From: Pollutibacter soli
Lineage (GTDB): Bacteria > Bacteroidota > Bacteroidia > Chitinophagales > Chitinophagaceae
Direction of reading: 5' to 3'
NCBI GenBank assembly: GCA_029269725.1
Contig: JARJHS010000001.1
Span: forward strand, 744,001-808,000
DNA: 64,000 bases
Under the pieces are notes generated by a model that was not told the origin of the DNA, ran no database searches, and saw nothing but the letters and a program-made list of their open reading frames with translations. Positions 1 to 64,000 of the stretch are shown here, piece by piece. Within the stretch, counting starts at the first letter, position 1. Each line of letters begins with the position of its first letter. Position numbers and translations under genes: made by a program.

Positions 1-36
1 AAGCCTCCTGGTAATTCTGAAAGGTTATCTTAGTCT

Positions 37-753
37 ATGCCTAACAGTTATTTTCAATTTAAACAATTTACAGTCAATCAGGACAGATCCGCGATGAAGG
101 TTACGACTGATGCCTGTTTATTTGGAGGTTGGATAGCTGCTCAGGAATTTTCACAGACTAAAAACATCCTTGATATCGGAGCTGGTACAGGATTGCTGAT
201 GCTGATGATTGCACAGAAATCCTGTGCTGAAATTACAGGGATTGAGATTGAAGAAAATGCATGTAATCAGTGCATCGGAAATATCAAAAGTTCTCCGTGG
301 TCTGAAAGACTGCACGTAATTCATCTTGACATAAAAAATTATACTACAGAAAAAAAGTTTGGACTAATCATTTCCAATCCTCCTTTTTACGATAACCAGT
401 TGAAAAGTCCTGATGCAAAAAGAAATATTGCTCATCATCAGTCTTCACTGAATTTTGAGAATCTATTCTGGAAAGTAATTTCTCTGCTGGAGCCAGATGG
501 ATTTTTCGCAGTGCTGGTTCCTGCGTCAGAAACAGGCTCCATAAAAAATATCGGTTTTCGGTTTTCCCTATCTGTGTTTGAAGAAGTGAAATTAAAACAA
601 ACGCCAGCCCATAATTACTTTCGTTCGATACTCGTATTTCAGAATAAAAAAGGTGATAAGACTATCGAAAGTGAAATCACTATAAAAGATGCAGAGCGGA
701 ATTATACTTCAGAATTCTCAATTTTGTTGAAAGATTATTACCTCCATCTGTAA
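37..753 (+). CDS. trmN6: tRNA1(Val) (adenine37-N6)-methyltransferase
   Basis: The 238-residue product is a class I SAM-dependent methyltransferase of the YfiC/TrmN6 family, which methylates A37 at N6 in tRNA-Val. The SAM-binding loop DIGAGTG lies at residues 46-52 and the amino-methyltransferase catalytic motif NPPF at 114-117. The N-terminus (FQFKQFTVNQDRSAMKVTTD) matches the family opening with its conserved FxxxQ...MKVxTDA pattern. The length is normal for the family and the protein should be cytosolic. The ATG at 37 is the natural start. The gene converges with the next one, leaving three bases between the stop codons, so no separate terminator is visible. Function is inferred from the motifs and overall similarity; confidence is high for the family and good for the exact tRNA target. 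Confidence 0.9.
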   Translation: MPNSYFQFKQFTVNQDRSAMKVTTDACLFGGWIAAQEFSQTKNILDIGAGTGLLMLMIAQKSCAEITGIEIEENACNQCIGNIKSSPWSERLHVIHLDIKNYTTEKKFGLIISNPPFYDNQLKSPDAKRNIAHHQSSLNFENLFWKVISLLEPDGFFAVLVPASETGSIKNIGFRFSLSVFEEVKLKQTPAHNYFRSILVFQNKKGDKTIESEITIKDAERNYTSEFSILLKDYYLHL

Positions 754-756
754 TCA

Positions 757-1962
757 TCATTCCTTAGAACTTCCATATTCGGTTAAATATTCAAAAGGTT
801 CCGTGATTTTACCGGCTTTAACCATCGTTGCTTTTTCAATGACTGAGTTACCTCCGCTAACCAGATCCTGAAGAATATATTTTATCAGCTGTTCACCGAA
901 ATACCTTGAAGCATCTCTGGGCAATTCGTTCGGTAGATTCCCTACAGCAACAATATCAATCGATCCATCGATATAGGGTTTTGTTTTTGAAAAATCTGTT
1001 TTACTCACTCCGTAAACAGGATCTTCAATAGTTTGATCACCGAGGTTGATGGGCACGGAACCATCAGCGTCATCAGTGATATCAGCGATCGTTGTTATTT
1101 TAAACTTTGCGTCGCGGATCAGTTCTTTTTCAAAAAGCCTCGGAATCGTTTTGTCCCAGTACACTCCGTTCATTAGGATATCAGTGCAGAATGCATATTT
1201 TTTAAAGATGCATTCATACTCTTCCGGGTGCTCATGAAAATGATTTCGGTTATAAGTTCCTGACAGTTTCTGACGATAAAGATCAGCGCCTTTTAATTGC
1301 ACGTATACGGGGTAGTTAAAATCTCTTTCCAGATATTCATCCGGTTCAACCTCGTGTATGCCGACAAGATTCATGATTTCCAGAACACCATGTGCCACCC
1401 TGCCCGATCCGGTTACGGCAATCCTGATATTTGGCACTTTCAGGCCGAAATAAGTGTGTATCAGTTCACGGAAATCGCGTTGTTTGAATACGCGGTTGAG
1501 CGTGAATGATCCGGTTCTGTTTCCGTAGGCCATTAATCCGTTATGCGCTCCTACGATGCCTGCAAAAAAGCCAAATCCGATAATTCGCGTTCCATCGTCG
1601 TGTTCGAGGCATTCATAATCGATCAGGGTAATTTTCTTATCGATGATGGTTTGAAAAAGTTTGCGGTTATAGGGTTGCTGTTTTCGTGTATGTGAAAAAA
1701 ACAGGTAGGTTTTGCCAGGGATCAGTTTTTCTTTGAGCACTTCTTTAATCCCAAGAAGGATATCACAGTGATCGAGGTTGGTAACTATTTCAACACCTGC
1801 CGACCGATATTCCTTATCAGAAAAACACCGAGTTTCAGAACTTTCAACTACTACTTTTACCTCATTTGAGTTTTTATGAATCCACTTACATTGCGCGGGA
1901 GTAAGAGCCACTCTGTTATCTGCCGGAATTTTTTCTTCACGGATAAGTCCTATGATAGTCAT
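757..1962 (-). CDS. NAD(P)-dependent oxidoreductase of the alanine dehydrogenase/PNT - saccharopine dehydrogenase (LYS1-like) type
   Basis: The product has about 401 residues. It opens with IGLIREEKIPADNRVALTP, the signature of the alanine dehydrogenase/transhydrogenase N-terminal domain that LYS1-type saccharopine dehydrogenases also carry. A Rossmann segment (IRIAVTGSGRVAHGVLEIM) lies near residue 180. The family oxidises or reduces an amino acid or saccharopine-like substrate with NAD(P)H; the exact substrate cannot be read here. The frame is open to an upstream ATG at 1998, but the ATG at 1962 puts the conserved IGLIREEK at the very N-terminus, as is usual, and avoids a spurious leader, so I chose it. 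The gene stands alone, converging with trmN6. The upstream region holds two palindromic repeats. Confidence 0.75.
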   Translation of the reverse strand: MTIIGLIREEKIPADNRVALTPAQCKWIHKNSNEVKVVVESSETRCFSDKEYRSAGVEIVTNLDHCDILLGIKEVLKEKLIPGKTYLFFSHTRKQQPYNRKLFQTIIDKKITLIDYECLEHDDGTRIIGFGFFAGIVGAHNGLMAYGNRTGSFTLNRVFKQRDFRELIHTYFGLKVPNIRIAVTGSGRVAHGVLEIMNLVGIHEVEPDEYLERDFNYPVYVQLKGADLYRQKLSGTYNRNHFHEHPEEYECIFKKYAFCTDILMNGVYWDKTIPRLFEKELIRDAKFKITTIADITDDADGSVPINLGDQTIEDPVYGVSKTDFSKTKPYIDGSIDIVAVGNLPNELPRDASRYFGEQLIKYILQDLVSGGNSVIEKATMVKAGKITEPFEYLTEYGSSKE

Positions 1963-2010
1963 AAGGGATAAAAATAGCGCTTGCAGCCGTAACCTCAAAC
2001 CTCGAAAGGT

Positions 2011-2093
2011 GCCAACCTGGGAGGTCTGAGACCTGCCAGGTTTAAAACCTTCTAGGTCTTAGACCTAGGAGGTTTAGCTGTACCAAGGTTGGC
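2011..2093. repeat. Palindromic intergenic repeat, copy 1
   Basis: This 83-bp element is bounded by a perfect 8-bp inverted repeat (GCCAACCT ... AGGTTGGC). Its interior is built of nested palindromic words such as AGGTCTNAGACCT and CCTAGG. It closely resembles the copy at 2166-2243. It may be a REP/MITE-like non-coding repeat; no open frame is seen. Confidence 0.7.
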
Positions 2094-2165
2094 CTTTTGT
2101 GAGGAAAAAATGCGTGCCGGACTTTCTTAACCCCTGAGCTCGATTAAAAATCTTGCTTTCGAATG

Positions 2166-2243
2166 CCCAACCTGGGAGGTCTAAGACCTGCCAGGTTTAA
2201 AACCTCCTAGGTCTTAAACCTGGCAGGTATTTTTGCCAAGGTT
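2166..2243. repeat. Palindromic intergenic repeat, copy 2
   Basis: This is the second copy of the repeat at 2011-2093 in the same orientation. It shares the words AACCTGGGAGGTCT, AGACCTGCCAGGTTTAAAAC and CTAGGTCTTA. The outer inverted repeat is shorter (AACCT/AAGGTT). It lies about 85 bp before the tRNA gene. The gap 1963-2328 contains these two copies and no gene. Confidence 0.7.
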
Positions 2244-2284
2244 ATCACCTGTCACATAGAATTCTCCCGATTCTTTACCCGTTA

Positions 2285-2316
2285 TTTCTGTTTTAACCAT
2301 CAATTTCCTAATATTG
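2285..2316 (+). promoter_or_regulatory. Possible promoter of tRNA-Leu
   Basis: TTTC at 2285-2288 and TAATATTG at 2309-2316 are separated by 20 bases. They match the Bacteroidota primary sigma pattern (TTTG, about 19-21 bases, TAnnTTTG) at 3 of 4 and 5 of 6 fixed positions. The tRNA begins 13 bases later. Read by eye, so tentative. Confidence 0.35.
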
Positions 2317-2328
2317 CACCCCCATTAA

Positions 2329-2412
2329 GCCCGGATGGCGGAATTGGTAGACGCGTCAGACTCAAAATCTGGTATTCGCAAGGATGTGCAGGTTCGATTC
2401 CTGTTCCGGGCA
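2329..2412 (+). tRNA. tRNA-Leu (anticodon CAA)
   Basis: The acceptor arms GCCCGGA and TCCGGGC pair perfectly and are followed by discriminator A at 2412. The anticodon stem TCAGA/TCTGG encloses the loop CTCAAAA, which gives anticodon CAA at 2363-2365. The D-arm contains TTGGTAGAC, the T-arm contains GGTTCGATTCC, and a long variable arm (class II, as expected for Leu) lies between. The 3' CCA is not encoded. The molecule reads UUG codons. Confidence 0.96.
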
Positions 2413-2413
2413 C

Positions 2414-2441
2414 AAAAAACCTCTGGTTTCCAGGGGTTTTT
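2414..2441 (+). terminator. Rho-independent terminator of tRNA-Leu
   Basis: AAAACCTCTGG (2416-2426) pairs with CCAGGGGTTTT (2430-2440) with one G-U pair and a 3-base loop. The stem runs into a T-tract just after the tRNA 3' end. Confidence 0.8.
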
Positions 2442-2525
2442 CTATTTGATGTAAAGTTGTTCAGGTTCCCCGCCCCCGCTGATAAGGCGCAAGCTGTTCA
2501 GATCAAACTACAGCCTGTCGGACGG

Positions 2526-2547
2526 GATTCCTGTTCCGGCCATTAAG
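2526..2547 (+). repeat. Partial duplication of tRNA-Leu 3' end plus leader
   Basis: GATTCCTGTTCCGG at 2526-2539 repeats tRNA bases 2396-2409 exactly. It is followed directly by CCATTAAG, which also stands just before the tRNA at 2322-2329. The order (tRNA tail then tRNA leader) is what remains of a tandem tRNA duplication, or alternatively an old integration scar. Confidence 0.5.
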
Positions 2548-2601
2548 TCTCCGGGAGCTATAGTTTTTTTACAATAGAGACATCTGAATACGCAATGTCT
2601 A

Positions 2602-2629
2602 TTGTTCTAGCCGACGAATCCTTATATTG
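2602..2629 (+). promoter_or_regulatory. Possible promoter of the Gfo/Idh/MocA gene
   Basis: TTG at 2602-2604 and TATATTG at 2623-2629 lie 18 bases apart, about 60 bases before the ATG at 2689. The pair resembles the Bacteroidota -33/-7 pattern but is not a full consensus match. Tentative. Confidence 0.3.
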
Positions 2630-2688
2630 CCGCGCCATCTCACCTGGAATTCACCCTCAAAAATTTTCGAAGTCTAAGTCTTGATTAT

Positions 2689-3957
2689 ATGAACGAAAAA
2701 AAACAGTCATCGCGCCGGTCATTTATTAAATCAGGTGCCCTTGCGGCTGCGGGATTCTTTATTGTACCCCGCCATGTGTTGGGAAAAGGATTTCTCGCGC
2801 CGAGTGATCAGCTTACCAAAGCCATCATTGGAGTAGGCGGAATGGGTCGGGGTCATATTCCCTATGCCGGAACGCGCGTGGTAGCTATCTGTGATGTCGA
2901 TAAAAAACACTTACAGGAAGCAGCCGCTATGGTAGATAAGGGTGTGAAAACTTTTTCCGATTACCGGGAATTGATTGTTCTGCCTGAAGTGGATATCGTA
3001 CATATTGCCACTCCTCCACACTGGCATGGAATTATGGCCATCGATGCTGCTCGTGCCGGTAAAGACATCTGGTGTGAGAAGCCGATGACAAGAACCATTG
3101 GGGAAGGAAAGCGTGTAGTCGAAGCCGTTAACCAATATGGACGAATGTTCAGGCTGAATACCTGGTTCAGGTTTGAAGATAATTTCTACGGGATGGGTAC
3201 AACCGTGAAACCCATCAAAAAACTGGTACAGAGTGGATTGCTTGGCTGGCCGCTGAAAGTGACCGTGAGCCGGCATACCGGCTTCGACTGGAAATTTTTC
3301 TGGGTAGGCAAAACCAACCTGGAAGCCATGCCTGTGCCCGAAGAACTGGATTACGAAATGTGGCTCGGACCAGCCATTTACAAGCCTTATCATCAGCATA
3401 GAGTGCATCAAACCTTTCGCGGATATTGGGATTATGATGGTGGTGGATTAGGCGATATGGGACAACATTATATTGACCCGATCCAGTACTTTCTCGATAA
3501 AGATGACACAAGTCCTGTTAGTGTTGAGATCGATGCCGAGCAACAGCATTATGATGCTGTTGGTACCTGGCGACGGATCGAGTACACGTATGCAGATGGA
3601 TGTAAAATTATTCTGGATGGAGAAGGAAGAGATGTAAATGTTCCTTACATCGAAGGACCGAAAGGCAAATTATATCCTGGTTTCAAATCAGATATTCCGG
3701 ACATCTGGAAAAAGCTGGCTGCCTTTCCGGATTCGGAGCCGCAGATCACCAGTTTCACGGAGTCAGTAAAAACCAGAAAAGTTTTTGCATTGAATGAAAC
3801 AAACGGTCACAGATCCTGCACCATTGTAAACATGGGTAAGATCGCTTTACAGCTCGGACGTTCGTTGAAATTCGATCCGGTGAAGCAGGAGTTTATTGAT
3901 GATGAAGCAGCAAATCGTTTGTTAAGTCCGCCGCTGAGAGCACCATGGGTCATTTAA
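2689..3957 (+). CDS. Tat-exported Gfo/Idh/MocA family oxidoreductase
   Basis: This is a 422-residue NAD(P)-dependent sugar oxidoreductase. Residues 9-32 (RRSFIKSGALAAAGFF...) form a twin-arginine signal, so the protein is probably exported folded with its cofactor. The Rossmann loop GVGGMGRGH is at 48-56 and the family's catalytic-region motif EKP at 130-132. The C-terminal part (DYDGGGLGDMGQHYID) matches the substrate-binding half. Members of this exported subgroup oxidise glycosides or free sugars, often at C3. The next gene encodes two DUF1080 domains, a family that includes 3-keto-glycoside hydrolases, which suggests a joint oxidise-then-cleave step. The genes are 185 bases apart, so co-transcription is possible but not shown. 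Substrate unknown. Confidence 0.85.
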   Translation: MNEKKQSSRRSFIKSGALAAAGFFIVPRHVLGKGFLAPSDQLTKAIIGVGGMGRGHIPYAGTRVVAICDVDKKHLQEAAAMVDKGVKTFSDYRELIVLPEVDIVHIATPPHWHGIMAIDAARAGKDIWCEKPMTRTIGEGKRVVEAVNQYGRMFRLNTWFRFEDNFYGMGTTVKPIKKLVQSGLLGWPLKVTVSRHTGFDWKFFWVGKTNLEAMPVPEELDYEMWLGPAIYKPYHQHRVHQTFRGYWDYDGGGLGDMGQHYIDPIQYFLDKDDTSPVSVEIDAEQQHYDAVGTWRRIEYTYADGCKIILDGEGRDVNVPYIEGPKGKLYPGFKSDIPDIWKKLAAFPDSEPQITSFTESVKTRKVFALNETNGHRSCTIVNMGKIALQLGRSLKFDPVKQEFIDDEAANRLLSPPLRAPWVI

Positions 3958-4142
3958 AAGTTCGAAGTACGAATGACGAAGTATGAAAGAGAGTTTAAAG
4001 TTGTAAGGCGTAAGTAATAGGTTTTATGTTAACTATCGAAGTATTACATTACACCTGTCTCCTCTTTCTATCTCTCGTCTGATTTTTCTCGCTTCCGGAA
4101 AAAATATTTTTCAATTACAGTACTATAGTCATTGATATTCAA

Positions 4143-7100
4143 ATGAAAAAATTAATCAGCCTTATATTGTTGTTGCTGTCTTTTCAGTCTATTCTTTTTG
4201 CCCAGGGGGACAGACGTGCGCAGAGCACAAAAATTGCTGATCTGCTGGCAAAATTTCCTGTGCAGAATAAATACCAGCAGAATAATCTTATGCAGGAAAT
4301 GGCTGCTCTCGGAGGCAGTGGTCTGCTGGAAATGACTATGATGTTGTCCGCGCAGGGCAAGGGAGATAATACGAGATTACAGTATGCTTTGAATGGCTAT
4401 ACAAGTTATGTTTCACTTCCTGGAAATGAAAAACAAAAAGCAGAAGCAGTAAAAACTTATTGCCAGGCATTATCAAAAATGCCAGATGCTTTGGCGGCTG
4501 ATTTTATTATTCAGCAACTTCAGCTGATCGGAAAGGATGATGCCGTTGCATGCCTGAAACCATTACTAACAAATTCTGCACTGGCCGGAAATGCGGCAAG
4601 GGCATTAGCTCAAATCAATACTCCTCTTGCCGAGAAAACTTTAATGACTGCTTTAAAACAGGCGAAAGGAAAGGCTTTACTTTCTGTGATTGAAGCCCTG
4701 GGATATGCAAAATATTCCCCTGCCGTTAAAGAGATTATTGCATTGACAAAATCAACTGATGCAAATGTTGCAAAAGTTTCGTTATATGCCCTTGCATCTA
4801 TCGGAGACACTACAGCATCGGGTGTGTTGGAAGCTGCAGCTGCGAAACAGGGATATCGATATGACCAGACGGGTGCAACTGCCGCCTATCTCAATTATAT
4901 CCGTGAAGTCAGCAACAGTGGTCGCAAAGATATTGCAGCCACTTTCGCAGAGAAGCTGATGAATAATGCTAACGGTAAAGATCAGCTGCCTGTAAAAGTT
5001 GCTGCAATGCAATTACTTGCTGAAGCTAAAGGAGATAAAGCACTACCGGTGTTGTATGATGCAGCTAAAAGTGAAGATGTTATTTACAGGACAGCAGCAT
5101 TGCGTGCCACAGAAAAAATGAAAAGCCCGGGTACAAAATCTGAATGGCTAAAACAACTTTCTTCGGCTTCTCCGGGTGCGGCAATTCAACTTCTTAATTA
5201 TCTTGGCAAGTCGGGAGATCCGTCATTAATGCCGGAACTGCAGAAATATTTATCAGCCTCGGATGAAGGAGTTCGGCTAGCGGCCATTAATTCAGTTGCG
5301 CTCACAGGAAAAGGGGCAGCAATTCCCGTATTAATCAATCAACTCAAAAATTCCGGAGAAGCCGAAACGAATGCAGTTAAAAATGCTCTCCTGGGGATAC
5401 CATCTGCTGATATTTCCATTCCCGTCTTAAATGATTTTGATGCAGTACCGGATGCGGGCAAGGTTTCTCTGATTGAGGTGTTGGCTGCCAGGAAAGCAGA
5501 TAAGTCCGCAGGAAAAATAATCGGTCTTGCGAACGGTAGCAGTCAGATAGTCCGAACTGCTGCAGTAAAAGCTTTGCCTTCGGTTGTTTCTGCAAACGAT
5601 CAACAGGCTGTTTTCAATCTTGTTAAAACGGCATCCCCGGCGAATATTCCCTATCTGCAACAAGCAATGAGTGAAGCCACATCCGGCATGAAGGATACTG
5701 CTGCACGAAGTACGATTATCATTAAACAAATGCGATCTGAATCAGTTGAAAAGCAGATTTATTATCTGGAAGTATTGGCTGGTATTGGAGGTTCAGATGC
5801 ATACAAAGCAATCTCCCAATCGTTCTCTACCGGAAACGATCAGGCGAAAGCTGCTGCTGTGGCAGCATTGTCGAAATCAACGTTTCCCGAAGCACCTCTT
5901 TTTCTTCTGAATATAGCAAGACAAAACACATCAGGTGATATCGCTCAACAGGCGCTTAATGGTTATATAGACCTGGTGGCAAAAAATAATTATCCTCCTG
6001 ATCAGAAAGTGTTAATGCTGATTGATGCCATGGCATTAACCACTAATGATGGGCAACGTCAGCGTATTCTGCGGGAAACTGCACGCATACGCACCTTCCC
6101 TGCTCTCGTGTTCGCCGGGCAATGGCTCGATACTACGGCTGTTCAGCAACAGGCAGCGAATGCGGTGATGAGAATCGCATTATCAGATAAATCTTTTAAT
6201 GGGCCTATCGTTGAAGCCTACCTCAACAAATGTATCCAGTTGTTGAGTGGCCAGGATAGTGATTATGAAAAGAAAGCTATCCGAGCCCACCTTGCTGAAC
6301 TCCCTAAATCAAATGGTTTTGAAGCCATGTTTAATGGCAAAGATCTTACAGGGTGGAAAGGTTTAGTGGGCAATCCACATCAGCGTGCCACTATGCCAAA
6401 AGATACCCTGCTGAAAAAACAGGCTGCAGCAGACAAATTAATGCGAGAAGGATGGGCTGTCAAAGATGGACTGCTGATTTTTACCGGCCATGGGGACAAT
6501 CTTGCAACAGAAAAAATGTACGGCGATTTTGAAATGTTTGTTGACTGGAAAATAACGCCGCAAGGCGACGCTGGTATTTATCTCCGTGGTACTCCGCAGG
6601 TGCAGATCTGGGACACTACGCGCAGGGATGTTGGAGCACAGGTAGGTTCCGGAGGCCTGTACAACAATCAGAAAAATTCTTCAAAACCATTGGTTGTTGC
6701 TGACAATGCGATTGGTGAATGGAATAATTTTCACATCATCATGAAGGGTGATAAGGTTACCGTCTATCTAAATGGCAAACTTGTTGTTGACCAGGTTCAA
6801 TTAGAAAATTACTGGGACAGAAGCCTGCCCATATTTGCAAAAGAGCAGATAGAATTACAGGCACACGGAACTTATGTGGCTTACAGAAATATCTACATAA
6901 AAGAAATTACAAGACCGGAGCCATTTAAGTTGAGTACTGAAGAAATCAATGAGGGATATAAAGTATTGTTTGATGGTTCAGATCTGAGTCAGTGGGTTGG
7001 CAATGTGAAAGATTATGTTATTGAAGGCAGCGACCTTGTTGTAAAACCCGGTGATGGAAGTGGCGGAAATCTTTTTACAAAAGATGAATATGGCGATTTT

Positions 7101-7529
7101 GTGTTCCGTTTCGAATTTCAGTTGACACCAGGTGCAAATAATGGTTTGGGTATTCGTGCACCTTTGGAAGGTGACGCAGCCTATACGGGAATGGAATTAC
7201 AGATTCTCGATAACGAAGCTGAGATATACAAGAATCTGAAGCCCTATCAATATCATGGGTCTGTTTACGGTGTTATACCAGCGAAAAGAGGATATCTTAA
7301 ACCACTGGGTGAATGGAATTATGAAGAAGTGACTGTTCGCGGAACGAAAATCAAAGTTGTTTTGAACAATGAAGTGATACTCGACGGCGATATTGCTGAT
7401 GCTGGTGCAAATGGTACGATGGATAAACAAAATCATCCCGGGCTAAAAAGAGCGAAAGGCCATATCGGATTTCTTGGTCATGGATCAGTAGTGCGATTCA
7501 GAAATATAAGGGTGAAGAGCATGGATTGA
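4143..7529 (+). CDS. HEAT-repeat protein with two C-terminal DUF1080 (3-keto-disaccharide hydrolase-type) domains
   Basis: The 1128-residue product starts with a Sec signal peptide (ISLILLLLSFQSILFAQ). Residues about 40-710 are alanine-rich alpha-helical repeats of the HEAT type, for example VAKVSLYALASIGD and VRLAAINSVALTGKGA. Two DUF1080 domains follow, starting near residues 723 (FEAMFNGKDLTGWKG) and 937 (YKVLFDGSDLSQWVG); each keeps the family's GDFxxxxxxxxTPxxxxGIxxR core. DUF1080 (PF06439) folds as a jelly roll and includes enzymes that hydrolyse 3-keto-glycosides. The domain doubling and the large HEAT scaffold suggest a periplasmic or surface assembly protein as well as an enzyme. It follows an exported Gfo/Idh/MocA oxidoreductase, which fits a 3-keto route. 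Substrate not deducible. Confidence 0.85.
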   Translation: MKKLISLILLLLSFQSILFAQGDRRAQSTKIADLLAKFPVQNKYQQNNLMQEMAALGGSGLLEMTMMLSAQGKGDNTRLQYALNGYTSYVSLPGNEKQKAEAVKTYCQALSKMPDALAADFIIQQLQLIGKDDAVACLKPLLTNSALAGNAARALAQINTPLAEKTLMTALKQAKGKALLSVIEALGYAKYSPAVKEIIALTKSTDANVAKVSLYALASIGDTTASGVLEAAAAKQGYRYDQTGATAAYLNYIREVSNSGRKDIAATFAEKLMNNANGKDQLPVKVAAMQLLAEAKGDKALPVLYDAAKSEDVIYRTAALRATEKMKSPGTKSEWLKQLSSASPGAAIQLLNYLGKSGDPSLMPELQKYLSASDEGVRLAAINSVALTGKGAAIPVLINQLKNSGEAETNAVKNALLGIPSADISIPVLNDFDAVPDAGKVSLIEVLAARKADKSAGKIIGLANGSSQIVRTAAVKALPSVVSANDQQAVFNLVKTASPANIPYLQQAMSEATSGMKDTAARSTIIIKQMRSESVEKQIYYLEVLAGIGGSDAYKAISQSFSTGNDQAKAAAVAALSKSTFPEAPLFLLNIARQNTSGDIAQQALNGYIDLVAKNNYPPDQKVLMLIDAMALTTNDGQRQRILRETARIRTFPALVFAGQWLDTTAVQQQAANAVMRIALSDKSFNGPIVEAYLNKCIQLLSGQDSDYEKKAIRAHLAELPKSNGFEAMFNGKDLTGWKGLVGNPHQRATMPKDTLLKKQAAADKLMREGWAVKDGLLIFTGHGDNLATEKMYGDFEMFVDWKITPQGDAGIYLRGTPQVQIWDTTRRDVGAQVGSGGLYNNQKNSSKPLVVADNAIGEWNNFHIIMKGDKVTVYLNGKLVVDQVQLENYWDRSLPIFAKEQIELQAHGTYVAYRNIYIKEITRPEPFKLSTEEINEGYKVLFDGSDLSQWVGNVKDYVIEGSDLVVKPGDGSGGNLFTKDEYGDFVFRFEFQLTPGANNGLGIRAPLEGDAAYTGMELQILDNEAEIYKNLKPYQYHGSVYGVIPAKRGYLKPLGEWNYEEVTVRGTKIKVVLNNEVILDGDIADAGANGTMDKQNHPGLKRAKGHIGFLGHGSVVRFRNIRVKSMD

Positions 7530-7568
7530 TATCATACCGGGAAAGAGTATCGACTGAAGAAGTTCAAC

Positions 7569-8762
7569 CTATCGGGCAAAATTTTTAATAATCCGATACA
7601 TTTCATTGCCAAAATAAATCTGACCTGCAGCGGTGATATGCAGGTTATCAGGATGCATCGGCACCCCATCAAGATTGATTGTGTAGATATTCGGATCATT
7701 AACTGACATAGATCTTTTGGCCGATTCAACTTCCCGGTTAAATGCCCTGGAATTCGATGGGATGCTTCCCATTACAATTGGTAAGTGTGGATCTTCAAAT
7801 ACATTTTCCCGGAAAAATGTAAACAATCGATCCGTTCTTTCCCGATACAATGATCCCATCGCAACATCACCTTCCCCCTGGTGCCACATCAGTACTACGG
7901 GTTTTACAAAGTATCCACGCCCGTTCCACATGGCTTTGAATGCTGCCCAACGGGTAACAAGTGAATCTGTAATTCGGATCTTTCCAGGAACTACGGAGTC
8001 CTGGGGTACAATCCAATTCCCGGTGGCGCCACGATAAGGACCTATCGATGTGCCACCCAGTGTGCATTTGAAATGGACAACGCTATCACCGAAATTTCCG
8101 AGCCTTATTGAATCAAAAACTTTTTTTACTACGATATCTCCGCCCCAGAATCTCGGTACACCAACGGATGCTCCTCCATTATACCTGTCAACTTCATAAG
8201 GACGCATTGTGCGATCAGGCCAGTTAAATATTTCAACGCCGGGCACCTGTCCAAGCTTATTTCGATAAGGAAGCGAATCGCCATGTGCTCGACCATCTGC
8301 ATTCGATTGCCCTCCTGAAATGTATACGAAAACTGTATCGACGAAAGGGCCCGAAGGAATGACGATATTCATGCGATCTTTCGCAATATGACCGGTTGCA
8401 TCAGTTACGGTCACTTCTATCCGATGAGTTCCAGGTTTAAGGTTTGTGAGATTTGTAGACGAATCCTCCGCATTGCTGAATGCCGGCGTTCCCGGACCAT
8501 ACAAATGTGCCCAGGAATATGATTTAATTTCACCTGTCGGAGTTTTCACTTTTGCGCAAAGCAATGTGGACTTTGTATCGGGAGACAAAGATTGATCATT
8601 TCCAGCATCGACAAAGAGTGTATCCTTTGGTTTAGCAACCCTTACCGGTGGTTTCTGGGTTACAGACTGATCTGTTTTCTTAGTTGTATTGTCCTTCTTC
8701 GAAGTCTGCGAAAAAACCTGTATAGATAAAAGGGATAGTAAAATGCAGAAAAAGGATTTCAT
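7569..8762 (-). CDS. Secreted SGNH-type carbohydrate esterase (sialate O-acetylesterase-like) with Ig/PKD-like domain
   Basis: The product has about 397 residues. The ATG at 8762 gives a clean signal peptide (MKSFFCILLSLLSIQVFSQ); the open frame reaches back to 8810 but only adds a polar leader. Residues about 45-130 form a PKD/Ig-like domain (DAGNDQSLSPD..., YSWAHLYGPG, HRIEVTVTDATG). The catalytic part begins with GGQSNADGR, which carries the nucleophile serine of the SASA/SGNH fold. HQGEGD and the late DNLHITAAGQ supply further block residues, including the Asp and His of the triad. Such enzymes remove acetyl or similar esters from sugars. The gene converges with the DUF1080 gene (39 bases between stops), fitting a carbohydrate-processing neighbourhood. 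Exact ester unknown. Confidence 0.8.
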   Translation of the reverse strand: MKSFFCILLSLLSIQVFSQTSKKDNTTKKTDQSVTQKPPVRVAKPKDTLFVDAGNDQSLSPDTKSTLLCAKVKTPTGEIKSYSWAHLYGPGTPAFSNAEDSSTNLTNLKPGTHRIEVTVTDATGHIAKDRMNIVIPSGPFVDTVFVYISGGQSNADGRAHGDSLPYRNKLGQVPGVEIFNWPDRTMRPYEVDRYNGGASVGVPRFWGGDIVVKKVFDSIRLGNFGDSVVHFKCTLGGTSIGPYRGATGNWIVPQDSVVPGKIRITDSLVTRWAAFKAMWNGRGYFVKPVVLMWHQGEGDVAMGSLYRERTDRLFTFFRENVFEDPHLPIVMGSIPSNSRAFNREVESAKRSMSVNDPNIYTINLDGVPMHPDNLHITAAGQIYFGNEMYRIIKNFAR

Positions 8763-9600
8763 CGATAGATATGGTTTTTGCTGATTCGATATCAGATTTG
8801 ACGGTTGCAAATCGTCAAAGTTAAGTCACCGCATAGTTTTGCATTTTTATAACAATATTTGTGCCTTTTCATCTTCATTGTCTACAGTTTTTTTGCTGTA
8901 TTAATTGTTATTATCTGTTAGTTTTTCCAATTGTTTGATTGTGTTTGGATTTTATTTTTATGTTGTAATAAAAATGGCTGAACCTAAAACACATACAACA
9001 TTTGAATACATAACTGGAACATTCAGTTTGATAATCGCAATAACTTCTTTGGTACCAGAGCAGAAAAATTTGAAATAAAAAATAGAAACTTGAACTTTTG
9101 GGAAGTTAGCTTTGAAGCAGGGTCAAAACAAGAGAACTTTGAAAGGGAGATGAAATAATCCTAATTTTCAAACCTTTGAGACTTCCTCCAGCCCCAATAC
9201 TTGATATGGCCTTCCCTTGTCAATCGGTTTCTGGTGAAGGCATCTATCAAAGTATTAGTATCAATCCACAATACGAAATTCTAGTCCAAAATCCCGACGA
9301 CTAAAAATTTTCTGTGACTGTGAAATTGGTTTTGGCGGTTAATGTTTGGATTGGACCGCGATAATTTCCAGTAATTCAATCTCGGTTTTTTCCATTCTTT
9401 TTAGGATTCGGATAATCATTCATAATTTAAATCAGGGTAATTGACGCTTTTGCAAAGCCATTTTTATGACGGAATAAAAATACTAACGGCCATATTGAAT
9501 TACTTGATTATTGGTCTGTATTACTTTTTAGAAATATCTGGTTGAAAAGTTTTAATTGATGTTGTCGACTCGATGGTATTGTCAAACACTCAAAAAGCTA
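8763..9600. other. Gene-poor AT-rich stretch with possible decayed coding remnants
   Basis: No intact gene is seen in these 838 bases. On the plus strand around 9030-9158 one frame reads FDNRNNFFGTRAEKFEI and continues as plausible protein to a stop after about 43 codons, without a proper start. On the minus strand around 9169-9290 a short frame reads LWIDTNTLIDAFTRNRL, like the opening of a PIN-type domain, then ends after about 35 codons. Both look like fragments of lost genes. The part next to 8762 should hold the esterase promoter, which I could not place. Confidence 0.4.
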
Positions 9601-10092
9601 TCATCCAAGTTGCCATTCCGGACGGATGTAGTGACAGGTATACCCATGCGGATGTTTCTGCAGATAATCCTGGTGTTCTTCTTCTGCATCCCAGAAGTCT
9701 GTTGCCGGGACAACTTCAGTAACAATCTTACCAGGCCATTTTTTCGAAGCTTCCATTTCTGAAATTAGTTCCCTGGCAATCTTCTGTTGCTCTTCATTCT
9801 GAAAAAAGATCGCAGACCGGTAAGAGGTCCCGATATCATTACCCTGGCGATTTCTGGTGGTAGGATCATGGATCTGAAAAAAGAATTCCAGTAAGTCACG
9901 GTAGGAAATCTCATCCGCATCAAATGTCACTGCAATTGCTTCCGCATGGTTTCCGTGATTACGGTAAGTTGCATTTGGAACATTACCTCCGGTATATCCC
10001 ACTACAGTTTTTTTGACACCCGGTAATGCCCGAATTAATTCCTCCACGCCCCAAAAACATCCCCCGGCCAAAATTGCTTTTTCTGCTTTCAT
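9601..10092 (-). CDS. msrA: Peptide-methionine (S)-S-oxide reductase MsrA
   Basis: This 163-residue enzyme reduces methionine-S-sulfoxide in proteins and free methionine, repairing oxidative damage. The active-site motif GGCFWG is at residues 10-15 with the catalytic Cys12. Further family signatures are VVGYTGG, the [16 protein letters not shown] segment and QNDIGT-like [13 protein letters not shown]. No signal peptide is seen, so it is cytosolic. It is a single-domain MsrA without an MsrB fusion. The ATG at 10092 is the only sensible start. It is transcribed away from the ebo operon, and the 301 bases between should contain both promoters. Confidence is high. Confidence 0.95.
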
Positions 10093-10393
10093 GAAATGAA
10101 ATTAAGATTGTTTTCAATTCGCCGAGTCCAGGTAAGATTATGCCTGGAAGTATTAACTCTGAACTTTGAAATTAAACTTGCCGGGAGGAGCTACACTTGC
10201 AACTGTTTCATTGGCTGGAGATTGTATAAAATCAACAATTATCCTTCATGATAACCGTTGATAACCTGAAAATGGTTTGATAGAAATCAGCAGGTAACAG
10301 AATTAAAGTCAGATACAGTAATCCTGATAAATCCTAACTTTACCGGCCATTGATTAGTATCAGCTTAATTACCAGCTGCTTAACCGCGGAATT
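10093..10393. other. Divergent intergenic region between msrA and the ebo operon
   Basis: These 301 bases contain no gene. TAACTTTA at 10335-10342 resembles a -7 element (TAnnTTTG) about 50 bases before the eboA start, but no matching -33 TTTG lies at the right distance. No strong hairpin or repeat was seen. Confidence 0.4.
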
Positions 10394-11248
10394 ATGGAAC
10401 ATTTGCTCGCCGAAATTCTGAAAAGTCAAGTATCACCGGATGCATGGACCTGGCTCGAAGACCAGGCACAACAAATCAGAACTGAACCCGGTGCTGCCAA
10501 ACTGAATCATTGTTTTGTTTTAATCCCCAGGAAAACAGGTAAAAAACCAATCACTCCAACTTCTGCTCAACTGGTTGAACTGGAGAAAAATCTTCCCGGA
10601 GCTGGATTACAGGATTGGACAGCTGATCGTCTGGCTCGTGTGTGGATACTGACGCAGATCGATACTTCCAGTTCCGACACCTATGTTCGAAAGATCGAGC
10701 AATTATTTCTCACTGCGGAAATGAATGAGTTGGTTGCGTTGTACAGTGCATTGCCGTACTTGAAGTTTCCTGAGCGTTGGGTGCTTAGATGTTCCGAAGG
10801 AATAAGGAATAATATAGCGACTGTGCTGGAAGCTGTGATGTACGAAAACCCCTACCCTGCGCAATGGCTTTCTGAATCCGCCTGGAACCAGTTGGTGATG
10901 AAAGCATTTTTTACAGATAAAAATGTTGACAGGATAACGGGCCTGGACAAGCGCGCAAATCAACATCTAGCTGATATTTTGACCGACTATGCGCATGAAC
11001 GCTGGCAGGCCCACCGCAAGGTGAATCCACAGCTTTGGCGCCTGGTAAGTCGTTTCATTAATAACAATAATTTTTCAGATCTGCGCAAAGTGTACAGTGA
11101 AGGCGACCACGTAGAGAAAAAAGCGGCTATACTTGCCTGTTCGCAAAGCGAATTTGCGCCGGCGAAGCAGCTGGTAGCAGAGGCTGCCGGAACTACTAAT
11201 ATACTCGAAACACTAAGCTGGAAAAGCCTGATCAACGAAAGTTTATAA
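10394..11248 (+). CDS. eboA: EboA domain-containing protein, first gene of the ebo operon
   Basis: The 284-residue product matches the EboA family, an alpha-helical protein of unknown biochemistry that is always found with the other ebo genes. Visible features are the opening LLAEILKSQVSPDAWTWLEDQ, an alpha-rich body (RVWILTQI, YVRKIEQLFLTAEMNELVALYSALP) resembling an ARM-like solenoid, and the conserved region around FFTDKNVDRITGLDKRANQHL. No signal peptide or membrane helix is present. Identification relies on these features and, more strongly, on five canonical ebo genes directly downstream, the first only 25 bases away. In cyanobacteria the cluster is needed to move a scytonemin precursor to the periplasm. 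What EboA does is not known; I infer a scaffold or cargo-handling role only. Confidence 0.85.
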   Translation: MEHLLAEILKSQVSPDAWTWLEDQAQQIRTEPGAAKLNHCFVLIPRKTGKKPITPTSAQLVELEKNLPGAGLQDWTADRLARVWILTQIDTSSSDTYVRKIEQLFLTAEMNELVALYSALPYLKFPERWVLRCSEGIRNNIATVLEAVMYENPYPAQWLSESAWNQLVMKAFFTDKNVDRITGLDKRANQHLADILTDYAHERWQAHRKVNPQLWRLVSRFINNNNFSDLRKVYSEGDHVEKKAAILACSQSEFAPAKQLVAEAAGTTNILETLSWKSLINESL

Positions 11249-11273
11249 TCTCCAAATAATTAATTCAATTGCG

Positions 11274-12257
11274 ATGTGCCACGACCCTTCCAAAAGAATA
11301 AAGGAAACTGAAGAAACATATACTCCTGCCAATTTTGATAATATCCGCGGGATGAAGTTTTTTGATCCGCATATCCACATGACATCGCGGACGACAGATG
11401 ACTACCAGGCAATGGCAGATGCGGGCATTACTGCGATCATCGAACCAGCTTTCTGGCTCGGCCAGCCACGAACCGGGATCGATACTTTCCGTGATTATTA
11501 CAGCAGCTTGCTGGGTTGGGAAAGATTTCGGGCGTCCCAGTTTGGTATCAAACATTATTCTACCATCGGATTGAATTCGAGAGAAGCAAACAATGTCTCT
11601 CTTGCCGAGCAGGTGATAGAGTTGCTCCCACTTTTCATTTATAAAGAAGGTGTTGTTGGAATTGGAGAAATCGGGTTTGATGATCAGACGGAAGCAGAAG
11701 AAAAATACTATCGCATTCAACTGGACATGGCGAAAGAAGCTTCTTTACCTGTACAGATTCATACGCCGCATCGCGATAAAAAAAGAGGAACGCAACGAAG
11801 CATGGATATCGCTGTTGAGCATGGTCTTGACCCATATACGGTAATTGTCGACCACAATAATGAAGAGACAGTAAAGGAAGTATTGGACCGTGGTTTCTGG
11901 GCTGCATTCACCATATATCCGTTTACAAAAATGGGTAATGAAAGAATGGTTGAAATAGTAAAACAGTACGGTACGGAAAGAATCATGATCAATTCCGCTG
12001 CAGACTGGGGCATAAGCGATCCGCTTGCAATTCCCAAAACAGCTTCTTTGATGAAGTCAAGAGGAATTTCTGATGCAGATATTGAAATGGTTACCTATCG
12101 GAATGCCATAACCGCTTTTGGACAAAGCGGTCAGATCGACGAAGCTGATTTCGCTTTGGTAAAATATATTGATCAGTCGCAAAAGTTCAGTGGTAACACC
12201 GTTTTGCGAGGTGGCCAGGCTCCAAGAATCGATAAATCTTCCATCATCATAAATTAA
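11274..12257 (+). CDS. eboB: EboB, TatD-like metal-dependent hydrolase of the ebo operon
   Basis: The 327-residue product is a TatD/amidohydrolase-type TIM barrel. It has the metal-binding HxH in FDPHIHMTSRTTDDY, the segment VIEPAFWLGQPRT, the glutamate in GIGEIGFDD, and later histidines in HTPHRDKKRGT and VDHNNEE. The motif combination HMTSRTTDDY plus HTPHRDKK is typical of the ebo-linked subgroup rather than housekeeping TatD nucleases. An internal ATG at 11352 (MKFFDPHIH) is the position where relatives start, so the first 26 residues may not be translated. The gene overlaps nothing and lies 25 bases after eboA and 8 bases before eboC. It probably hydrolyses or isomerises a metabolite carried by the system; the substrate is unknown. 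Confidence 0.88.
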   Translation: MCHDPSKRIKETEETYTPANFDNIRGMKFFDPHIHMTSRTTDDYQAMADAGITAIIEPAFWLGQPRTGIDTFRDYYSSLLGWERFRASQFGIKHYSTIGLNSREANNVSLAEQVIELLPLFIYKEGVVGIGEIGFDDQTEAEEKYYRIQLDMAKEASLPVQIHTPHRDKKRGTQRSMDIAVEHGLDPYTVIVDHNNEETVKEVLDRGFWAAFTIYPFTKMGNERMVEIVKQYGTERIMINSAADWGISDPLAIPKTASLMKSRGISDADIEMVTYRNAITAFGQSGQIDEADFALVKYIDQSQKFSGNTVLRGGQAPRIDKSSIIIN

Positions 12258-12265
12258 AAAAAATA

Positions 12266-13222
12266 TTGAGCAGGATTAAAGCCATGCTTCAGCTGATGCG
12301 GCCAGCCAATATTGTTACCGCAGTTTCAGATGTTCTTGCCGGAATCGCCATTTCCGGCTTTTTGCTTTTGGACATGGAGAAGGACGTCAGCTGGCAACCC
12401 GTGTTGCTTCTTTGTCTATCGACGATTGGGTTGTACGGAGGCGGAGTTGTTTTTAATGATGTTTTTGATGCAGAACTCGATAAAAAAGAAAGACCTGAGC
12501 GACCTATCCCACGTGGTGACGTAACCATAAACCAGGCTTCAATTTTAGGATTATTATTGCTTGTAGGAGGCATTCTGGCTGCCTTCCGATGGCAATTGAC
12601 CTCTGGTCTGCTCGCTACGGGAATTGCTGTTGCCGCCCTGGTTTATGACAAATATTCAAAACATCATAAGATTGCAGGTCCGTTGAATATGGGGCTTTGC
12701 AGAGGCCTGAATTTGTTGCTTGGGATCAGTGTGGTTCCACTTGGGGTGCAGAGTTGGTGGTGGTTGGGTACCATTCCCATAATTTACATCGCAGCAATTA
12801 CTTTAATCAGCCGCGGCGAGGTTCATGGCGGCTCCAGAAAACATATTTACCTGGCTGCCGTTATGTATGCTGCTGTGATTATTAGTATCGCGTTATTTGC
12901 TGGTAATTATGCGGGGCAAGAGAATTTGAATAAAAAAATTGGATGGGGTTGGGACATCACAAATTTTGTTTGGTGGAAACCAATGGCCTTTACTATTTTG
13001 TTTCTGGCTTTATTTAGTATGATGATATATATACCGCTCGTCAAAGCGATGAAGCAACCAAATGGTCCTAATATCGGAAAATCCGTAAAGGCAGGAGTAC
13101 TCGGGCTGATTTTGATGAATGCATCCTGGGCTTGTGCAGTAGGTCAACTGCCGCTTGCATTTATCATGTTATTGTTATTGCCGCTTTCAATAATTTTGGC
13201 TAAGGCATTTGCCGTAACCTGA
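12266..13222 (+). CDS. eboC: EboC, UbiA-like prenyltransferase of the ebo operon
   Basis: The 318-residue integral membrane protein has about eight or nine hydrophobic helices. The first Asp-rich motif of UbiA prenyltransferases is present as NDVFDAELD at residues 64-72, and a second acidic site appears as YDKYSK near 130. The opening LMRPANIVTAVSDVLAGIA is typical of the EboC subgroup. UbiA enzymes transfer a prenyl chain to a ring acceptor within the membrane; which acceptor EboC uses is unknown. The frame's first start is TTG at 12266; an ATG lies at 12284. TTG gives the longer cytosolic N-terminus common in relatives, so I kept it, with doubt. It is the only clearly membrane-embedded enzyme of the operon. 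Confidence 0.88.
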   Translation: MSRIKAMLQLMRPANIVTAVSDVLAGIAISGFLLLDMEKDVSWQPVLLLCLSTIGLYGGGVVFNDVFDAELDKKERPERPIPRGDVTINQASILGLLLLVGGILAAFRWQLTSGLLATGIAVAALVYDKYSKHHKIAGPLNMGLCRGLNLLLGISVVPLGVQSWWWLGTIPIIYIAAITLISRGEVHGGSRKHIYLAAVMYAAVIISIALFAGNYAGQENLNKKIGWGWDITNFVWWKPMAFTILFLALFSMMIYIPLVKAMKQPNGPNIGKSVKAGVLGLILMNASWACAVGQLPLAFIMLLLLPLSIILAKAFAVT

Positions 13223-13279
13223 GCTTGGCAATTAACAGAATACTATTCGAAAAAAATGTGCTGAATTGTAAATTTGCGT

Positions 13280-14458
13280 ATGAATTACCTCGAGCAGAGA
13301 TTTAGTGTTCAATTCAATTACAAGGTTTTTTTTACTTCGGACTTGTTTGCAGAATCAAACAAATTACTGGAGAATTTTCTTGCTGAAAGAAAAGAAAGTG
13401 GCACTGAGGCGAAAATTTTATTTGTCCTTGACGAAGGCCTGGTCACTGCCAACCCTTCCATCCCACAAAAAATCAGGAATTATTTCAGTAATGCTGATTC
13501 TTTTCAACTGGTTTCTGATCTGATCATTGTTCCCGGTGGTGAGGCTGCAAAAAACAATAATATCTATTTTAACCAGATTCTGGAAGCCGTACACAATCAT
13601 GGTATTGACCGACACTCCTACCTCATTGCAGTTGGTGGTGGAGCTGTTTTGGACTTAGCTGGTTATGCCGCAGCTGTTGCTCACAGAGGTATAAAACATA
13701 TCCGCGTGCCAGGAACCGTATTATCTCAGAATGATTCCGGCGTTGGCGTGAAAAATGGCATCAATTATTTTGGAAAGAAAAATTTCTTGGGAAGTTTTGT
13801 TCCGCCTGTTGCCGTTTTCAATGACGAACAATTGTTATTGAGTCTCGATACCCGCAACTGGCGTTCGGGGATATCAGAAGCCATAAAAGTAGCCCTGATA
13901 AAAGATGCTGACTTCTTTTACTGGATCGAGGATAATGTGGCAGCATTAAAAGACCGTAATCTGAATGTGATGAACCAGCTGGTGAAGAGATGTGCGGAAT
14001 TACATTTAGAACATATATCCGGCGGAGATCCTTTTGAGTTAGGCTCTTCGCGCCCATTGGATTTTGGTCACTGGAGTGCACATAAGCTTGAGCAGCTTTC
14101 TCAATTTACTGTTCTTCACGGGGAAGCAGTAGCCATGGGAATTGCACTGGACACTTTGTACTCTGCAATTTCGGGTAGGCTTGACGGTGACAAGGCGCAA
14201 CGAATTATTCAGTTGATCCGCGATCTTGGGTTCGAGATAACTCATCCATTGATGCAGGTGAAAGAGTCCGGTTCTCCCCTGCTGCAGGGCCTGGAAGAAT
14301 TCAGGGAACACCTTGGCGGTAGATTGACAATAATGTTACTTAGTGATATCGGTAAAGGCGTGGAAGTAAATGAAATGGATCCGGGATTGCTGGAACAGGC
14401 GGGAGAACAACTTCATGCCATCAGTGGAGCCGGTTATTCAAGAAAGGTCACAGCCTGA
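13280..14458 (+). CDS. eboD: EboD, 3-dehydroquinate synthase-like sugar-phosphate cyclase of the ebo operon
   Basis: The product has 392 residues from the ATG at 13280; an upstream TTG at 13274 is possible but less likely. It belongs to the 3-dehydroquinate synthase/sedulose-phosphate cyclase superfamily. The NAD-binding glycine run VGGGAVLDLAGYAA and the metal-ligand motifs SGISEAIK (Glu), FGHWSAHKLE (His) and VLHGEAVAMG (His) are all present, so the enzyme should bind Zn and NAD and be active. It is longer than typical AroB, and the SQNDSGVGVKNG region marks the EboD-type cyclases. It is expected to act on a sugar phosphate, not necessarily DAHP, because the housekeeping AroB normally lies elsewhere. 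Position in the ebo operon supports the assignment. Confidence 0.87.
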   Translation: MNYLEQRFSVQFNYKVFFTSDLFAESNKLLENFLAERKESGTEAKILFVLDEGLVTANPSIPQKIRNYFSNADSFQLVSDLIIVPGGEAAKNNNIYFNQILEAVHNHGIDRHSYLIAVGGGAVLDLAGYAAAVAHRGIKHIRVPGTVLSQNDSGVGVKNGINYFGKKNFLGSFVPPVAVFNDEQLLLSLDTRNWRSGISEAIKVALIKDADFFYWIEDNVAALKDRNLNVMNQLVKRCAELHLEHISGGDPFELGSSRPLDFGHWSAHKLEQLSQFTVLHGEAVAMGIALDTLYSAISGRLDGDKAQRIIQLIRDLGFEITHPLMQVKESGSPLLQGLEEFREHLGGRLTIMLLSDIGKGVEVNEMDPGLLEQAGEQLHAISGAGYSRKVTA

Positions 14459-14514
14459 TTCCTTTCCGGTTTTTTCTTGGTACTTTTTTTCAGAAATTCA
14501 TTCTATTCCTGTTT

Positions 14515-15723
14515 ATGTACACCAAACACGGACATCTCAGCTATTGCACCAATATACATGCGGGTGAAAACTGGACCGATCATTTTGATGCGTTGACAAA
14601 ATATTTTCCGGAAATAAAACAAGCAGTTTCTCCTGATGAGCCCATGGGCATTGGACTTCGTTTATCAAATATTGCAAGCGAAGAACTGATCAAGACGGCA
14701 AATCTTGAAGAGTTCCGCAACTGGCTGAAAGATCAGAAAGCGTATGTATTCACGATGAATGGTTTCCCTTATGGTGGATTTCATCATACCAGGGTTAAAG
14801 AACAGGTGCATGCACCCGATTGGACGACCCGGGAACGGGTAACGTATACGAAACGGTTATTTGATATACTCATGAATCTTTTGCCGGAAGGAATGGAGGG
14901 TGGCGTATCTACATCTCCGATCAGTTATCGTTATTGGTTTGAAAACGATGCTGCGCAGCAAAAAGCACGCGAAACCGGAACAGCCTGCATTGCTGAAATA
15001 GCCCTGTATCTCGTCCAGATTGCCAATTTTTCAGGAGTGGTTATGCATCTGGATATCGAACCTGAGCCCGATGGGATTTTAGAAACCGGAACAGAATTTC
15101 TCGAGTGGTTTAATAATGAATTGCTAGCAGTAGCGGTGCCTCTGATACAAACTGAATTTGATGTTCCGACCCATCACGCAGAAGAAATGGTGAAAACGCA
15201 TATCCGTATCTGTTATGATGTTTGTCATTTCGCTGTTGGGTATGAACCCCTGACAGAGATGGTTGAAAAATTCAGGGAGAATGGAATTAAGATTGGAAAG
15301 ATCCAGGTGAGTGCCGCTTTGAAAGCCATACTTCCTGCGCATCCAGATACAAGGAAATCCGTTATTGATGCTTTCAGAAAATTTAACGAACCTGTGTACC
15401 TCCACCAGGTCGTTGCAAAGAATAATGGGCATATCAAAAGATACAGGGATCTTCCTGATGCTCTAAACGATGCTCAACCAGCGACCGAAACTGAATGGCG
15501 GGCACACTTTCATGTACCCATAGCCGAAAAGAAATTTGGTGACCTGGAATCCACACAGGATGCGATTACAGAAGTTTTGGAATTACAAAAAAAATCTCCT
15601 TTTACTCATCAGTTGGAAGTAGAAACATATACCTGGGAAGTTATTCCGGGGCAGCTCCGTTTACCTATTGAACAATCCATCATCAAAGAACTGAATTGGG
15701 CAAAATCAATCCTTGAAAACTAA
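14515..15723 (+). CDS. eboE: EboE, metabolite traffic protein (xylose isomerase-like TIM barrel)
   Basis: The 402-residue product begins HGHLSYCTNIHAGENWTDHF, a signature of EboE proteins, and has the features of a sugar-phosphate isomerase/epimerase TIM barrel. Candidate metal ligands are in LDIEPEPDG (Asp, Glu), CYDVCHFAVGYE (Asp, His) and the late KIQVSAALKA strand. No signal peptide is seen, so the protein is cytosolic. The ATG at 14515 begins 57 bases after eboD. EboE family members occur only with the other ebo genes. The reaction is not established; isomerisation of a sugar-like intermediate is my inference from the fold. Confidence 0.87.
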   Translation: MYTKHGHLSYCTNIHAGENWTDHFDALTKYFPEIKQAVSPDEPMGIGLRLSNIASEELIKTANLEEFRNWLKDQKAYVFTMNGFPYGGFHHTRVKEQVHAPDWTTRERVTYTKRLFDILMNLLPEGMEGGVSTSPISYRYWFENDAAQQKARETGTACIAEIALYLVQIANFSGVVMHLDIEPEPDGILETGTEFLEWFNNELLAVAVPLIQTEFDVPTHHAEEMVKTHIRICYDVCHFAVGYEPLTEMVEKFRENGIKIGKIQVSAALKAILPAHPDTRKSVIDAFRKFNEPVYLHQVVAKNNGHIKRYRDLPDALNDAQPATETEWRAHFHVPIAEKKFGDLESTQDAITEVLELQKKSPFTHQLEVETYTWEVIPGQLRLPIEQSIIKELNWAKSILEN

Positions 15724-15740
15724 ACCTTGCATCATTGCAC

Positions 15741-17111
15741 ATGAAGAAAACCGTCGTTATTGATATTGTAGGGTTATCAAATTCTGTAATCGGAGAATAC
15801 ACACCTTTTATTTCCGGGTACATGGCGAATCATCCTGCAACAACCATTCGTCCTATGTTACCTGCAGTGACTACTGCTGTCCAATCCACTTTCGTAACAG
15901 GGCTTTGGCCATCTGAAACAGGCATCGTTGGAAACGGTTGGTACGATCGTATTGATTCAGAAATTAAATTCTGGAAACAGTCAAACAAACTTGTTAATGG
16001 TGAAAAGATATGGGACAAAGCAAAAAAGCTCGATCCTTCTTTCACCTGTTCATATATGTTCTGGTGGTACAATATGTATTCAACTACGGATTACAATGTA
16101 ACTCCAAGACCTAACTACCTTGCAGATGGAAGAAAGATGCCGGATTGTTATTCACATCCGGCTGGGCTCAGGGATGAACTGCAGCAAAAATTCGGTCAGT
16201 TTCCATTGTTTCAGTTCTGGGGGCCAGGGGCAGATATTAAATCAACCCAATGGATAGCCGAAGCTTCGGTTTACACTGATCAGAAATACAACCCGACACT
16301 TACTTTTATTTATCTCCCTCATCTGGATTATTGTCTGCAGAAATTCGGACCTGATTTTTCAAAAATTTCAAAGGATCTTAAGGAAATAGACCAGGTTGTC
16401 AGCAAGCTGGTCGGCTATTATGAAAGCCATGGTGCTTCAGTGATTTTACTTTCTGAATATGGAATCGCACCCGTCAACAATCCGATTCATATCAATCGTG
16501 TGTTGCGTGATTTAGGGCTATTGCAGATCCGTGAAGAACGAGGTCTTGAGTTGCTGGATGCTGGTGGTTCAAAAGCATTCGCCGTTGCCGATCACCAGAT
16601 TGCGCACATATATATCAATGATCCCTCCGTTCGGGGCAAGTTGCTTGACAAGATTAGTACCATACCTGGAATTAAACATATCCTGCATAAAGAGGCACAG
16701 AAAGCATATCATATCGATCATGAGCGTTCGGGGGATTTTGTACTTGTTGCAGAAAACGGCAGCTGGTTTACCTATTATTTCTGGCTGGATGATAACAAAG
16801 CACCTGACTATGCGAGGTGTGTAGACATTCATAAGAAGCCTGGATATGATCCGGTGGAAATGTTCATGAGTTCCAAACTTCGTGCAGGGTATAAACTTCT
16901 CAGGAAAAAAGCAGGATTTCGTTATGTGATGGATGTGATTCCGCTCGATGCGCAACTGATAAAAGGCTCGCATGGAAATATTGGTGAGGCGTCAGAATAT
17001 CATGCAGTTATTGCGGCTGACAAATTGCAGAACAAGGCTGAGATTGATGCTACACAGGTATATGACATTATCTGGAAAACTTTGACTGATGAGGATCCTG
17101 TGGTTGCATGA
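15741..17111 (+). CDS. eboF: EboF, alkaline phosphatase/nucleotide pyrophosphatase-like protein of the ebo operon
   Basis: The product has 456 residues from the ATG at 15741 (the TTG at 15735 adds two residues). It is a type I phosphodiesterase/alkaline phosphatase superfamily member. The metal site starts with VVIDIVGLS near the N-terminus, the nucleophile Thr lies in PAVTTAVQSTFVTG, and further ligands are in LPHLDYCLQKFG and the HGN of KGSHGNIGEA. No signal peptide is evident, so it acts in the cytosol or is exported by unknown means. It closes the six-gene operon 18 bases after eboE. The family cleaves phosphodiester or pyrophosphate bonds, which would suit release of a nucleotide- or prenyl-phosphate-linked intermediate; this is inference. 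Confidence 0.86.
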   Translation: MKKTVVIDIVGLSNSVIGEYTPFISGYMANHPATTIRPMLPAVTTAVQSTFVTGLWPSETGIVGNGWYDRIDSEIKFWKQSNKLVNGEKIWDKAKKLDPSFTCSYMFWWYNMYSTTDYNVTPRPNYLADGRKMPDCYSHPAGLRDELQQKFGQFPLFQFWGPGADIKSTQWIAEASVYTDQKYNPTLTFIYLPHLDYCLQKFGPDFSKISKDLKEIDQVVSKLVGYYESHGASVILLSEYGIAPVNNPIHINRVLRDLGLLQIREERGLELLDAGGSKAFAVADHQIAHIYINDPSVRGKLLDKISTIPGIKHILHKEAQKAYHIDHERSGDFVLVAENGSWFTYYFWLDDNKAPDYARCVDIHKKPGYDPVEMFMSSKLRAGYKLLRKKAGFRYVMDVIPLDAQLIKGSHGNIGEASEYHAVIAADKLQNKAEIDATQVYDIIWKTLTDEDPVVA

Positions 17112-17171
17112 TTACGGGTAAAAATCCTATCTTGAATAATATCAATTTCTGAAAAATATCAACCCTCCAAA

Positions 17172-17681
17172 ATGATCAGAAAAATCCTCATTGTATTGAT
17201 TGTCCTGTTGATAATCGCACAATTTTTCAGGCCGGAAAAAAATCAATCAAACGATAATACTTATCATATTTCAACCAAATATGCTCTACCGGCAAATGTG
17301 GAGCAGGTATTGAAGGACGGATGTTACGATTGTCACTCCAACTATACAGAATATCCGTGGTATTCGCAGGTACAACCAGTCGCTGCATGGATGAATAATC
17401 ATGTTAAGGAAGGGAAAAGTGAATTGAATTTTTCAAACTTTACACAAAGGAAAATCGCAGGGCAGAATCACAAGTTTGAAGAAATTATCGAAACGGTAAA
17501 GGAACATGAAATGCCTTTAAGTTCTTATACCTGGCTCGGAATGCATCCGAAAGCAAAACTCAGTGATGAGCAACGTCAGACACTTGTTAATTGGGCGCAG
17601 GCTCAGATGGATATGCTCAAAGCACAATATCCTGCTGATAGCCTTGTAATAAAACGTCCCCCTCCTACGCCGGCTAAATAG
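17172..17681 (+). CDS. Membrane-anchored haem-binding domain protein
   Basis: This 169-residue protein starts with one hydrophobic segment (ILIVLIVLLIIAQFF, residues 5-19), probably an uncleaved anchor, so the rest is periplasmic. A c-type haem attachment site, CYDCH, lies at residues 51-55 and is followed by the YPWYSQVQP segment typical of the small Bacteroidota haem-binding domain family. Methionines in EMPLSSYTWLGMHP are candidates for the sixth haem ligand. It lies 60 bases after eboF on the same strand and might be read from the same message, although this gene is often found without ebo genes. A role in electron transfer or redox sensing is inferred. Confidence 0.8.
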   Translation: MIRKILIVLIVLLIIAQFFRPEKNQSNDNTYHISTKYALPANVEQVLKDGCYDCHSNYTEYPWYSQVQPVAAWMNNHVKEGKSELNFSNFTQRKIAGQNHKFEEIIETVKEHEMPLSSYTWLGMHPKAKLSDEQRQTLVNWAQAQMDMLKAQYPADSLVIKRPPPTPAK

Positions 17682-17686
17682 AATTT

Positions 17687-17838
17687 TCGCCCGCAGATTG
17701 TCGCTGATATACGCAGATAAAATATTTAGTACAGCTTTATTTAATTGCGACTTCCTGGTCAAGAAAATTTTCTCACGGATGGCGTTTACCTATCCAAATT
17801 AAAAAAATCTGCGTCCATCCGCGAATATCTGCGGGCGA
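17687..17838. repeat. 152-bp element with 12-bp terminal inverted repeats
   Basis: TCGCCCGCAGAT at 17687-17698 is the exact reverse complement of ATCTGCGGGCGA at 17827-17838. Inner words ACGCAGATAAA and ATCTGCGTCCATCCGCG extend the symmetry imperfectly. There is no open frame. The form suggests a REP or MITE-like non-coding repeat between the convergent haem-binding and AraC genes, where it could also serve as a two-way terminator. Confidence 0.6.
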
Positions 17839-17851
17839 CATTTTATACTCA

Positions 17852-18721
17852 TTAATTCTTCTCGAAATAATGTTGCCTGAATTTTTGTGGGCTCATTCCA
17901 AATTTCACCTTAAACATCCGGTTGAAATTGGACAGATTATTATATCCACTTTTATTTGCCGCCATGGCAACGGTATGATTTTTCTCCAGCAATAATTTTA
18001 CTGAGTGATTCAAACGCACTTCTTTCAGGTAATCTGAAAAAGTCCTTTTTGTTCTCTCGAGAAAAAATCTGCAGAAAGATGTCCTTGTCATGTACACAAG
18101 TGAAGCAAGATCTTCCAGCCTGATATCTTCATGAAAATGCTGAAGTATGTAATTGAATACTTTATTGAGCCTGTCGGCATCCTGGAGATTTGATCGCCAG
18201 AAATATTCATCTGAAATAAAATCCAGGTCGCCCGATTGTGAAAGAATATCCAGTATTTCAAGAAGCAGGATCAATCTTTGAAAACCATTCGCCTCAACGA
18301 TCTTGTGCATTTTTTCATTGATTTCCTTTTTTGTTTTTCCCCGAAGATCGAGTCCACGGGCCGACATTTCAAGCAATTGATTTACTCTTTTGGATTGTGG
18401 CAGGCTAAGAAAATCCTTCCCGATTGAATCCCTGGTGAAATGTATAACGATCGACCGGGCCTTCAGGTCCTCATTTTTTTCATAATAGGCCGCCGGATTT
18501 TTGTACAGATGAGGAAGGTTCGGTCCAAGGAACGAGATATCACCATGTGAAAAATCCGAGGTCGTATTGCCGACAAATCTTTTTCCAACGCTTTCCACCA
18601 CCTGTACCAACTCGAATTCCGGATGATAATGCCAGGGCGTCGCAAAATAGGGACATTCAAAGGCGGCGACAAAAAATGACTCTTCCTTTCCCACAGGAAG
18701 ATGCTCGAACATTGCTTTCAT
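17852..18721 (-). CDS. AraC family transcriptional regulator with cupin sensor domain
   Basis: The 289-residue protein has an N-terminal cupin-like domain (residues about 15-110, ATPWHYHPEFELVQVVES and FLGPNLPHLY) and a C-terminal AraC double helix-turn-helix (about 185-285). The latter shows IRLEDLASLVYMTRTSFCRFFLERTKRTFSDYLKEVRL and the closing GYNNLSNFNRMFKVKFGMSPQKFR signature. This type of regulator senses a small sugar or similar effector and activates nearby genes. It is transcribed divergently from a PhyH-glycosidase-SusC-SusD series, which it probably controls. The 150 bases between the two starts should contain its binding sites; I see no clear repeated operator. The ATG at 18721 is well placed. 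Confidence 0.88.
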   Translation of the reverse strand: MKAMFEHLPVGKEESFFVAAFECPYFATPWHYHPEFELVQVVESVGKRFVGNTTSDFSHGDISFLGPNLPHLYKNPAAYYEKNEDLKARSIVIHFTRDSIGKDFLSLPQSKRVNQLLEMSARGLDLRGKTKKEINEKMHKIVEANGFQRLILLLEILDILSQSGDLDFISDEYFWRSNLQDADRLNKVFNYILQHFHEDIRLEDLASLVYMTRTSFCRFFLERTKRTFSDYLKEVRLNHSVKLLLEKNHTVAMAANKSGYNNLSNFNRMFKVKFGMSPQKFRQHYFEKN

Positions 18722-18871
18722 AATGGCTCAATTGGTGAAATATTCTCCCGATTCGACTCCAAATTAAGGGAATAAGGAAAACAAAATACAATGTTTGGAT
18801 AATCAGATGGAAAAATAAAGTCCGGTTGCTGGCTATTTTTATCGGATTATCTCCAAAAACGAAATTGCTTT

Positions 18872-19702
18872 ATGGGTTTTGAAATCAGTCCTGAACAGGT
18901 ACAGACCTACCAGGAGCAGGGATATATCATTGTTCCTTCCTTGTTTACTGAGGAAGAAATCGAAAAACTCTATAAAGTAGCAATGGAAGACCAGGTAATG
19001 GCACAACATGCCTATGACCTTAATGATCAAACGGGCAAAAAGACAAAGCTGACACTTTGGTTCACTCCCGGAAATGATATTTACGGTTTACTTACCAGAA
19101 GCAAGAGAATTGTAGAAACCGTTGATTCTCTTATGGATGGTGATTCATTGGTTTGTCATTTTCATTCCAAACTGATGCAAAAGCAACCAAAAACAGGCGG
19201 AGCGTGGGAGTGGCACCAGGACTACGGGTACTGGTATAAAAATGAATTTCTTTTTCCGGAACAGATGTGTTCCGTAATGGTTGCGCTGACAGAAGCAAAT
19301 AAAGCAAACGGGTGCCTCCAGGTGATACCGGGGTCGCATAAAATGGGACGCATAGAGCATGGATTTTCGGGAGAACAGGTGGGTGCCTCCATGCGGTATG
19401 TCGAACTGGCATTAAAAGAAATGCCATTGGTTTATGTAGAGCTTAAGCCCGGGGACACACTTTTTTTTCATCCGAATATTCTTCATCGTTCGGAAGCTAA
19501 CCTATCAGATAAAGCACGATGGTCATTGATCTCGGTTTACAACCGCCAGAACAACAAACCATATAATGAAACTTCAACCTCATGTATTTCACCGATTGAA
19601 ATGGTACCGGACGATGCATTCATGTATATAGTTCCGGAGAAGATTACCGACAATGCTTCTTTTCTGGTAAAAGAAGAAGATGTAACACTCAAAAATAACT
19701 GA
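18872..19702 (+). CDS. Phytanoyl-CoA dioxygenase (PhyH) family Fe(II)/2-oxoglutarate oxygenase
   Basis: The 276-residue protein is a non-haem iron, 2-oxoglutarate-dependent oxygenase. The iron facial triad is seen as HQD at residues 115-117 and the distal His205 in LHRSEAN, with Arg217 (KARW) as a candidate 2-oxoglutarate ligand. The N-terminal helix and loop (YQEQGYIIVPSLFTEEEIEKL) match the family. No signal peptide is present, so it works in the cytosol. Members hydroxylate varied small molecules, and the substrate here is unknown. It ends 9 bases before a secreted glycosidase and heads the apparent operon with SusC/SusD, which suggests the imported compound is an aglycone- or modified-sugar-containing glycoside. 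Confidence 0.86.
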   Translation: MGFEISPEQVQTYQEQGYIIVPSLFTEEEIEKLYKVAMEDQVMAQHAYDLNDQTGKKTKLTLWFTPGNDIYGLLTRSKRIVETVDSLMDGDSLVCHFHSKLMQKQPKTGGAWEWHQDYGYWYKNEFLFPEQMCSVMVALTEANKANGCLQVIPGSHKMGRIEHGFSGEQVGASMRYVELALKEMPLVYVELKPGDTLFFHPNILHRSEANLSDKARWSLISVYNRQNNKPYNETSTSCISPIEMVPDDAFMYIVPEKITDNASFLVKEEDVTLKNN

Positions 19703-19711
19703 CCGGGGAAG

Positions 19712-21958
19712 ATGACTAAGACTGTTTGCCGTGGATCTTTTTTCTATTGTACTGTTTTGATTCTGAGCTCCTTTCTTGTTTTTAAAGAAGGGCATGCTCA
19801 AAAAAATATTGTTTGGAATTCCGCAGATAAGAAGTGGCGCCTGGATTGGGATGTAGAGAGTGACAAAGCAGGTGTAAAAGACCTTGCTTCCGGGGCTGTG
19901 TTGTGGCAGGGAAGTCTGATGCCGTCATTTTGGTTACAAACAAGCGGTGGTAAGGCTTATGTAAAAGCTGGTATAAAGCCAGGTTATTCAGTATCACCAG
20001 GCACCTCTCAATTGATTCCGATTGTATTACCGGCGTTTGGAGAGGGGGTTTTAAAAGTGAATTCAGCCTTTTGGGGATTGGAGATCGAATCGCTGGAAAT
20101 TAACTGGAAAACGAAAGCACCTGCTATTATAGAAATGTATTTCGGAACGTCAAAGATGGATACTTCCGCTGCGGCTGTGATGCCCGTATGGGACAGACCT
20201 TTCATGCCTGACTGGCGTGCAGGGAATTATTGCATTCCGGGAGCTAAAGAAGGCCCGGTACAGAGCTATTTCAGGATGTGGGATTTTGGAAATACCACAA
20301 TCTCCCTGGGATCTTTTGCCACATCGATCGGCGCGCCTTACGGCGCTGCTTTTCCGCGTCCTACCCTTTTCGCTTCTATGGGTATGGAAAAGGGTTTTGT
20401 AACGATCGGCGCAGGTGAATTACCTGATGCTGCATTTGGGCTCACACTCGCAGCTACCAGCAGTTGCATTCAGCTTCTCTATCGCGAAGATCTTTGGGGA
20501 GCACAGACCAGTTCAAAACGCGTTTGGAAGAATCCATTACGGTTAACGGTAGGCGAAGATGCTTACAGTTCCATCCGGCAATACTTTTCTTCCTTTTCAA
20601 AACCGAACCGCACTGCTTCTGTAGATTCTGTTGCTTCGGTATGGAATACATGGGGCATGTGGAAGGATAGGAAGTATCCTATACGCCCTATTGCCGAACT
20701 CGCAGATTCGCTGCATTCGGGCATGGTTGTGCTGGATGATCCGTGGGAAGACAGCCAGGGTTCGGGTACTCCCTCGTTAAAACGCTTTCCTCAGTTCAAT
20801 GAGGATATTTCATTTATCAGATCCAAGGGAATGCAGGTAGGCATTTGGGAGACTGTTGCCTGGATTGCCGATCCCTTTAGTGCTGGTCTTACCAACCAGG
20901 ATCTGATCCTGAATAAATATGGAAAACCGGCCAAGGGTAACTGGGCCTTCAACCCCTGGGGTGAAGGCTATTATTGCCTTGACATCAGTTCTGCAAAAAC
21001 ACGCGCTTTTATAACTGAAAGAACCATCCGGATCATGAAAGCGATCCGTCCCTCTCTTATCAAGCTCGATTTCGGTTATGGGTTGCCGGATCCTAATATG
21101 GGTGTACCTGCAGATCCTGCTTATCGTGGAGAGAAATATTCTTTTGAGTTGCTTAAGCTTATTTACGCTGCTGCAAAATCGGTTGATCCGAAGGTGGCAA
21201 TCATGTATTACAGCATCAACCCCATGTATCTGCCCTATACAGACGTAGTGTCCATGGACGACCAGGGAGATCTTGGTTATGATGTAAAAGGCGGACATGC
21301 AGAATGGAGCGTGTGGGCGTCACTGTTAGCTGACTGGAATACTGTCGTCAGCGGTTCTTCTTCTTACTCATGGGTTGACGATGATGAAGTAATACTTAAC
21401 AGTTTTGTTCTCGGTCATCCGGGATCAGTTTTACCGAGTCATCTCGATAATAATCCTGTGCCGTTAAAATTTCTCAATCGCAGATACGCAATTAACACCT
21501 GGTATCGAAAAACCAGGAACTGGCAGCCGTTGTGGTTGAACAGTACAACAGGAAATCCAAATCAACCACCGGTATTGAATTGCTGGGGAAGGATGGAGAA
21601 CGGCCGGCTTACAGCCGTATCGCTGAGAACTTCTCCGGAACCGTATGCGCCAAAAGAATTGAAGGAAATGCAATGGCAGGGAAGATGGTCGGTGGTATCT
21701 CAAACAGGTGCTGATCTTTTTTCAACGAATGCGCTGGTTGTAGTGCCATACGATGCTGGCTGGATCAGCATTCCTATGAATGCAAAACCATCATCAGTCA
21801 ACGGTGAAGGAATCGGAGCAAAAAAATCAACTATAAACTGGACCTGGAAAAACGGAATACTGAAAATCGAAGTGACAGGAAAAGAACTCGATAATGTGGC
21901 GGGGATTGTCATCCGCAAAATGCAGGACTTAGTAGTTAATCATAAACCAATTTCTTAA
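19712..21958 (+). CDS. Secreted TIM-barrel glycosidase (GH31/GH36-like)
   Basis: The 748-residue protein has a signal peptide (FFYCTVLILSSFLVFKEGHAQ). Residues about 25-300 are a beta-sandwich; a TIM barrel follows, then a C-terminal beta domain. The barrel shows MVVLDDPWED, GMQVGIWETVAWI and IKLDFGYGLPDPN, whose Asp near residue 452 sits at the end of strand 4 as in the catalytic nucleophile of GH31 and GH36 alpha-glycosidases. SMDDQGDLGYD near 515 offers a candidate acid/base. I cannot assign a family number or bond type from sequence alone; alpha-galactosidase- or alpha-glucosidase-like activity is most likely. It lies between the PhyH gene and SusC in one direction with short gaps, so it is part of the utilisation locus. 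Confidence 0.75.
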   Translation: MTKTVCRGSFFYCTVLILSSFLVFKEGHAQKNIVWNSADKKWRLDWDVESDKAGVKDLASGAVLWQGSLMPSFWLQTSGGKAYVKAGIKPGYSVSPGTSQLIPIVLPAFGEGVLKVNSAFWGLEIESLEINWKTKAPAIIEMYFGTSKMDTSAAAVMPVWDRPFMPDWRAGNYCIPGAKEGPVQSYFRMWDFGNTTISLGSFATSIGAPYGAAFPRPTLFASMGMEKGFVTIGAGELPDAAFGLTLAATSSCIQLLYREDLWGAQTSSKRVWKNPLRLTVGEDAYSSIRQYFSSFSKPNRTASVDSVASVWNTWGMWKDRKYPIRPIAELADSLHSGMVVLDDPWEDSQGSGTPSLKRFPQFNEDISFIRSKGMQVGIWETVAWIADPFSAGLTNQDLILNKYGKPAKGNWAFNPWGEGYYCLDISSAKTRAFITERTIRIMKAIRPSLIKLDFGYGLPDPNMGVPADPAYRGEKYSFELLKLIYAAAKSVDPKVAIMYYSINPMYLPYTDVVSMDDQGDLGYDVKGGHAEWSVWASLLADWNTVVSGSSSYSWVDDDEVILNSFVLGHPGSVLPSHLDNNPVPLKFLNRRYAINTWYRKTRNWQPLWLNSTTGNPNQPPVLNCWGRMENGRLTAVSLRTSPEPYAPKELKEMQWQGRWSVVSQTGADLFSTNALVVVPYDAGWISIPMNAKPSSVNGEGIGAKKSTINWTWKNGILKIEVTGKELDNVAGIVIRKMQDLVVNHKPIS

Positions 21959-21989
21959 CCCAAAACTATCAAACGAAAAATTGCTGCTT

Positions 21990-24900
21990 ATGTCAATTAA
22001 ATTCAAACAACTAATCAATCCGCTACTGCTGTTGCTGTTTGTGCTGTGCCAGGTCACAGTACATGCGCAGACCCGGGTTAGTGGAAAAGTGACCGACAAT
22101 ACCGGCAAGCCGGTAACCGGTGCAACTATTACCGTAAAGGGCTCCAACGTCGCCACAACTTCGGGTGACGATGGTAGTTACCAGATTTCACTTCCTGCAG
22201 GATCCACAACACTTGTTATTTCTTCTGTAGGATTTCAGACTGTTGAAGTGAACGCCAGTTCGGGCACTGCCAATGTTACGCTGGTGGAAGTTACCAATAA
22301 CCTCAATGAGGTAGTGGTAACAGGTTACTCTTCACAGAGAAGAAAAGACATCACAGGATCGGTAGCCGTGGTAAAGGTTTCTGATCTTACTTCAATTCCA
22401 GCTTCTTCTGCTGAGAACCAGCTTCAGGGTCGTGCTGCAGGTGTTACTGTTGTTTCCAACAGTGCACCGGGCCAGGTTTCCAAAGTGAGGATCCGCGGTT
22501 ACGCATCTTTCACCGGAAATGATCCTTTGTACATTGTAGATGGAGTGCCGACAGGTTCCATCAACGGTATCAACCCTGATGATATCGAATCAATGCAGGT
22601 TCTGAAAGATGCAGCTTCTGCATCGATCTATGGTTCACGTGCATCAAATGGTGTGATCATCCTTACGACCAAAAGAGGAAGGTCCGGAAAAGCGCGTGTT
22701 TCTTACAGCGGTTATTATGGTTTGCAGTTCCCTGGAAAGGGATACTCTGAAAAACTCCTCAATCCACAGGAACAGGCTGACCTGTTGTGGCTCGCTACCA
22801 AGAACTCAACTGGTGGCACCCCAAGCAGTGTACAGTACGGAAATGGTGCAACACCAAGGCTCCCGGATTATATTCTTGCCGGTACTTTTTCAGGTGTAAT
22901 GGAAGGAGACCCAGCTGCAAATCCTGCTCTTTATGATCTGAATTATGCAAACCTGGGTGATGCGTCTTATATTCCTTACCTGATTGTTAAGGCAAATAAG
23001 CAAGGAACAAACTGGTGGAACCAGGTCACACAGACTGCTCCGATCATTGATCAGAATATCAATATCTCCGGCGGTACTGCAGATAAAAGTCGATACCTCT
23101 TCAGCTTGAACTATTTCAACCAGGATGGTATCGTTGTAGAGAATTTCTATCGTCGTTATACGGCAAGGATGAACACAGAATTCGCTGTTGGTCGTCACAT
23201 CAGGATCGGTGAGAATCTCCAGATACTTTTCTCTGATGCAAATACAGCTGATAACAATACTGAAGCATCAACTATCGCCTTGTCCCGCGATATTCTTTCT
23301 ATTATTCCTGTTTATACTATTAAAGAAGGTGATTTTGCAGGTACAAAAGGTAATGGATTAGGTACCGCTGATAATCCTTATGCAATAAGGAAACGAAATG
23401 CACAGAACCGTAACCAGAACTTCAACATTTTTGGTAACGTCTACACGGAAATCGATTTCTTTAGAAACTTCACTTTCCGTTCCAGCTTCGGTGGTGGTTA
23501 TGGCAACTTCAACTCCCGCGCTTATCCCACCATTGAGTATGAAGGTGCAGAGAATGCAAGAAATCCAAGGTTGACTACAACATTCAGCCGCTCACGTTCA
23601 TGGACGTGGACAAACCAGGTCACATACAAACAGAGTTTCGGAGATCATGATATCATGGCTCTCGCAGGTACAGAAGCAGTTGAAGAACTTGCTGAATCAC
23701 TCACAGGTTCAAGAGACAATTTCTTTATCTACAACAACTACGATTATATCACAACTAATACTGGTGCATCAAATCAGCTTTCCAGTGGTGGAATGGGCCA
23801 GCCATCTGCGCTGTTTTCCATCTACGGAAAAGTTGACTATGCATTCAAAAACAAATATCTCGCAAGCTTTACTATCCGTCGTGATGGTTCTTCCAGATTT
23901 GGTTCTGACAACAGGTATGCCATCTTCCCTTCCGGTTCACTCGGATGGAGGGTTTCTGAAGAAGCATTTCTTCGGGATGTTAAATGGATCAACGATTTAA
24001 AGATCAGGGGAAGCTATGGTACAATGGGTAATCAACGTATCGATCCGGCGAACCAGTACACCCGTTTCGTAAACAGCAACGGTGCTGCTAACTACGATCT
24101 GAACGGAACCAGCACATCAACACTTACAGGTTTCTATCTTCAGTTCATCGGTAACCAGAAAGGAAAATGGGAAACCAACATCACAACAAATATTGGCTTT
24201 GATGCGACTTTATTCAATGGAAACACTGATATCAGTTTCGACTGGTATGCTAAGAAAACACAGGATCTTCTCTTCCAGGTGGAACAGCTTGCAACTTCCG
24301 GCGGTACTGCGTCAGGTAATCCTCCTTTCATCAACATTGCAAGTATGAAGAATACAGGTGTTGACCTGTCTGTTACACAGCGTGCATGGTTTGGTGCTAA
24401 AGGATCTGGTGTTCGTTTTGAAGGAACATTGACCTTTACAACTTATAAAAACGAAATCACTAAAATTGCTGATGGCGTAACGTTCTTCGACTACAACAGC
24501 CCCCTGAACGAGCAGAACAGGATCAGCGGTGTGTTCACACGTAACGCTGTGGGTCACCCGATGAACTCTTTTTATGGTTATAAAGTGCTCGGTATTTTCC
24601 AGAATGCTGATGAAGTGGCAAAAGCTCCTACTCAGACAGATAAAGCTCCGGGACGTTTAAGATACCAGGATACCAATGGTGACGGCGCAATTACTCCCGA
24701 CGACAGAGTTTTCTATGGTAATCCAAATCCGAAATTCTCGTATGGTTTGAACCTTGCATTCACTTATAAAGGATTTGATCTTACTGCCTTCTTCTACGGT
24801 GTACAGGGACGTGACGTAATCAACTATTCAAAATTTGGTCTTGATTTCTATCAATCAAGTCTGGGTAACAAACTCAAATCTACTTTGTACGAAAGCTGGC

Positions 24901-25238
24901 TCCCTGATGGTAGCCGCCCGAATGCAAAAATCCCAATGCAGGAATTGACCAGTACTTTCAGCTCTAATGCAAACCCGACTTCTTACTATATGGAAGATGG
25001 TTCTTACCTGCGTTTGCGCAACCTGAGTCTCGGTTATACGTTACCACAAAATCTGACCAGCAAGGTTAGAATTGATCGGGTGCGCTTCTATGTACAGGCG
25101 GTAAACCTGTTCACTATAACCAAGTACACTGGTTTGGATCCTGAGATTATTAGTACAGATGACAGGGCTGCTTTTATTGATGCGAGCACTTACCCTGCTG
25201 TTAAACAAATCATCTTCGGAGCCAATATTAATTTCTGA
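21990..25238 (+). CDS. SusC/RagA family TonB-linked outer membrane protein
   Basis: The protein has 1082 residues from the ATG at 21990; the frame is open to a TTG at 21981. A signal peptide ending VTVHAQ is followed by a carboxypeptidase-regulatory-like beta domain (residues about 22-100, VSGKVTDNTGKPVTGATITVKG). A TonB-box/plug domain follows (LNEVVVTGYSSQRRKDITGS; ENQLQGRAAGVTVVS; VRIRGYASFTGNDPLYIVDGVP; VLKDAASASIYGSRASNGVI), then the 22-strand barrel. It imports oligosaccharides or other large nutrients with its SusD partner, encoded 20 bases downstream. Length and motifs are complete. Specificity is not readable. Confidence 0.96.
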   Translation: MSIKFKQLINPLLLLLFVLCQVTVHAQTRVSGKVTDNTGKPVTGATITVKGSNVATTSGDDGSYQISLPAGSTTLVISSVGFQTVEVNASSGTANVTLVEVTNNLNEVVVTGYSSQRRKDITGSVAVVKVSDLTSIPASSAENQLQGRAAGVTVVSNSAPGQVSKVRIRGYASFTGNDPLYIVDGVPTGSINGINPDDIESMQVLKDAASASIYGSRASNGVIILTTKRGRSGKARVSYSGYYGLQFPGKGYSEKLLNPQEQADLLWLATKNSTGGTPSSVQYGNGATPRLPDYILAGTFSGVMEGDPAANPALYDLNYANLGDASYIPYLIVKANKQGTNWWNQVTQTAPIIDQNINISGGTADKSRYLFSLNYFNQDGIVVENFYRRYTARMNTEFAVGRHIRIGENLQILFSDANTADNNTEASTIALSRDILSIIPVYTIKEGDFAGTKGNGLGTADNPYAIRKRNAQNRNQNFNIFGNVYTEIDFFRNFTFRSSFGGGYGNFNSRAYPTIEYEGAENARNPRLTTTFSRSRSWTWTNQVTYKQSFGDHDIMALAGTEAVEELAESLTGSRDNFFIYNNYDYITTNTGASNQLSSGGMGQPSALFSIYGKVDYAFKNKYLASFTIRRDGSSRFGSDNRYAIFPSGSLGWRVSEEAFLRDVKWINDLKIRGSYGTMGNQRIDPANQYTRFVNSNGAANYDLNGTSTSTLTGFYLQFIGNQKGKWETNITTNIGFDATLFNGNTDISFDWYAKKTQDLLFQVEQLATSGGTASGNPPFINIASMKNTGVDLSVTQRAWFGAKGSGVRFEGTLTFTTYKNEITKIADGVTFFDYNSPLNEQNRISGVFTRNAVGHPMNSFYGYKVLGIFQNADEVAKAPTQTDKAPGRLRYQDTNGDGAITPDDRVFYGNPNPKFSYGLNLAFTYKGFDLTAFFYGVQGRDVINYSKFGLDFYQSSLGNKLKSTLYESWLPDGSRPNAKIPMQELTSTFSSNANPTSYYMEDGSYLRLRNLSLGYTLPQNLTSKVRIDRVRFYVQAVNLFTITKYTGLDPEIISTDDRAAFIDASTYPAVKQIIFGANINF

Positions 25239-25258
25239 TATTTTAAACCTGAGCTTGT

Positions 25259-27010
25259 ATGAAAAAATCATTCATCATATTATTAATAGTATCGGGAGCT
25301 GTAATGACGTATGTGTTCCATGCGTGTTCCAAAAGCTTCCTCGACCGACCGTTGGTTGGTGCACTTAGTGAACCGGTGGTGGCCAACCAAAAAGGTGTTG
25401 ACCAATTATTGATCGGTGCATATTCTTTGCTGGACGGATATCAGAACTCCAATGGTATCGGTGGTTGGGAATCAGCGGCATCCAACTGGGTGTTTGGTAG
25501 TATAGTTGGCGGAGATGCCCATAAGGGTACATGGGCAGGTGATCAGCCGGATATCGGCCCCATTGAAACGTTCACTGCCAACGCTACCAACAATTATTTC
25601 AATGTAAAATGGAAAGCAGTTTATGAAGGTGTAATGCGTACAAACACAGTACTGAAAATTCTTGCACAGGCAACGGACGTATCAGATGCCAACAGGGTAA
25701 GGATTACAGCTGAAGCGCGTTTCCTTCGTGGTCACTATCACTTCGAAGCTAAAAAGATGTGGGGTAATGCGCCATATATAGACGAAACAATGGCTGAGTT
25801 CACCGTGCCAAATGAAAAAGTTAACGTTCCGAACACATCCGATATCTGGCCTCAAATCGAAGCAGATTTTCAGTATGCTTACGATAACCTGCCGGGAACA
25901 ATGCCTAATGTCGGCCGCGCAAACAAATGGGCAGCTGGTGCATATCTTGGAAAGACGCTTTTGTTTGAAAAGAAATTTTCAAATGCATTGACAGTCCTCA
26001 ATGATGTGTATACCAACGGTACGACGTCATTGGGCCTGAAATATATGTTGCTGGATAAATACCAGGACAATTTTAATGCCGCAACCAAAAACAGCCGCGA
26101 GTCAGTATTTGCAGTACAGAGTTCTGTAAACGATGCTGCAGGCGCTGCCAATGCAAACTACGGTGATGTATTGAACGCCCCTTATGGTGGTCCTTTTGAC
26201 TGTTGTGGATTTTTCCAGCCTTCACAGGACCTGGTAAATTCTTTTAAAGTTGATGCGACTTCCGGTTTGCCAAATCCTGATAATTATAACGCTGCACCAC
26301 AGGTTACGAGTGACGAAGGCATCCAGATCACTCAACCATTTACTCCTTATGCAGGAACAATAGATTCCCGTCTGGACTGGGCAGTAGGCAGAAGAGGAAT
26401 TCCTTACCTCGATTGGGGACTGCACCAGGGTATTTCCTGGCAGCGTGACCAGGCTTATGGCGGACCTTACAATACTAAGAAGAACGTGTATTATAAATCT
26501 CAGAAAGGAACATTAACTGATGGTTCATTCTGGGCGAGTACCGTTACCGCTATCAACACCAACCTGATTCGTTTTTCTGATGTTATTCTGATGCTGGCTG
26601 AAGCGGAAATCGAAGCGGGTTCTTTAGAAAAAGCAAGAGCCCTGGTAAATGAAGTTCGTGCAAGAGCTGCAAAACCTTCCAGCTGGGTGGTACTAGATGG
26701 AACAACAACACCGGCAGCCAACTATAAAGTCGGGCTGTATAACGATACATGGACTGATAAAGCAGCTGCTTTAAAAGCACTGAAGTTTGAAAGAAAGCTT
26801 GAGTTTGCTATGGAGGGCCATCGCTTCTTCGACCTGGTGCGTTGGGGTGATGCTGCAACAGTATTAAATAAATACCTCGACTTTGAAAGGAACATTCGTC
26901 CATTCTTTGGATCAGCTTCTTTCACGGCGGGCAAACACGAAGTTTATCCCATTCCACAAAGGCAGATTGACCTGAGTAAAAATGTCCTTGTGCAGAATCC
27001 CGGGTACTGA
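25259..27010 (+). CDS. SusD/RagB family nutrient-binding outer membrane lipoprotein
   Basis: This 583-residue lipoprotein has a signal peptide ending in a lipobox-like VFHAC, so Cys23 is the likely lipidated residue. TPR-like helices follow (VRITAEARFLRGHYHFEAKKMWGNAPYIDE is the family's hallmark segment). The C-terminal part includes IRFSDVILMLAEAEIEAG, LEFAMEGHRFFDLVRWGD and the ending YPIPQRQIDLS, all typical of SusD. It sits as a lid on the SusC barrel and captures the ligand at the cell surface. It is the last gene of the locus and is followed by a clear terminator. Confidence 0.95.
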   Translation: MKKSFIILLIVSGAVMTYVFHACSKSFLDRPLVGALSEPVVANQKGVDQLLIGAYSLLDGYQNSNGIGGWESAASNWVFGSIVGGDAHKGTWAGDQPDIGPIETFTANATNNYFNVKWKAVYEGVMRTNTVLKILAQATDVSDANRVRITAEARFLRGHYHFEAKKMWGNAPYIDETMAEFTVPNEKVNVPNTSDIWPQIEADFQYAYDNLPGTMPNVGRANKWAAGAYLGKTLLFEKKFSNALTVLNDVYTNGTTSLGLKYMLLDKYQDNFNAATKNSRESVFAVQSSVNDAAGAANANYGDVLNAPYGGPFDCCGFFQPSQDLVNSFKVDATSGLPNPDNYNAAPQVTSDEGIQITQPFTPYAGTIDSRLDWAVGRRGIPYLDWGLHQGISWQRDQAYGGPYNTKKNVYYKSQKGTLTDGSFWASTVTAINTNLIRFSDVILMLAEAEIEAGSLEKARALVNEVRARAAKPSSWVVLDGTTTPAANYKVGLYNDTWTDKAAALKALKFERKLEFAMEGHRFFDLVRWGDAATVLNKYLDFERNIRPFFGSASFTAGKHEVYPIPQRQIDLSKNVLVQNPGY

Positions 27011-27046
27011 GTTTCATACAAACCAAACACAGTTAATAGTTGGTTG

Positions 27047-27073
27047 GGCGGAGATTTCTATCTCCGCCTTTTT
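27047..27073 (+). terminator. Rho-independent terminator of the SusC/SusD operon
   Basis: GGCGGAGA (27047-27054) and TCTCCGCC (27061-27068) pair perfectly around a six-base loop and are followed by TTTTT, 37 bases after the SusD stop codon. Confidence 0.85.
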
Positions 27074-27261
27074 AGTCAGGAGGCAGTCTCATTATTAGCG
27101 CGACACCAATGTTTCTTAAAAAATAACACAGATCATCCTGCCGATAGCCTCTAAGACTCAAAGACTGTAAGGAAGCTCGAAGCAAATTTTAGAGCAATCT
27201 TTGAGTCTTAAAGACTTCCCGGCAAAAAGGAAGTTATATAGTAGGAGAAAACAGCCAGTTT

Positions 27262-27310
27262 GAAAAAAAAACCAGTCCACAGAAACAGAAAACTGTAAAC
27301 TGTGAACTGG
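27262..27310 (-). terminator. Rho-independent terminator of the TldE1 gene
   Basis: CCAGTCCACAG (27272-27282) pairs with CTGTGAACTGG (27300-27310), with one wobble. On the minus strand the stem is followed by a run of eight or more U. A wider 12-bp inverted repeat (27249-27260 with 27305-27316) shares the right arm and could form an alternative stem. Confidence 0.75.
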
Positions 27311-27316
27311 CTGTTT

Positions 27317-27368
27317 AACTAAGAACTAAGAACTAAGAACTAAGAACTAAGAACTAAGAACTAAGAAC
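27317..27368. repeat. Heptamer tandem repeat (AACTAAG)7
   Basis: Seven perfect copies of AACTAAG run from 27317 to 27365, with a partial eighth, and end just before the TldE1 stop codon at 27372-27374. The array is outside any reading frame, so a coding effect is unlikely. Confidence 0.9.
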
Positions 27369-27371
27369 TTT

Positions 27372-28709
27372 CTACACTGCATCCGACAAAGATGTAAATG
27401 TAAAATCTCGGATCTTCATCGGTGGTACCAACGCATGAATACCCGACTCTCCGCTAACGGTTCTTTCAGATTTTCCGAGTGCCTCCAGGTTATTTAACAT
27501 GATGATCGGGCTCTCATTAAACCTGAAATTTTTCACCGGGAATTTGATCTGTCCGTTTTCAATATAGAAAGTTCCATCGCGTGTTAAACCAGTTACCAGC
27601 AATGTTTGCGGATCAACAGAACGGATATACCATAATCTCGAAACAAGAATTCCTTTTTCTGTGCTTTTAATCAGGTCTTCCAGTGAAGAAGTACCGCCCG
27701 CGACAATTACACCATCAGGAAAAGCAATGGCCTTTTCATTTTTTTGCTGGGCCCAGTACCTGGAATAGTAGAGGTTTTGCATGATTCCCTTATTGATCCA
27801 GTACACTTTTTCCTGTGGCATCCCGTCGCCATTCCAGCTACGGGTGGGCAATTCAGGATTAGAAGGATCTGAATATATGGTGATGCGTTCATCCACCAGC
27901 TTCTCCCCTTTTTTAGTTTTACCTCCCGGCTTACTCATAAAACTTCTTCCTTCATCTGCAGATCGTGCATCCATGTTGAAGAAGATATTTTCAAGCAGAA
28001 CAATTGCTGCTTCCGGTTCAAGAATCACGGTGTATTTTCCGGGCTCGAGCGCTCTTGCATTAGCTGAATTGGCGGCTTTCTGTGCAGCAATTCTTGTTGC
28101 CGCTTCCACATCCAGTTTGCTTACATCATTATAACCTTTGGATGCATATCCGGAACCCTTACCATCTTCTGTGCGCAGAGTGACGTTGAAATTAACATTG
28201 GTCGCGGTACTGTATGCAAACAGCCCATGCGAGTTGATCATAGCTGAATAGCCGGCGCTATTCTCCATAAATCCTGCTGCAATCAACTTATTATCTTTTG
28301 CAATTTTCAAACTCTTTTCTACAGCATCTGCCCGCATTTTAGGATCCATTGCAGCTGTTGCATCTACAAATGTTTTTGATGCAGGCTGATACTGCTGCGG
28401 ACCCAGGAAGGGCACATACTCCGGATTTTCAGGAGCGAGCCTGGCCAGTTCTTCTGCCCTTCTCACTACTTTTTCCAGTGAGGCGTCATCAAATTCATTA
28501 ATCGTCGCTATACCGAGCTTTTTGCCAAATGCAGATGCTACCTGCAATGTGGATTGACTAGTCGCGCCGCTGGTGGAAACTGAATTACGTGCATAGCGGA
28601 TATTGGCATTGTCGCCACCGCTGAGATTTATTTCGCATTCATCAGCTTTTGAATAGCTGAGTACTTTTTTCAATAATGTTTCTGCTTCGTCTTTTGTTAA
28701 GATGGGCAT
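27372..28709 (-). CDS. TldE/PmbA family protein, copy 1
   Basis: The 445-residue product belongs to the TldD/PmbA family and is the TldE (PmbA-type) subunit, lacking the HExxxH metal site. Typical segments are the N-terminal LSYSKADECEINLSGG, FDDASLEKVVRRAEELARLAPENPEY, ARALEPGKYTVILEPEAAIVLLENIF and the glycine-rich ADEGRSFMSKPGG. TldD and TldE form a heterodimeric protease that degrades unfolded or small peptides, known from microcin B17 maturation and CcdA turnover. Its partner TldD1 lies 5 bases upstream, so the two are translationally linked. It is a clear paralogue of TldE2 at 31349-32683. No signal peptide is seen, unlike the TldD partner. It is the last gene of the leftward series. 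Confidence 0.9.
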   Translation of the reverse strand: MPILTKDEAETLLKKVLSYSKADECEINLSGGDNANIRYARNSVSTSGATSQSTLQVASAFGKKLGIATINEFDDASLEKVVRRAEELARLAPENPEYVPFLGPQQYQPASKTFVDATAAMDPKMRADAVEKSLKIAKDNKLIAAGFMENSAGYSAMINSHGLFAYSTATNVNFNVTLRTEDGKGSGYASKGYNDVSKLDVEAATRIAAQKAANSANARALEPGKYTVILEPEAAIVLLENIFFNMDARSADEGRSFMSKPGGKTKKGEKLVDERITIYSDPSNPELPTRSWNGDGMPQEKVYWINKGIMQNLYYSRYWAQQKNEKAIAFPDGVIVAGGTSSLEDLIKSTEKGILVSRLWYIRSVDPQTLLVTGLTRDGTFYIENGQIKFPVKNFRFNESPIIMLNNLEALGKSERTVSGESGIHALVPPMKIRDFTFTSLSDAV

Positions 28710-28714
28710 AAGAA

Positions 28715-30352
28715 TTAAATTTTCCTTGCTGTGTTAATAACATTGATTCCATCAAACCTTGCGGTGGATGCTCCATGCGATACTGCACTAATCTGTCCGG
28801 GTTGTCCTTTCCCATCGAAGAAGGAACCACCTGTGCGATAATCAGATTTGTCTGCAACTGCACTGCAGGCATTCCAGAATTCCTGTGTGTTTGCCTGGTA
28901 GGCAACATCCTTCAGCATTCCAACGATTTTACCATCTTTAATTTCATAGAACAACTGTCCGCTGAACTGGAAATTATAACGTTGCTGATCTATGGAATAG
29001 GAACTTTCTCCAATGATATAAATTCCTTTTTTCACATTTTTAATGATGTCCTGCGGACTCATTTTTGCAGCACCGGGCTGTAAAGAAACATTCGGCATTC
29101 GCTGAAACTGAACGCTGCTCCAGTTATCCGCATAACAACATCCCTGTGATTCTTTCAACCCAAGAATATGAGCCTGGTCACGGATCACCTGGTAGTTTAC
29201 GAGTATCCCATTTTTAATGATATCCCATTGTTTGGTTTGTACGCCTTCATCATCATATCCAACAGCACCAAGCGTTCCCACTTCCGTTTTATCCGCTTTG
29301 ATATTAACATTCTTACTACCAAAATTGAAATTGCCGGATTTCCATTTGTCAAGGGTCAGGAAACTGGTTCCGGCAAAGTTTGCTTCATAGCCTAAAACGC
29401 GATCTAACTCTGACGGGTGACCGACAGATTCATGAATCGTCAGGAACAGGTTTGTGGGATCGATAACGAGATCATATTTACCCGGCTCAACAGATCTGGC
29501 ATTCATTTTTTCAGCAACCTGTTTCGCTCCTTCGCGTGCGTCTTCCATCATGTCATAGCTATCGCGATACAAAGTTGCCTGTGGCAATTTGATCTTATCG
29601 GCGGCTTGCGGAATTACATATTCGTAACCACGACCTACAGGAGCACTCAATGCATTTCTTGTTTCAAATTTTCCTGACTTCTCATCAATCTTCGTTATGG
29701 TAAATGTTGGCCAGATGCGATGAATATCCTGGTCGATATATGAGCCATCTGTTGATGCAAAATATTTTTGTTCATTGACAAAGAACAGGATACTGTTCAT
29801 ATAGTTTGCACCACCTTGCATTGCTGCGTCATTAACAGACAATAACAGGTCGACTTTTTCCTTGATAGGAACTTCGAATGCATTTTTTTTGATCGGCGTT
29901 TTCCAGCTGACTTCTCCATATCCTTTCTGTGGTGCGAGCTGCACTGGTTCAGACAACAGTCTTGAATTTTCTTTTGCTATGGCCACGGCAAGCTCGGCTG
30001 TCTTTGCGATCGAATCTTTGTCCATACGGTCAGTCGCAGCAAAGCCCCATCCACCATTTGCCAAAACCCTTATTCCGATACCATAGGACTCGGTGTTAAC
30101 GACGTTCTCCACATTTTTTTCGCGGGTAACGACAAACTGGTTCAGGTAGCGGCCGATTCTAACGTCGGTGTAGGTGGCACCTTTGGACCGGGCTGCATTC
30201 AAGGCCACATCTGCTAAAAGTTTTTTTGCGGCTGGATCCCCGTAATACCAGGGAGCATCAAGTGGCAATGGGTTTCCGAGCAATGCCCGTCCAGGAATCA
30301 TCAATGACCCCAGACCCATGCCAGCCATGGATAGAAATTCTTTACGTTTCAA
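28715..30352 (-). CDS. TldD family metallopeptidase, copy 1
   Basis: The 545-residue TldD-type subunit carries the metal-binding, catalytic HESVGH at residues 307-312 (HExxxH), followed by PSELDRVLGYEANFAGTSFL. The N-terminus MKRKEFLSMAGMGLGSLMIPGRALLG resembles a Tat signal with Lys-Arg instead of two arginines, which cytosolic TldD proteins lack. Near the C-terminus, SFFDGKGQPGQ stands where E. coli-type TldD has a Cys-Gly-Lys segment that supplies the third metal ligand, so metal binding may differ. It is about 5 bases from TldE1. Its upstream region holds five 140-bp repeats. Family assignment is strong; export and substrate are inference. Confidence 0.9.
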   Translation of the reverse strand: MKRKEFLSMAGMGLGSLMIPGRALLGNPLPLDAPWYYGDPAAKKLLADVALNAARSKGATYTDVRIGRYLNQFVVTREKNVENVVNTESYGIGIRVLANGGWGFAATDRMDKDSIAKTAELAVAIAKENSRLLSEPVQLAPQKGYGEVSWKTPIKKNAFEVPIKEKVDLLLSVNDAAMQGGANYMNSILFFVNEQKYFASTDGSYIDQDIHRIWPTFTITKIDEKSGKFETRNALSAPVGRGYEYVIPQAADKIKLPQATLYRDSYDMMEDAREGAKQVAEKMNARSVEPGKYDLVIDPTNLFLTIHESVGHPSELDRVLGYEANFAGTSFLTLDKWKSGNFNFGSKNVNIKADKTEVGTLGAVGYDDEGVQTKQWDIIKNGILVNYQVIRDQAHILGLKESQGCCYADNWSSVQFQRMPNVSLQPGAAKMSPQDIIKNVKKGIYIIGESSYSIDQQRYNFQFSGQLFYEIKDGKIVGMLKDVAYQANTQEFWNACSAVADKSDYRTGGSFFDGKGQPGQISAVSHGASTARFDGINVINTARKI

Positions 30353-31348
30353 TGGTTAATAGTTTTTGTGAATACGATCAGACGTACAATTTAGGTAATG
30401 GCTTAATGAGAAGTATGTTTTGGTCAGGCTTTTTTTACGAAAGGCGGAAGAGGGAACAGGAAGACGCAAGCATTCCGCAGGAGGCCTGAAGTAAAACGTT
30501 GACCGTTTAACGCTGGCCTTTAAGGATGCGGAAAGCCTGGGTAGCTGCGGCTGGCGATTATTGTTAAAGCAGGACAAGTGGTAATGACAAAAATGACAGA
30601 CAATGTAGAATACCCAGAAAAGGGAAAACGTAGAACGTAAAACGTCAGACGTTAAACGTTGAACGTAAGCTTATCCGATGTAGATAACATCATAAAAAGA
30701 TCGACCTGTGTTGGTCGAGCATTCTTTCAATTAATGAAGAATCGCGGCACCACGTAGACCTGCGTAATACGTTCAACATTTGTATTGTACATGGAACGTA
30801 TTACGAATGTTTATCCGATGTAGCTAACATCATAAAAAGATAGGTTTGTGTTGGTCGAGCATTCTTTCAATTAATGAAGAATCGCAACACCCACGGAGAC
30901 CTGTGTTATTCATTGAACATTGTATTGTACGTTGAACGTATTACGAATGTTTATCCGATGTAGCTAACATCAAAAAAGATAGGCCCGTGTTAGTCGAACA
31001 TTCTTTCGATTAATGAAGAATCGCGGCACCCACATAGACCTGCGTAATACGTCCAACATTTGTATTGTAGATTGAACGTATAACGAATGTTTATCCGATG
31101 TAGCTAACATCATAAAAAGATCCGCCTGTGTTGGTCGAGCATTCTTTCAATTAATGAAGAATCGCGGCACCCACATAGGCCTTCGTTATACGTTCAACAT
31201 TATACATTGAACGTATAACGAATGCTTATCCGATGCAGTTACCATCATAAAATAATTGGCGTATGCGAGAAAGGAATTCTTTCAATTTTTGGAAGAACAC
31301 CGCATCTGCATAGGCCAGCGTTTAACGTTCAACGTTCAACGTAATACT
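30353..31348. other. 1-kb intergenic region of tandem repeats between the two TldD/TldE pairs
   Basis: No gene is supported here. The part 30353-30670 contains the leader of TldD1 and scattered AACGT-type words (ACGTTAAACGTTGAACGTA near 30650). The rest is a 140-bp tandem array listed separately. The region might terminate transcription of TldE2 or carry a promoter for TldD1. Confidence 0.8.
30671..31345. repeat. Tandem array of five ~140-bp repeats with internal hairpins
   Basis: Each unit begins TTATCCGATG at 30671, 30811, 30951, 31091 and 31226, so the periods are 140, 140, 140 and 135; the fifth copy is divergent. Each unit contains a small stem ATTCTT...AAGAAT and, near its end, a larger inverted repeat. 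In unit 1 the stem is CGTAATACGTTC (30763-30774) with GAACGTATTACG (30794-30805). In unit 4 it is 16 bp, TTCGTTATACGTTCAA (31182-31197) with its complement at 31207-31222. Because 140 is not a multiple of three, the array is not coding. Confidence 0.85.
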
Positions 31349-32683
31349 TTACACAGCGTCAGACAACGACGTAAACGTAAAGTCCCTGATCTTCATCGGA
31401 GGTACCAGGTAGCTCCTGTAAGACTCAACACTGATGCTGCGTTCAGGTTTACCGAGCGCCTCTACATTGTTGAGCATAATCACCGGGCTTTCGTTAAACC
31501 TGAAATTTTTTACCGGGTATTTGATTTGTCCGTTTTCGATATAAAAAGTACCGTCGCGGGTAAGCCCGGTGAGTAAAAGTGTTTGTGGATCCACCATACG
31601 GATATACCATAAGCGGGAAACAAGAATTCCTTTTTCTGTGCTTTTGATCAGATCTTCAAGTGAAGCATCTCCACCTTCCATAATGATATTGGAAGGAAAA
31701 GGAACAGGCGCCACATTTTTCTTCTGGGCCCAGTAACGGGAATAAGAAAGATTTTTTACCACACCTTTATCGATCCAGGTAGTTTTCTCCAGAGGCAGTC
31801 CATCGCGCGTCCAGGTACCGGCCGGAAGTTCAGGATGAAAAGGATCTGAGTAGATCGTTACTTTTTCATCCATCAGTCTGTCTCCTATCCTGTTGCCACC
31901 ACCCGGTTTACTCATAAAACTCCGCCCCTCATCTGCACTTCGTGCATCGAGACTCCGGAACATATTTTCCATCATGTAGGTAGCGGCGACAGGCTCAAGA
32001 ATTACCGTATATTTTCCTGGCTCAAGCGCTTTTGCGTTTACAGATCCCGTTGCTTTCTGTGCAGCAATTTTTGTTGCGGAATAAGTGTCCAGTTTGCTTA
32101 CATCATTAAAACCTCTGGCAGCATAACCTGAACCCGTACCCGCAGAATTACGCATGGTGATGGTGAAATTCACATTCGTATCTGTATTATATGCGAACAG
32201 ACCTTTTGAATTCGCAACTGCATTGAATGAAGTTGAATTTTCGAGAAATCCTGCAGCTTCCAGTTTTGCTTCTTCTGCAACCTTAATACTTTTTGCAACA
32301 GCTTCAGCACGTGTATCCGGCGTCATTGCTGCCGTGTTTGCGTTATAAGTGATGCTGTCTTTAAATGTTTGCGGACCGAGCAGCGGCATGTACTCCGGAT
32401 TTTCAGGAGCGAGCTGCGCAAGTTCTTCGGAACGCCTTACTACTTTTTCCAGCGAAGCATCATCAAATTCATTGATGGATGCACTGCCGGATTTTTTTCC
32501 AAAAGTTGAAGTAACGGATAGGGATAGTGTAGAAATATCTCCAGCCGTTGAAACTGCATTCAATGCATAACGGATGTTGCCACTTTCATCGCCACTCAGC
32601 GCTACTTCACACTCATCGGCTTTCGAGTACGACAACACTTTTTTCAATAGTTTCTGCGCGTCTTCCTTTGAATATATTGCCAT
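31349..32683 (-). CDS. TldE/PmbA family protein, copy 2
   Basis: This 444-residue TldE-type subunit is a paralogue of TldE1, sharing the N-terminal LLKKVLSYSKADECEVALSG, FDDASLEKVVRRSEELAQLAPENPEY, ADEGRSFMSKPGGG and the last 40 residues almost exactly (VPPMKIRDFTFTSLSDAV). It has no HExxxH motif and no signal peptide. It follows TldD2 by 7 bases, as in the other pair, so the two pairs arose by tandem duplication of a unit of two genes and then diverged. The protein should form a heterodimer with TldD2; cross-pairing with TldD1 cannot be excluded. Role in the envelope operon is unknown. Confidence 0.9.
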   Translation of the reverse strand: MAIYSKEDAQKLLKKVLSYSKADECEVALSGDESGNIRYALNAVSTAGDISTLSLSVTSTFGKKSGSASINEFDDASLEKVVRRSEELAQLAPENPEYMPLLGPQTFKDSITYNANTAAMTPDTRAEAVAKSIKVAEEAKLEAAGFLENSTSFNAVANSKGLFAYNTDTNVNFTITMRNSAGTGSGYAARGFNDVSKLDTYSATKIAAQKATGSVNAKALEPGKYTVILEPVAATYMMENMFRSLDARSADEGRSFMSKPGGGNRIGDRLMDEKVTIYSDPFHPELPAGTWTRDGLPLEKTTWIDKGVVKNLSYSRYWAQKKNVAPVPFPSNIIMEGGDASLEDLIKSTEKGILVSRLWYIRMVDPQTLLLTGLTRDGTFYIENGQIKYPVKNFRFNESPVIMLNNVEALGKPERSISVESYRSYLVPPMKIRDFTFTSLSDAV

Positions 32684-32690
32684 AAGAATT

Positions 32691-34328
32691 TTAGATTTTT
32701 CTTGCTGTGTTAATTACGTTGACCCCATTGAAACGCGTTGTTGCACAACCATGTGAAACAGCGTTTGACTGACCAGGCTGACCTTTGCCATCGTTGAATG
32801 CACCACCCAAACGATAATCTGATTTGTCGGCTATTGCAGAACAGGAATTCCAGAACTCCTGCGTATTGGCCTGGTAAGCCACATCTTTCAGCATGCCTGT
32901 AATTTTTCCGTTTTTGATTTCGTAGAATGTTTGTCCGCCGAACTGGAAATTATAGCGTTGCTGATCAATACTGAATGATCCGTTGCCGATGATATATATT
33001 CCTTTTTCGACTCCCCTGATGATATCATCGACTGATTTCTTTTCTTTGCCCGGCAGCAGCGAAATATTCGGCATTCGCTGGAACTGAACATCAGCCCAGC
33101 TCTGCGCATAACAGCAACCCTGTGATTCCTTTAGGCCGAGTATATGAGCCTGATCGCGTATGGCCTGGAAATTAACCAACACGCCGTTTTTGATGATGTC
33201 CCACTCTTTGGTACCAACACCTTCGTCATCGTAACCAACTGCTCCAAGAGATCCCTTCTGCAGTTTGTCGGCTTTGATATTTACGATATCACTACCAAAT
33301 TTGAAATTGCCGGATTTCAGTTTATCTAATGTAAGGAAACTTGTTCCTGCATAGTTTGCTTCATATCCAAGTACGCGGTCCAGTTCTGTCGGATGCGCTA
33401 CAGATTCATGAATAGTGAGCCAGAGATGCGAAGGATCAAGAACGAGATCATATTTACCGGGCTCAACCGAAGGTGCTGTCAGTTTTTGTTTTACATCTTC
33501 AGTTGCTGCCTTCACGTCCTCGATGATATCATAACGGTCTTTATACCTTGTTACAATTCCTTTTACTTTTTCTGAATCACTTGGAGTCAGGTATTCGTAA
33601 CCCATACCTACCGGTGAACTGAACGAAGCACGTGTTGTGAATTTTCCACTGGCTTTGTCTACACCGGTAACTGTAAATGTTGGATATATCCTGTGTATGT
33701 CCTGGTCAATATAAGAACCGTCAGAAGATGCAAAATATTTCTGTTCATTTACAGCAAGAATTGCTGCATTGATAAAACTTGCACCACCCTGTACGGCGAG
33801 ATCATTTACTTTCAATAAAAGATCGACTTTATCTTTTACGGGAACAGTGAACGCATTGACTTCGATCGGTGTTTTCCATGAAACCTGTCCATAACCTTTC
33901 TGTGGTACAAGATTCACCACATTCGCTTTGATTTTTGAATTTGCCTTTGCAACGGCAACTGCTCTTTCCGCGCATTTGGCTACACCATCTTTGGTAACCT
34001 CATTGGTTGCAGAAAATCCCCAGCAGCCATTGGCAATTACCCGAATACCAACGCCGAAAGATTCGGTATTAGCGACATTCTGCACTCTTTTGTCGCGGGT
34101 AATAACAAACTGGTTGAGGTATCTTCCGATCCTTACATCAGTGTATGTTGCTCCCTTTGATTTAGCAGCATTCAAAGCGGTATCCGAAAGTTCTTTTTTA
34201 ACCTTTACATCGATACCATCGTTTAATAAAGCAGATTCATCAATCTGCTTTCCAGCCTGCATAAACCGGGGAATCATAATTGCCCCGACATTCATAGCAG
34301 ACAATTGAAGAAATTCTTTTCTTTTCAA
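32691..34328 (-). CDS. TldD family metallopeptidase, copy 2
   Basis: The product has 545 residues if started at the TTG at 34328. This start aligns the N-terminus (LKRKEFLQLSAMNVGAIMIPRF) with that of TldD1 and puts the metal site HESVAH at residue 307, exactly as in TldD1. An ATG at 34391 would add 21 unmatched residues. The paralogue also carries the Lys-Arg signal-like leader and the C-terminal AFNDGKGQPGQ in place of the Cys-containing segment of other TldD proteins. It is the first protease gene after the GATase-like membrane gene and lies about 80 bases from its stop. Substrate unknown. Confidence 0.88.
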   Translation of the reverse strand: MKRKEFLQLSAMNVGAIMIPRFMQAGKQIDESALLNDGIDVKVKKELSDTALNAAKSKGATYTDVRIGRYLNQFVITRDKRVQNVANTESFGVGIRVIANGCWGFSATNEVTKDGVAKCAERAVAVAKANSKIKANVVNLVPQKGYGQVSWKTPIEVNAFTVPVKDKVDLLLKVNDLAVQGGASFINAAILAVNEQKYFASSDGSYIDQDIHRIYPTFTVTGVDKASGKFTTRASFSSPVGMGYEYLTPSDSEKVKGIVTRYKDRYDIIEDVKAATEDVKQKLTAPSVEPGKYDLVLDPSHLWLTIHESVAHPTELDRVLGYEANYAGTSFLTLDKLKSGNFKFGSDIVNIKADKLQKGSLGAVGYDDEGVGTKEWDIIKNGVLVNFQAIRDQAHILGLKESQGCCYAQSWADVQFQRMPNISLLPGKEKKSVDDIIRGVEKGIYIIGNGSFSIDQQRYNFQFGGQTFYEIKNGKITGMLKDVAYQANTQEFWNSCSAIADKSDYRLGGAFNDGKGQPGQSNAVSHGCATTRFNGVNVINTARKI

Positions 34329-34411
34329 TGTATAATCTTTTGGGTGATAAGAAAAACAGAACAATACTTTCCGCAGCAGGTTGGATGTCATCAGAATTGA
34401 AAAACCTTTGC

Positions 34412-36163
34412 TCAGGCAAACTTTTTTTCAATCCATAAAAAAACAGTACTCAATATAAGCATTAGATATAAAAAAACATCCGGTAATTTTTTTCTATGGC
34501 TGATTGCCGGCGAAAGGGTTTCCCTTTTATCAGCATTATTTTTAATCAATTGTTTTGTATAATTAATCCGTTCCTGCATCCTGATATTTTTCCAATCCTT
34601 GTCGCTGTAAATATATACGCTTGCAGTGTCTGAATTACTGGTGATCTTATCGAGCCATCCTTCCTTTTCTGGCCAGTATTTTCCCTTGTAAAATCCACCA
34701 GGATCTGCATCCTGCTCAAGTGCAATGTTAACATTATCTACAGACAATTTTTTTGCGTTATTATCGCCGGAAATCAATGTAAAACTCATCTCTTCATCAA
34801 CAACCGGAAAACGTGTGTCGGTGCCAATTCTTTCGCGTCTGTTGTCTTTCAGCGCAGCAGCGTTGATAATTGTAGTCCATAGCTTAGCAAATGCAAACTG
34901 ATTTCCACTGAGTGCAAGTGGATACAATGAAGGCATCAGAGAGATCACTATGCTTCCTCTGCCGTATTTTATTTGACCAACTAATACCCTGTCAGCAGAA
35001 TCCCTGATTATAGAAATGCTATTTTCTGACTGTTTTAAAAATCGGGCGTGGCCATCTGCAGGGACAGCAACAAGACTTTTATTTTCTCCCGGTTTGAATT
35101 TGATACTATTTGATATTTTATTTGCAGCAGTTAATGAAAATGATTTCCTCAATATATCTTGCCGTGGTAAAATACTATCGGCAGTGATCAGAAGTCCGAG
35201 CCCGGTTTCAGAAACATAATTGAAGACCGATTGCCTGTCTGATGAACTCAGACGATCGAATTCTTCCGTATCGCAAATCAATACATCTGCAGATCTGATT
35301 TGATTCAGCAGTGTTTGTTGCTGTGTTTGTTTTGAAACGTTCAGGTATTTTCTTTCAATTTTATCTTTACTGGTACGGACCCTCGAGATCACTGAGAAAC
35401 TTTCGCCAGAAAGCCAATCCTGGAAAAATTTCTGCTCAAAGCCTGGTGACGATGAAAGCATAATGATCGTTGGCTTATCTGCGCTGATAACCTTTACCGG
35501 AACAGCGTTTGACTCAAGAGTATCTTTTCCAGATAAGGCAAACAATTGGTACACTGCACGACCATTAAAACGCGGGATAGATTTCAGTGTAAAATTAAAA
35601 GCGGCGTATGGCTGTATCAGAACAGAATCTTCAACTTTGCCGAATACAGATAATTTTAACGTAACCATATTTTGAGAGGAATTCCGGTACCGGCCCTGAA
35701 CCCGCAATTCATTACCTGTGATTACTTTTTGATTCCAGTAGACAGCAGTAACACCCTCGCTTTCCCGGGTGGGATTGAATGAAATAACCGACGGCATTTC
35801 GGAAAACCTGGTACCTATCGGAAACCCATATCCGAACAATTGAAAATGGGAAATATCTGCCGGTGCTTTGAAAAGATCTGCTCCTTCAATTACCAATGCA
35901 CTCTCGTTATTTTCAATTGCAGATTGAATACTGTCCTGGGAATAACCCTCAGTTAAAATGATGCCCAACCTTTTTCCATCGGTAAATTTTTTACCCGTCC
36001 AGGTAACCGGGTACAACAAACAATATATTGATGCAAAGCAAACAAGAGTGGCAAGCATGCGAAAAACGCGTCGCTTCGGATTTTTTCTCCTGTGTTCCCG
36101 CCACGAGAAGTAAATGATGGCCGCGAGAATAACGATTGCTGAAATGATCTGCATCATCTCCAT
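34412..36163 (-). CDS. Membrane protein with GATase-like domain in the MoxR/BatA operon
   Basis: The 583-residue protein has hydrophobic segments near residues 6-17, 33-56 and 560-578 (DVFLYLMLILSTVFLW), which place the long middle part in the periplasm. That part contains beta-rich domains and a class I glutamine amidotransferase-like fold (KPTIIMLSSSPGFEQKFFQDWLS, ADVLICDTEEFDRLSS, GLGLLITADS), without an evident catalytic Cys. It resembles the BatA-type membrane proteins that accompany MoxR and DUF58. Its ATG overlaps the stop of the previous gene by one base (TGATG), so translation is coupled. No enzymatic function can be assigned; a structural envelope role is inferred. Confidence 0.7.
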   Translation of the reverse strand: MEMMQIISAIVILAAIIYFSWREHRRKNPKRRVFRMLATLVCFASIYCLLYPVTWTGKKFTDGKRLGIILTEGYSQDSIQSAIENNESALVIEGADLFKAPADISHFQLFGYGFPIGTRFSEMPSVISFNPTRESEGVTAVYWNQKVITGNELRVQGRYRNSSQNMVTLKLSVFGKVEDSVLIQPYAAFNFTLKSIPRFNGRAVYQLFALSGKDTLESNAVPVKVISADKPTIIMLSSSPGFEQKFFQDWLSGESFSVISRVRTSKDKIERKYLNVSKQTQQQTLLNQIRSADVLICDTEEFDRLSSSDRQSVFNYVSETGLGLLITADSILPRQDILRKSFSLTAANKISNSIKFKPGENKSLVAVPADGHARFLKQSENSISIIRDSADRVLVGQIKYGRGSIVISLMPSLYPLALSGNQFAFAKLWTTIINAAALKDNRRERIGTDTRFPVVDEEMSFTLISGDNNAKKLSVDNVNIALEQDADPGGFYKGKYWPEKEGWLDKITSNSDTASVYIYSDKDWKNIRMQERINYTKQLIKNNADKRETLSPAISHRKKLPDVFLYLMLILSTVFLWIEKKFA

Positions 36164-38286
36164 CAGTGCTGCAGTTTTTTCAGGTTGCTGAAATAAATGT
36201 CAGATAATATTTTATCGACTGGTGTTTTCAAAGACGGCGTTGCTGACGGATCGGTCAACATCAATTGAAAGGCCTTTGATACTTTAATTACATCTGCGGA
36301 TTGAACAGGTTGATTGGATTCCAGCGCCGGTAAAATTGTCCTGAGAGATTTTAATGCGGCGAGATAGTCAGCCGGGGCATCCATCGCTCTCCTGCTTAAT
36401 ACAAGATGGGCTTTTCTTAACTCTTCCAGGTCCGAAGAATTAAATGACTTTCCGGCCATCAAATCATTCATAGTGCCAAGAGCATTACGTACGGGGTCGT
36501 CTGGAGATGGCTTATATTCATTAAAAATGCTGTAAACCGGTTGTACAATTTCCCTAAGGTCGCCGGTTAGCCTTGTTTCTGGTTTTAACGGTGTTGTTTT
36601 CAGATTTGTTTTTGCTACATAAGCTCTTGATTTCTGCTGCAGGTCCTTCAATAAACGCAATGCTTCATATTCAAAGGGTAAAGCATCTTTTGGTTTGTAG
36701 GTTCGCAGCTGCAATTCAGACTTCCACATTTCATTGAGCGTCGCACGGAGTTGCTTTTTAGTTTCAGCATCAAAGTAAGTTGCATCTTCGGCATTATCAT
36801 GTGAGTGACCATACTCACTCAGGATATCAGCATTGTTATCAGGTATTCCGGTAGCATCATCTTCGTGACCATCTCCTTCATGTTCATATGTAGAAGATTC
36901 TTCACCGAGAAATTTCCCGTACCTGAGCCGTAACAGCTTCTGATCTATTCCGAGGCTATTGGATTTTTCCTGGAATTGCTCTTTTGAAATATTAAGTTGA
37001 TCACGAAGCAATTGTTCTGTTTCTATAATGATCTGCCGCTGACTTCTGAAAAATTCCGGTTTGATATCAAGACCTGAATTCAGTCCTTCCATACTGAAAA
37101 GCTGCGCTGTATCCTCAAGAATTACCCTGAATATATCAGAACGTTTTTCCTGCTTGTTATTATCAACAGCACTGACAAACAGGTAAAGTTCATCTCCGGG
37201 GATCATGCCAAGACTTTTCAAATCTATCTGTTGGTTGATTTGATATTCCCGTGCGTGAGCTGAAAAATGAATGCCGGTCGGGATATTCTTTTGTTCAAAT
37301 TTTACAGCTTCTCCACTTCCACGCGAAACAGTTGCGGATACTTTTGCTGCGGATATCCCGTAATCATCTTTTATCAGCGCATTAAGTTTAAATCTTTCAG
37401 GATCTCCATAACGGATTAATAAATCAGGGGCCGGTGATTGAACTTTGATTTCCGGAGACTGATCTGTGATTAATTCGATCTGGTAAAGCGGCGAGGATTG
37501 TCCACTGAAATTAACCTGGTAGTAACCTTGTCCGGGCATCTCAGATCTGATTTCCCAATTTTCAGCACCGCCCGATGATTGTGCAGAAATTCGTTTTGAA
37601 TCATTGACGACAATTTCAATTGCGTGGATAGTACCCGAAACATTGATTTCCCATCGGAGTTTAGAAGCGGGTAAGGCTTTAATTGAACCGCCTCGTTGGT
37701 GTTGCTCTTTTATCCCGGTATATGCTGGCGGTCTTACCCAAACATCAATTGATTTTACGATCAACGGTCTTTTAACTGTTTCAGTTTTCGCTTCAGCTAC
37801 TGGCGATTCACCTGTTATTTTGGGGAGTGAATTTTTTGTTGCAAATGCCATTACAGAAATTACAAGCGCCGAAATAGCCAATACTCCAAATGCAAGTTTC
37901 AGTTTTGGATTTGTTCGCTGCGGATGCGAAATCCGTTGTAGCCGGCTCATTGCCTTCTGCATCTGTATCTGTTGAAGAAAATTCAGATCATCTGTGTTAT
38001 TAAGTAACAGCACGCTGCTTTCTTCCAGTTCCGGATATTCTCTATCCAGGAATCTCGCTACATCGATTACATCAATTTTCCAGGATTTGTCAATTCTGAT
38101 CAGCAGGACGGCGAGGATAATTGTCACAGGAATAAGCCAGAGATATGATATGCCAAATAAATACGATAAAAAAAATCCCATAACCAGACTGATGCTGATG
38201 GCGGTGATGATCCATGCCAGCCACGTGCTTCGCACCCATGCGTCACGTATTTTCTGAAAAATGATATTTACCGGAGCCTTGTTCAC
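36163..38286 (-). CDS. DUF4175-like membrane protein of the MoxR/BatA operon
   Basis: The 707-residue product has two transmembrane helices between residues 20 and 65 and one near 130-150 (LAFGVLAISALVISVMAFA). A large periplasmic region follows with beta-strand-rich segments (VWVRPPAYTGI) and long amphipathic, probably coiled-coil helices after residue 410. The layout is that of DUF4175-type proteins found with MoxR and BatA genes. Its start is GTG at 38286, overlapping the previous stop by four bases, and its end overlaps the next ATG by one base, so the genes are translationally coupled. Function unknown; probably a membrane scaffold acting with the MoxR ATPase. Confidence 0.7.
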   Translation of the reverse strand: MNKAPVNIIFQKIRDAWVRSTWLAWIITAISISLVMGFFLSYLFGISYLWLIPVTIILAVLLIRIDKSWKIDVIDVARFLDREYPELEESSVLLLNNTDDLNFLQQIQMQKAMSRLQRISHPQRTNPKLKLAFGVLAISALVISVMAFATKNSLPKITGESPVAEAKTETVKRPLIVKSIDVWVRPPAYTGIKEQHQRGGSIKALPASKLRWEINVSGTIHAIEIVVNDSKRISAQSSGGAENWEIRSEMPGQGYYQVNFSGQSSPLYQIELITDQSPEIKVQSPAPDLLIRYGDPERFKLNALIKDDYGISAAKVSATVSRGSGEAVKFEQKNIPTGIHFSAHAREYQINQQIDLKSLGMIPGDELYLFVSAVDNNKQEKRSDIFRVILEDTAQLFSMEGLNSGLDIKPEFFRSQRQIIIETEQLLRDQLNISKEQFQEKSNSLGIDQKLLRLRYGKFLGEESSTYEHEGDGHEDDATGIPDNNADILSEYGHSHDNAEDATYFDAETKKQLRATLNEMWKSELQLRTYKPKDALPFEYEALRLLKDLQQKSRAYVAKTNLKTTPLKPETRLTGDLREIVQPVYSIFNEYKPSPDDPVRNALGTMNDLMAGKSFNSSDLEELRKAHLVLSRRAMDAPADYLAALKSLRTILPALESNQPVQSADVIKVSKAFQLMLTDPSATPSLKTPVDKILSDIYFSNLKKLQH

Positions 38287-39779
38287 TGCAGTCTGGCTTT
38301 TGAATGTAATGCCACTATTCTTTCAATGCAGATGGTGACCAATAGTATCCACCATATCCATCGCGGAAGAACTGATTCCGTAACGGAAAATTCAGAAATA
38401 CCCTTTCCTGTATACGCTGATGACGTTTTTACCTGCCCTGTATCAACCATTCGCGGATCGTATTTCTGATTAATTTCCTGACCGGGCTCTTTCAGTATCA
38501 ACGAATAAATGAGGTACGGAAAAGACTCATTCCAGATAAGATCCGTCCATGCCGGGTTGAATTTTGTGCGAAGGATATATTTCGATGCATTGGCTGAATC
38601 GCGATACAGCACTGCATCTCCTGAAGCATCATACCACAGCATATTTCCGGCATTGTTTTCCATCCGATCTTTAAAAGCCCTGAACAATTGTACTTCGCCT
38701 CCTGTTGATTTATAATCTCCATTTATTTGAAGAACAGAATTGTTCTCAATGAATTCGCCGGACGCATATACGAGTACCTGCTTTGCCTTTATTTCCTCTG
38801 GAATTATTTGTTCACTGAGCCAGAATATCCAATCTGCATGATCAGCAATTGATTGGCCAGTCGTAACTGATGTAATTTCCATCCTGACTCCCGTAGTGGA
38901 TGCAATGGCTTCAAGGGCCGCTTTCAGATATTTCCCATCAGTTTTTCCTGGCTCATCTACGATTATCATTTTTCCGGGAGCGGTGTCAGCAATTACCGGA
39001 GCATTATCATCATAGGATAAATAAATCTGATCAGCTTCGGTTTTTATTTTATAAGAGGACGGTGGATTTGTCAAGCTGATTTTATCTTTTGTCTTATTGA
39101 GTTCACCTGAAGTTCCAGTCGCTATCACAACATCAACACTATCTTCTGAAATCAATCTTGCTCCACTGATGTATTTTGTTGAACGTGGCGGTGATTGACT
39201 AAAAATCCAATGGATAGCTGCATGGGAAGGCGGTCTTTTCCCGTGGTATAGATTCAATTGATTATTTGAAAAAATGAAAACAGGAAAATCCTTTGCAGCT
39301 TTCTTATTGATCAGTTGAACCAATTCCCATGGTTTGATGGCAACTTCATTATTATGGTTTTTAAGATCTTCACTCCATTTTTTTTGATTCATGACGGAAA
39401 GGGAAGTATCCCATTTACGAAAAACATACCCGTTTCTCTGGAGGGAATCGATAAGTGCCTGGTGATTGGAAATAGTTTGTTCGTATACATCGGAACCTGC
39501 AATTATCCATCCTGCTTCTTTTTTTTCTGTAGATGAATTCGTCAGATAAGGTTTCGCCATGAAAAAACTGATCAGCAGGATGAACAGGCATCGAAGCATT
39601 AACAGCAGCAACTCCGAAAGTTGAAGACGGTTACTCGATTTTCTCGATGAAGCAGGTATGAATGCTATACTTCCGATTTTGAGCACACGACCCTTGCTGA
39701 CGTTCCAGAAATGAATCAGTACAGGAACAGCGATTGCAGCTGTCGCCCATAACCATTGTGGTTGTAAAAAACTAATCAA
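38283..39779 (-). CDS. BatA domain-containing membrane protein
   Basis: The 498-residue protein opens with the BatA (aerotolerance regulator N-terminal) domain: FLQPQWLWATAAIAVPVLIHFWN, a short cytosolic loop, then a second helix (LLLLMLRCLFILLISFFMAKPYL, about 57-79). The middle 380 residues lie in the periplasm and show no complete von Willebrand MIDAS motif, and a final helix (WWILLVTICIERIVAL) ends the protein. Such proteins work with MoxR AAA+ ATPases in envelope stress tolerance. The start is TTG at 39779, three bases after the DUF58 stop. Substrate and partners are inferred from operon position only. Confidence 0.8.
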   Translation of the reverse strand: MISFLQPQWLWATAAIAVPVLIHFWNVSKGRVLKIGSIAFIPASSRKSSNRLQLSELLLLMLRCLFILLISFFMAKPYLTNSSTEKKEAGWIIAGSDVYEQTISNHQALIDSLQRNGYVFRKWDTSLSVMNQKKWSEDLKNHNNEVAIKPWELVQLINKKAAKDFPVFIFSNNQLNLYHGKRPPSHAAIHWIFSQSPPRSTKYISGARLISEDSVDVVIATGTSGELNKTKDKISLTNPPSSYKIKTEADQIYLSYDDNAPVIADTAPGKMIIVDEPGKTDGKYLKAALEAIASTTGVRMEITSVTTGQSIADHADWIFWLSEQIIPEEIKAKQVLVYASGEFIENNSVLQINGDYKSTGGEVQLFRAFKDRMENNAGNMLWYDASGDAVLYRDSANASKYILRTKFNPAWTDLIWNESFPYLIYSLILKEPGQEINQKYDPRMVDTGQVKTSSAYTGKGISEFSVTESVLPRWIWWILLVTICIERIVALHSKARLQ

Positions 39780-39782
39780 CGA

Positions 39783-40670
39783 TCAGGATTTAAATTGATT
39801 TCTTTGCTTCAGGAAATCACGCATCGCAACTTCCAGGGGTTCATCTATTCGCATCATCCTGTAATAAATATTTTTTTCGACCATCTTTTTTTTCATTCGT
39901 GTGAAATATTCCTGCATCTGGTGCTTCATTTGTGTTTTATCCTGCAATCCATCATAGACTACCTGCTGGCCTGTTTCCAGATCTTCGAGTGCGTTATAAT
40001 CATTAAAGTCAAACTCCAGTTCATTCTGAGCCATAATGTGAAATACAATTATTTCATGCCGCTGCGCAGAAAGTCCATCCAGCATTTGCATGATCTCATT
40101 TTCTTCCTGGTACAGATCGGTAACGAAAATCAACAGTTCTCTTCTGTAAGATCCGCTGAACAGATCACGATACTGAACAGGAGTCGTAAACTTTCCGCCG
40201 GGTTCAATCTGCTCCAGCCGATGACAAAACCTGTTCAGATGCTGAAAATCATTTTTCACCGGGAGGCTGAATAATTTGTTATCCTGAAGAACGTATAAAC
40301 CGATACCATCAGTTTGTTGATAGGCAAGCCATCCGAGTGTTGCTACAAGGTATCGCGCATAATCAATCTTTGTAAAATCGCCATCACGGTGCAGCATAGA
40401 CGCGCTGGCATCGACCACAAAACGAACAAATATACTGGTATCGATTTCAGACTCACGTATGTAATACCGATCAGAGCGCGCGTAAAGTTTCCAGTCCAGC
40501 CAGCGAAGATCATCGCCAGGTTCATAGCTTCTGTATTGGCTGAACTCAAGACCCGGCCCTTTCACTTTGCTCTTGTTGATACCTGAAGTGAATCCGTCGA
40601 TAGTTGTCCTGGCCGCGAGCGGCAGGTTTTTTAATGACATCATTACAGCAGGATCAAGTAATCGGCTCAT
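39783..40670 (-). CDS. DUF58 domain-containing protein
   Basis: This 295-residue cytosolic protein carries the DUF58 hallmark SYEPGDDLRWLDWKLYARSDRYYIRE at about residues 48-73. It continues into a von Willebrand A-like fold with FVRFVVDASASMLH (a DxSxS-type metal site) and LLIFVTDLY. DUF58 proteins are the usual adaptor partner of MoxR ATPases and are thought to link them to membrane BatA-type proteins. The ATG at 40670 is 81 bases after the MoxR stop, and the stop is 3 bases before the BatA start. Family confidence is high; molecular role is inferred from the family. Confidence 0.9.
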   Translation of the reverse strand: MSRLLDPAVMMSLKNLPLAARTTIDGFTSGINKSKVKGPGLEFSQYRSYEPGDDLRWLDWKLYARSDRYYIRESEIDTSIFVRFVVDASASMLHRDGDFTKIDYARYLVATLGWLAYQQTDGIGLYVLQDNKLFSLPVKNDFQHLNRFCHRLEQIEPGGKFTTPVQYRDLFSGSYRRELLIFVTDLYQEENEIMQMLDGLSAQRHEIIVFHIMAQNELEFDFNDYNALEDLETGQQVVYDGLQDKTQMKHQMQEYFTRMKKKMVEKNIYYRMMRIDEPLEVAMRDFLKQRNQFKS

Positions 40671-40751
40671 ATAAAAAATAATTGAACAGGATCATTAATT
40701 CCGATTCAGATGGCAATGAAGTTTGTTCAGGAGTCAATAAGATCGATAACA

Positions 40752-41753
40752 TCAACGTATAACCGTTTCCGGCCGGTGAACGGATTTAATCAGTTCCCTT
40801 GTAACAGCATCGGAACTCAGGTTTTCAGCTTCTGCTTTGAAATTCATCAAAATGCGATGTCGTAATACAGGGTAAGCCATCGCATGAATATCTTCCATAA
40901 GTACACTATATCGCCCGCGAAGCAAAGCCCTGGCTTTTGAAGTCAGTATCAGGCTCTGCCCTGCCCTTGGACCGGCACCCCACCTCACCCATTCCTTTAC
41001 AAATGATGATGAACTGGTATCAGGTCTTGTCGCCCTGATGAGGCGACTTACAAAAGTGATGAGATCATCATTGATACTGACATCTCTTACGAGCTTCTGG
41101 ATTGTTTTGATTTCATTCCCGTCGAGTATCGTTTGCACAGAAGTGAATTTATTACCTGTGGTGTTTGCCAGCACCGCAATTTCCTCTGCTTCTGTTGGAT
41201 ATCCGATTTTTATGTACAGGAGAAATCGGTCAAGTTGAGCTTCAGGGAGCGGATAAGTACCCGCCTGTTCAATGGGGTTTTGTGTTGCCAGGATGAAGAA
41301 TGGTCGCTCCAAAGCATAAGTCTGTCCGCCATAGGTAATCTCGAATTCCTGCATGGCTTCCAGCAAAGCGGATTGCGTTTTTGGTGGAGTTCGGTTGATC
41401 TCATCAGCCAGGATAATATGTGCGAAAAGCGGACCCTTATTGAATTTGAAAAAACGTTTGCCGGTGGCATGATCTTCCTCGAGAATCTCTGTACCGATCA
41501 GATCTGTAGGCATCAGATCGGGTGTGAACTGAATGCGGCGAAATGACAAATCAAGCGATCTTGAAAGCGTTCTCACCATTAATGTTTTCGCCAGACCGGG
41601 CACCCCTTCAAGTAAGCAGTGGCCGCCAGCGAGCAGGCTTACCAGTATTTCTTCAATAACAGAGTCCTGACCTACAATTACTTTTTGTATTTCTTTTTTC
41701 AGACCGGAAAGCTTTTCCAGTAATGATTCCACAGTTTGCTGAAGGTTCTCCAA
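40752..41753 (-). CDS. MoxR family AAA+ ATPase
   Basis: The 333-residue ATPase contains Walker A GVPGLAKT at residues 50-57 and Walker B ILADEINR with the acidic pair near 117-118. It has the sensor 1 region ATQNPIEQAGTYPLPEAQLDRFL and the C-terminal lid domain (GAGPRAGQSLILTSKARAL) typical of MoxR. These ATPases act as chaperones that insert cofactors or assemble complexes, together with DUF58 and VWA proteins. The start is TTG at 41753; an in-frame stop lies 18 bases upstream, so no ATG is available before residue 59. It is the first gene of the leftward series and is divergent from the DUF4159 gene. Confidence 0.93.
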   Translation of the reverse strand: MENLQQTVESLLEKLSGLKKEIQKVIVGQDSVIEEILVSLLAGGHCLLEGVPGLAKTLMVRTLSRSLDLSFRRIQFTPDLMPTDLIGTEILEEDHATGKRFFKFNKGPLFAHIILADEINRTPPKTQSALLEAMQEFEITYGGQTYALERPFFILATQNPIEQAGTYPLPEAQLDRFLLYIKIGYPTEAEEIAVLANTTGNKFTSVQTILDGNEIKTIQKLVRDVSINDDLITFVSRLIRATRPDTSSSSFVKEWVRWGAGPRAGQSLILTSKARALLRGRYSVLMEDIHAMAYPVLRHRILMNFKAEAENLSSDAVTRELIKSVHRPETVIR

Positions 41754-42036
41754 TGACGTCAGTTTTCATTAAGTAAATCGACAATGCGAAGGGAGAAAAT
41801 TAGAAAAAAATCAGCAATGTTTGGCGAATTCTGATGAACGGGGATAGGAAGGGCGGGAAAGAAGGACGAAGAGCGAATTGAAATCACCTTTATGGAGATA
41901 AAGTTTAAAAATAGAATCCGATGATCCCGGCTTCACATTTAACATGTTTATTGAATAGCCTTTATGCTATCAGGTAATGGTATTTAACTGAGCGTTTAAA
42001 AATAAATTCTCTTTATAGCCGGTTCCAAACCTAATT
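41754..42036. other. Divergent promoter region of MoxR operon and DUF4159 gene
   Basis: The 283 bases contain no gene. TAATTTTG at 42032-42039 matches the -7 consensus TAnnTTTG but overlaps the DUF4159 start and has no -33 partner at the right distance, so it is probably chance. No clear operator repeat was found. Confidence 0.4.
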
Positions 42037-42666
42037 TTGGTACCAGTTTTGGGATCGAAATTCACTTTTACAAGAATAAAATACCGTTCCGGCGACTGGG
42101 ATACAGATCAGCGCATGCCTGCGAACATGCTTAATTCCCTTCTGGAATACACAACTATTCCAATTGCCACGCAGGAAAAAGTGGTAGAACTTCATGGAAA
42201 TGATCTTTTTTTATATCCATTCAGTTATCTGAGTGGTCATAAGCTCGTTCAGTTTGATTCCGGGGAAGCCGCGAATTTTAAAAAATATGTAGAGAATGGA
42301 GGGTTTGTTTTTGTTGACGACTGCAATCATGATATTGATGGACTATTTGCTAAATCATTTGAATCACAGATGGGCAGACTGTTTGGCAATGATGCATTAA
42401 AGAAGATCCCCAATAACCACGAAATATATTCATCGTTCTTTAAGTTCGAAAAAGGACCGCCCAATACCGGTTTCGAGCTCAATGGTTGGGGTGATGATCT
42501 GATCCATGATTATCTGAAAGCAATTGAAATCAATGGACGCATGGCCGTATTGTATAGTAACAAAGACTATGGTTGCGAATGGGATTATGATTTTCGTAAC
42601 AAACGTTTCCTCGCAGAAGACAATACTAAGTTTGGAGTGAATATTATCGTGTATGCGATGGGGTAA
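42037..42666 (+). CDS. DUF4159 domain-containing protein
   Basis: The 209-residue protein covers a full DUF4159 domain: FTFTRIKYRSGDWDTDQRMPANMLNSLLEYT at the start, LYPFSYLSGHKLVQFDSGEAANFKKYVENGGFVFVDDC in the middle, and NDYGCEWDYDFRNKR-like KDYGCEWDYDF near the end. The fold resembles a class I GATase without an evident nucleophile Cys. No signal peptide is present, unlike many relatives. DUF4159 genes often sit beside MoxR-DUF58-BatA genes, and here it is divergent from them. In-frame starts are TTG at 42037 or 42049, with a stop at 42016; no ATG occurs before the conserved core. Confidence 0.8.
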   Translation: MVPVLGSKFTFTRIKYRSGDWDTDQRMPANMLNSLLEYTTIPIATQEKVVELHGNDLFLYPFSYLSGHKLVQFDSGEAANFKKYVENGGFVFVDDCNHDIDGLFAKSFESQMGRLFGNDALKKIPNNHEIYSSFFKFEKGPPNTGFELNGWGDDLIHDYLKAIEINGRMAVLYSNKDYGCEWDYDFRNKRFLAEDNTKFGVNIIVYAMG

Positions 42667-42884
42667 GGAAAGGCCGGGTTTCGGAGGGGACAGCCAGGCA
42701 ATAGCAGGAGGCAATAGCCGATAGAAAACAGCCGGTGTCTGAATATTATACTGTTAAGTTTTCAGTTTTCTTTTTCTGTTCCAGGCAAAAGGGACAACCT
42801 GCCGATCCTGAACCAAAAACGAACAACGATCAACGAACAACGATAGCCAGCCTTACCTGATTTTGATCAACCAAATCAAAATGA

Positions 42885-45062
42885 TTGAAAGGGTATTTTG
42901 ACCGATACTATCATTTCACGAGCAGTTATTATTTTGCAGAAGGTTTGCGGATTGCATCCGCAACGATCATTCCTATCCTGATTTTTTCTTCATTTGGACT
43001 GATAACAACCGGAATTGCATTTGCCATTGGTGCATTATTCACAAGCCTTTCTGATATTCCAGGCCCTTCAGATCAACGAAGAGCAGGAGTACTTCTAACC
43101 ATTGTGCTGACCTTCATTTTTACAACCCTGGTTGGCATCAGCCAGGTTGTTCCCTGGTTATTGGCTATCGAATTGCTGGTTTTCACATTCTTTTTTGCTA
43201 TGTGGGGAATATACAGCGCACGGGCAGGTACTATCGGCCTGGTGGTGATGTTCGTTATGGTGATTGCGCTGGGTCACCACGCGGGTGCGGAACAGTCACT
43301 GATCAATGCTACCATGGGTTTGCTGGGTGGGTGCTGGTATTTCCTTTGGAGTATTTTCCTGTACAGCACCAATCCATTCCGTTTGATGCATCAATCGACA
43401 GGTGATTATATCAGTTCAATGGCGGCCTACCTTAAGCTAAACGCGAATTTTTATAATGCAGAACTGAATGATCCGAAGATGTATAAGATGCTCTTCAATA
43501 ATCAGTCGCAGATCTATACTAAACAAATTCTTTCGCGGGAGTTATTGTACAGAAAATTTAACTCTGTTCACGCGGTTAATGATAAAGCTAAAATTGCGCT
43601 TGTTGGTTTCGTGGAAACAAAGCGATTGTTCGCAAAAATTGTTGCTGCGCAACGGGAGTACAGGATATTATACGAAGGTTATTCGCCAGAAGCCAGAAAA
43701 AAGTTCAGGGACACATTTTTATTAATGGCCGATGAGATGTATCAAATCGGTATCGAAATCCAGGGAAGAAAAGATGCCGGATCTATGGCTGAGATAACGG
43801 CCCGGCTGGAAAAACTTGAACAATACTACAATCAGATTGACCCGATAAAATCCTATATAAGTTCATATGAAAATCCAGATCAAAGCAAACTCGGCTTGAA
43901 CGATAGCATCAATGTACATAATTATGTGGCTGTTAGACCTGATTACGAAGATCCTGAAGTTATGCGTGAATTGAAAGGGAAACTTAACGACGATTATCAC
44001 GAGTCAATTGTCGATCAGAAGCCGGCAGTTCAACTATTTCTTGAAAATCTCAATTTTAGTTCTGATTATTTCAGACATGCATTAAGATTGGTACTGGCGG
44101 TGCTTTTAGGATACATAGTGTCACTTTACTTTCCTTCAGATCGCAGCTATTGGATCCTGATCACGGTACTGGCCATACTTAAGCCGACATACCATTTATC
44201 AAAAGGTAGAAATTTACAGAGACTAACGGGAACGTTGACGGGAGCTGTTGTTGCTATTGCCATCCTGATAGTATTAAAGAATAGCATAGCACTTATTGCA
44301 ATAATCATTCTCTGCATGACGGCTGCATACAGCCTGATGCGGATCCGCTATTTTTTCAGTTCATTTTTTATTACGGTATACATTGTAATCGGACTTCACC
44401 TGTTAAATCCCGGCGATCTCAGTACAATTGCAATCGACAGAATTGTTGACACCTTAACTGGCTCATCAATTGCTTTTATTGCTGTTCTTTCAATTCCACT
44501 GATTGGTGAACGAGGTCGCACAAAGATGATTCTTAAAAGTGTCATTGATGCAAACAGAAAATATATAGGTGCGATAAGTTTTTCCGACGAACAAAGAATC
44601 ATTATCGATAACAACTACGAAATTCTAAAAAAAGAAACATCAAAGGCATTGGATTCCTTAAACGATGCATTTCAGCGACTACAATATGCTTCTAACAGCA
44701 GACAGGAAAAACTGATTATAGTATATCGTTGTATAACTGCTCACAACCTGCTTTTTGCCCATACGAATATGCTGATTACCCGGTTATTGAAGAATACAGT
44801 GGCTGAAAACGTGCATCATAAAGAAACTTTGCTCAGGGAAGCAAAGCATCATCTTCTGACAGCGTCGCGGCTGATTGATGAAGACCTCATGCAAAAAAAT
44901 GCCGGCACTATTATCGAAGGTACCATCCCGGGTAAAAAAATGAAAGAACAGAAAATAATTACCGGCATTGAGCCCGTGTCTGATAACCATGAAATGCAAT
45001 ACCGATATATCGTAAGGATCAGCAAGTATATCGAAAAACTTACGAGGGATTTATTGAGTTGA
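42885..45062 (+). CDS. FUSC family membrane protein (YccS-like)
   Basis: The 725-residue protein has two clusters of transmembrane helices (residues about 20-165 and 390-545) separated by a long cytosolic helical region, the layout of the FUSC/YccS family linked to export of aromatic acids. The second cluster includes the family motif LRLVLAVLLGYIVSLYFPSDRSYWILITVLAILKPTYHLSKGRNLQRLTGTLTGA. The start is a TTG at 42885, and an ATG at 42881 is out of frame. The gene is preceded by a 218-base gap and ends 5 bases before the convergent cytochrome gene. Its substrate is unknown, and it may be unrelated to its neighbours. Confidence 0.82.
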   Translation: MKGYFDRYYHFTSSYYFAEGLRIASATIIPILIFSSFGLITTGIAFAIGALFTSLSDIPGPSDQRRAGVLLTIVLTFIFTTLVGISQVVPWLLAIELLVFTFFFAMWGIYSARAGTIGLVVMFVMVIALGHHAGAEQSLINATMGLLGGCWYFLWSIFLYSTNPFRLMHQSTGDYISSMAAYLKLNANFYNAELNDPKMYKMLFNNQSQIYTKQILSRELLYRKFNSVHAVNDKAKIALVGFVETKRLFAKIVAAQREYRILYEGYSPEARKKFRDTFLLMADEMYQIGIEIQGRKDAGSMAEITARLEKLEQYYNQIDPIKSYISSYENPDQSKLGLNDSINVHNYVAVRPDYEDPEVMRELKGKLNDDYHESIVDQKPAVQLFLENLNFSSDYFRHALRLVLAVLLGYIVSLYFPSDRSYWILITVLAILKPTYHLSKGRNLQRLTGTLTGAVVAIAILIVLKNSIALIAIIILCMTAAYSLMRIRYFFSSFFITVYIVIGLHLLNPGDLSTIAIDRIVDTLTGSSIAFIAVLSIPLIGERGRTKMILKSVIDANRKYIGAISFSDEQRIIIDNNYEILKKETSKALDSLNDAFQRLQYASNSRQEKLIIVYRCITAHNLLFAHTNMLITRLLKNTVAENVHHKETLLREAKHHLLTASRLIDEDLMQKNAGTIIEGTIPGKKMKEQKIITGIEPVSDNHEMQYRYIVRISKYIEKLTRDLLS

Positions 45063-45067
45063 TTTTT

Positions 45068-47947
45068 TTAATTGGCCATTGATTTCAGATATCCGGTAAT
45101 ATCAGCCAGATCTTTATTGGTTAAACCCATTGAACCCGGATCAGGCATCAATCCTTTATCCTGTTTTTTTAATGAAGTTATCGAAGTGGTTTTTAACCGA
45201 TGTTGTTCGCCGGAAATATCTTTTATCACAACAAAATTTGAATCCTGAGAAACCAGGAAACCGTAGATTGACTGACCATCCTTTGTATTTGCCAGCCATG
45301 GTTCATAACCGAAAACAATCGCACCGTTCGGGTTGACAATTGCATCAAGCAAGGTGGGAGGATCCATCTTTTTACTGATCTTCGTAAGATCCGGTGCAAT
45401 GCTGTTTCCTATATCACCTGCCTTATGGCATACTGTACAGTTTTGCTGAAACAAAAGTTTGCCTTTTGCTGCATCAGGTTGCTGCATAAGAATACTATCG
45501 ATATTATAACTCTTCACCTGGCCCGGACGCGTGAAATATCGCCCTGCCTGAATCCGAACTGCAGCATCAGGATTATAAAAAATAAATTCCTGTACAAATT
45601 TTGAAAGCTTAGCCGGCAGCGTTTCGCCGGCAACCATCGCAATTAATTGTTTTCCACCTACCGAATCAAGTGCCAGTGAACGTACTCCCGCCCTTCTCTC
45701 ATAATCCGACTGACGTTCGTCCATCATGATCTGCTGTTTCACTTTAAGTATCGCTTTTTTTCTCTCTGCTGCGGTATTGAGGGGAATTTTCGACCAGTCA
45801 GTAAGTGCAAGCCATTCATTGCCCTGCCTGAATGATAGCCAATACAACGCATCAGCTGCAATCGTTGAATCTGGGCTTTTGGATAGTTGCAACATATAAT
45901 CCACCGACTCTTTCGTTGGAATGAACGCCAGTGCAGTAAGCATCTGCTGGCGCTTATCCACCGGCAATGTTGAATCCAAAGCTCTCTTTGCAATATCGTC
46001 TGATGCATTACTGCTATGCAATCTCCAGGCTAAGTCTGACATCTCTTGCGGCCATTGATTCCGTTCTGATACTGAATACACCTGTTGTAAAGTATCATAC
46101 CACCAGGAGGAATTGTCATCCATCGCCTGGCCAAGCGCATCAAGGTACCAGCGATCACCGGTTTTATATGATTTGATTAATGGTACCAGCAATTCTCTTT
46201 TTACTGATAACCCCGAATCTTTTATTGCAACAATCAACTCTCTGCGAACAAAGGCGGAACTGTCATGCTGAAGTTGAGTCACCATGGGCTTTATATCAAC
46301 TCCGTAATATCTCAATGCACGAAGCGCAGTTGCACGAAGCATTGGATCTTTATTTTGTAATGACAGATGTACCATCTTTTTTGCATCATCACTTCCTGCG
46401 GCAAGAATCCATATCGCCCTTGCGGCGAGAAAAGGGTCATTACCATTTACCAATGTGCTGAGTTGTTTATTCGCTTTGTCTCCTTCGTTACGTAGCCTTG
46501 CCGCTGCGAGATAACGCACATGTATAGCCGGGTTTGCCAGTGCCTTTACCTGTCCGTCAACAGTTTCAAGGTTGATCTGTGGTGAAGTAAGTTTTTTGTT
46601 TTTGGGTGTGATGCGATAAATGCGACCATATCCGAGGCTATCATTCATCTGGTGACCTCCTACTACCGGATCGTACCAGTCGGCAATAAATAAAGCTCCG
46701 TCTGTTCCAAGAGCGGCATCACTGGGCCTGAACCAATTGGTTTTATTACTATTGGCGGAACTATCGTCCCATACATACAGTTCATTATCTGCTGGTAAAG
46801 ACGTCACCAGATTTTGTTTATTCACCGGCATTAATCCTGATCCATTTATTGCTGCATTAAATCCGAATACCACGTTTCTTCCTGCATCTACGCTGAGCAA
46901 CATTCCCCTGTACTTTTCTCCCAATTCTGAATTTTCAATCCGCAGTACGCCAGTCGGGGAACCTGCGCCGGTATTGAATCCTGCAGGCATTATTCCCGGG
47001 TCATCCTGGTGCCAGTGCGCAGTAAACATATCCTGGCCAGGCCGTTGGTCGGCCTGCCATGATCGGCTACCGTCAGTGCTGAAATATCCGGCATTACCAG
47101 ATTCCGGAATCCACGAAAAACGACAGGTTAATACCTGGTCGTCGTTATCATTTTGCCATAGATTTCCATAACTATCCGGAAATACTTCATAGGCGTTCCG
47201 GAAATTATGCCCGAGCACTTTAAGCTTTGTACCATCAGGTTGAATCTGCAGCGCGAGCCCTCCCACCCATTTGCTTCCATCATCACTAATCATTGCTTCG
47301 TTCTTTTTGTTATACGGAGTGCCACCAGTGTACATGCTACCTGAACGCAGTGTAAAACCGGATTTATCTTTTACGATATGTGGTCCTGCATTACCTGTAT
47401 TGAAATAAAGAGCTCCGTTCGCTCCGCCATATACCGCATGTAGTGAGTGATCGTGATCAAATCCACCGAAGCCAGTGAGAAAAATTTCTTTGCTGTCCGG
47501 TTTGTCGTCACCGTTAGTATCAGTATATACAATAAGGTTCGGGGAGCAGGAAACATAAACTTTATTTCCAATTACGGCTAAACCAACAGGGGCTACGAGG
47601 TCGCTATCCTGTACAAAAACTTTTGATGTATCGGCGTGCCCATCGCCATCAGTATCTTCAAGTATCACTACCCGATCACCACCGTTTCGATGCAGGTGGT
47701 GAAGACTATCATTTTTAAAATTCCGGTAATTGACAGCTTCGGTTACCCATACCCGTCCCCTACCGTCAACATCGATATTGGTAGGATTATAAAGCAGTGG
47801 AGTTTCGGCCCATAAAGTTGCTTCAAGATCATCCGGAAGGACAAGCCCGGTCTGATTATGATCTTTTCCCTTTTGCGTACAGCTAAAAATAAAAATGAAA
47901 GACAGCAAGTAAGCAACAGCTGGTATACGCAACGAAGATGATGACAT
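45068..47947 (-). CDS. Lipoprotein with beta-propeller, HEAT and cytochrome c domains (PVC-type)
   Basis: The 959-residue protein starts with a lipoprotein signal (LLSFIFIFSCTQKG; lipidated Cys at about 23). Residues about 30-440 form a glucose/sorbosone dehydrogenase-like beta-propeller (VWVTEAVNYR, DGDGHADTSKVF). Residues about 470-800 are HEAT-type repeats. The C-terminal part has a c-type haem site CTVCHKAGDIGNSIAPDL and a later region typical of planctomycete/Bacteroidota PVC-type cytochromes. The haem domain can take electrons from an oxidation of a sugar or alcohol in the periplasm. The partner epimerase is encoded 9 bases upstream on the same strand. Similar neighbours of exported Gfo/Idh enzymes suggest a 3-keto-sugar route; substrate unknown. 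Confidence 0.85.
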   Translation of the reverse strand: MSSSSLRIPAVAYLLSFIFIFSCTQKGKDHNQTGLVLPDDLEATLWAETPLLYNPTNIDVDGRGRVWVTEAVNYRNFKNDSLHHLHRNGGDRVVILEDTDGDGHADTSKVFVQDSDLVAPVGLAVIGNKVYVSCSPNLIVYTDTNGDDKPDSKEIFLTGFGGFDHDHSLHAVYGGANGALYFNTGNAGPHIVKDKSGFTLRSGSMYTGGTPYNKKNEAMISDDGSKWVGGLALQIQPDGTKLKVLGHNFRNAYEVFPDSYGNLWQNDNDDQVLTCRFSWIPESGNAGYFSTDGSRSWQADQRPGQDMFTAHWHQDDPGIMPAGFNTGAGSPTGVLRIENSELGEKYRGMLLSVDAGRNVVFGFNAAINGSGLMPVNKQNLVTSLPADNELYVWDDSSANSNKTNWFRPSDAALGTDGALFIADWYDPVVGGHQMNDSLGYGRIYRITPKNKKLTSPQINLETVDGQVKALANPAIHVRYLAAARLRNEGDKANKQLSTLVNGNDPFLAARAIWILAAGSDDAKKMVHLSLQNKDPMLRATALRALRYYGVDIKPMVTQLQHDSSAFVRRELIVAIKDSGLSVKRELLVPLIKSYKTGDRWYLDALGQAMDDNSSWWYDTLQQVYSVSERNQWPQEMSDLAWRLHSSNASDDIAKRALDSTLPVDKRQQMLTALAFIPTKESVDYMLQLSKSPDSTIAADALYWLSFRQGNEWLALTDWSKIPLNTAAERKKAILKVKQQIMMDERQSDYERRAGVRSLALDSVGGKQLIAMVAGETLPAKLSKFVQEFIFYNPDAAVRIQAGRYFTRPGQVKSYNIDSILMQQPDAAKGKLLFQQNCTVCHKAGDIGNSIAPDLTKISKKMDPPTLLDAIVNPNGAIVFGYEPWLANTKDGQSIYGFLVSQDSNFVVIKDISGEQHRLKTTSITSLKKQDKGLMPDPGSMGLTNKDLADITGYLKSMAN

Positions 47948-47956
47948 CGGTTTTGA

Positions 47957-48814
47957 TTAATAAAAATTCCTAAGGAACGCGAGATTATGTTTATAAGATT
48001 CAATGAGGTCGGCTTTGTCCGGTTTTGCCCATTCGATCTGCATCCAGCCATCGCCTGAATAATTCATCTCGCCGATGGAATCGGCAACACGTTTCCAGTC
48101 AACAGTACCTTCACTCAAAAGCAAACCGTTTTCTTTCATATGCAATTCGCAAACCTGATCCCTGCCCAATTTTTTGAATTCGATCACAGGATCATAACCG
48201 GCATCCTCGGTATTTCTGAAATCAAAATATACTTTGATTGCTTTTGAACCAACGCGGTCAATGATCTCCATATGCTCAGCCGCATTCAAATAGGTTTCCA
48301 AGCCTAGGGTGATACCATGTTTTTCGGCATGCGGAGCAACTCTCTTCAAACGCCGTATCACTTCAGCTTTTCCGGAAGGATCGTTCCTCAAATCATTTTT
48401 ACTGAAGAAAGCAAGTAATACAACGGGGGCCTGCAGGTTTTTTGCAGTAAGTACACTGTCCCACACCCATTCCTCTGTTATAGGATCGGACTTATACGGA
48501 ACCTGGTTAAGTTCTCCAATAGCGAGACTTGATATCTTAACGCCTGTTTCTTTGGATTTTTCGCGAAACTGTTTCTGTACTTCGGGTTTTCTTAAATGCA
48601 GGTTGTTGGAGGCTGAACCCATATTGATCATCAAGCCATCCAGGCCAATCTGTTTTGCTAAAGCAAAGGATTCAATATTGCTGTTTTTCCCAAGAGACCA
48701 GTCACAGGCGCCGATCTTAAATTTCTGAGCAGAACCCATTGCATTAAGCCATAGGGGAATGGTAAATGCTGCCGGAGCCATGGCGGCAGTTCTGATAAAT
48801 TTTCTTCTGTTCAT
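47957..48814 (-). CDS. Tat-exported sugar phosphate isomerase/epimerase-like TIM barrel protein
   Basis: The 285-residue protein begins with a Tat signal (MNRRKFIRTAAMAPAAFTIPLWLNAMG). The mature part is a xylose isomerase-like TIM barrel with IGACDWSLGKNSN, KIGLDGLMINMGS, LGLETYLNAAEHM, VYFDFRNTEDAGYDP and QIEWAKPD as candidate metal-binding strands. Exported members of this family accompany PVC-type cytochromes and Gfo/Idh/MocA oxidoreductases in Bacteroidota and may epimerise or cleave a keto-sugar. The gene is 9 bases from the cytochrome gene, which it precedes in the operon. The ATG at 48814 lies directly before the twin arginines. Reaction unknown. Confidence 0.83.
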   Translation of the reverse strand: MNRRKFIRTAAMAPAAFTIPLWLNAMGSAQKFKIGACDWSLGKNSNIESFALAKQIGLDGLMINMGSASNNLHLRKPEVQKQFREKSKETGVKISSLAIGELNQVPYKSDPITEEWVWDSVLTAKNLQAPVVLLAFFSKNDLRNDPSGKAEVIRRLKRVAPHAEKHGITLGLETYLNAAEHMEIIDRVGSKAIKVYFDFRNTEDAGYDPVIEFKKLGRDQVCELHMKENGLLLSEGTVDWKRVADSIGEMNYSGDGWMQIEWAKPDKADLIESYKHNLAFLRNFY

Positions 48815-48992
48815 TATAGCAAACGATTTCGACAGACATCAATTTAGGAAAAAAGATGGAAGTTGAAGGTTGAAAGTCGAAAGTTGAAAGTGTAAAAAGG
48901 TTTATAGTTCATAGTTTATAATAGTGTATCGTTTAAAGTTGATGGTTCGGCCAGTACTAAACTTTGAACTATTCACATTAAACTTTAAACAG

Positions 48993-49020
48993 CAAAAAAG
49001 GCTGCCGGTATAGGCAGCCT
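48993..49020 (-). terminator. Rho-independent terminator of the giant T9SS gene
   Basis: AGGCTGCC (48999-49006) and GGCAGCCT (49013-49020) pair perfectly around a six-base loop. On the minus strand the stem is followed by six U, and it lies 22 bases after the stop codon at 49043. Confidence 0.85.
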
Positions 49021-49042
49021 TTGACCTGGTTGAACAGACCCA

Positions 49043-52000
49043 TTAATTAATGATTAACCTCGAGTGATATTTTTTGCCATTCTGATCCACTTCAAGAATA
49101 TAAGTACCTGGAGTTATTGATCCCGGCAATTGCATTCTCAATAACAGATTACTGCTGCGATCTGCTTTAAGTTGGCGGTATACTTCAGCTCCCTGTATAG
49201 TGAGCAACCTGATATTCAGGTTTTCTTTTCCAGTTACCGCCGGGATCTCCATAAAGACCAATCCGGTTGTATTTGGATTTGGATACAACATGAAGCCTAA
49301 TGCTTTCATGTTGAACACGACGGACCTGGTTAATGAATACCTCGTGACGCCATCTTTACCTAATGATTTTAACCTGTAATATGATACTCCCTGATATGGC
49401 AGAATATCTGTAATAGCTCCTGAATTCACAGTTTTTCTCGGAGAAGTCTGTAATGTTTCAAATACTTCGAATTGGACCCCATCTCTTGATTTCTCGATCG
49501 TTAGAATATCCGTTTGCTGATCCGGCATGATCCAGCTCAATAATACCTGGTCGGCTGCAGGATTTGCCTGGAACGAAGCGTTCAGTTCTGCTACCCGGGT
49601 GTTATTATTCGGTATAATCTCGATAGCACATACTTTGGCATTGTCTATCACACTGGTGAATGTGATGTTCAATGTGCCGTCAGTAACATTTATTGTGCTG
49701 AAGGTTTCAACTTTTGCAGTGCTGGCGCCGGCCTGTGCATAGATGTCATAATTAGTCAATGCACCCTGGCCGTTTTCAATGTTGACATTAAACTTACGGG
49801 CATTCGCAACAGAGAAGAAACATTCAGCAAAGTGCAACTTGACTGTATAACTGCCATTTGTAACAGGTACAGCGTAGTTGAAATTACCGAAGCGCTCGGT
49901 CTGATAAATTGCATCGTTTGTTGTTCCTGCGATGGCGTTGGCATAACTGTAAAGCAAACCACCATTAAAGTTTTTGTCTGCCGACCATGTTTGTCCACTG
50001 AATGTTACAGCAGGTCCGCCTGCATTAATAAGTGTCGGGTTGACAACAGGTATACTTACGACCGTAACTTTAAATTCATCTTCAACAAAAAGTCCCTGCG
50101 CATCGGTCACCTTTACTTTCACATTCGCTGTACCAGTAAGGTTTGCAGCAAAAGTCAGCGTCAGATTGGTGCCACTGAATGATGCAGATGTTACCAGCGC
50201 AGTGTTTGTGTTTCCACTCACACTGAATGTGAGATTTGCGACTCCCCCGTCATCACTGAAGTTAGCTGGTAAACCAAGAACCAGTGAAGGTGTATTCATG
50301 TTTACAGACTGATCCGGAATTGGCGTAGTAACTACTGGTGGAACCAAAGGAGCGCTGATCGTAACTTTAAATTCATCAGTTACTGATAGCCCGGCGAGAT
50401 CAGTTGCTTTCACTTTCACATTAGCTACACCTGTTTGGCCTGCGGCAAAATTGAGTGTAAGATTTGTTCCGCTGATAGTGACTGTCGGGATCATCGCCGT
50501 ATTTGTATTACCTGCGATCGTATATGTGAGGTTGGCCACACCGCCGTTATCTGCAAATGTGTTTGCAATACTTATCACTTTAGAAGTTGTGCCTTGCGTT
50601 ACCGTCTGATCAGGTATGGGATTGGCAACCGTCGGCGGGCCTGTCAACACTCTCAGGATAAATACATCTTCGACCATTGCACCTTGCGCATCCGTCGCAC
50701 GAATTCTGAATGTAGATGCACCTGATACTCCTGCAGCGAACGTGATGGTCAGACTCGTTCCGGTGATCTGGGCAGTCGGAATCATCGCAGGATTTGTATA
50801 AGCCGGAACTGATAATACCAGATTGCCTTTTCCACCATCATCGTCGAACACGTTAGCCAGGTTAATCACTGCGGATGTCTGTTGCCCTAAACCAAAAACT
50901 ACATCCGGATAAGGCGATACAATCACTGGCTTTGTATTCGCTGCTACTGTTACCACAAAGTTGTCTTCAACGAAAAGACCCTGGGAATCTGTAGCTTTTA
51001 CTTTAATGGTTGCAGTACCGGTTTTACCAGCGCCAGTGGAAATTGTAAGGTTGGTACCACTGATCGTCGCCGCTGTCACTAAAGCTGCATTGGTATTTCC
51101 GGTAACCGACAACGTTATATTGGCCGGTCCGCCGTTATCAGTGAAAGTATTTGAGAGACTGATCACTTTGTTCGTTGTACCGCTGATAAGCTGCTGATCC
51201 GGAATCGGGACACTGACAACCGGAGCAGTATTGACTGCAGTAACAGTTACCACAAACTCATCTTCAACAAACAATCCACCTGCATCAGTTGCTTTCACTT
51301 TAATAGTAGAAATGCCATTCACACCGTTTCCGAAAGTTAATGTCAGGTTCGTACCATTGATTACGGCACCAGTGACCAGGGCCGTATTCGAATTTCCGCT
51401 TACAGAAAGTGTCATGTTAGCAGCGCCAGCATCATCAGTAAAAACGTTTGCAAGACTGATGACTTTGGAAGCGGTTCCCCCAGTCACCACCTGGTCGGGT
51501 ATTGGTGTTGTAAGATCCGGAGCAGTATTTGCCGGAGTGGTGCTGATTATTTCTATGGCTGAAACTTTTGCATTATCAAGTACTGAAGTGAATGAAATAT
51601 TTATTGCACCATCAGAAACGTTTACAACGAACTGTTCTGTAGTCGCTACATTCTTGCCGACTTTTGCAAAGATGTCATAGTTGGTAAGTGTGCCCTGGCC
51701 ATTCTCAATATTGACATTGAATTTACGCAGATTGGATGCCTCGAAGAATACCTCTGCGAAATGCAGCTTAACTGTATAGCCACCATTTTCTACAGGAATG
51801 CTGTAGCTGAAGTTGCCAAAACGTTCGCTCTGGTACAATGCATCGCTGGTTGTTCCGGCGATGGGTTCGGTGGTGGAGAATGTACTTCCGCCGGAATAGC
51901 TGTTGTCTGCCTGCCAGGTCTGCCCGCTAAAAGTAACTGCAGTTCCGCCGCTATTGATGAGTTTTGTAGCCACCGGTGGCGTGTTCGTTACAGTAATCCT

Positions 52001-55000
52001 GAACTGATCTTCGATAAACAATCCCTGTGCGTCAGTAGCCCTTACTTTTATATCCGATGAACCAGTAAGGTTTGAAGCGATCGTCAATGTCAGGTTTGTG
52101 CCGTTGACAACTGCATTTGTGATGAGACCAGTATTTGTATTTCCTGTAACTGTAAAAATCAGGTTACCCACACCGTTATTATCACTAAACGTGTTTGCCA
52201 AACTCATCGCTACATTTACCGTATTCTTCACTACCAGCTGATCAGGAATCGGATTCGTGATAGCCGGAGGCGTGTTAGCCGTTATTTGCGGTACCACTTC
52301 AATAGCAGAGATTTTCGCATTATCGACAACGCCTGTGAACACGAGATTAAGTGTTCCATCACTGACATTAATATTGGTCAATGATTTAATGATTGCCTTA
52401 AAACCACCACCCGCATCTGCTACAATGTCGTAGTTAGTCAGCATCGGTTGCCCTTCTGCGCTCACATTGAACACCCTTTTTCCTGTGGTAGTGAAGAATA
52501 TCTCTGCAAAATGCAGTTTTACAGTATAGCTTCCGTTGGCCACAGGTATATTGCAAGACATATTTCCCCATCGCTCCGTCTGATATAAAGCTGGATTATC
52601 TGTATTGGAAATATTATCGCTTGTACCAAATGTGTTACCTCCACTAAAATATTGATCAGCACTCCAGCTTCCCTGGGTGAGCGCCGGACCACCGGCGTTT
52701 ATTTTTGCCACAGGAGGAACATTTGCGGATACATTCACATTGAATTCATCCTCGGCAAACTGTCCGGTGTTGTCTGTGGCTTTTATTTTGATTTTTGCAG
52801 TACCCTGTGCATTGGAAGCAAAGGTCAATGTCAGATTAGTTCCACTGACAGTTGCGCTCGGTATAAGCGCTGTATTTGTATTTCCGCTGACGCTGAAACT
52901 AAGGTTTGCAACACCATTGTCATCGGTAAACACATTTGCCAGGCTGATCACTTTAGAAACTGTACCCAACAGGATTTCCTGGTCGATAACCGGATTGACC
53001 AACGCTGGTGCGGTAGTAACAATATTCATGAAATCATACTGAGCCTGGAAAGTTGTTGTTGTGCCTGAATGGGCAATCAAACCTACCGCGATTGCATCAG
53101 GACCCTGCAGTTTTGTTGCAAGTGCGCCAGTTACAGTAAATGTTCCCAATGTTACAATGGTTGGATTGACATTCGTGCTATACCTGGCAGTAACTACCTT
53201 CGTCGCAGGGTTTATATCCAGGTACAGGAATATATTACTTGCAGAAAGAATTCCCGATACGGAATAAAAAGTGTTGAAAGTTGTGCCACCTGCATTTTCT
53301 CCAAATATCCGGATACCCGGAGTACCGCCACCCGTAGCGCCTGAAAGTGCAATCGCAAGAAAATTATCCTGGTCACCGGTTCCGATAAAAATACCATGAC
53401 GATGGTTGTCGTTCAGGGAACCTTCTGAGAGACCACTAAAGAAAGGCCCGATCAGGCTCGATTGAACTGAGAATGGTGGAGAGCTGGCAGAAACAGCATA
53501 CCCGAACTGAAATCCGTACATCTGCTGATTCGTTGATGCCTTTCCGTTATTGGCAGGGAAACTGGCAAGACCCACTGCACCCCCCATGATCAGCCCGGGA
53601 TCATTTGGATTGTACAGCGCATCAGGATCTGTACTATTATTGACCATCAACCCGGTTAGTCCCATTCCAAAAAGGCCGGTACCGGGATTTCCGTTAAGGA
53701 ATGGATACAGTATTGTCGTCGGAGTGTTTAATCCGTTTGTTGCATCGTGATGAAATGGATCAACAATATCAGGTTTACCATCATTGTCATCGTCAGTATC
53801 ATTCTTATCTGACACAAAATCACCGTCGAAATCTGAAGGGAAGCTTAATGGATTACACGGGTTGGTTCCATTGTCGGCTTCATCTGCATTTTTATATCCA
53901 TCATTATCATCATCCAGCGACCAGCTCGTCGTATTTCCGGTACAATTTCCCGTGCTGCTTCCATCCGGTGTAAAAATGAAAATTTTCTGGGATCCGTAAT
54001 CAGCAACCCATATACTTCCATCGAAAACCTGACCAGCGGTTTGTGCGGTGATATCCAGCGGATTCGAACCAAAACCGGAAGCAAATACTTCTTTCGACAC
54101 AATATAGGTACCATCATTGCTCATCTTCATCCGCCAGATGTTACCATTAAAATCAGCTGTAAAAATGTCACCCACCAACTGGGCATTAAAATAATTTGGC
54201 GAGAGATATTCTGTAATTCCGTTAGTGGAAGCAGTAAACGTAGTCAATGCACCATCATCAACGCCTGGCATATAAAAATTGCCTTCGCGCGGATCAGCCA
54301 TGCTTGAAGGAACCGGAGGCCAGTCGGAAGTTGGCGAAAGACTAAATGTACCTGAAGATCCGGATCTGTAGTATAAACCTGCACCATCGGGATTAGCGCG
54401 AATCGGCGTTGGATGGCCACCATAAATCGGACTCATTCCGGGCTTCGACACCAGGTGCATATTATCCAGGTTATTTACACCAGGGAATCCATTGGTGGAC
54501 CCATTGGAGCCTGGTTCAGAAGACTGGTATTCGTTGGTTACATTTGATGAGTTGAAATTTTTTGGATATCCTCCCCATCCCTGGTTCGCGCCATTATCGA
54601 TGGTGTACATCCTTCCTTCCTTTCCAGGCGCTTTTGTGATTACGATATCATATGCATTGCGATACCCTGGAGAGTGTATCTGTACAGGCCCATTTTCCAC
54701 CAGCCTGGCCTGGTTTCTTCCGTTATTGCCGCCCCAGGGATCACCCTGATCAATGGTTTGGGGTGAACCTGGTAAAGAAGGATTATAATCTGGATTAGAA
54801 ATGTTTGTCCTTGTCGGGTCGTCCAGAGTAGGAAGATCATAGATGTATTTGCTATTGCCGGAACCTCTTACCGGGAGGCTGTTAATAGTGTTCAGGTCTA
54901 TTTTGAGAATTGCAGCCGAAAGAGCATATTCAGTAATAAAAGCGAAATTGTTTGAAGGGCCTCCTGCATTGGTACTTCCACCAACAGCTACATATAGTGT

Positions 55001-55543
55001 ATTTGTTGAAGCGTCGAGCTGTAAACCGTTGTTAGAATGATTTTCTTCGGATCTCGGTAACCCACGCACTATATCGACCTTCTCCCAGGAACTTCCATTC
55101 CAGGTCAGCCTTGAAATGACTCCTGAATTGGTATCCAGGTTTACATCTCCCGCAGTACCACCGCCCCCAACTCTCGGATCACTTGATGTAACATAAATAA
55201 CAGGATTTGAGGCCGTACCTACCACAAGTATACCGGTAACCTGGCGGACGGACTGGTTGTTATTATTACTCCCATCGTCGTTATGGTTTTGAATCGCCAG
55301 AACAAGATCGATGGTTTGCGAATTTGTTACTGAATAACTGTTGCCATTTTTACTGATAGAGTACACCATTATTCTTCCCACATCCATACTCACATACAAT
55401 TTGCCATCCGGGCCGAATTGCAGCGAAGTCGGGTTCTGAAGATTGTTAGCTCCCTGTAATTGTGCGAGCGTAAAATTGTATTGTGCCTGGAGTGATGTGA
55501 GAGATAAAAATATTACTCCCAGTAGCAGGTAAATTTTTTTCAT
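49043..55543 (-). CDS. Giant T9SS-exported protein with beta-propeller, three malectin and multiple Ig-like domains
   Basis: The product has about 2166 residues. The ATG at 55543 gives a signal peptide (MKKIYLLLGVIFLSLTSLQAQ); the frame is open to 55576. Order: sugar dehydrogenase-like beta-propeller (about 25-535), Asp-rich thrombospondin type 3-like calcium segment (DDDNDG, DFDGDFVSD, DDDNDGKPD), a beta-sandwich domain, then alternating Ig-like repeats (PIPDQ... ending VEDEF.V.V) and malectin domains (INAGGPA..., ...ALYQTERWGN, ...VKLHFAEIFF). I count seven Ig-like and three malectin domains, then an FN3-like domain and a C-terminal T9SS type A sorting domain (YPNPNTTG ... GTYILEVDQNGKKYH). 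Malectin domains bind diglucose-like sugars, so surface carbohydrate binding is inferred. It has a paralogue at 60151. Confidence 0.9.
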   Translation of the reverse strand: MKKIYLLLGVIFLSLTSLQAQYNFTLAQLQGANNLQNPTSLQFGPDGKLYVSMDVGRIMVYSISKNGNSYSVTNSQTIDLVLAIQNHNDDGSNNNNQSVRQVTGILVVGTASNPVIYVTSSDPRVGGGGTAGDVNLDTNSGVISRLTWNGSSWEKVDIVRGLPRSEENHSNNGLQLDASTNTLYVAVGGSTNAGGPSNNFAFITEYALSAAILKIDLNTINSLPVRGSGNSKYIYDLPTLDDPTRTNISNPDYNPSLPGSPQTIDQGDPWGGNNGRNQARLVENGPVQIHSPGYRNAYDIVITKAPGKEGRMYTIDNGANQGWGGYPKNFNSSNVTNEYQSSEPGSNGSTNGFPGVNNLDNMHLVSKPGMSPIYGGHPTPIRANPDGAGLYYRSGSSGTFSLSPTSDWPPVPSSMADPREGNFYMPGVDDGALTTFTASTNGITEYLSPNYFNAQLVGDIFTADFNGNIWRMKMSNDGTYIVSKEVFASGFGSNPLDITAQTAGQVFDGSIWVADYGSQKIFIFTPDGSSTGNCTGNTTSWSLDDDNDGYKNADEADNGTNPCNPLSFPSDFDGDFVSDKNDTDDDNDGKPDIVDPFHHDATNGLNTPTTILYPFLNGNPGTGLFGMGLTGLMVNNSTDPDALYNPNDPGLIMGGAVGLASFPANNGKASTNQQMYGFQFGYAVSASSPPFSVQSSLIGPFFSGLSEGSLNDNHRHGIFIGTGDQDNFLAIALSGATGGGTPGIRIFGENAGGTTFNTFYSVSGILSASNIFLYLDINPATKVVTARYSTNVNPTIVTLGTFTVTGALATKLQGPDAIAVGLIAHSGTTTTFQAQYDFMNIVTTAPALVNPVIDQEILLGTVSKVISLANVFTDDNGVANLSFSVSGNTNTALIPSATVSGTNLTLTFASNAQGTAKIKIKATDNTGQFAEDEFNVNVSANVPPVAKINAGGPALTQGSWSADQYFSGGNTFGTSDNISNTDNPALYQTERWGNMSCNIPVANGSYTVKLHFAEIFFTTTGKRVFNVSAEGQPMLTNYDIVADAGGGFKAIIKSLTNINVSDGTLNLVFTGVVDNAKISAIEVVPQITANTPPAITNPIPDQLVVKNTVNVAMSLANTFSDNNGVGNLIFTVTGNTNTGLITNAVVNGTNLTLTIASNLTGSSDIKVRATDAQGLFIEDQFRITVTNTPPVATKLINSGGTAVTFSGQTWQADNSYSGGSTFSTTEPIAGTTSDALYQSERFGNFSYSIPVENGGYTVKLHFAEVFFEASNLRKFNVNIENGQGTLTNYDIFAKVGKNVATTEQFVVNVSDGAINISFTSVLDNAKVSAIEIISTTPANTAPDLTTPIPDQVVTGGTASKVISLANVFTDDAGAANMTLSVSGNSNTALVTGAVINGTNLTLTFGNGVNGISTIKVKATDAGGLFVEDEFVVTVTAVNTAPVVSVPIPDQQLISGTTNKVISLSNTFTDNGGPANITLSVTGNTNAALVTAATISGTNLTISTGAGKTGTATIKVKATDSQGLFVEDNFVVTVAANTKPVIVSPYPDVVFGLGQQTSAVINLANVFDDDGGKGNLVLSVPAYTNPAMIPTAQITGTSLTITFAAGVSGASTFRIRATDAQGAMVEDVFILRVLTGPPTVANPIPDQTVTQGTTSKVISIANTFADNGGVANLTYTIAGNTNTAMIPTVTISGTNLTLNFAAGQTGVANVKVKATDLAGLSVTDEFKVTISAPLVPPVVTTPIPDQSVNMNTPSLVLGLPANFSDDGGVANLTFSVSGNTNTALVTSASFSGTNLTLTFAANLTGTANVKVKVTDAQGLFVEDEFKVTVVSIPVVNPTLINAGGPAVTFSGQTWSADKNFNGGLLYSYANAIAGTTNDAIYQTERFGNFNYAVPVTNGSYTVKLHFAECFFSVANARKFNVNIENGQGALTNYDIYAQAGASTAKVETFSTINVTDGTLNITFTSVIDNAKVCAIEIIPNNNTRVAELNASFQANPAADQVLLSWIMPDQQTDILTIEKSRDGVQFEVFETLQTSPRKTVNSGAITDILPYQGVSYYRLKSLGKDGVTRYSLTRSVVFNMKALGFMLYPNPNTTGLVFMEIPAVTGKENLNIRLLTIQGAEVYRQLKADRSSNLLLRMQLPGSITPGTYILEVDQNGKKYHSRLIIN

Positions 55544-55949
55544 TCTACAGTTGACGGATTGGTATAATTTAATCATGGTAACAGCTAGTTTTAGGAAAAT
55601 GGTTTATCCAGATGCCACCAGTTTGTAGACACTGAACTAGGATTGGAGCCAACAAGAATCAGAAATCAGGTGAAAATTTGCGAACTAAAGAGGAGCACTT
55701 AGGTAGGGCGTTTCGCGTGGATTGGACAGGTTCGGTAAAATTAAAAAAAAATATGATTGTAGGAAGTGGTATGAGAAATTAAATGTGCGAAAAAATAATA
55801 ATAATGGATTTATCCACATTAACGTTGACGAATGCCTGATTTATAAAGACATCCGCCACTTCGTTTCATCCTGATTAATTGATCCCAAATTCAGGGTGCT
55901 TATTTCATCAATACAAGTTAATCCCTGAATATGAATTAATTAGAAGCAT
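55544..55949. other. Intergenic region between the giant gene and DUF1361
   Basis: No gene is seen in these 406 bases. ATTCAGGG (55889-55896) and CCCTGAAT (55923-55930) form an inverted repeat with a 26-base loop, flanked by ATTAATT words. This could be a weak terminator for the DUF1361 gene, but no U-run follows it. The part near 55543 should hold the promoter of the giant gene. Confidence 0.5.
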
Positions 55950-56597
55950 TCACGGATTTCGCATGGTTGACAGTTGTCTTAAAGTGTAATAGAAGATTGC
56001 GTACATTGAGCCAAACAGAATTGTGAACCCCCAGGCTCTCGGATGATGAAAAGGTGCCATTATAGTGCTCATCGTATCATAAAATAATGGAACCGGATTT
56101 GTGATTATATCCCAGGTGTTGTATCGGAGGTACCGTCCAAGGTATATGCCATAACCTGTAAGGGCAAGACATACTATGACTATTAAATTCTGCAAATTTT
56201 TTTTGAAATAGATTGATAACCAATCTTCAATCATCATAATCGATATAAATCCGAGTAACAATCCGTTCCAGCTTGCAGATGTTACCAATAAAATATCTGC
56301 CCATCCCGGGAAATCCTTTCGTGGCTCATAATGAATCAGGTCGGTGATAAGGTAAGGAGCATTCGGGAGAAATAAGAGCCAGGAAACAAAGAAAAACGCG
56401 CTTAAGAGCAAATGCCAATTCCGTTTCAATAAAAGAGATGCAAATAGTACCGGAATGGAAGCCAGGAAAATGTTCCAGAAATAATTTGCGTAATGCAGAT
56501 TACCGGTAAAAAATATCCGGATAATCAGAATGACAAATGTAAACACCACCGACACCGATAACATCCGCAAAAGTGCATTGTATTTGGATTGTTTCAT
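55950..56597 (-). CDS. DUF1361 domain-containing membrane protein
   Basis: This 215-residue integral membrane protein has about six or seven hydrophobic helices and the DUF1361 signature FLPNAPYLITDLIHY near residues 77-91. A further conserved part is WDIITNPVPLF followed by the final helices. The molecular function of DUF1361 is not known. Its ATG overlaps the stop of dgkA (ATGA), so the two are translated in a coupled way, which suggests a role in membrane lipid or envelope maintenance. The protein is full length compared with the family. Nothing in the sequence points to a substrate. Confidence 0.85.
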   Translation of the reverse strand: MKQSKYNALLRMLSVSVVFTFVILIIRIFFTGNLHYANYFWNIFLASIPVLFASLLLKRNWHLLLSAFFFVSWLLFLPNAPYLITDLIHYEPRKDFPGWADILLVTSASWNGLLLGFISIMMIEDWLSIYFKKNLQNLIVIVCLALTGYGIYLGRYLRYNTWDIITNPVPLFYDTMSTIMAPFHHPRAWGFTILFGSMYAIFYYTLRQLSTMRNP

Positions 56598-56956
56598 ATC
56601 GAAAAAAGTTTAGGTAAAAAAATAATGATACCAACGATTGCACTGATCACTGAAGCCAGAAGAACAGCAGCTGCAGAAATATCTTTTACCTGGTTGATTA
56701 CAGGATGCAGATTCGGTTCTACAAGATCGCAGAGTTTTTCAATTGCTGTATTCAGCATTTCAGTTGCAAGAACAATGGAAATGCAAATCAACAGTACTAT
56801 CCATTCCATTGAGGATATTTTCAATAAAAATCCGGCGACAATTACACCCAATGCCAACAACAATTCAATTTTTCCATTTGTGTCTTTTCTGAAGAATAGC
56901 AGCAGGCCGTTAAAAGCATATCGGAAAGCATAAAAGAAGTTATAACTGCGTTGCAT
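56594..56956 (-). CDS. dgkA: Diacylglycerol kinase family protein (DgkA type)
   Basis: The 120-residue protein has three hydrophobic helices and the DgkA catalytic segment TEMLNTAIEKLCDLVEPNLHP followed by VKDISAAAVLLAS. These contain the conserved Glu, Asn and Asp of the family. DgkA-type enzymes phosphorylate diacylglycerol, or undecaprenol in some bacteria, at the inner membrane. The length is typical. The ATG at 56956 follows a gap of 126 bases from CreD. It is coupled to the DUF1361 gene by a four-base overlap. Which lipid is used cannot be told from sequence. Confidence 0.92.
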   Translation of the reverse strand: MQRSYNFFYAFRYAFNGLLLFFRKDTNGKIELLLALGVIVAGFLLKISSMEWIVLLICISIVLATEMLNTAIEKLCDLVEPNLHPVINQVKDISAAAVLLASVISAIVGIIIFLPKLFSI

Positions 56957-57027
56957 AGATTTATTTTTCTTGTCCGGGTAAAGTCGGTTTACTGACTAAA
57001 GTTAGGATATGCAGCAGTTGGGTTAAG

Positions 57028-57058
57028 AAACAACCTGCAAATGACATGCAGGCTGTTT
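57028..57058. terminator. Hairpin after the creD gene
   Basis: AAACAACCTGCA (57028-57039) pairs with TGCAGGCTGTTT (57047-57058), with one mismatch or wobble and a seven-base loop. On the minus strand it lies 24 bases after the creD stop codon and is followed by TTTCTT. It probably ends the creD transcript. Confidence 0.6.
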
Positions 57059-57082
57059 CGTGTGCTTCATGGGTTTTTAATA

Positions 57083-58894
57083 TCAGGCAGCAGCGGTTGA
57101 AAGTGTTTCCTTATTGTACCAGTTCACTTTTCTGCTGAAGTACATAGCAACGGCCAGGATGATGAATAGTCCGATACTTCCGATCAGTAATGCAGTATCT
57201 TCCAAACGGATGAGAACAAAGATGAATCCATAGAGTGTCGTCATGGCTGCACATAGAATTACTGACGGCATCAGTTTACGGAAATGCATAGCCGAATACC
57301 ATGTAATCAATGTAATTGTCGCAATGGCGGCGGCACCATAAGCGGAATCGAATTCGATGAACTCACTGAATGAAAGAAGTAAGGTGTAGAAAATCACCAG
57401 GGCCAATCCGATCAGGATATATTGAACAGGGTGCATTGGTCTTTTCTGCAACAGTTCAACAATAAAAAACAGGGCAAACGTAAGACCGATAACGAGTATC
57501 GCATACTTAACTGAGCGATCTGTCTTTACATACTGATCTGATGGTTGAAGAAGTGTTACACCAAATGCTAGTTTTTCGGGTTCGAAGCCAACTGAACTTA
57601 GTATGGTATTGAACGGAAGATTCGCTCTGTTAAATTTCCAGCTCGCCGTAAATCCTTTATCAGTGATTGTTCTTTCCGCTGGTAAATTGTTGCCATCAAA
57701 TGAGGGACTGTTCCAGTCGGAACTGAGTTCAAACGAACTGTTCCCGCTAAGAGGGATAAAATGTAATTGTTCGCTGCCTTTTATTTTCAGGGGCATTTTA
57801 AAACTGATGATTCCATTACTCAGATTTTTCAGATCTAACGGAGCAGAAAGGCCTGTTTTCGCAAGATCGTGGGAAGGCAGGCCCGGTGTAAATTCGAGAG
57901 AATTACCGTTGATTTCAGCAATAATTTTTTCTTCAATGCCTTTAAAGTCTGTCAGGCCAAAACAGATTTTTGTGTCATCCCAATCGACAAATTCAGCGGG
58001 AACATCTTTCGGTAGTTGAAATTTGATCTGGCCCTGCGATAACAGACTGGCATTATACAGCATCACTTTGTAAATCGATTTTTGCCTGATGAGATGTTTC
58101 ACATTTCCACTGATGCTGAGATCTTCGGGAATCAACCAGAAATGTCTTTCCTCAATTTCACGAACACCACGATCGTTTGTGACCCAGGCTTTGTAGGGAA
58201 CGTAAACAAACGGCCCGGAAATGGTTTGTGAAGAGGCCCACATATTGCTCACTTCAGTAACCACGGTCTCATTTCTTTTTTCTCTTTCAGAAACGAGGTT
58301 GTCGATCAGCAAAGTCGGGATCATGAGTACAACAATGAGACATGCAGTGATGATGGCTTTCATCAGGGGATTGGACTTTACAGGCTCTTGCGGTGCAGGT
58401 CGTTGTGCCTGCGGGTGTGATGTTTCCATATGTAATGTTTGTAAATAATTGATTGGAGCTGATAATGAGTTGAAAAAATTTCCGATGAGTGTAGCATTAA
58501 TAAATATTGCGAGTCTTGCACTTGAACAAAGTATCGCGCAGCACAAAAGAGCGGTCTTGAAAAAGTGAAAACCATCTTCGTGTTGCGAACTCAATGAGTT
58601 AAGCAGCACAGCTGCAGTGATGCCATACAAAAAACAGATTGTCATGCATAATATCAGGAAGATAAATGGCTTTCGATGGGAGTATGAAACTTTCCTGTTG
58701 ATCAGAAACAGTGCAATCAATAATATTGGAAGTACTGGTGATGATGCGATATACACCATGGGAAATACCAGCAGAGCAATGCTCCATTCGCCATCGAGCA
58801 TGAATTGCAACGATATCGAAAATAGTATGGATGAAAACAGGCAGGTCAGAAACCAAAGCCGTGCAACAATGCCTACAAGGTTCCAGTTTATCAT
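57083..58894 (-). CDS. creD: CreD family inner membrane protein with an extra N-terminal membrane domain
   Basis: The product has about 603 residues from the ATG at 58894; a TTG at 58918 is in frame but overlaps the putative operator. From about residue 156 (METSHPQAQRPAPQ) it is a standard CreD: one helix (LMKAIITACLIVVLMIPTLLIDNLVSERE), a large periplasmic domain (MWASSQTISGPFVYVPY) and four or five C-terminal helices. The first 155 residues add about four helices that ordinary CreD lacks. No stop codon separates the parts, so it is a fusion. CreD proteins are envelope-integrity proteins of unknown biochemistry. The gene follows a winged-helix regulator gene, which probably controls it. Confidence 0.85.
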   Translation of the reverse strand: MINWNLVGIVARLWFLTCLFSSILFSISLQFMLDGEWSIALLVFPMVYIASSPVLPILLIALFLINRKVSYSHRKPFIFLILCMTICFLYGITAAVLLNSLSSQHEDGFHFFKTALLCCAILCSSARLAIFINATLIGNFFNSLSAPINYLQTLHMETSHPQAQRPAPQEPVKSNPLMKAIITACLIVVLMIPTLLIDNLVSEREKRNETVVTEVSNMWASSQTISGPFVYVPYKAWVTNDRGVREIEERHFWLIPEDLSISGNVKHLIRQKSIYKVMLYNASLLSQGQIKFQLPKDVPAEFVDWDDTKICFGLTDFKGIEEKIIAEINGNSLEFTPGLPSHDLAKTGLSAPLDLKNLSNGIISFKMPLKIKGSEQLHFIPLSGNSSFELSSDWNSPSFDGNNLPAERTITDKGFTASWKFNRANLPFNTILSSVGFEPEKLAFGVTLLQPSDQYVKTDRSVKYAILVIGLTFALFFIVELLQKRPMHPVQYILIGLALVIFYTLLLSFSEFIEFDSAYGAAAIATITLITWYSAMHFRKLMPSVILCAAMTTLYGFIFVLIRLEDTALLIGSIGLFIILAVAMYFSRKVNWYNKETLSTAAA

Positions 58895-58901
58895 ATTTAA
58901 A

Positions 58902-58924
58902 AGTACTTTGTAATTCAAAGTGTA
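58902..58924. promoter_or_regulatory. Inverted-repeat operator candidate upstream of creD
   Basis: TACTTTG (58904-58910) and CAAAGTG (58916-58922) form an inverted repeat with a five-base spacer, nine bases upstream of the creD ATG. It matches the site at 59906-59924 in sequence and spacing. It may also serve as a -7 promoter element. Confidence 0.65.
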
Positions 58925-58938
58925 ATGGCAAAAAAATA

Positions 58939-59286
58939 TTACCCGATATTTTTGATCATTTGTTCCAGTGCATCAAGATGGGATTTAAATGCTTTTTCAC
59001 CCGATTTTGTTACGGAATATAATGTGTTTGTTTTTCTACCAATAAATCCTTTCTGCACCTTGACATACGCGTTTTCTTCGAGTGTTTTCAGGTGACTAGC
59101 GAGGTTGCCATCTGTAACCTGGATAATTTCCTTTAGTTCATTGAAGTTAACAGATGGATTCACCATCAGGGCGCTCATAATTCCAAGGCGTATCCTGCTG
59201 TCAAAAACTTTATTAAGATTTTCAATCGGATTCTTCATCGATACAAATCTATATTCCGTTTGGTCAGCTGTTTGTTTTTCTTTCAT
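58939..59286 (-). CDS. Winged-helix transcriptional regulator (creD operon)
   Basis: The 115-residue protein is a small winged-helix DNA-binding protein of the kind that accompanies CreD in Bacteroidota. The core is FDSRIRLGIMSALMVNPSVNFNELKEIIQVTDGNLASHLKTLEENAYVKVQKGFIGRKTNTLYSVTKSGEKAF, where GNLASHLKTLEE is the recognition helix and the later GRKTNTLY is the wing. The frame starts at 59286, overlapping the previous gene by 23 bases; an ATG at 59238 (MKNPIENLN) gives a more typical N-terminus and a 25-base gap. It probably binds the two inverted repeats next to the starts of the membrane protein gene and creD. Effector unknown. Confidence 0.88.
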   Translation of the reverse strand: MKEKQTADQTEYRFVSMKNPIENLNKVFDSRIRLGIMSALMVNPSVNFNELKEIIQVTDGNLASHLKTLEENAYVKVQKGFIGRKTNTLYSVTKSGEKAFKSHLDALEQMIKNIG

Positions 59287-59899
59287 ATTTCCACCACATG
59301 GCTACTCCGTATAAAATGTGCATCACACCAAAACCAACTGCCCAAAAATAAATTCCATTCTGTGGAGTAAGCCATAAAGATATAATACCAAGAAGGATTT
59401 CTGCGTAACCAAGAAAACGTATTTCACCAAGAGTGTACTTACTGCCATTTACTAACGCCAGACCATAAATGATTAATGATGATCCTGCAATCATTTCATA
59501 TTGTTGTACATCGAGCAATTTGAGAATGATAAAACCACCGGCAGCCATTGGCAACAATGTATTCCAGACCAGACGTCTTGCTGCGGTACCCCAGATAGGA
59601 ACGCCTTCTCTTTTGCTCCTTAAAAATGTGAAAAAAAATGCAGTAACAGTTGCCCCGATAAGAACAAGTGCAGCTATTGTTATCAGATCCTTCTGCAGGC
59701 ATTCCATGCAGGCATCAGGAGACTGGATTTCTTTATTGTAAAAGTCCCTGATTCGCTGTAAGGCTACTCCCGCCCCAATCAGTGCACAGGTGCCGGCAGC
59801 AATACCACTCCATCCGCTCAGACTTATAAAACGGCTGCTTCTTTCCATCATTTTCCGGATATCCCTGAGGGCTTCCAGATTTTGTTGCGTGGTCGACAT
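59264..59899 (-). CDS. Six-helix membrane protein of the creD operon
   Basis: The 211-residue product has about six transmembrane helices (SLSGWSGIAAGTCALIGAGVA; LITIAALVLIGATVTAFFFTF; LLPMAAGGFIILKLL; MIAGSSLIIYGLALV; YAEILLGIISLWL; YFWAVGFGVMHILYGVAMWW) after a short polar N-terminus. No domain of known function is recognised. It is the first gene of the operon, its end overlapping the regulator frame by 23 bases. An inverted repeat lies 7 bases upstream of its ATG. It may act as a membrane sensor for the regulator, which is inference from position only. Confidence 0.75.
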   Translation of the reverse strand: MSTTQQNLEALRDIRKMMERSSRFISLSGWSGIAAGTCALIGAGVALQRIRDFYNKEIQSPDACMECLQKDLITIAALVLIGATVTAFFFTFLRSKREGVPIWGTAARRLVWNTLLPMAAGGFIILKLLDVQQYEMIAGSSLIIYGLALVNGSKYTLGEIRFLGYAEILLGIISLWLTPQNGIYFWAVGFGVMHILYGVAMWWKYERKTNS

Positions 59900-59903
59900 T
59901 TAA

Positions 59904-59926
59904 AGTACTTTGAAGTACAAAGTAAG
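59904..59926. promoter_or_regulatory. Inverted-repeat operator candidate at the head of the creD operon
   Basis: TACTTTG (59906-59912), spacer AAGTA, CAAAGTA (59918-59924): a perfect 7-bp inverted repeat seven bases upstream of the first ATG. The second site of the same form precedes creD. Confidence 0.7.
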
Positions 59927-60087
59927 TGGAAGATATCCTGATTAGCAAATAATCGCCGGTATTTTTATCAGCAAATTGAAAAATTTTGCAAAACCAGGGA
60001 ACATGAATTTCTGAAACCGGGCGATACTTTTTCAGATCAACCGCAGCAGGGTTATTATTTTACAAAAGACATGACAGGCTTATCTAA

Positions 60088-60126
60088 CGTCAAAGGCTAC
60101 TGCACTTAACTGCAATAGCCTTTGAC
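60088..60126. terminator. Long hairpin after the second giant T9SS gene
   Basis: CGTCAAAGGCTA (60088-60099) pairs perfectly with TAGCCTTTGACG (60115-60126), and TGCA words inside extend the stem. It lies 25 bases after the stop codon on the minus strand. No U-run follows, so it may stabilise the 3' end rather than terminate. Confidence 0.6.
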
Positions 60127-60150
60127 GAATATTAGTGTTAATGCCCGGTT

Positions 60151-63100
60151 CTAATTTACCACCAGCCTTGCATGTCGTTTTGTACCGTTCTGATCGATTT
60201 CAACGATATAGGTGCCAGGCCTGAGTGAAGGTGGCAGTCGGAAACTCATGATCGTGCGTGTGCCACGTTCAATCTTTAACCCGCGATAAATTTCAGCACC
60301 CTGTACGGTGAGGATCCTTATTGAAATTGTTTCATTCGGACTTTTCAGTGGGAATTCCATAAACACGAGACCGGTGGTCGTATTCGGGTTCGGATAAATC
60401 AGGAACGCTGATGATTCCAGGTTGAATACCACTGAACGAACAACGGAATAGCGTATTATTCCATCAGTGCTGTGCGTTTTCAGCCTGTAGTATGATATTC
60501 CTTTGAACGGACGTATATCAACATACTCACCTGAATGTTGCGTTTTTCTTGCTGATGGTTCAATCGTTTCGAGTTCTTCAAATTGAATGCCATCCGGTGA
60601 ACGTTCGATTGTCACCGCCCCCGTTTGATCTTCCGGGAGGTTTTTCCAGCTCAGCTTCACTTCGTCGGCAGTTAGTATTGCATCAAATGATGCATCAGGT
60701 GCGGCTATACGTGTACTGCTGTTTGGAATGATCTCAATCGCGCAGACTTTCGCATTATTCGTGACAGTGGTGAACGCGATATTCAGCGTTCCGTCGGTTA
60801 CCGAAATGTTACTAAAGGTTTCGACTTTTGCAGTGTTTGCACCAGCCTGAGCATATATGTCGTAATTGCTAAGCGTTCCTTTACCATTTTCAATATTCAC
60901 ATTGAACTTACGTGAATTGCTGGTAGTGAAATAGGTCTCGGCAAAATGCAGCTTAACTGTGTAACTGCCATTCGTCACAGGCACTGCATAATTGAAATTG
61001 CCAAATCGCTCAGTCTGGTAAAGGGCATCATCCACTGTGCCATTGATGGCAACTGAACCATAAGAATAAGAGGTGCCACCACTGAAGTTTTTATCTGCCG
61101 CCCAGCTCCTTCCACTCAGGGTTACTGCAGGTCCTCCGCTGTTGATGAGAATAGAATTTGCTACAGGCGCACTGGTCACCGTTACAACAAATTCATCTTC
61201 TGCAAACAATCCCTGCGCATCCGTTGCCTTCACTTTGATATTCGCAGAACCTGTAATATTTGCTGCAAATGTGAGTGTAAGGTTTGTTCCGTTGAACGAT
61301 GTACCGGTCACTAAAGCAGTATTGGTATTGCCACTTATGCTTAGTACGAGATTAGCTGCCCCTCCATCATCGTTGAAAGTATTGGCAACAGCTACTACCA
61401 GGCTCGCTGTATTAACGGTTACTGATTTATCTGTTATTGCATTTGCAATTATTGGAGCTGAATTGGCAGCAGAATTTACTGCTACGTTGAATTCATCTTC
61501 CACAAATAATCCCTGTGCATCTGTGGCACGCAGTTTAATGGCCGACATACCCGTCTGGCCGCTTGCGATGTTGAGCGTAAGATTGGTGCCGTTGATTGAA
61601 GTACCGGTAATCAGTGTTGTATTCGTGTTACCTGTTATACTATAGGTCAGATTGTTTGCTCCGCCATCATCATTGAAAGTATTTGAGAAGGCTACAACAA
61701 GACTTGGAGTGTTCACCGTTACCGATTTATCAGTGATCGCATTGGCAACCACGGGCGCTGTATTTGTTGGTCCGCCCGAATTGCTGAGAATCTCGATCGC
61801 ACTGACCTTCGCATTGTTCGTAACTGTGGTGAAATTGATATTGATCGTTCCATCAGTTAAGTTGACATTGAACTGCTCTGTAGTTGCAGTGTTGGCGCCT
61901 ACTTTTGCATGTATATCATAGCTGGACAACACGGTTTGCCCTTCAATGGTAACATTAAACTTGCGCGAATTATTCGTCGTGAAATAGGTCTCGGCGAAAT
62001 GCAAAATTACCGTATAGCTGCCATTGGTTAACGGTATCGAATAATTGAAATTGCCGAACCGTTCCGTCTGGTAGATGGCATCATTGGTTGTTCCCGCAAT
62101 TGCATTACCCACTGAATAAGTCGAACCACCGCTGAAGCTGTTATCAGCTCCCCAGGTCTGACTATTAAATGTCACTGCCGGGCCACCAGCATTGATCAGT
62201 TTCACGACAGTGCCCGGGCCTCCGCCGGTCATAGTAACAATAAACTCATCTTCCACAAAAAGACTTCCTGCATCTGTCGCTCTGAGTTTGATGGTTGAAG
62301 AGCCAGTCTGACCGGAAGCTATGGTGAGCGTAAGATTGGTACCGTTTATCGAAGTATTTGTGATCAGGGATGTATTCGTATTTCCTGTGACACTATAAGT
62401 CAGGCTGCCAGTACCACCATCATCACTGAAAGTATTCGCAAAGGCAACAACCAGGCTTCCGCTGTTTATCGCCACTGATTTGTCCGTAATAGCATTCGCT
62501 ACCGTAGGCGCCGCATTGGCGGCAGAATTTACAGCTACGTTGAATTCATCTTCCACAAATAATCCCTGTGCATCTGTGGCACGCAGTTTAATGGCCGACA
62601 TACCCGTCTGACCTCCTGCTATTGTGAGCGTCAGATTCGTACCGTTGATGGAAGCATTGGTGATCAGCGATGTGTTGGTATTGCCTGTTACAGAGTAAAC
62701 CAGACTGGCTGTTCCTCCGTCATCAGAGAAAGTATTTGCAAAGCCAACTACAAGGCTTGGCGTATTCACCGTTACCGATTTATCTGTTATTGCATTTGCA
62801 ATTACGGGAGCGGTATTTGCTGGCCCACCGGTATTGCTGAGGATTTCAATCGCGCTGACTTTTGCATTGTTCGTGACTGTGGTGAAGTTGATATTGATCG
62901 TTCCATCAGTCAGGTTCACATTGAACTGCTCAGTTGTGGCAGTATTCGCTCCTGCTTTCGCATGGATATCATAGTTGGACAGAACGGTCTGCCCTTCTAT
63001 CGACACGTTGAACACCCGTGCGTTGTTTGAAGTGAAATAGGTCTCAGCGAAATGAAGTATCACGGTATAACTACCATTCGTTAACGGTATAGAGTAATTG

Positions 63101-64000
63101 AAGTTTCCGAACCGTTCTGTCTGATAAATCGCATCGTTGGTTGTTCCGGCAATTGCATTGCCCACTGAATAAGTTGAACCACCACTGAAGCTGTTATCGG
63201 CTCCCCAGGTTTGTCCATTGAAAGTAACCGAAGAGCCGCCTGCGTTGATCAGTTTCACTGCAGTACCGGTACCACCGGTTACAGTTACGACGAACTCATC
63301 TTCCACGAAAAGACCTCCTGCATCAGTTGCTCTCAGCCTGATGGTTGATGATCCGGTCTGGCCTGCCGCTATTGTCAGTGTAAGATTTGTACTGCTGATC
63401 GAAGTGTTCGTGATGAGTGAAGTATTGGTATTGCCCGTAACACCAAAGTTCAGGTTGCCTGCACCTCCGTTATCAGTGAACGTATTCGAAAACGAAACTA
63501 CCAGGCTTGCTGTATTCACGGTCACTGATTTATCGGTGATCGGATTTGAAACAACTGGCGCTGAATTGGACTGACTTACCGACACAATGAATTCATCTTC
63601 CACAAACTGACCCTGAGCATCTGTAGCTCTCAGCCTGATGGTCGATGCGCCCGTCATGCCAGAGGCAATATTCAAAGTAAGATCAGTGCCGTTTATTGTT
63701 GTTCCTGTTATCAGAGCTGAATTACTATTTGCAGTTACACTATAGGAAAGATTGCCCGGCCCGCCATCATCAGAGAAAGTATTGGCAAATGAAACCACCA
63801 CATTTGGCGTATTTGCATTTACATTCTGATCAGAAATTGCATTGGCAACTTGTGGCGCTGGATTTGACGGATCTGAAACAGTCACTAAAAATTCATCTTC
63901 CGCAGTCTGGCCACTTCCATTCGTTGCTTTAATTTTTACCAGGCTGGTACCGGTTGAATTTGAAAAATTAAGGGTAAGAGTAGTGCCATTAAAGGATGCG
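60151..64000 (-). CDS. Giant Ig/malectin protein with T9SS sorting domain, N-terminus beyond window
   Basis: The frame is open to the window edge (1283 codons visible); the GTG at 63885 is internal (EDEFLVTVSDPSNP), so the true start lies past 64000. Visible order from the edge: a partial Ig-like domain, two Ig, malectin 1 (INAGGSSVTFNGQTWGAD), two Ig, malectin 2, two Ig, malectin 3 (INSGGPAVTLSGRSWAAD), FN3-like, and a T9SS type A sorting domain (YPNPNTTTG ... GTYIVEIDQNGTKRHARLVVN). Modules of two Ig plus one malectin repeat every 1,053 bases (351 codons) with near-identical DNA, a sign of recent duplication. It is a paralogue of the gene at 49043. It is predicted to be exported to the surface and to bind carbohydrate; no catalytic domain is visible. 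Confidence 0.9.
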   Translation of the reverse strand, partial: ASFNGTTLTLNFSNSTGTSLVKIKATNGSGQTAEDEFLVTVSDPSNPAPQVANAISDQNVNANTPNVVVSFANTFSDDGGPGNLSYSVTANSNSALITGTTINGTDLTLNIASGMTGASTIRLRATDAQGQFVEDEFIVSVSQSNSAPVVSNPITDKSVTVNTASLVVSFSNTFTDNGGAGNLNFGVTGNTNTSLITNTSISSTNLTLTIAAGQTGSSTIRLRATDAGGLFVEDEFVVTVTGGTGTAVKLINAGGSSVTFNGQTWGADNSFSGGSTYSVGNAIAGTTNDAIYQTERFGNFNYSIPLTNGSYTVILHFAETYFTSNNARVFNVSIEGQTVLSNYDIHAKAGANTATTEQFNVNLTDGTININFTTVTNNAKVSAIEILSNTGGPANTAPVIANAITDKSVTVNTPSLVVGFANTFSDDGGTASLVYSVTGNTNTSLITNASINGTNLTLTIAGGQTGMSAIKLRATDAQGLFVEDEFNVAVNSAANAAPTVANAITDKSVAINSGSLVVAFANTFSDDGGTGSLTYSVTGNTNTSLITNTSINGTNLTLTIASGQTGSSTIKLRATDAGSLFVEDEFIVTMTGGGPGTVVKLINAGGPAVTFNSQTWGADNSFSGGSTYSVGNAIAGTTNDAIYQTERFGNFNYSIPLTNGSYTVILHFAETYFTTNNSRKFNVTIEGQTVLSSYDIHAKVGANTATTEQFNVNLTDGTININFTTVTNNAKVSAIEILSNSGGPTNTAPVVANAITDKSVTVNTPSLVVAFSNTFNDDGGANNLTYSITGNTNTTLITGTSINGTNLTLNIASGQTGMSAIKLRATDAQGLFVEDEFNVAVNSAANSAPIIANAITDKSVTVNTASLVVAVANTFNDDGGAANLVLSISGNTNTALVTGTSFNGTNLTLTFAANITGSANIKVKATDAQGLFAEDEFVVTVTSAPVANSILINSGGPAVTLSGRSWAADKNFSGGTSYSYGSVAINGTVDDALYQTERFGNFNYAVPVTNGSYTVKLHFAETYFTTSNSRKFNVNIENGKGTLSNYDIYAQAGANTAKVETFSNISVTDGTLNIAFTTVTNNAKVCAIEIIPNSSTRIAAPDASFDAILTADEVKLSWKNLPEDQTGAVTIERSPDGIQFEELETIEPSARKTQHSGEYVDIRPFKGISYYRLKTHSTDGIIRYSVVRSVVFNLESSAFLIYPNPNTTTGLVFMEFPLKSPNETISIRILTVQGAEIYRGLKIERGTRTIMSFRLPPSLRPGTYIVEIDQNGTKRHARLVVN
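61480..63250. repeat. 1,053-bp internal tandem duplication (Ig-Ig-malectin module)
   Basis: Matching words stand exactly 1,053 bases apart: GCTACGTTGA at 61481 and 62534, and TTGATCGTTC at 61841 and 62894. Between them long stretches are nearly identical. The length is 351 codons, so the frame is kept. Confidence 0.85.

Follow-up and report, generated by a model that had tools for sequence, protein, structure and literature searches.

A typical Bacteroidota ebo operon in Pollutibacter soli and its candidate membrane cyclitol lipid

What does an ebo operon serve in a bacterium in which no cargo for it is in sight? The ABCDEF operon and its prenylated-cyclitol reading were published by Yurchenko 2016 (PMC5133447), and a role in periplasmic transport by Klicki 2018 (PMC6282210). 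Passages of the latter report that Nostoc deletions of eboA, eboB, eboC, eboE, eboF and the whole cluster (not eboD) leave the scytonemin monomer in the cytoplasm. An initial annotation of the present locus cited this cyanobacterial role, moving a scytonemin precursor to the periplasm. We analyzed a 64,000-nucleotide stretch of the Pollutibacter soli genome (hereafter the window). As that annotation had it, no recognized cargo pathway lies within 10 kb of the operon among the genes scanned against Pfam (reading frames of at least 150 residues outside 21981-27010, where a SusC/SusD-like pair was recognized by eye). This is unsurprising, because ebo is widespread in bacteria that produce no scytonemin, according to the same passages (PMC6282210).

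The locus comprises six plus-strand genes in the order eboA to eboF at window positions 10394-17111 (Table 1). Profile scores and coordinates confirm the earlier reading of these genes as EboA to EboF in canonical order, with spacers of 8-56 bases (25, 8, 51, 56 and 11 in turn) and a further 60 bases to a haem-binding-domain gene. In the three genes with TTG starts, the first ATG follows 18 bases (eboC), 6 bases (eboD) and 6 bases (eboF) into the frame. A scan for sigma-70-type promoters returned hits at shuffle level (22 versus a mean of 20.2), and no TAnnTTTG motif was found upstream of eboA. The window shares six families, order and strand with the ABCDEF-type operon described in passages of PMC5133447 for Bacteroidota, Cyanobacteria, Leptospira and eustigmatophyte plastids, and its proteins retain the residues conserved in relatives. 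It differs from that type not in kind but in its flanking genes and in having no linked TMEM220. It is thus a complete, intact and typical Bacteroidota ebo operon, an ordinary member of its family. Among 36 same-genus genomes searched for EboC, one carried a piece; recent horizontal arrival is nonetheless not favored, because the operon nests with its family relatives.

Table 1 Features of the ebo locus in window coordinates.
Feature	Position	Strand	Product	Assignment
eboA	10394..11248	+	284 aa	NCBIfam EboA models; predicted all-helical protein
eboB	11274..12257	+	327 aa	PF01026, 58.3 bits; TatD-like metal-dependent hydrolase
eboC	12266..13222	+	318 aa, TTG start	NF035940; UbiA-type membrane prenyltransferase
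eboD	13274..14458	+	394 aa, TTG start	NF004852; sugar-phosphate cyclase, not housekeeping AroB
eboE	14515..15723	+	402 aa	NF035939; TIM-barrel by family name
eboF	15735..17111	+	458 aa, TTG start	PF01663, 195.4 bits; type I phosphodiesterase family
haem-binding-domain gene (neighbor, not an ebo component)	17172..17681	+		PF14376, 156.7 bits

Profile searches placed EboC (390.8 bits, cut-off 250), EboD (560.7 bits, cut-off 333) and EboE (489.9 bits, cut-off 250) in their NCBIfam families. For EboA, the domain model NF035938 matched at 176.3 bits (cut-off 50), while the longer family model NF035937 reached 224.9 bits, below its cut-off of 320; EboB and EboF were assigned by Pfam superfamily models (TatD_DNase and Phosphodiest) and similarity to ebo loci only. 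The predicted EboA structure consists of helices throughout (mean pLDDT 96.9), and a fold search of this model against PDB and BFVD gave no match at E≤0.001; we count this confident helical prediction, unmatched among known structures, as new here. A PDB sequence search with EboE likewise gave none at E≤1. The nearest solved relative of EboB is AF_1765 (3guw, E 6.6e-22), and the presumed EboB metal ligands H33, H35, E132, H163, H194 and D244 are each at least 97% conserved (n = 81, window included).

The motifs had been described as apparently intact, which is borne out for EboC, EboD and the EboF HGN. For EboF, the description does not extend beyond its own family, since positions that carry metal ligands in classical relatives are altered. 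EboF keeps T46, D198 and H413, the last of these (in HGN) present in 90/90 sequences, window included. Gln202 and Glu241-Tyr242 are equally invariant (90/90 each, window included); in the alignment Q202 replaces a His of classical type I phosphodiesterases, and E241-Y242-G243 occupies what we take to be the position of their DHG. EboF therefore lacks the classical two-metal site, with its Asp/His ligands including GH after the Asp, and DHG. It counts as intact only when measured against its family members, and it may not hydrolyze phosphate esters. These substitutions are reported here as new.

Against the AroB model TIGR01357, EboD scored 214.1 bits, under the cut-off of 305. Like the sedoheptulose-7-phosphate cyclase 4p53 it has DFGH (containing D263) and H346; the DHQS sequences compared show NLGH at the position of DFGH. 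The genome carries a further DHQ-synthase gene at another site (G000:C2:185498), among neighbors judged by eye to be shikimate-pathway genes. We therefore rejected EboD as the 3-dehydroquinate synthase AroB, and, by model scores, residues and the second gene, it probably falls outside the true DHQS group. Its residues E202, H266 and H282 are at least 97% conserved (n = 80, window included).

In 18 plasmid-borne ebo loci, EboD was found in 7 and inositol-3-phosphate synthase, a ring-forming enzyme unrelated to EboD, in 10, with both in none and neither in one. Five Streptomyces plasmid loci share with the window EboA, B, E and F homologs and a UbiA-type enzyme, there an SCO3242-family prenyltransferase, and carry inositol-3-phosphate synthase plus a sugar isomerase in place of EboD; a ScyD/ScyE-family neighbor is present in 3/5. 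In one genus, nine of ten loci had A, B, C, E and F with neither EboD nor inositol synthase in the fetched flank, which speaks against the cyclitol reading. The mutual exclusion of the two cyclases in plasmid loci supports a cyclitol product. We regard this alternation as new here: the word "inositol" is absent from PMC5133447, PMC6282210, PMC9235831, PMC9796282 and PMC6092422, supplements aside, and an earlier notice elsewhere is possible.

EboC retains the first Asp-rich motif NDxxDxxxD in 81/81 sequences, window included. T179, S182, E185 and G188, likewise in 81/81, stand in the presumed region of the second Asp-rich UbiA motif, DxxxD; relatives of EboC are active enzymes (PMC9235831). The nearest solved relative is the digeranylgeranylglyceryl phosphate synthase 6m31 (E 1e-13), an enzyme that prenylates a polyol phosphate. 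Alternatively, EboC may prenylate an aromatic of quinoline or phenol type, the operon yielding a meroterpenoid with EboD supplying a shikimate-like precursor. Window EboC falls in the same prenyltransferase group, Asp-rich motif kept, as Ubi-297 and the EboC proteins of Maribacter, Zobellia and Algoriphagus, and passages of PMC9235831 describe how Ubi-297 and two homologs farnesylate 8-hydroxyquinoline-2-carboxylic acid. The in vitro assays given there used 14 acceptors, all aromatic; Ubi-297 accepted six, with quinoline acids farnesylated and phenols and catechols giving no product (PMC9235831). The missing NLGH signature of EboD also argues against a shikimate-like precursor, and inositol synthase, which takes EboD's role elsewhere, yields no aromatic precursor. 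We consider an aromatic acceptor unlikely.

Starting from the established gene identities, their conservation, the alternation and the TMEM220 association described below, we infer the individual reactions, the product, its role and its cargo. EboD would cyclize a sugar phosphate to give a carbocycle (cyclitol), and EboC, an inner-membrane UbiA enzyme nearest to DGGGP synthase, would attach a prenyl chain to the EboD-derived polyol. EboB, EboE and EboF would then remodel the head group by trimming and rearranging it, and EboA would act as a helical scaffold. The resulting membrane cyclitol lipid may help a small metabolite reach the periplasm, in many Bacteroidota perhaps together with the membrane protein TMEM220. 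Taken whole, the explanation of a typical ebo operon making such a lipid has, in our judgment, an even chance of being right. The earlier suggestion that this enzyme set could build a cyclitol-like lipid holds up and gains support from the alternation; it was already in print in 2016 (PMC5133447). The passages of PMC5133447, PMC6282210, PMC9235831, PMC6092422 and PMC9796282 describe no ebo product. Ebo operons are widespread, and the alternation narrows their product towards a cyclitol.

In another reading, the Ebo proteins would move the cargo themselves, assembled in the membrane as a complex (EboA-EboB-EboC) whose enzyme folds serve for binding. All the Nostoc deletions retain the same intermediate, and a complex is proposed in those passages (PMC6282210); EboA, predicted to be all-helical, could be its scaffold. 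However, EboB, EboC and EboD show almost no variation at their presumed catalytic residues, and binding alone would not demand an alternation of two unrelated cyclases, which makes a cargo-moving complex distinctly unlikely. The Nostoc punctiforme cluster, as described there, shares EboA, B, C, E and F homologs with the window, for which periplasmic transfer is by analogy a candidate role; it acts on the scytonemin monomer, whereas the scanned genes within 10 kb include no recognized scytonemin-type genes, and in the window eboD lies inside the operon (PMC6282210).

The haem-binding protein had been proposed as a partner. It carries CYDCH at residue 51 behind a hydrophobic N-terminus, is the genome's only Haem_bd match, and is encoded on the same strand just downstream of eboF. 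We surveyed two overlapping sets, 94 fetched ebo loci (window locus excluded) and 80 named Bacteroidota loci. A tblastn search that used the window protein as query (E 1e-5, at which a very divergent homolog could be missed) located a homolog near ebo in 1/94 and 1/80, one and the same same-genus contig, where it also follows ebo at about 670 bases after eboF. With none near ebo in the other 93 and 79 loci, some on short contigs, a functional partnership is extremely improbable, and we rejected it: the gene is a lineage-specific neighbor, near ebo only in this genus. MsrA was likewise rejected as a conserved divergent neighbor, adjoining eboA in 0/94 fetched loci; in seven of these loci, matches lie 6-9 kb from eboE.

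TMEM220 (PF15071), a small membrane protein, is a better-supported partner. It lies beside ebo in 31/94 fetched and 38/80 named loci, in placements that recur. Within one family it occurs in 45/46 ebo-positive genomes versus 61/348 others, or, by genus, 16/16 versus 18/85. It is absent from 8/48 further ebo-positive genomes and from all 18 plasmid loci. The window genome has a single copy, of general type; it was not visible to a reader of the window because it is unlinked to ebo. Neither the ebo-type subfamily in this genome nor a TMEM220 relic in the window was found, and 8/9 other same-genus genomes in the family sample have TMEM220 without ebo (type examined in one). As a partner in this particular genome, TMEM220 is therefore a weak candidate. 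A TMEM220 fold search gave no significant match. The association is, we believe, new here: PMC5133447, PMC6282210, PMC9235831 and PMC9796282 do not mention TMEM220, supplements aside, and earlier notice may exist elsewhere.

The sole TMEM220 copy sits in a cluster with a 3-keto-disaccharide hydrolase gene, and the window holds one such gene at 4143-7529. Ebo in this family might therefore serve periplasmic 3-keto-sugar metabolism, the lipid handling sugar-derived intermediates or electrons. Genes for 3-keto-disaccharide hydrolases flank ebo in 5/30 one-per-genus representatives (1.1 expected, P 0.004), a value that is optimistic because the family was chosen after viewing the neighbors and matches from a home-made profile were set against an expectation from Pfam counts. 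Genes of this type are common across most of the genomes concerned, and ThuA gave 2/30 versus 0.5 expected (P 0.09). We rate a 3-keto-sugar role as very unlikely.

More broadly, ebo may be a general factory for prenylated cyclitol lipids, with an exchangeable ring step and, in Bacteroidota, TMEM220 as a hitherto unrecognized seventh component, a tentative generalization that we hold somewhat short of even. Its ring step would be EboD, or inositol-3-phosphate synthase plus isomerase in Actinomycetota and Gemmatimonadota; the seventh component would be supplied by small membrane proteins of the TMEM220 family, many of which belong to a subfamily dedicated to ebo. Knocking down human TMEM220 perturbs the Golgi as well as the secretion of glycoproteins, according to passages of PMC6979480, and for this poorly characterized family, present in people too, the bacterial operon context offers a handle on function.

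The six adjacent genes that the initial annotation had assigned to eboA–eboF lie at the positions given there, every one on the + strand. From eboA to eboF they are separated by 25, 8, 51, 56 and 11 bases, and a further 60 bases lie between eboF and the haem gene (17172-17681). TTG is the start codon of eboC, eboD and eboF, the first ATG lying 18, 6 and 6 bases inside, respectively. Curated models placed EboC, EboE and the EboA domain in the Ebo families above cut-off; the placement of EboB and EboF came from Pfam only, and in the model search EboD fitted NF004852 and fell below the AroB cut-off. The published ABCDEF ebo type, as described in PMC5133447, has the same gene order. The window operon is of a known kind, rightly recognized from the outset. 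EboE scored above cut-off in 46/394 family, 37/396 order and 31/395 phylum genomes (window genome included in each), and EboC was found in one of 36 same-genus genomes searched, on a contig-end piece. In a tree of joined EboB, EboE and EboF, the window was sister to the same-genus copy (support 1.0) and nested among same-family genera, making its operon an ordinary member.

Relatives for alignment came from the 94 ebo loci fetched from other genomes (L120-L213; 93 ebo-positive genomes of the family, order and phylum samples and a G033 contig piece), giving after size filtering, window included, 79 EboA, 81 EboB, 81 EboC, 80 EboD, 93 EboE and 90 EboF sequences. In these alignments, the window proteins keep the near-invariant residues. 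The motifs claimed as intact held for EboC (NDxxDxxxD, 81/81) and for EboF H413, but EboF is atypical at Q202, which aligns to the His of solved relatives, and at E241-Y242-G243 (E and Y in 90/90), a site that is DHG in classical members. T46, D198 and H413 are each present in 90/90 EboF sequences, whereas D10 is shared by 60 and replaced by Asn in the other 30. Given these altered residues, EboF may be no ordinary hydrolase. EboC T179, S182, E185 and G188, in what is presumably the place of the second Asp-rich motif, were each kept in 81/81, and EboB carries the six presumed metal ligands expected of a TatD-like enzyme. EboD shares DFGH and His346 with the sedoheptulose cyclase 4p53, whereas the DHQ synthase sequences shown have NLGH and lack that His; D263 and H346 were invariant (n = 27). 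The window genome has a second DHQ synthase gene (C2:185498), whose neighbours resemble, by eye, DAHP synthase, EPSP synthase and chorismate synthase. Dehydroquinate need not be the product of EboD.

The operon had been suggested to build a prenylated cyclitol lipid, with ring closure by EboD and prenylation by EboC, an idea that the comparative results render more testable. EboE matches occurred in 48 plasmid records, 18 of which were analyzed, picked for taxonomic spread. EboD was present in seven of these loci (one Bacteroidota, one Deinococcota, five Pseudomonadota) and inositol-3-phosphate synthase in ten (nine Actinomycetota, one Gemmatimonadota; Pfam-checked in one); no locus had both, and one, from Streptomyces, had neither. 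In all ten inositol-synthase loci there was also a sugar isomerase, together with a gene matching the SCO3242-family prenyltransferase; window EboC matched the model of that family at 4.8e-40, under its cut-off. A cyclitol product predicts such use of two unrelated sugar-phosphate-to-carbocycle enzymes in one role, although the actinobacterial loci are close kin and the independent events therefore few. The flanks of the 94 fetched loci and of 80 named database loci (the 80 most similar of at least 590) yielded no inositol synthase. Against the cyclitol reading, we weighed the absence of eboD from the fetched stretch in nine of ten loci of genus g38 (L167, L177, L182, L183, L186-L188, L191, L192; L181 retains it) and of an EboC match at E 1e-4 in all four loci of genus g174 (L164, L166, L168, L172). 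We also counted against it the aromatic acceptors of Ubi-297, an EboC (PMC9235831). In Streptomyces plasmids L304, L309 and L312, a ScyD/ScyE-family protein adjoins the inositol-synthase variant.

When the neighbours of the 94 loci were clustered, a single additional family stood out as clearly recurrent, mostly of 122–137 residues (26 loci, nine genera) and identified by Pfam as the small membrane protein TMEM220 in 30/30 members of cluster A4. A profile built from this family found it at 31/94 fetched and 38/80 named loci (the best 80 of at least 590).

Placement of TMEM220 at ebo loci. Counts are copies, and some loci have two; the fetched and named sets have genomes in common and are kept apart rather than summed.
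Placement	Fetched	Named
Directly upstream of eboA, same strand	16	25
Divergent from eboA, ≤1.1 kb	9	7
Adjoining eboF end	5	6
Before eboE	1	0
Elsewhere	1	2

In the family sample, TMEM220 was present in 45/46 ebo-positive versus 61/348 other genomes (Fisher 1.9e-28) and, by genus, in 16/16 versus 18/85 (1.4e-9), both values being inflated by kinship. It lay within 10 kb of eboE in 23/46 and within 20 kb in 29/46 ebo-positive family genomes. Beyond that sample, 40/48 further ebo-positive genomes had it (50 searched, of which G033, a carrier, and G786, which lacks it, were excluded), against 34/247 phylum-sample genomes, 15 of these 34 known to be ebo-positive. Because TMEM220 occurred in 0/18 plasmid loci, only one of them from Bacteroidota, any role may be confined to Bacteroidota. 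A TMEM220 tree clade of 55 distinct sequences (support 0.76), chosen via a sequence signature, comprised 47 from ebo flanks, seven from elsewhere in ebo-positive genomes and one from the 20 ebo-negative genomes examined (of 61 bearing TMEM220, the four best-scoring included), namely G552, which is 69% complete. As 24 distinct flank sequences fell outside the clade, the linkage to ebo is broader than the clade. The clade was found in 26/46 ebo-positive family genomes; among the other 20, G786 lacks TMEM220, and five (G457, G614, G706, G764 and G787) have copies at 12–16 kb from eboE that this count leaves out. AlphaFold2 predicted four long helices for TMEM220 (from L220; mean pLDDT 87.7), with no significant fold match, and a helical EboA (mean pLDDT 96.9), whose top PDB match was an importin (E 0.15).

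The haem gene (PF14376, CYDCH motif) is the single match to its family in the window genome. The proposal that its product is an ebo partner was over-interpreted: by tblastn with the window protein, a homologue lay near ebo in the same-genus contig JAATGW010000066.1 (L193, also L218; a Chitinophagales bin) and in none of the other 93 fetched or other 79 named loci, the named set being the best 80 of at least 590. Its position beside ebo is the habit of one genus, which is no sign of function. Directly after it, between convergent genes, lies an inverted repeat of 37 bases (17682-17718/17807-17843, 81% complementary).

Aureibacter and Mycetohabitans carry, upstream of ebo, a ferritin-like gene of PF12902 type with a partner of ~600 residues, and G224 has such a pair within the fetched 20 kb. 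Loci with this pair near ebo, all in distant hosts, are L298:2046-5106, L302:3063-6081 (the ferritin-like gene Pfam-checked in both) and L154. These are candidate cargo genes in those hosts; nothing like the pair was recognized near the window operon. Neighbouring genes also hint weakly at 3-keto-sugar metabolism as the ebo context, but this lead was picked after the fact.

The window genome's own TMEM220 (L216:9411-9782) falls outside the clade, and the gene cluster around it contains ThuA-sugar dehydrogenase-cytochrome c, 3-keto-disaccharide hydrolase, GFO/IDH and xylose-isomerase-like genes. Within the window, 4143-7529 encodes a protein of 1128 residues that combines HEAT repeats with two 3-keto-disaccharide hydrolase stretches, adjoining a GFO/IDH oxidoreductase (2689-3957), and 27372-34391 holds four PmbA/TldD metallopeptidase genes resembling two tandem pairs.
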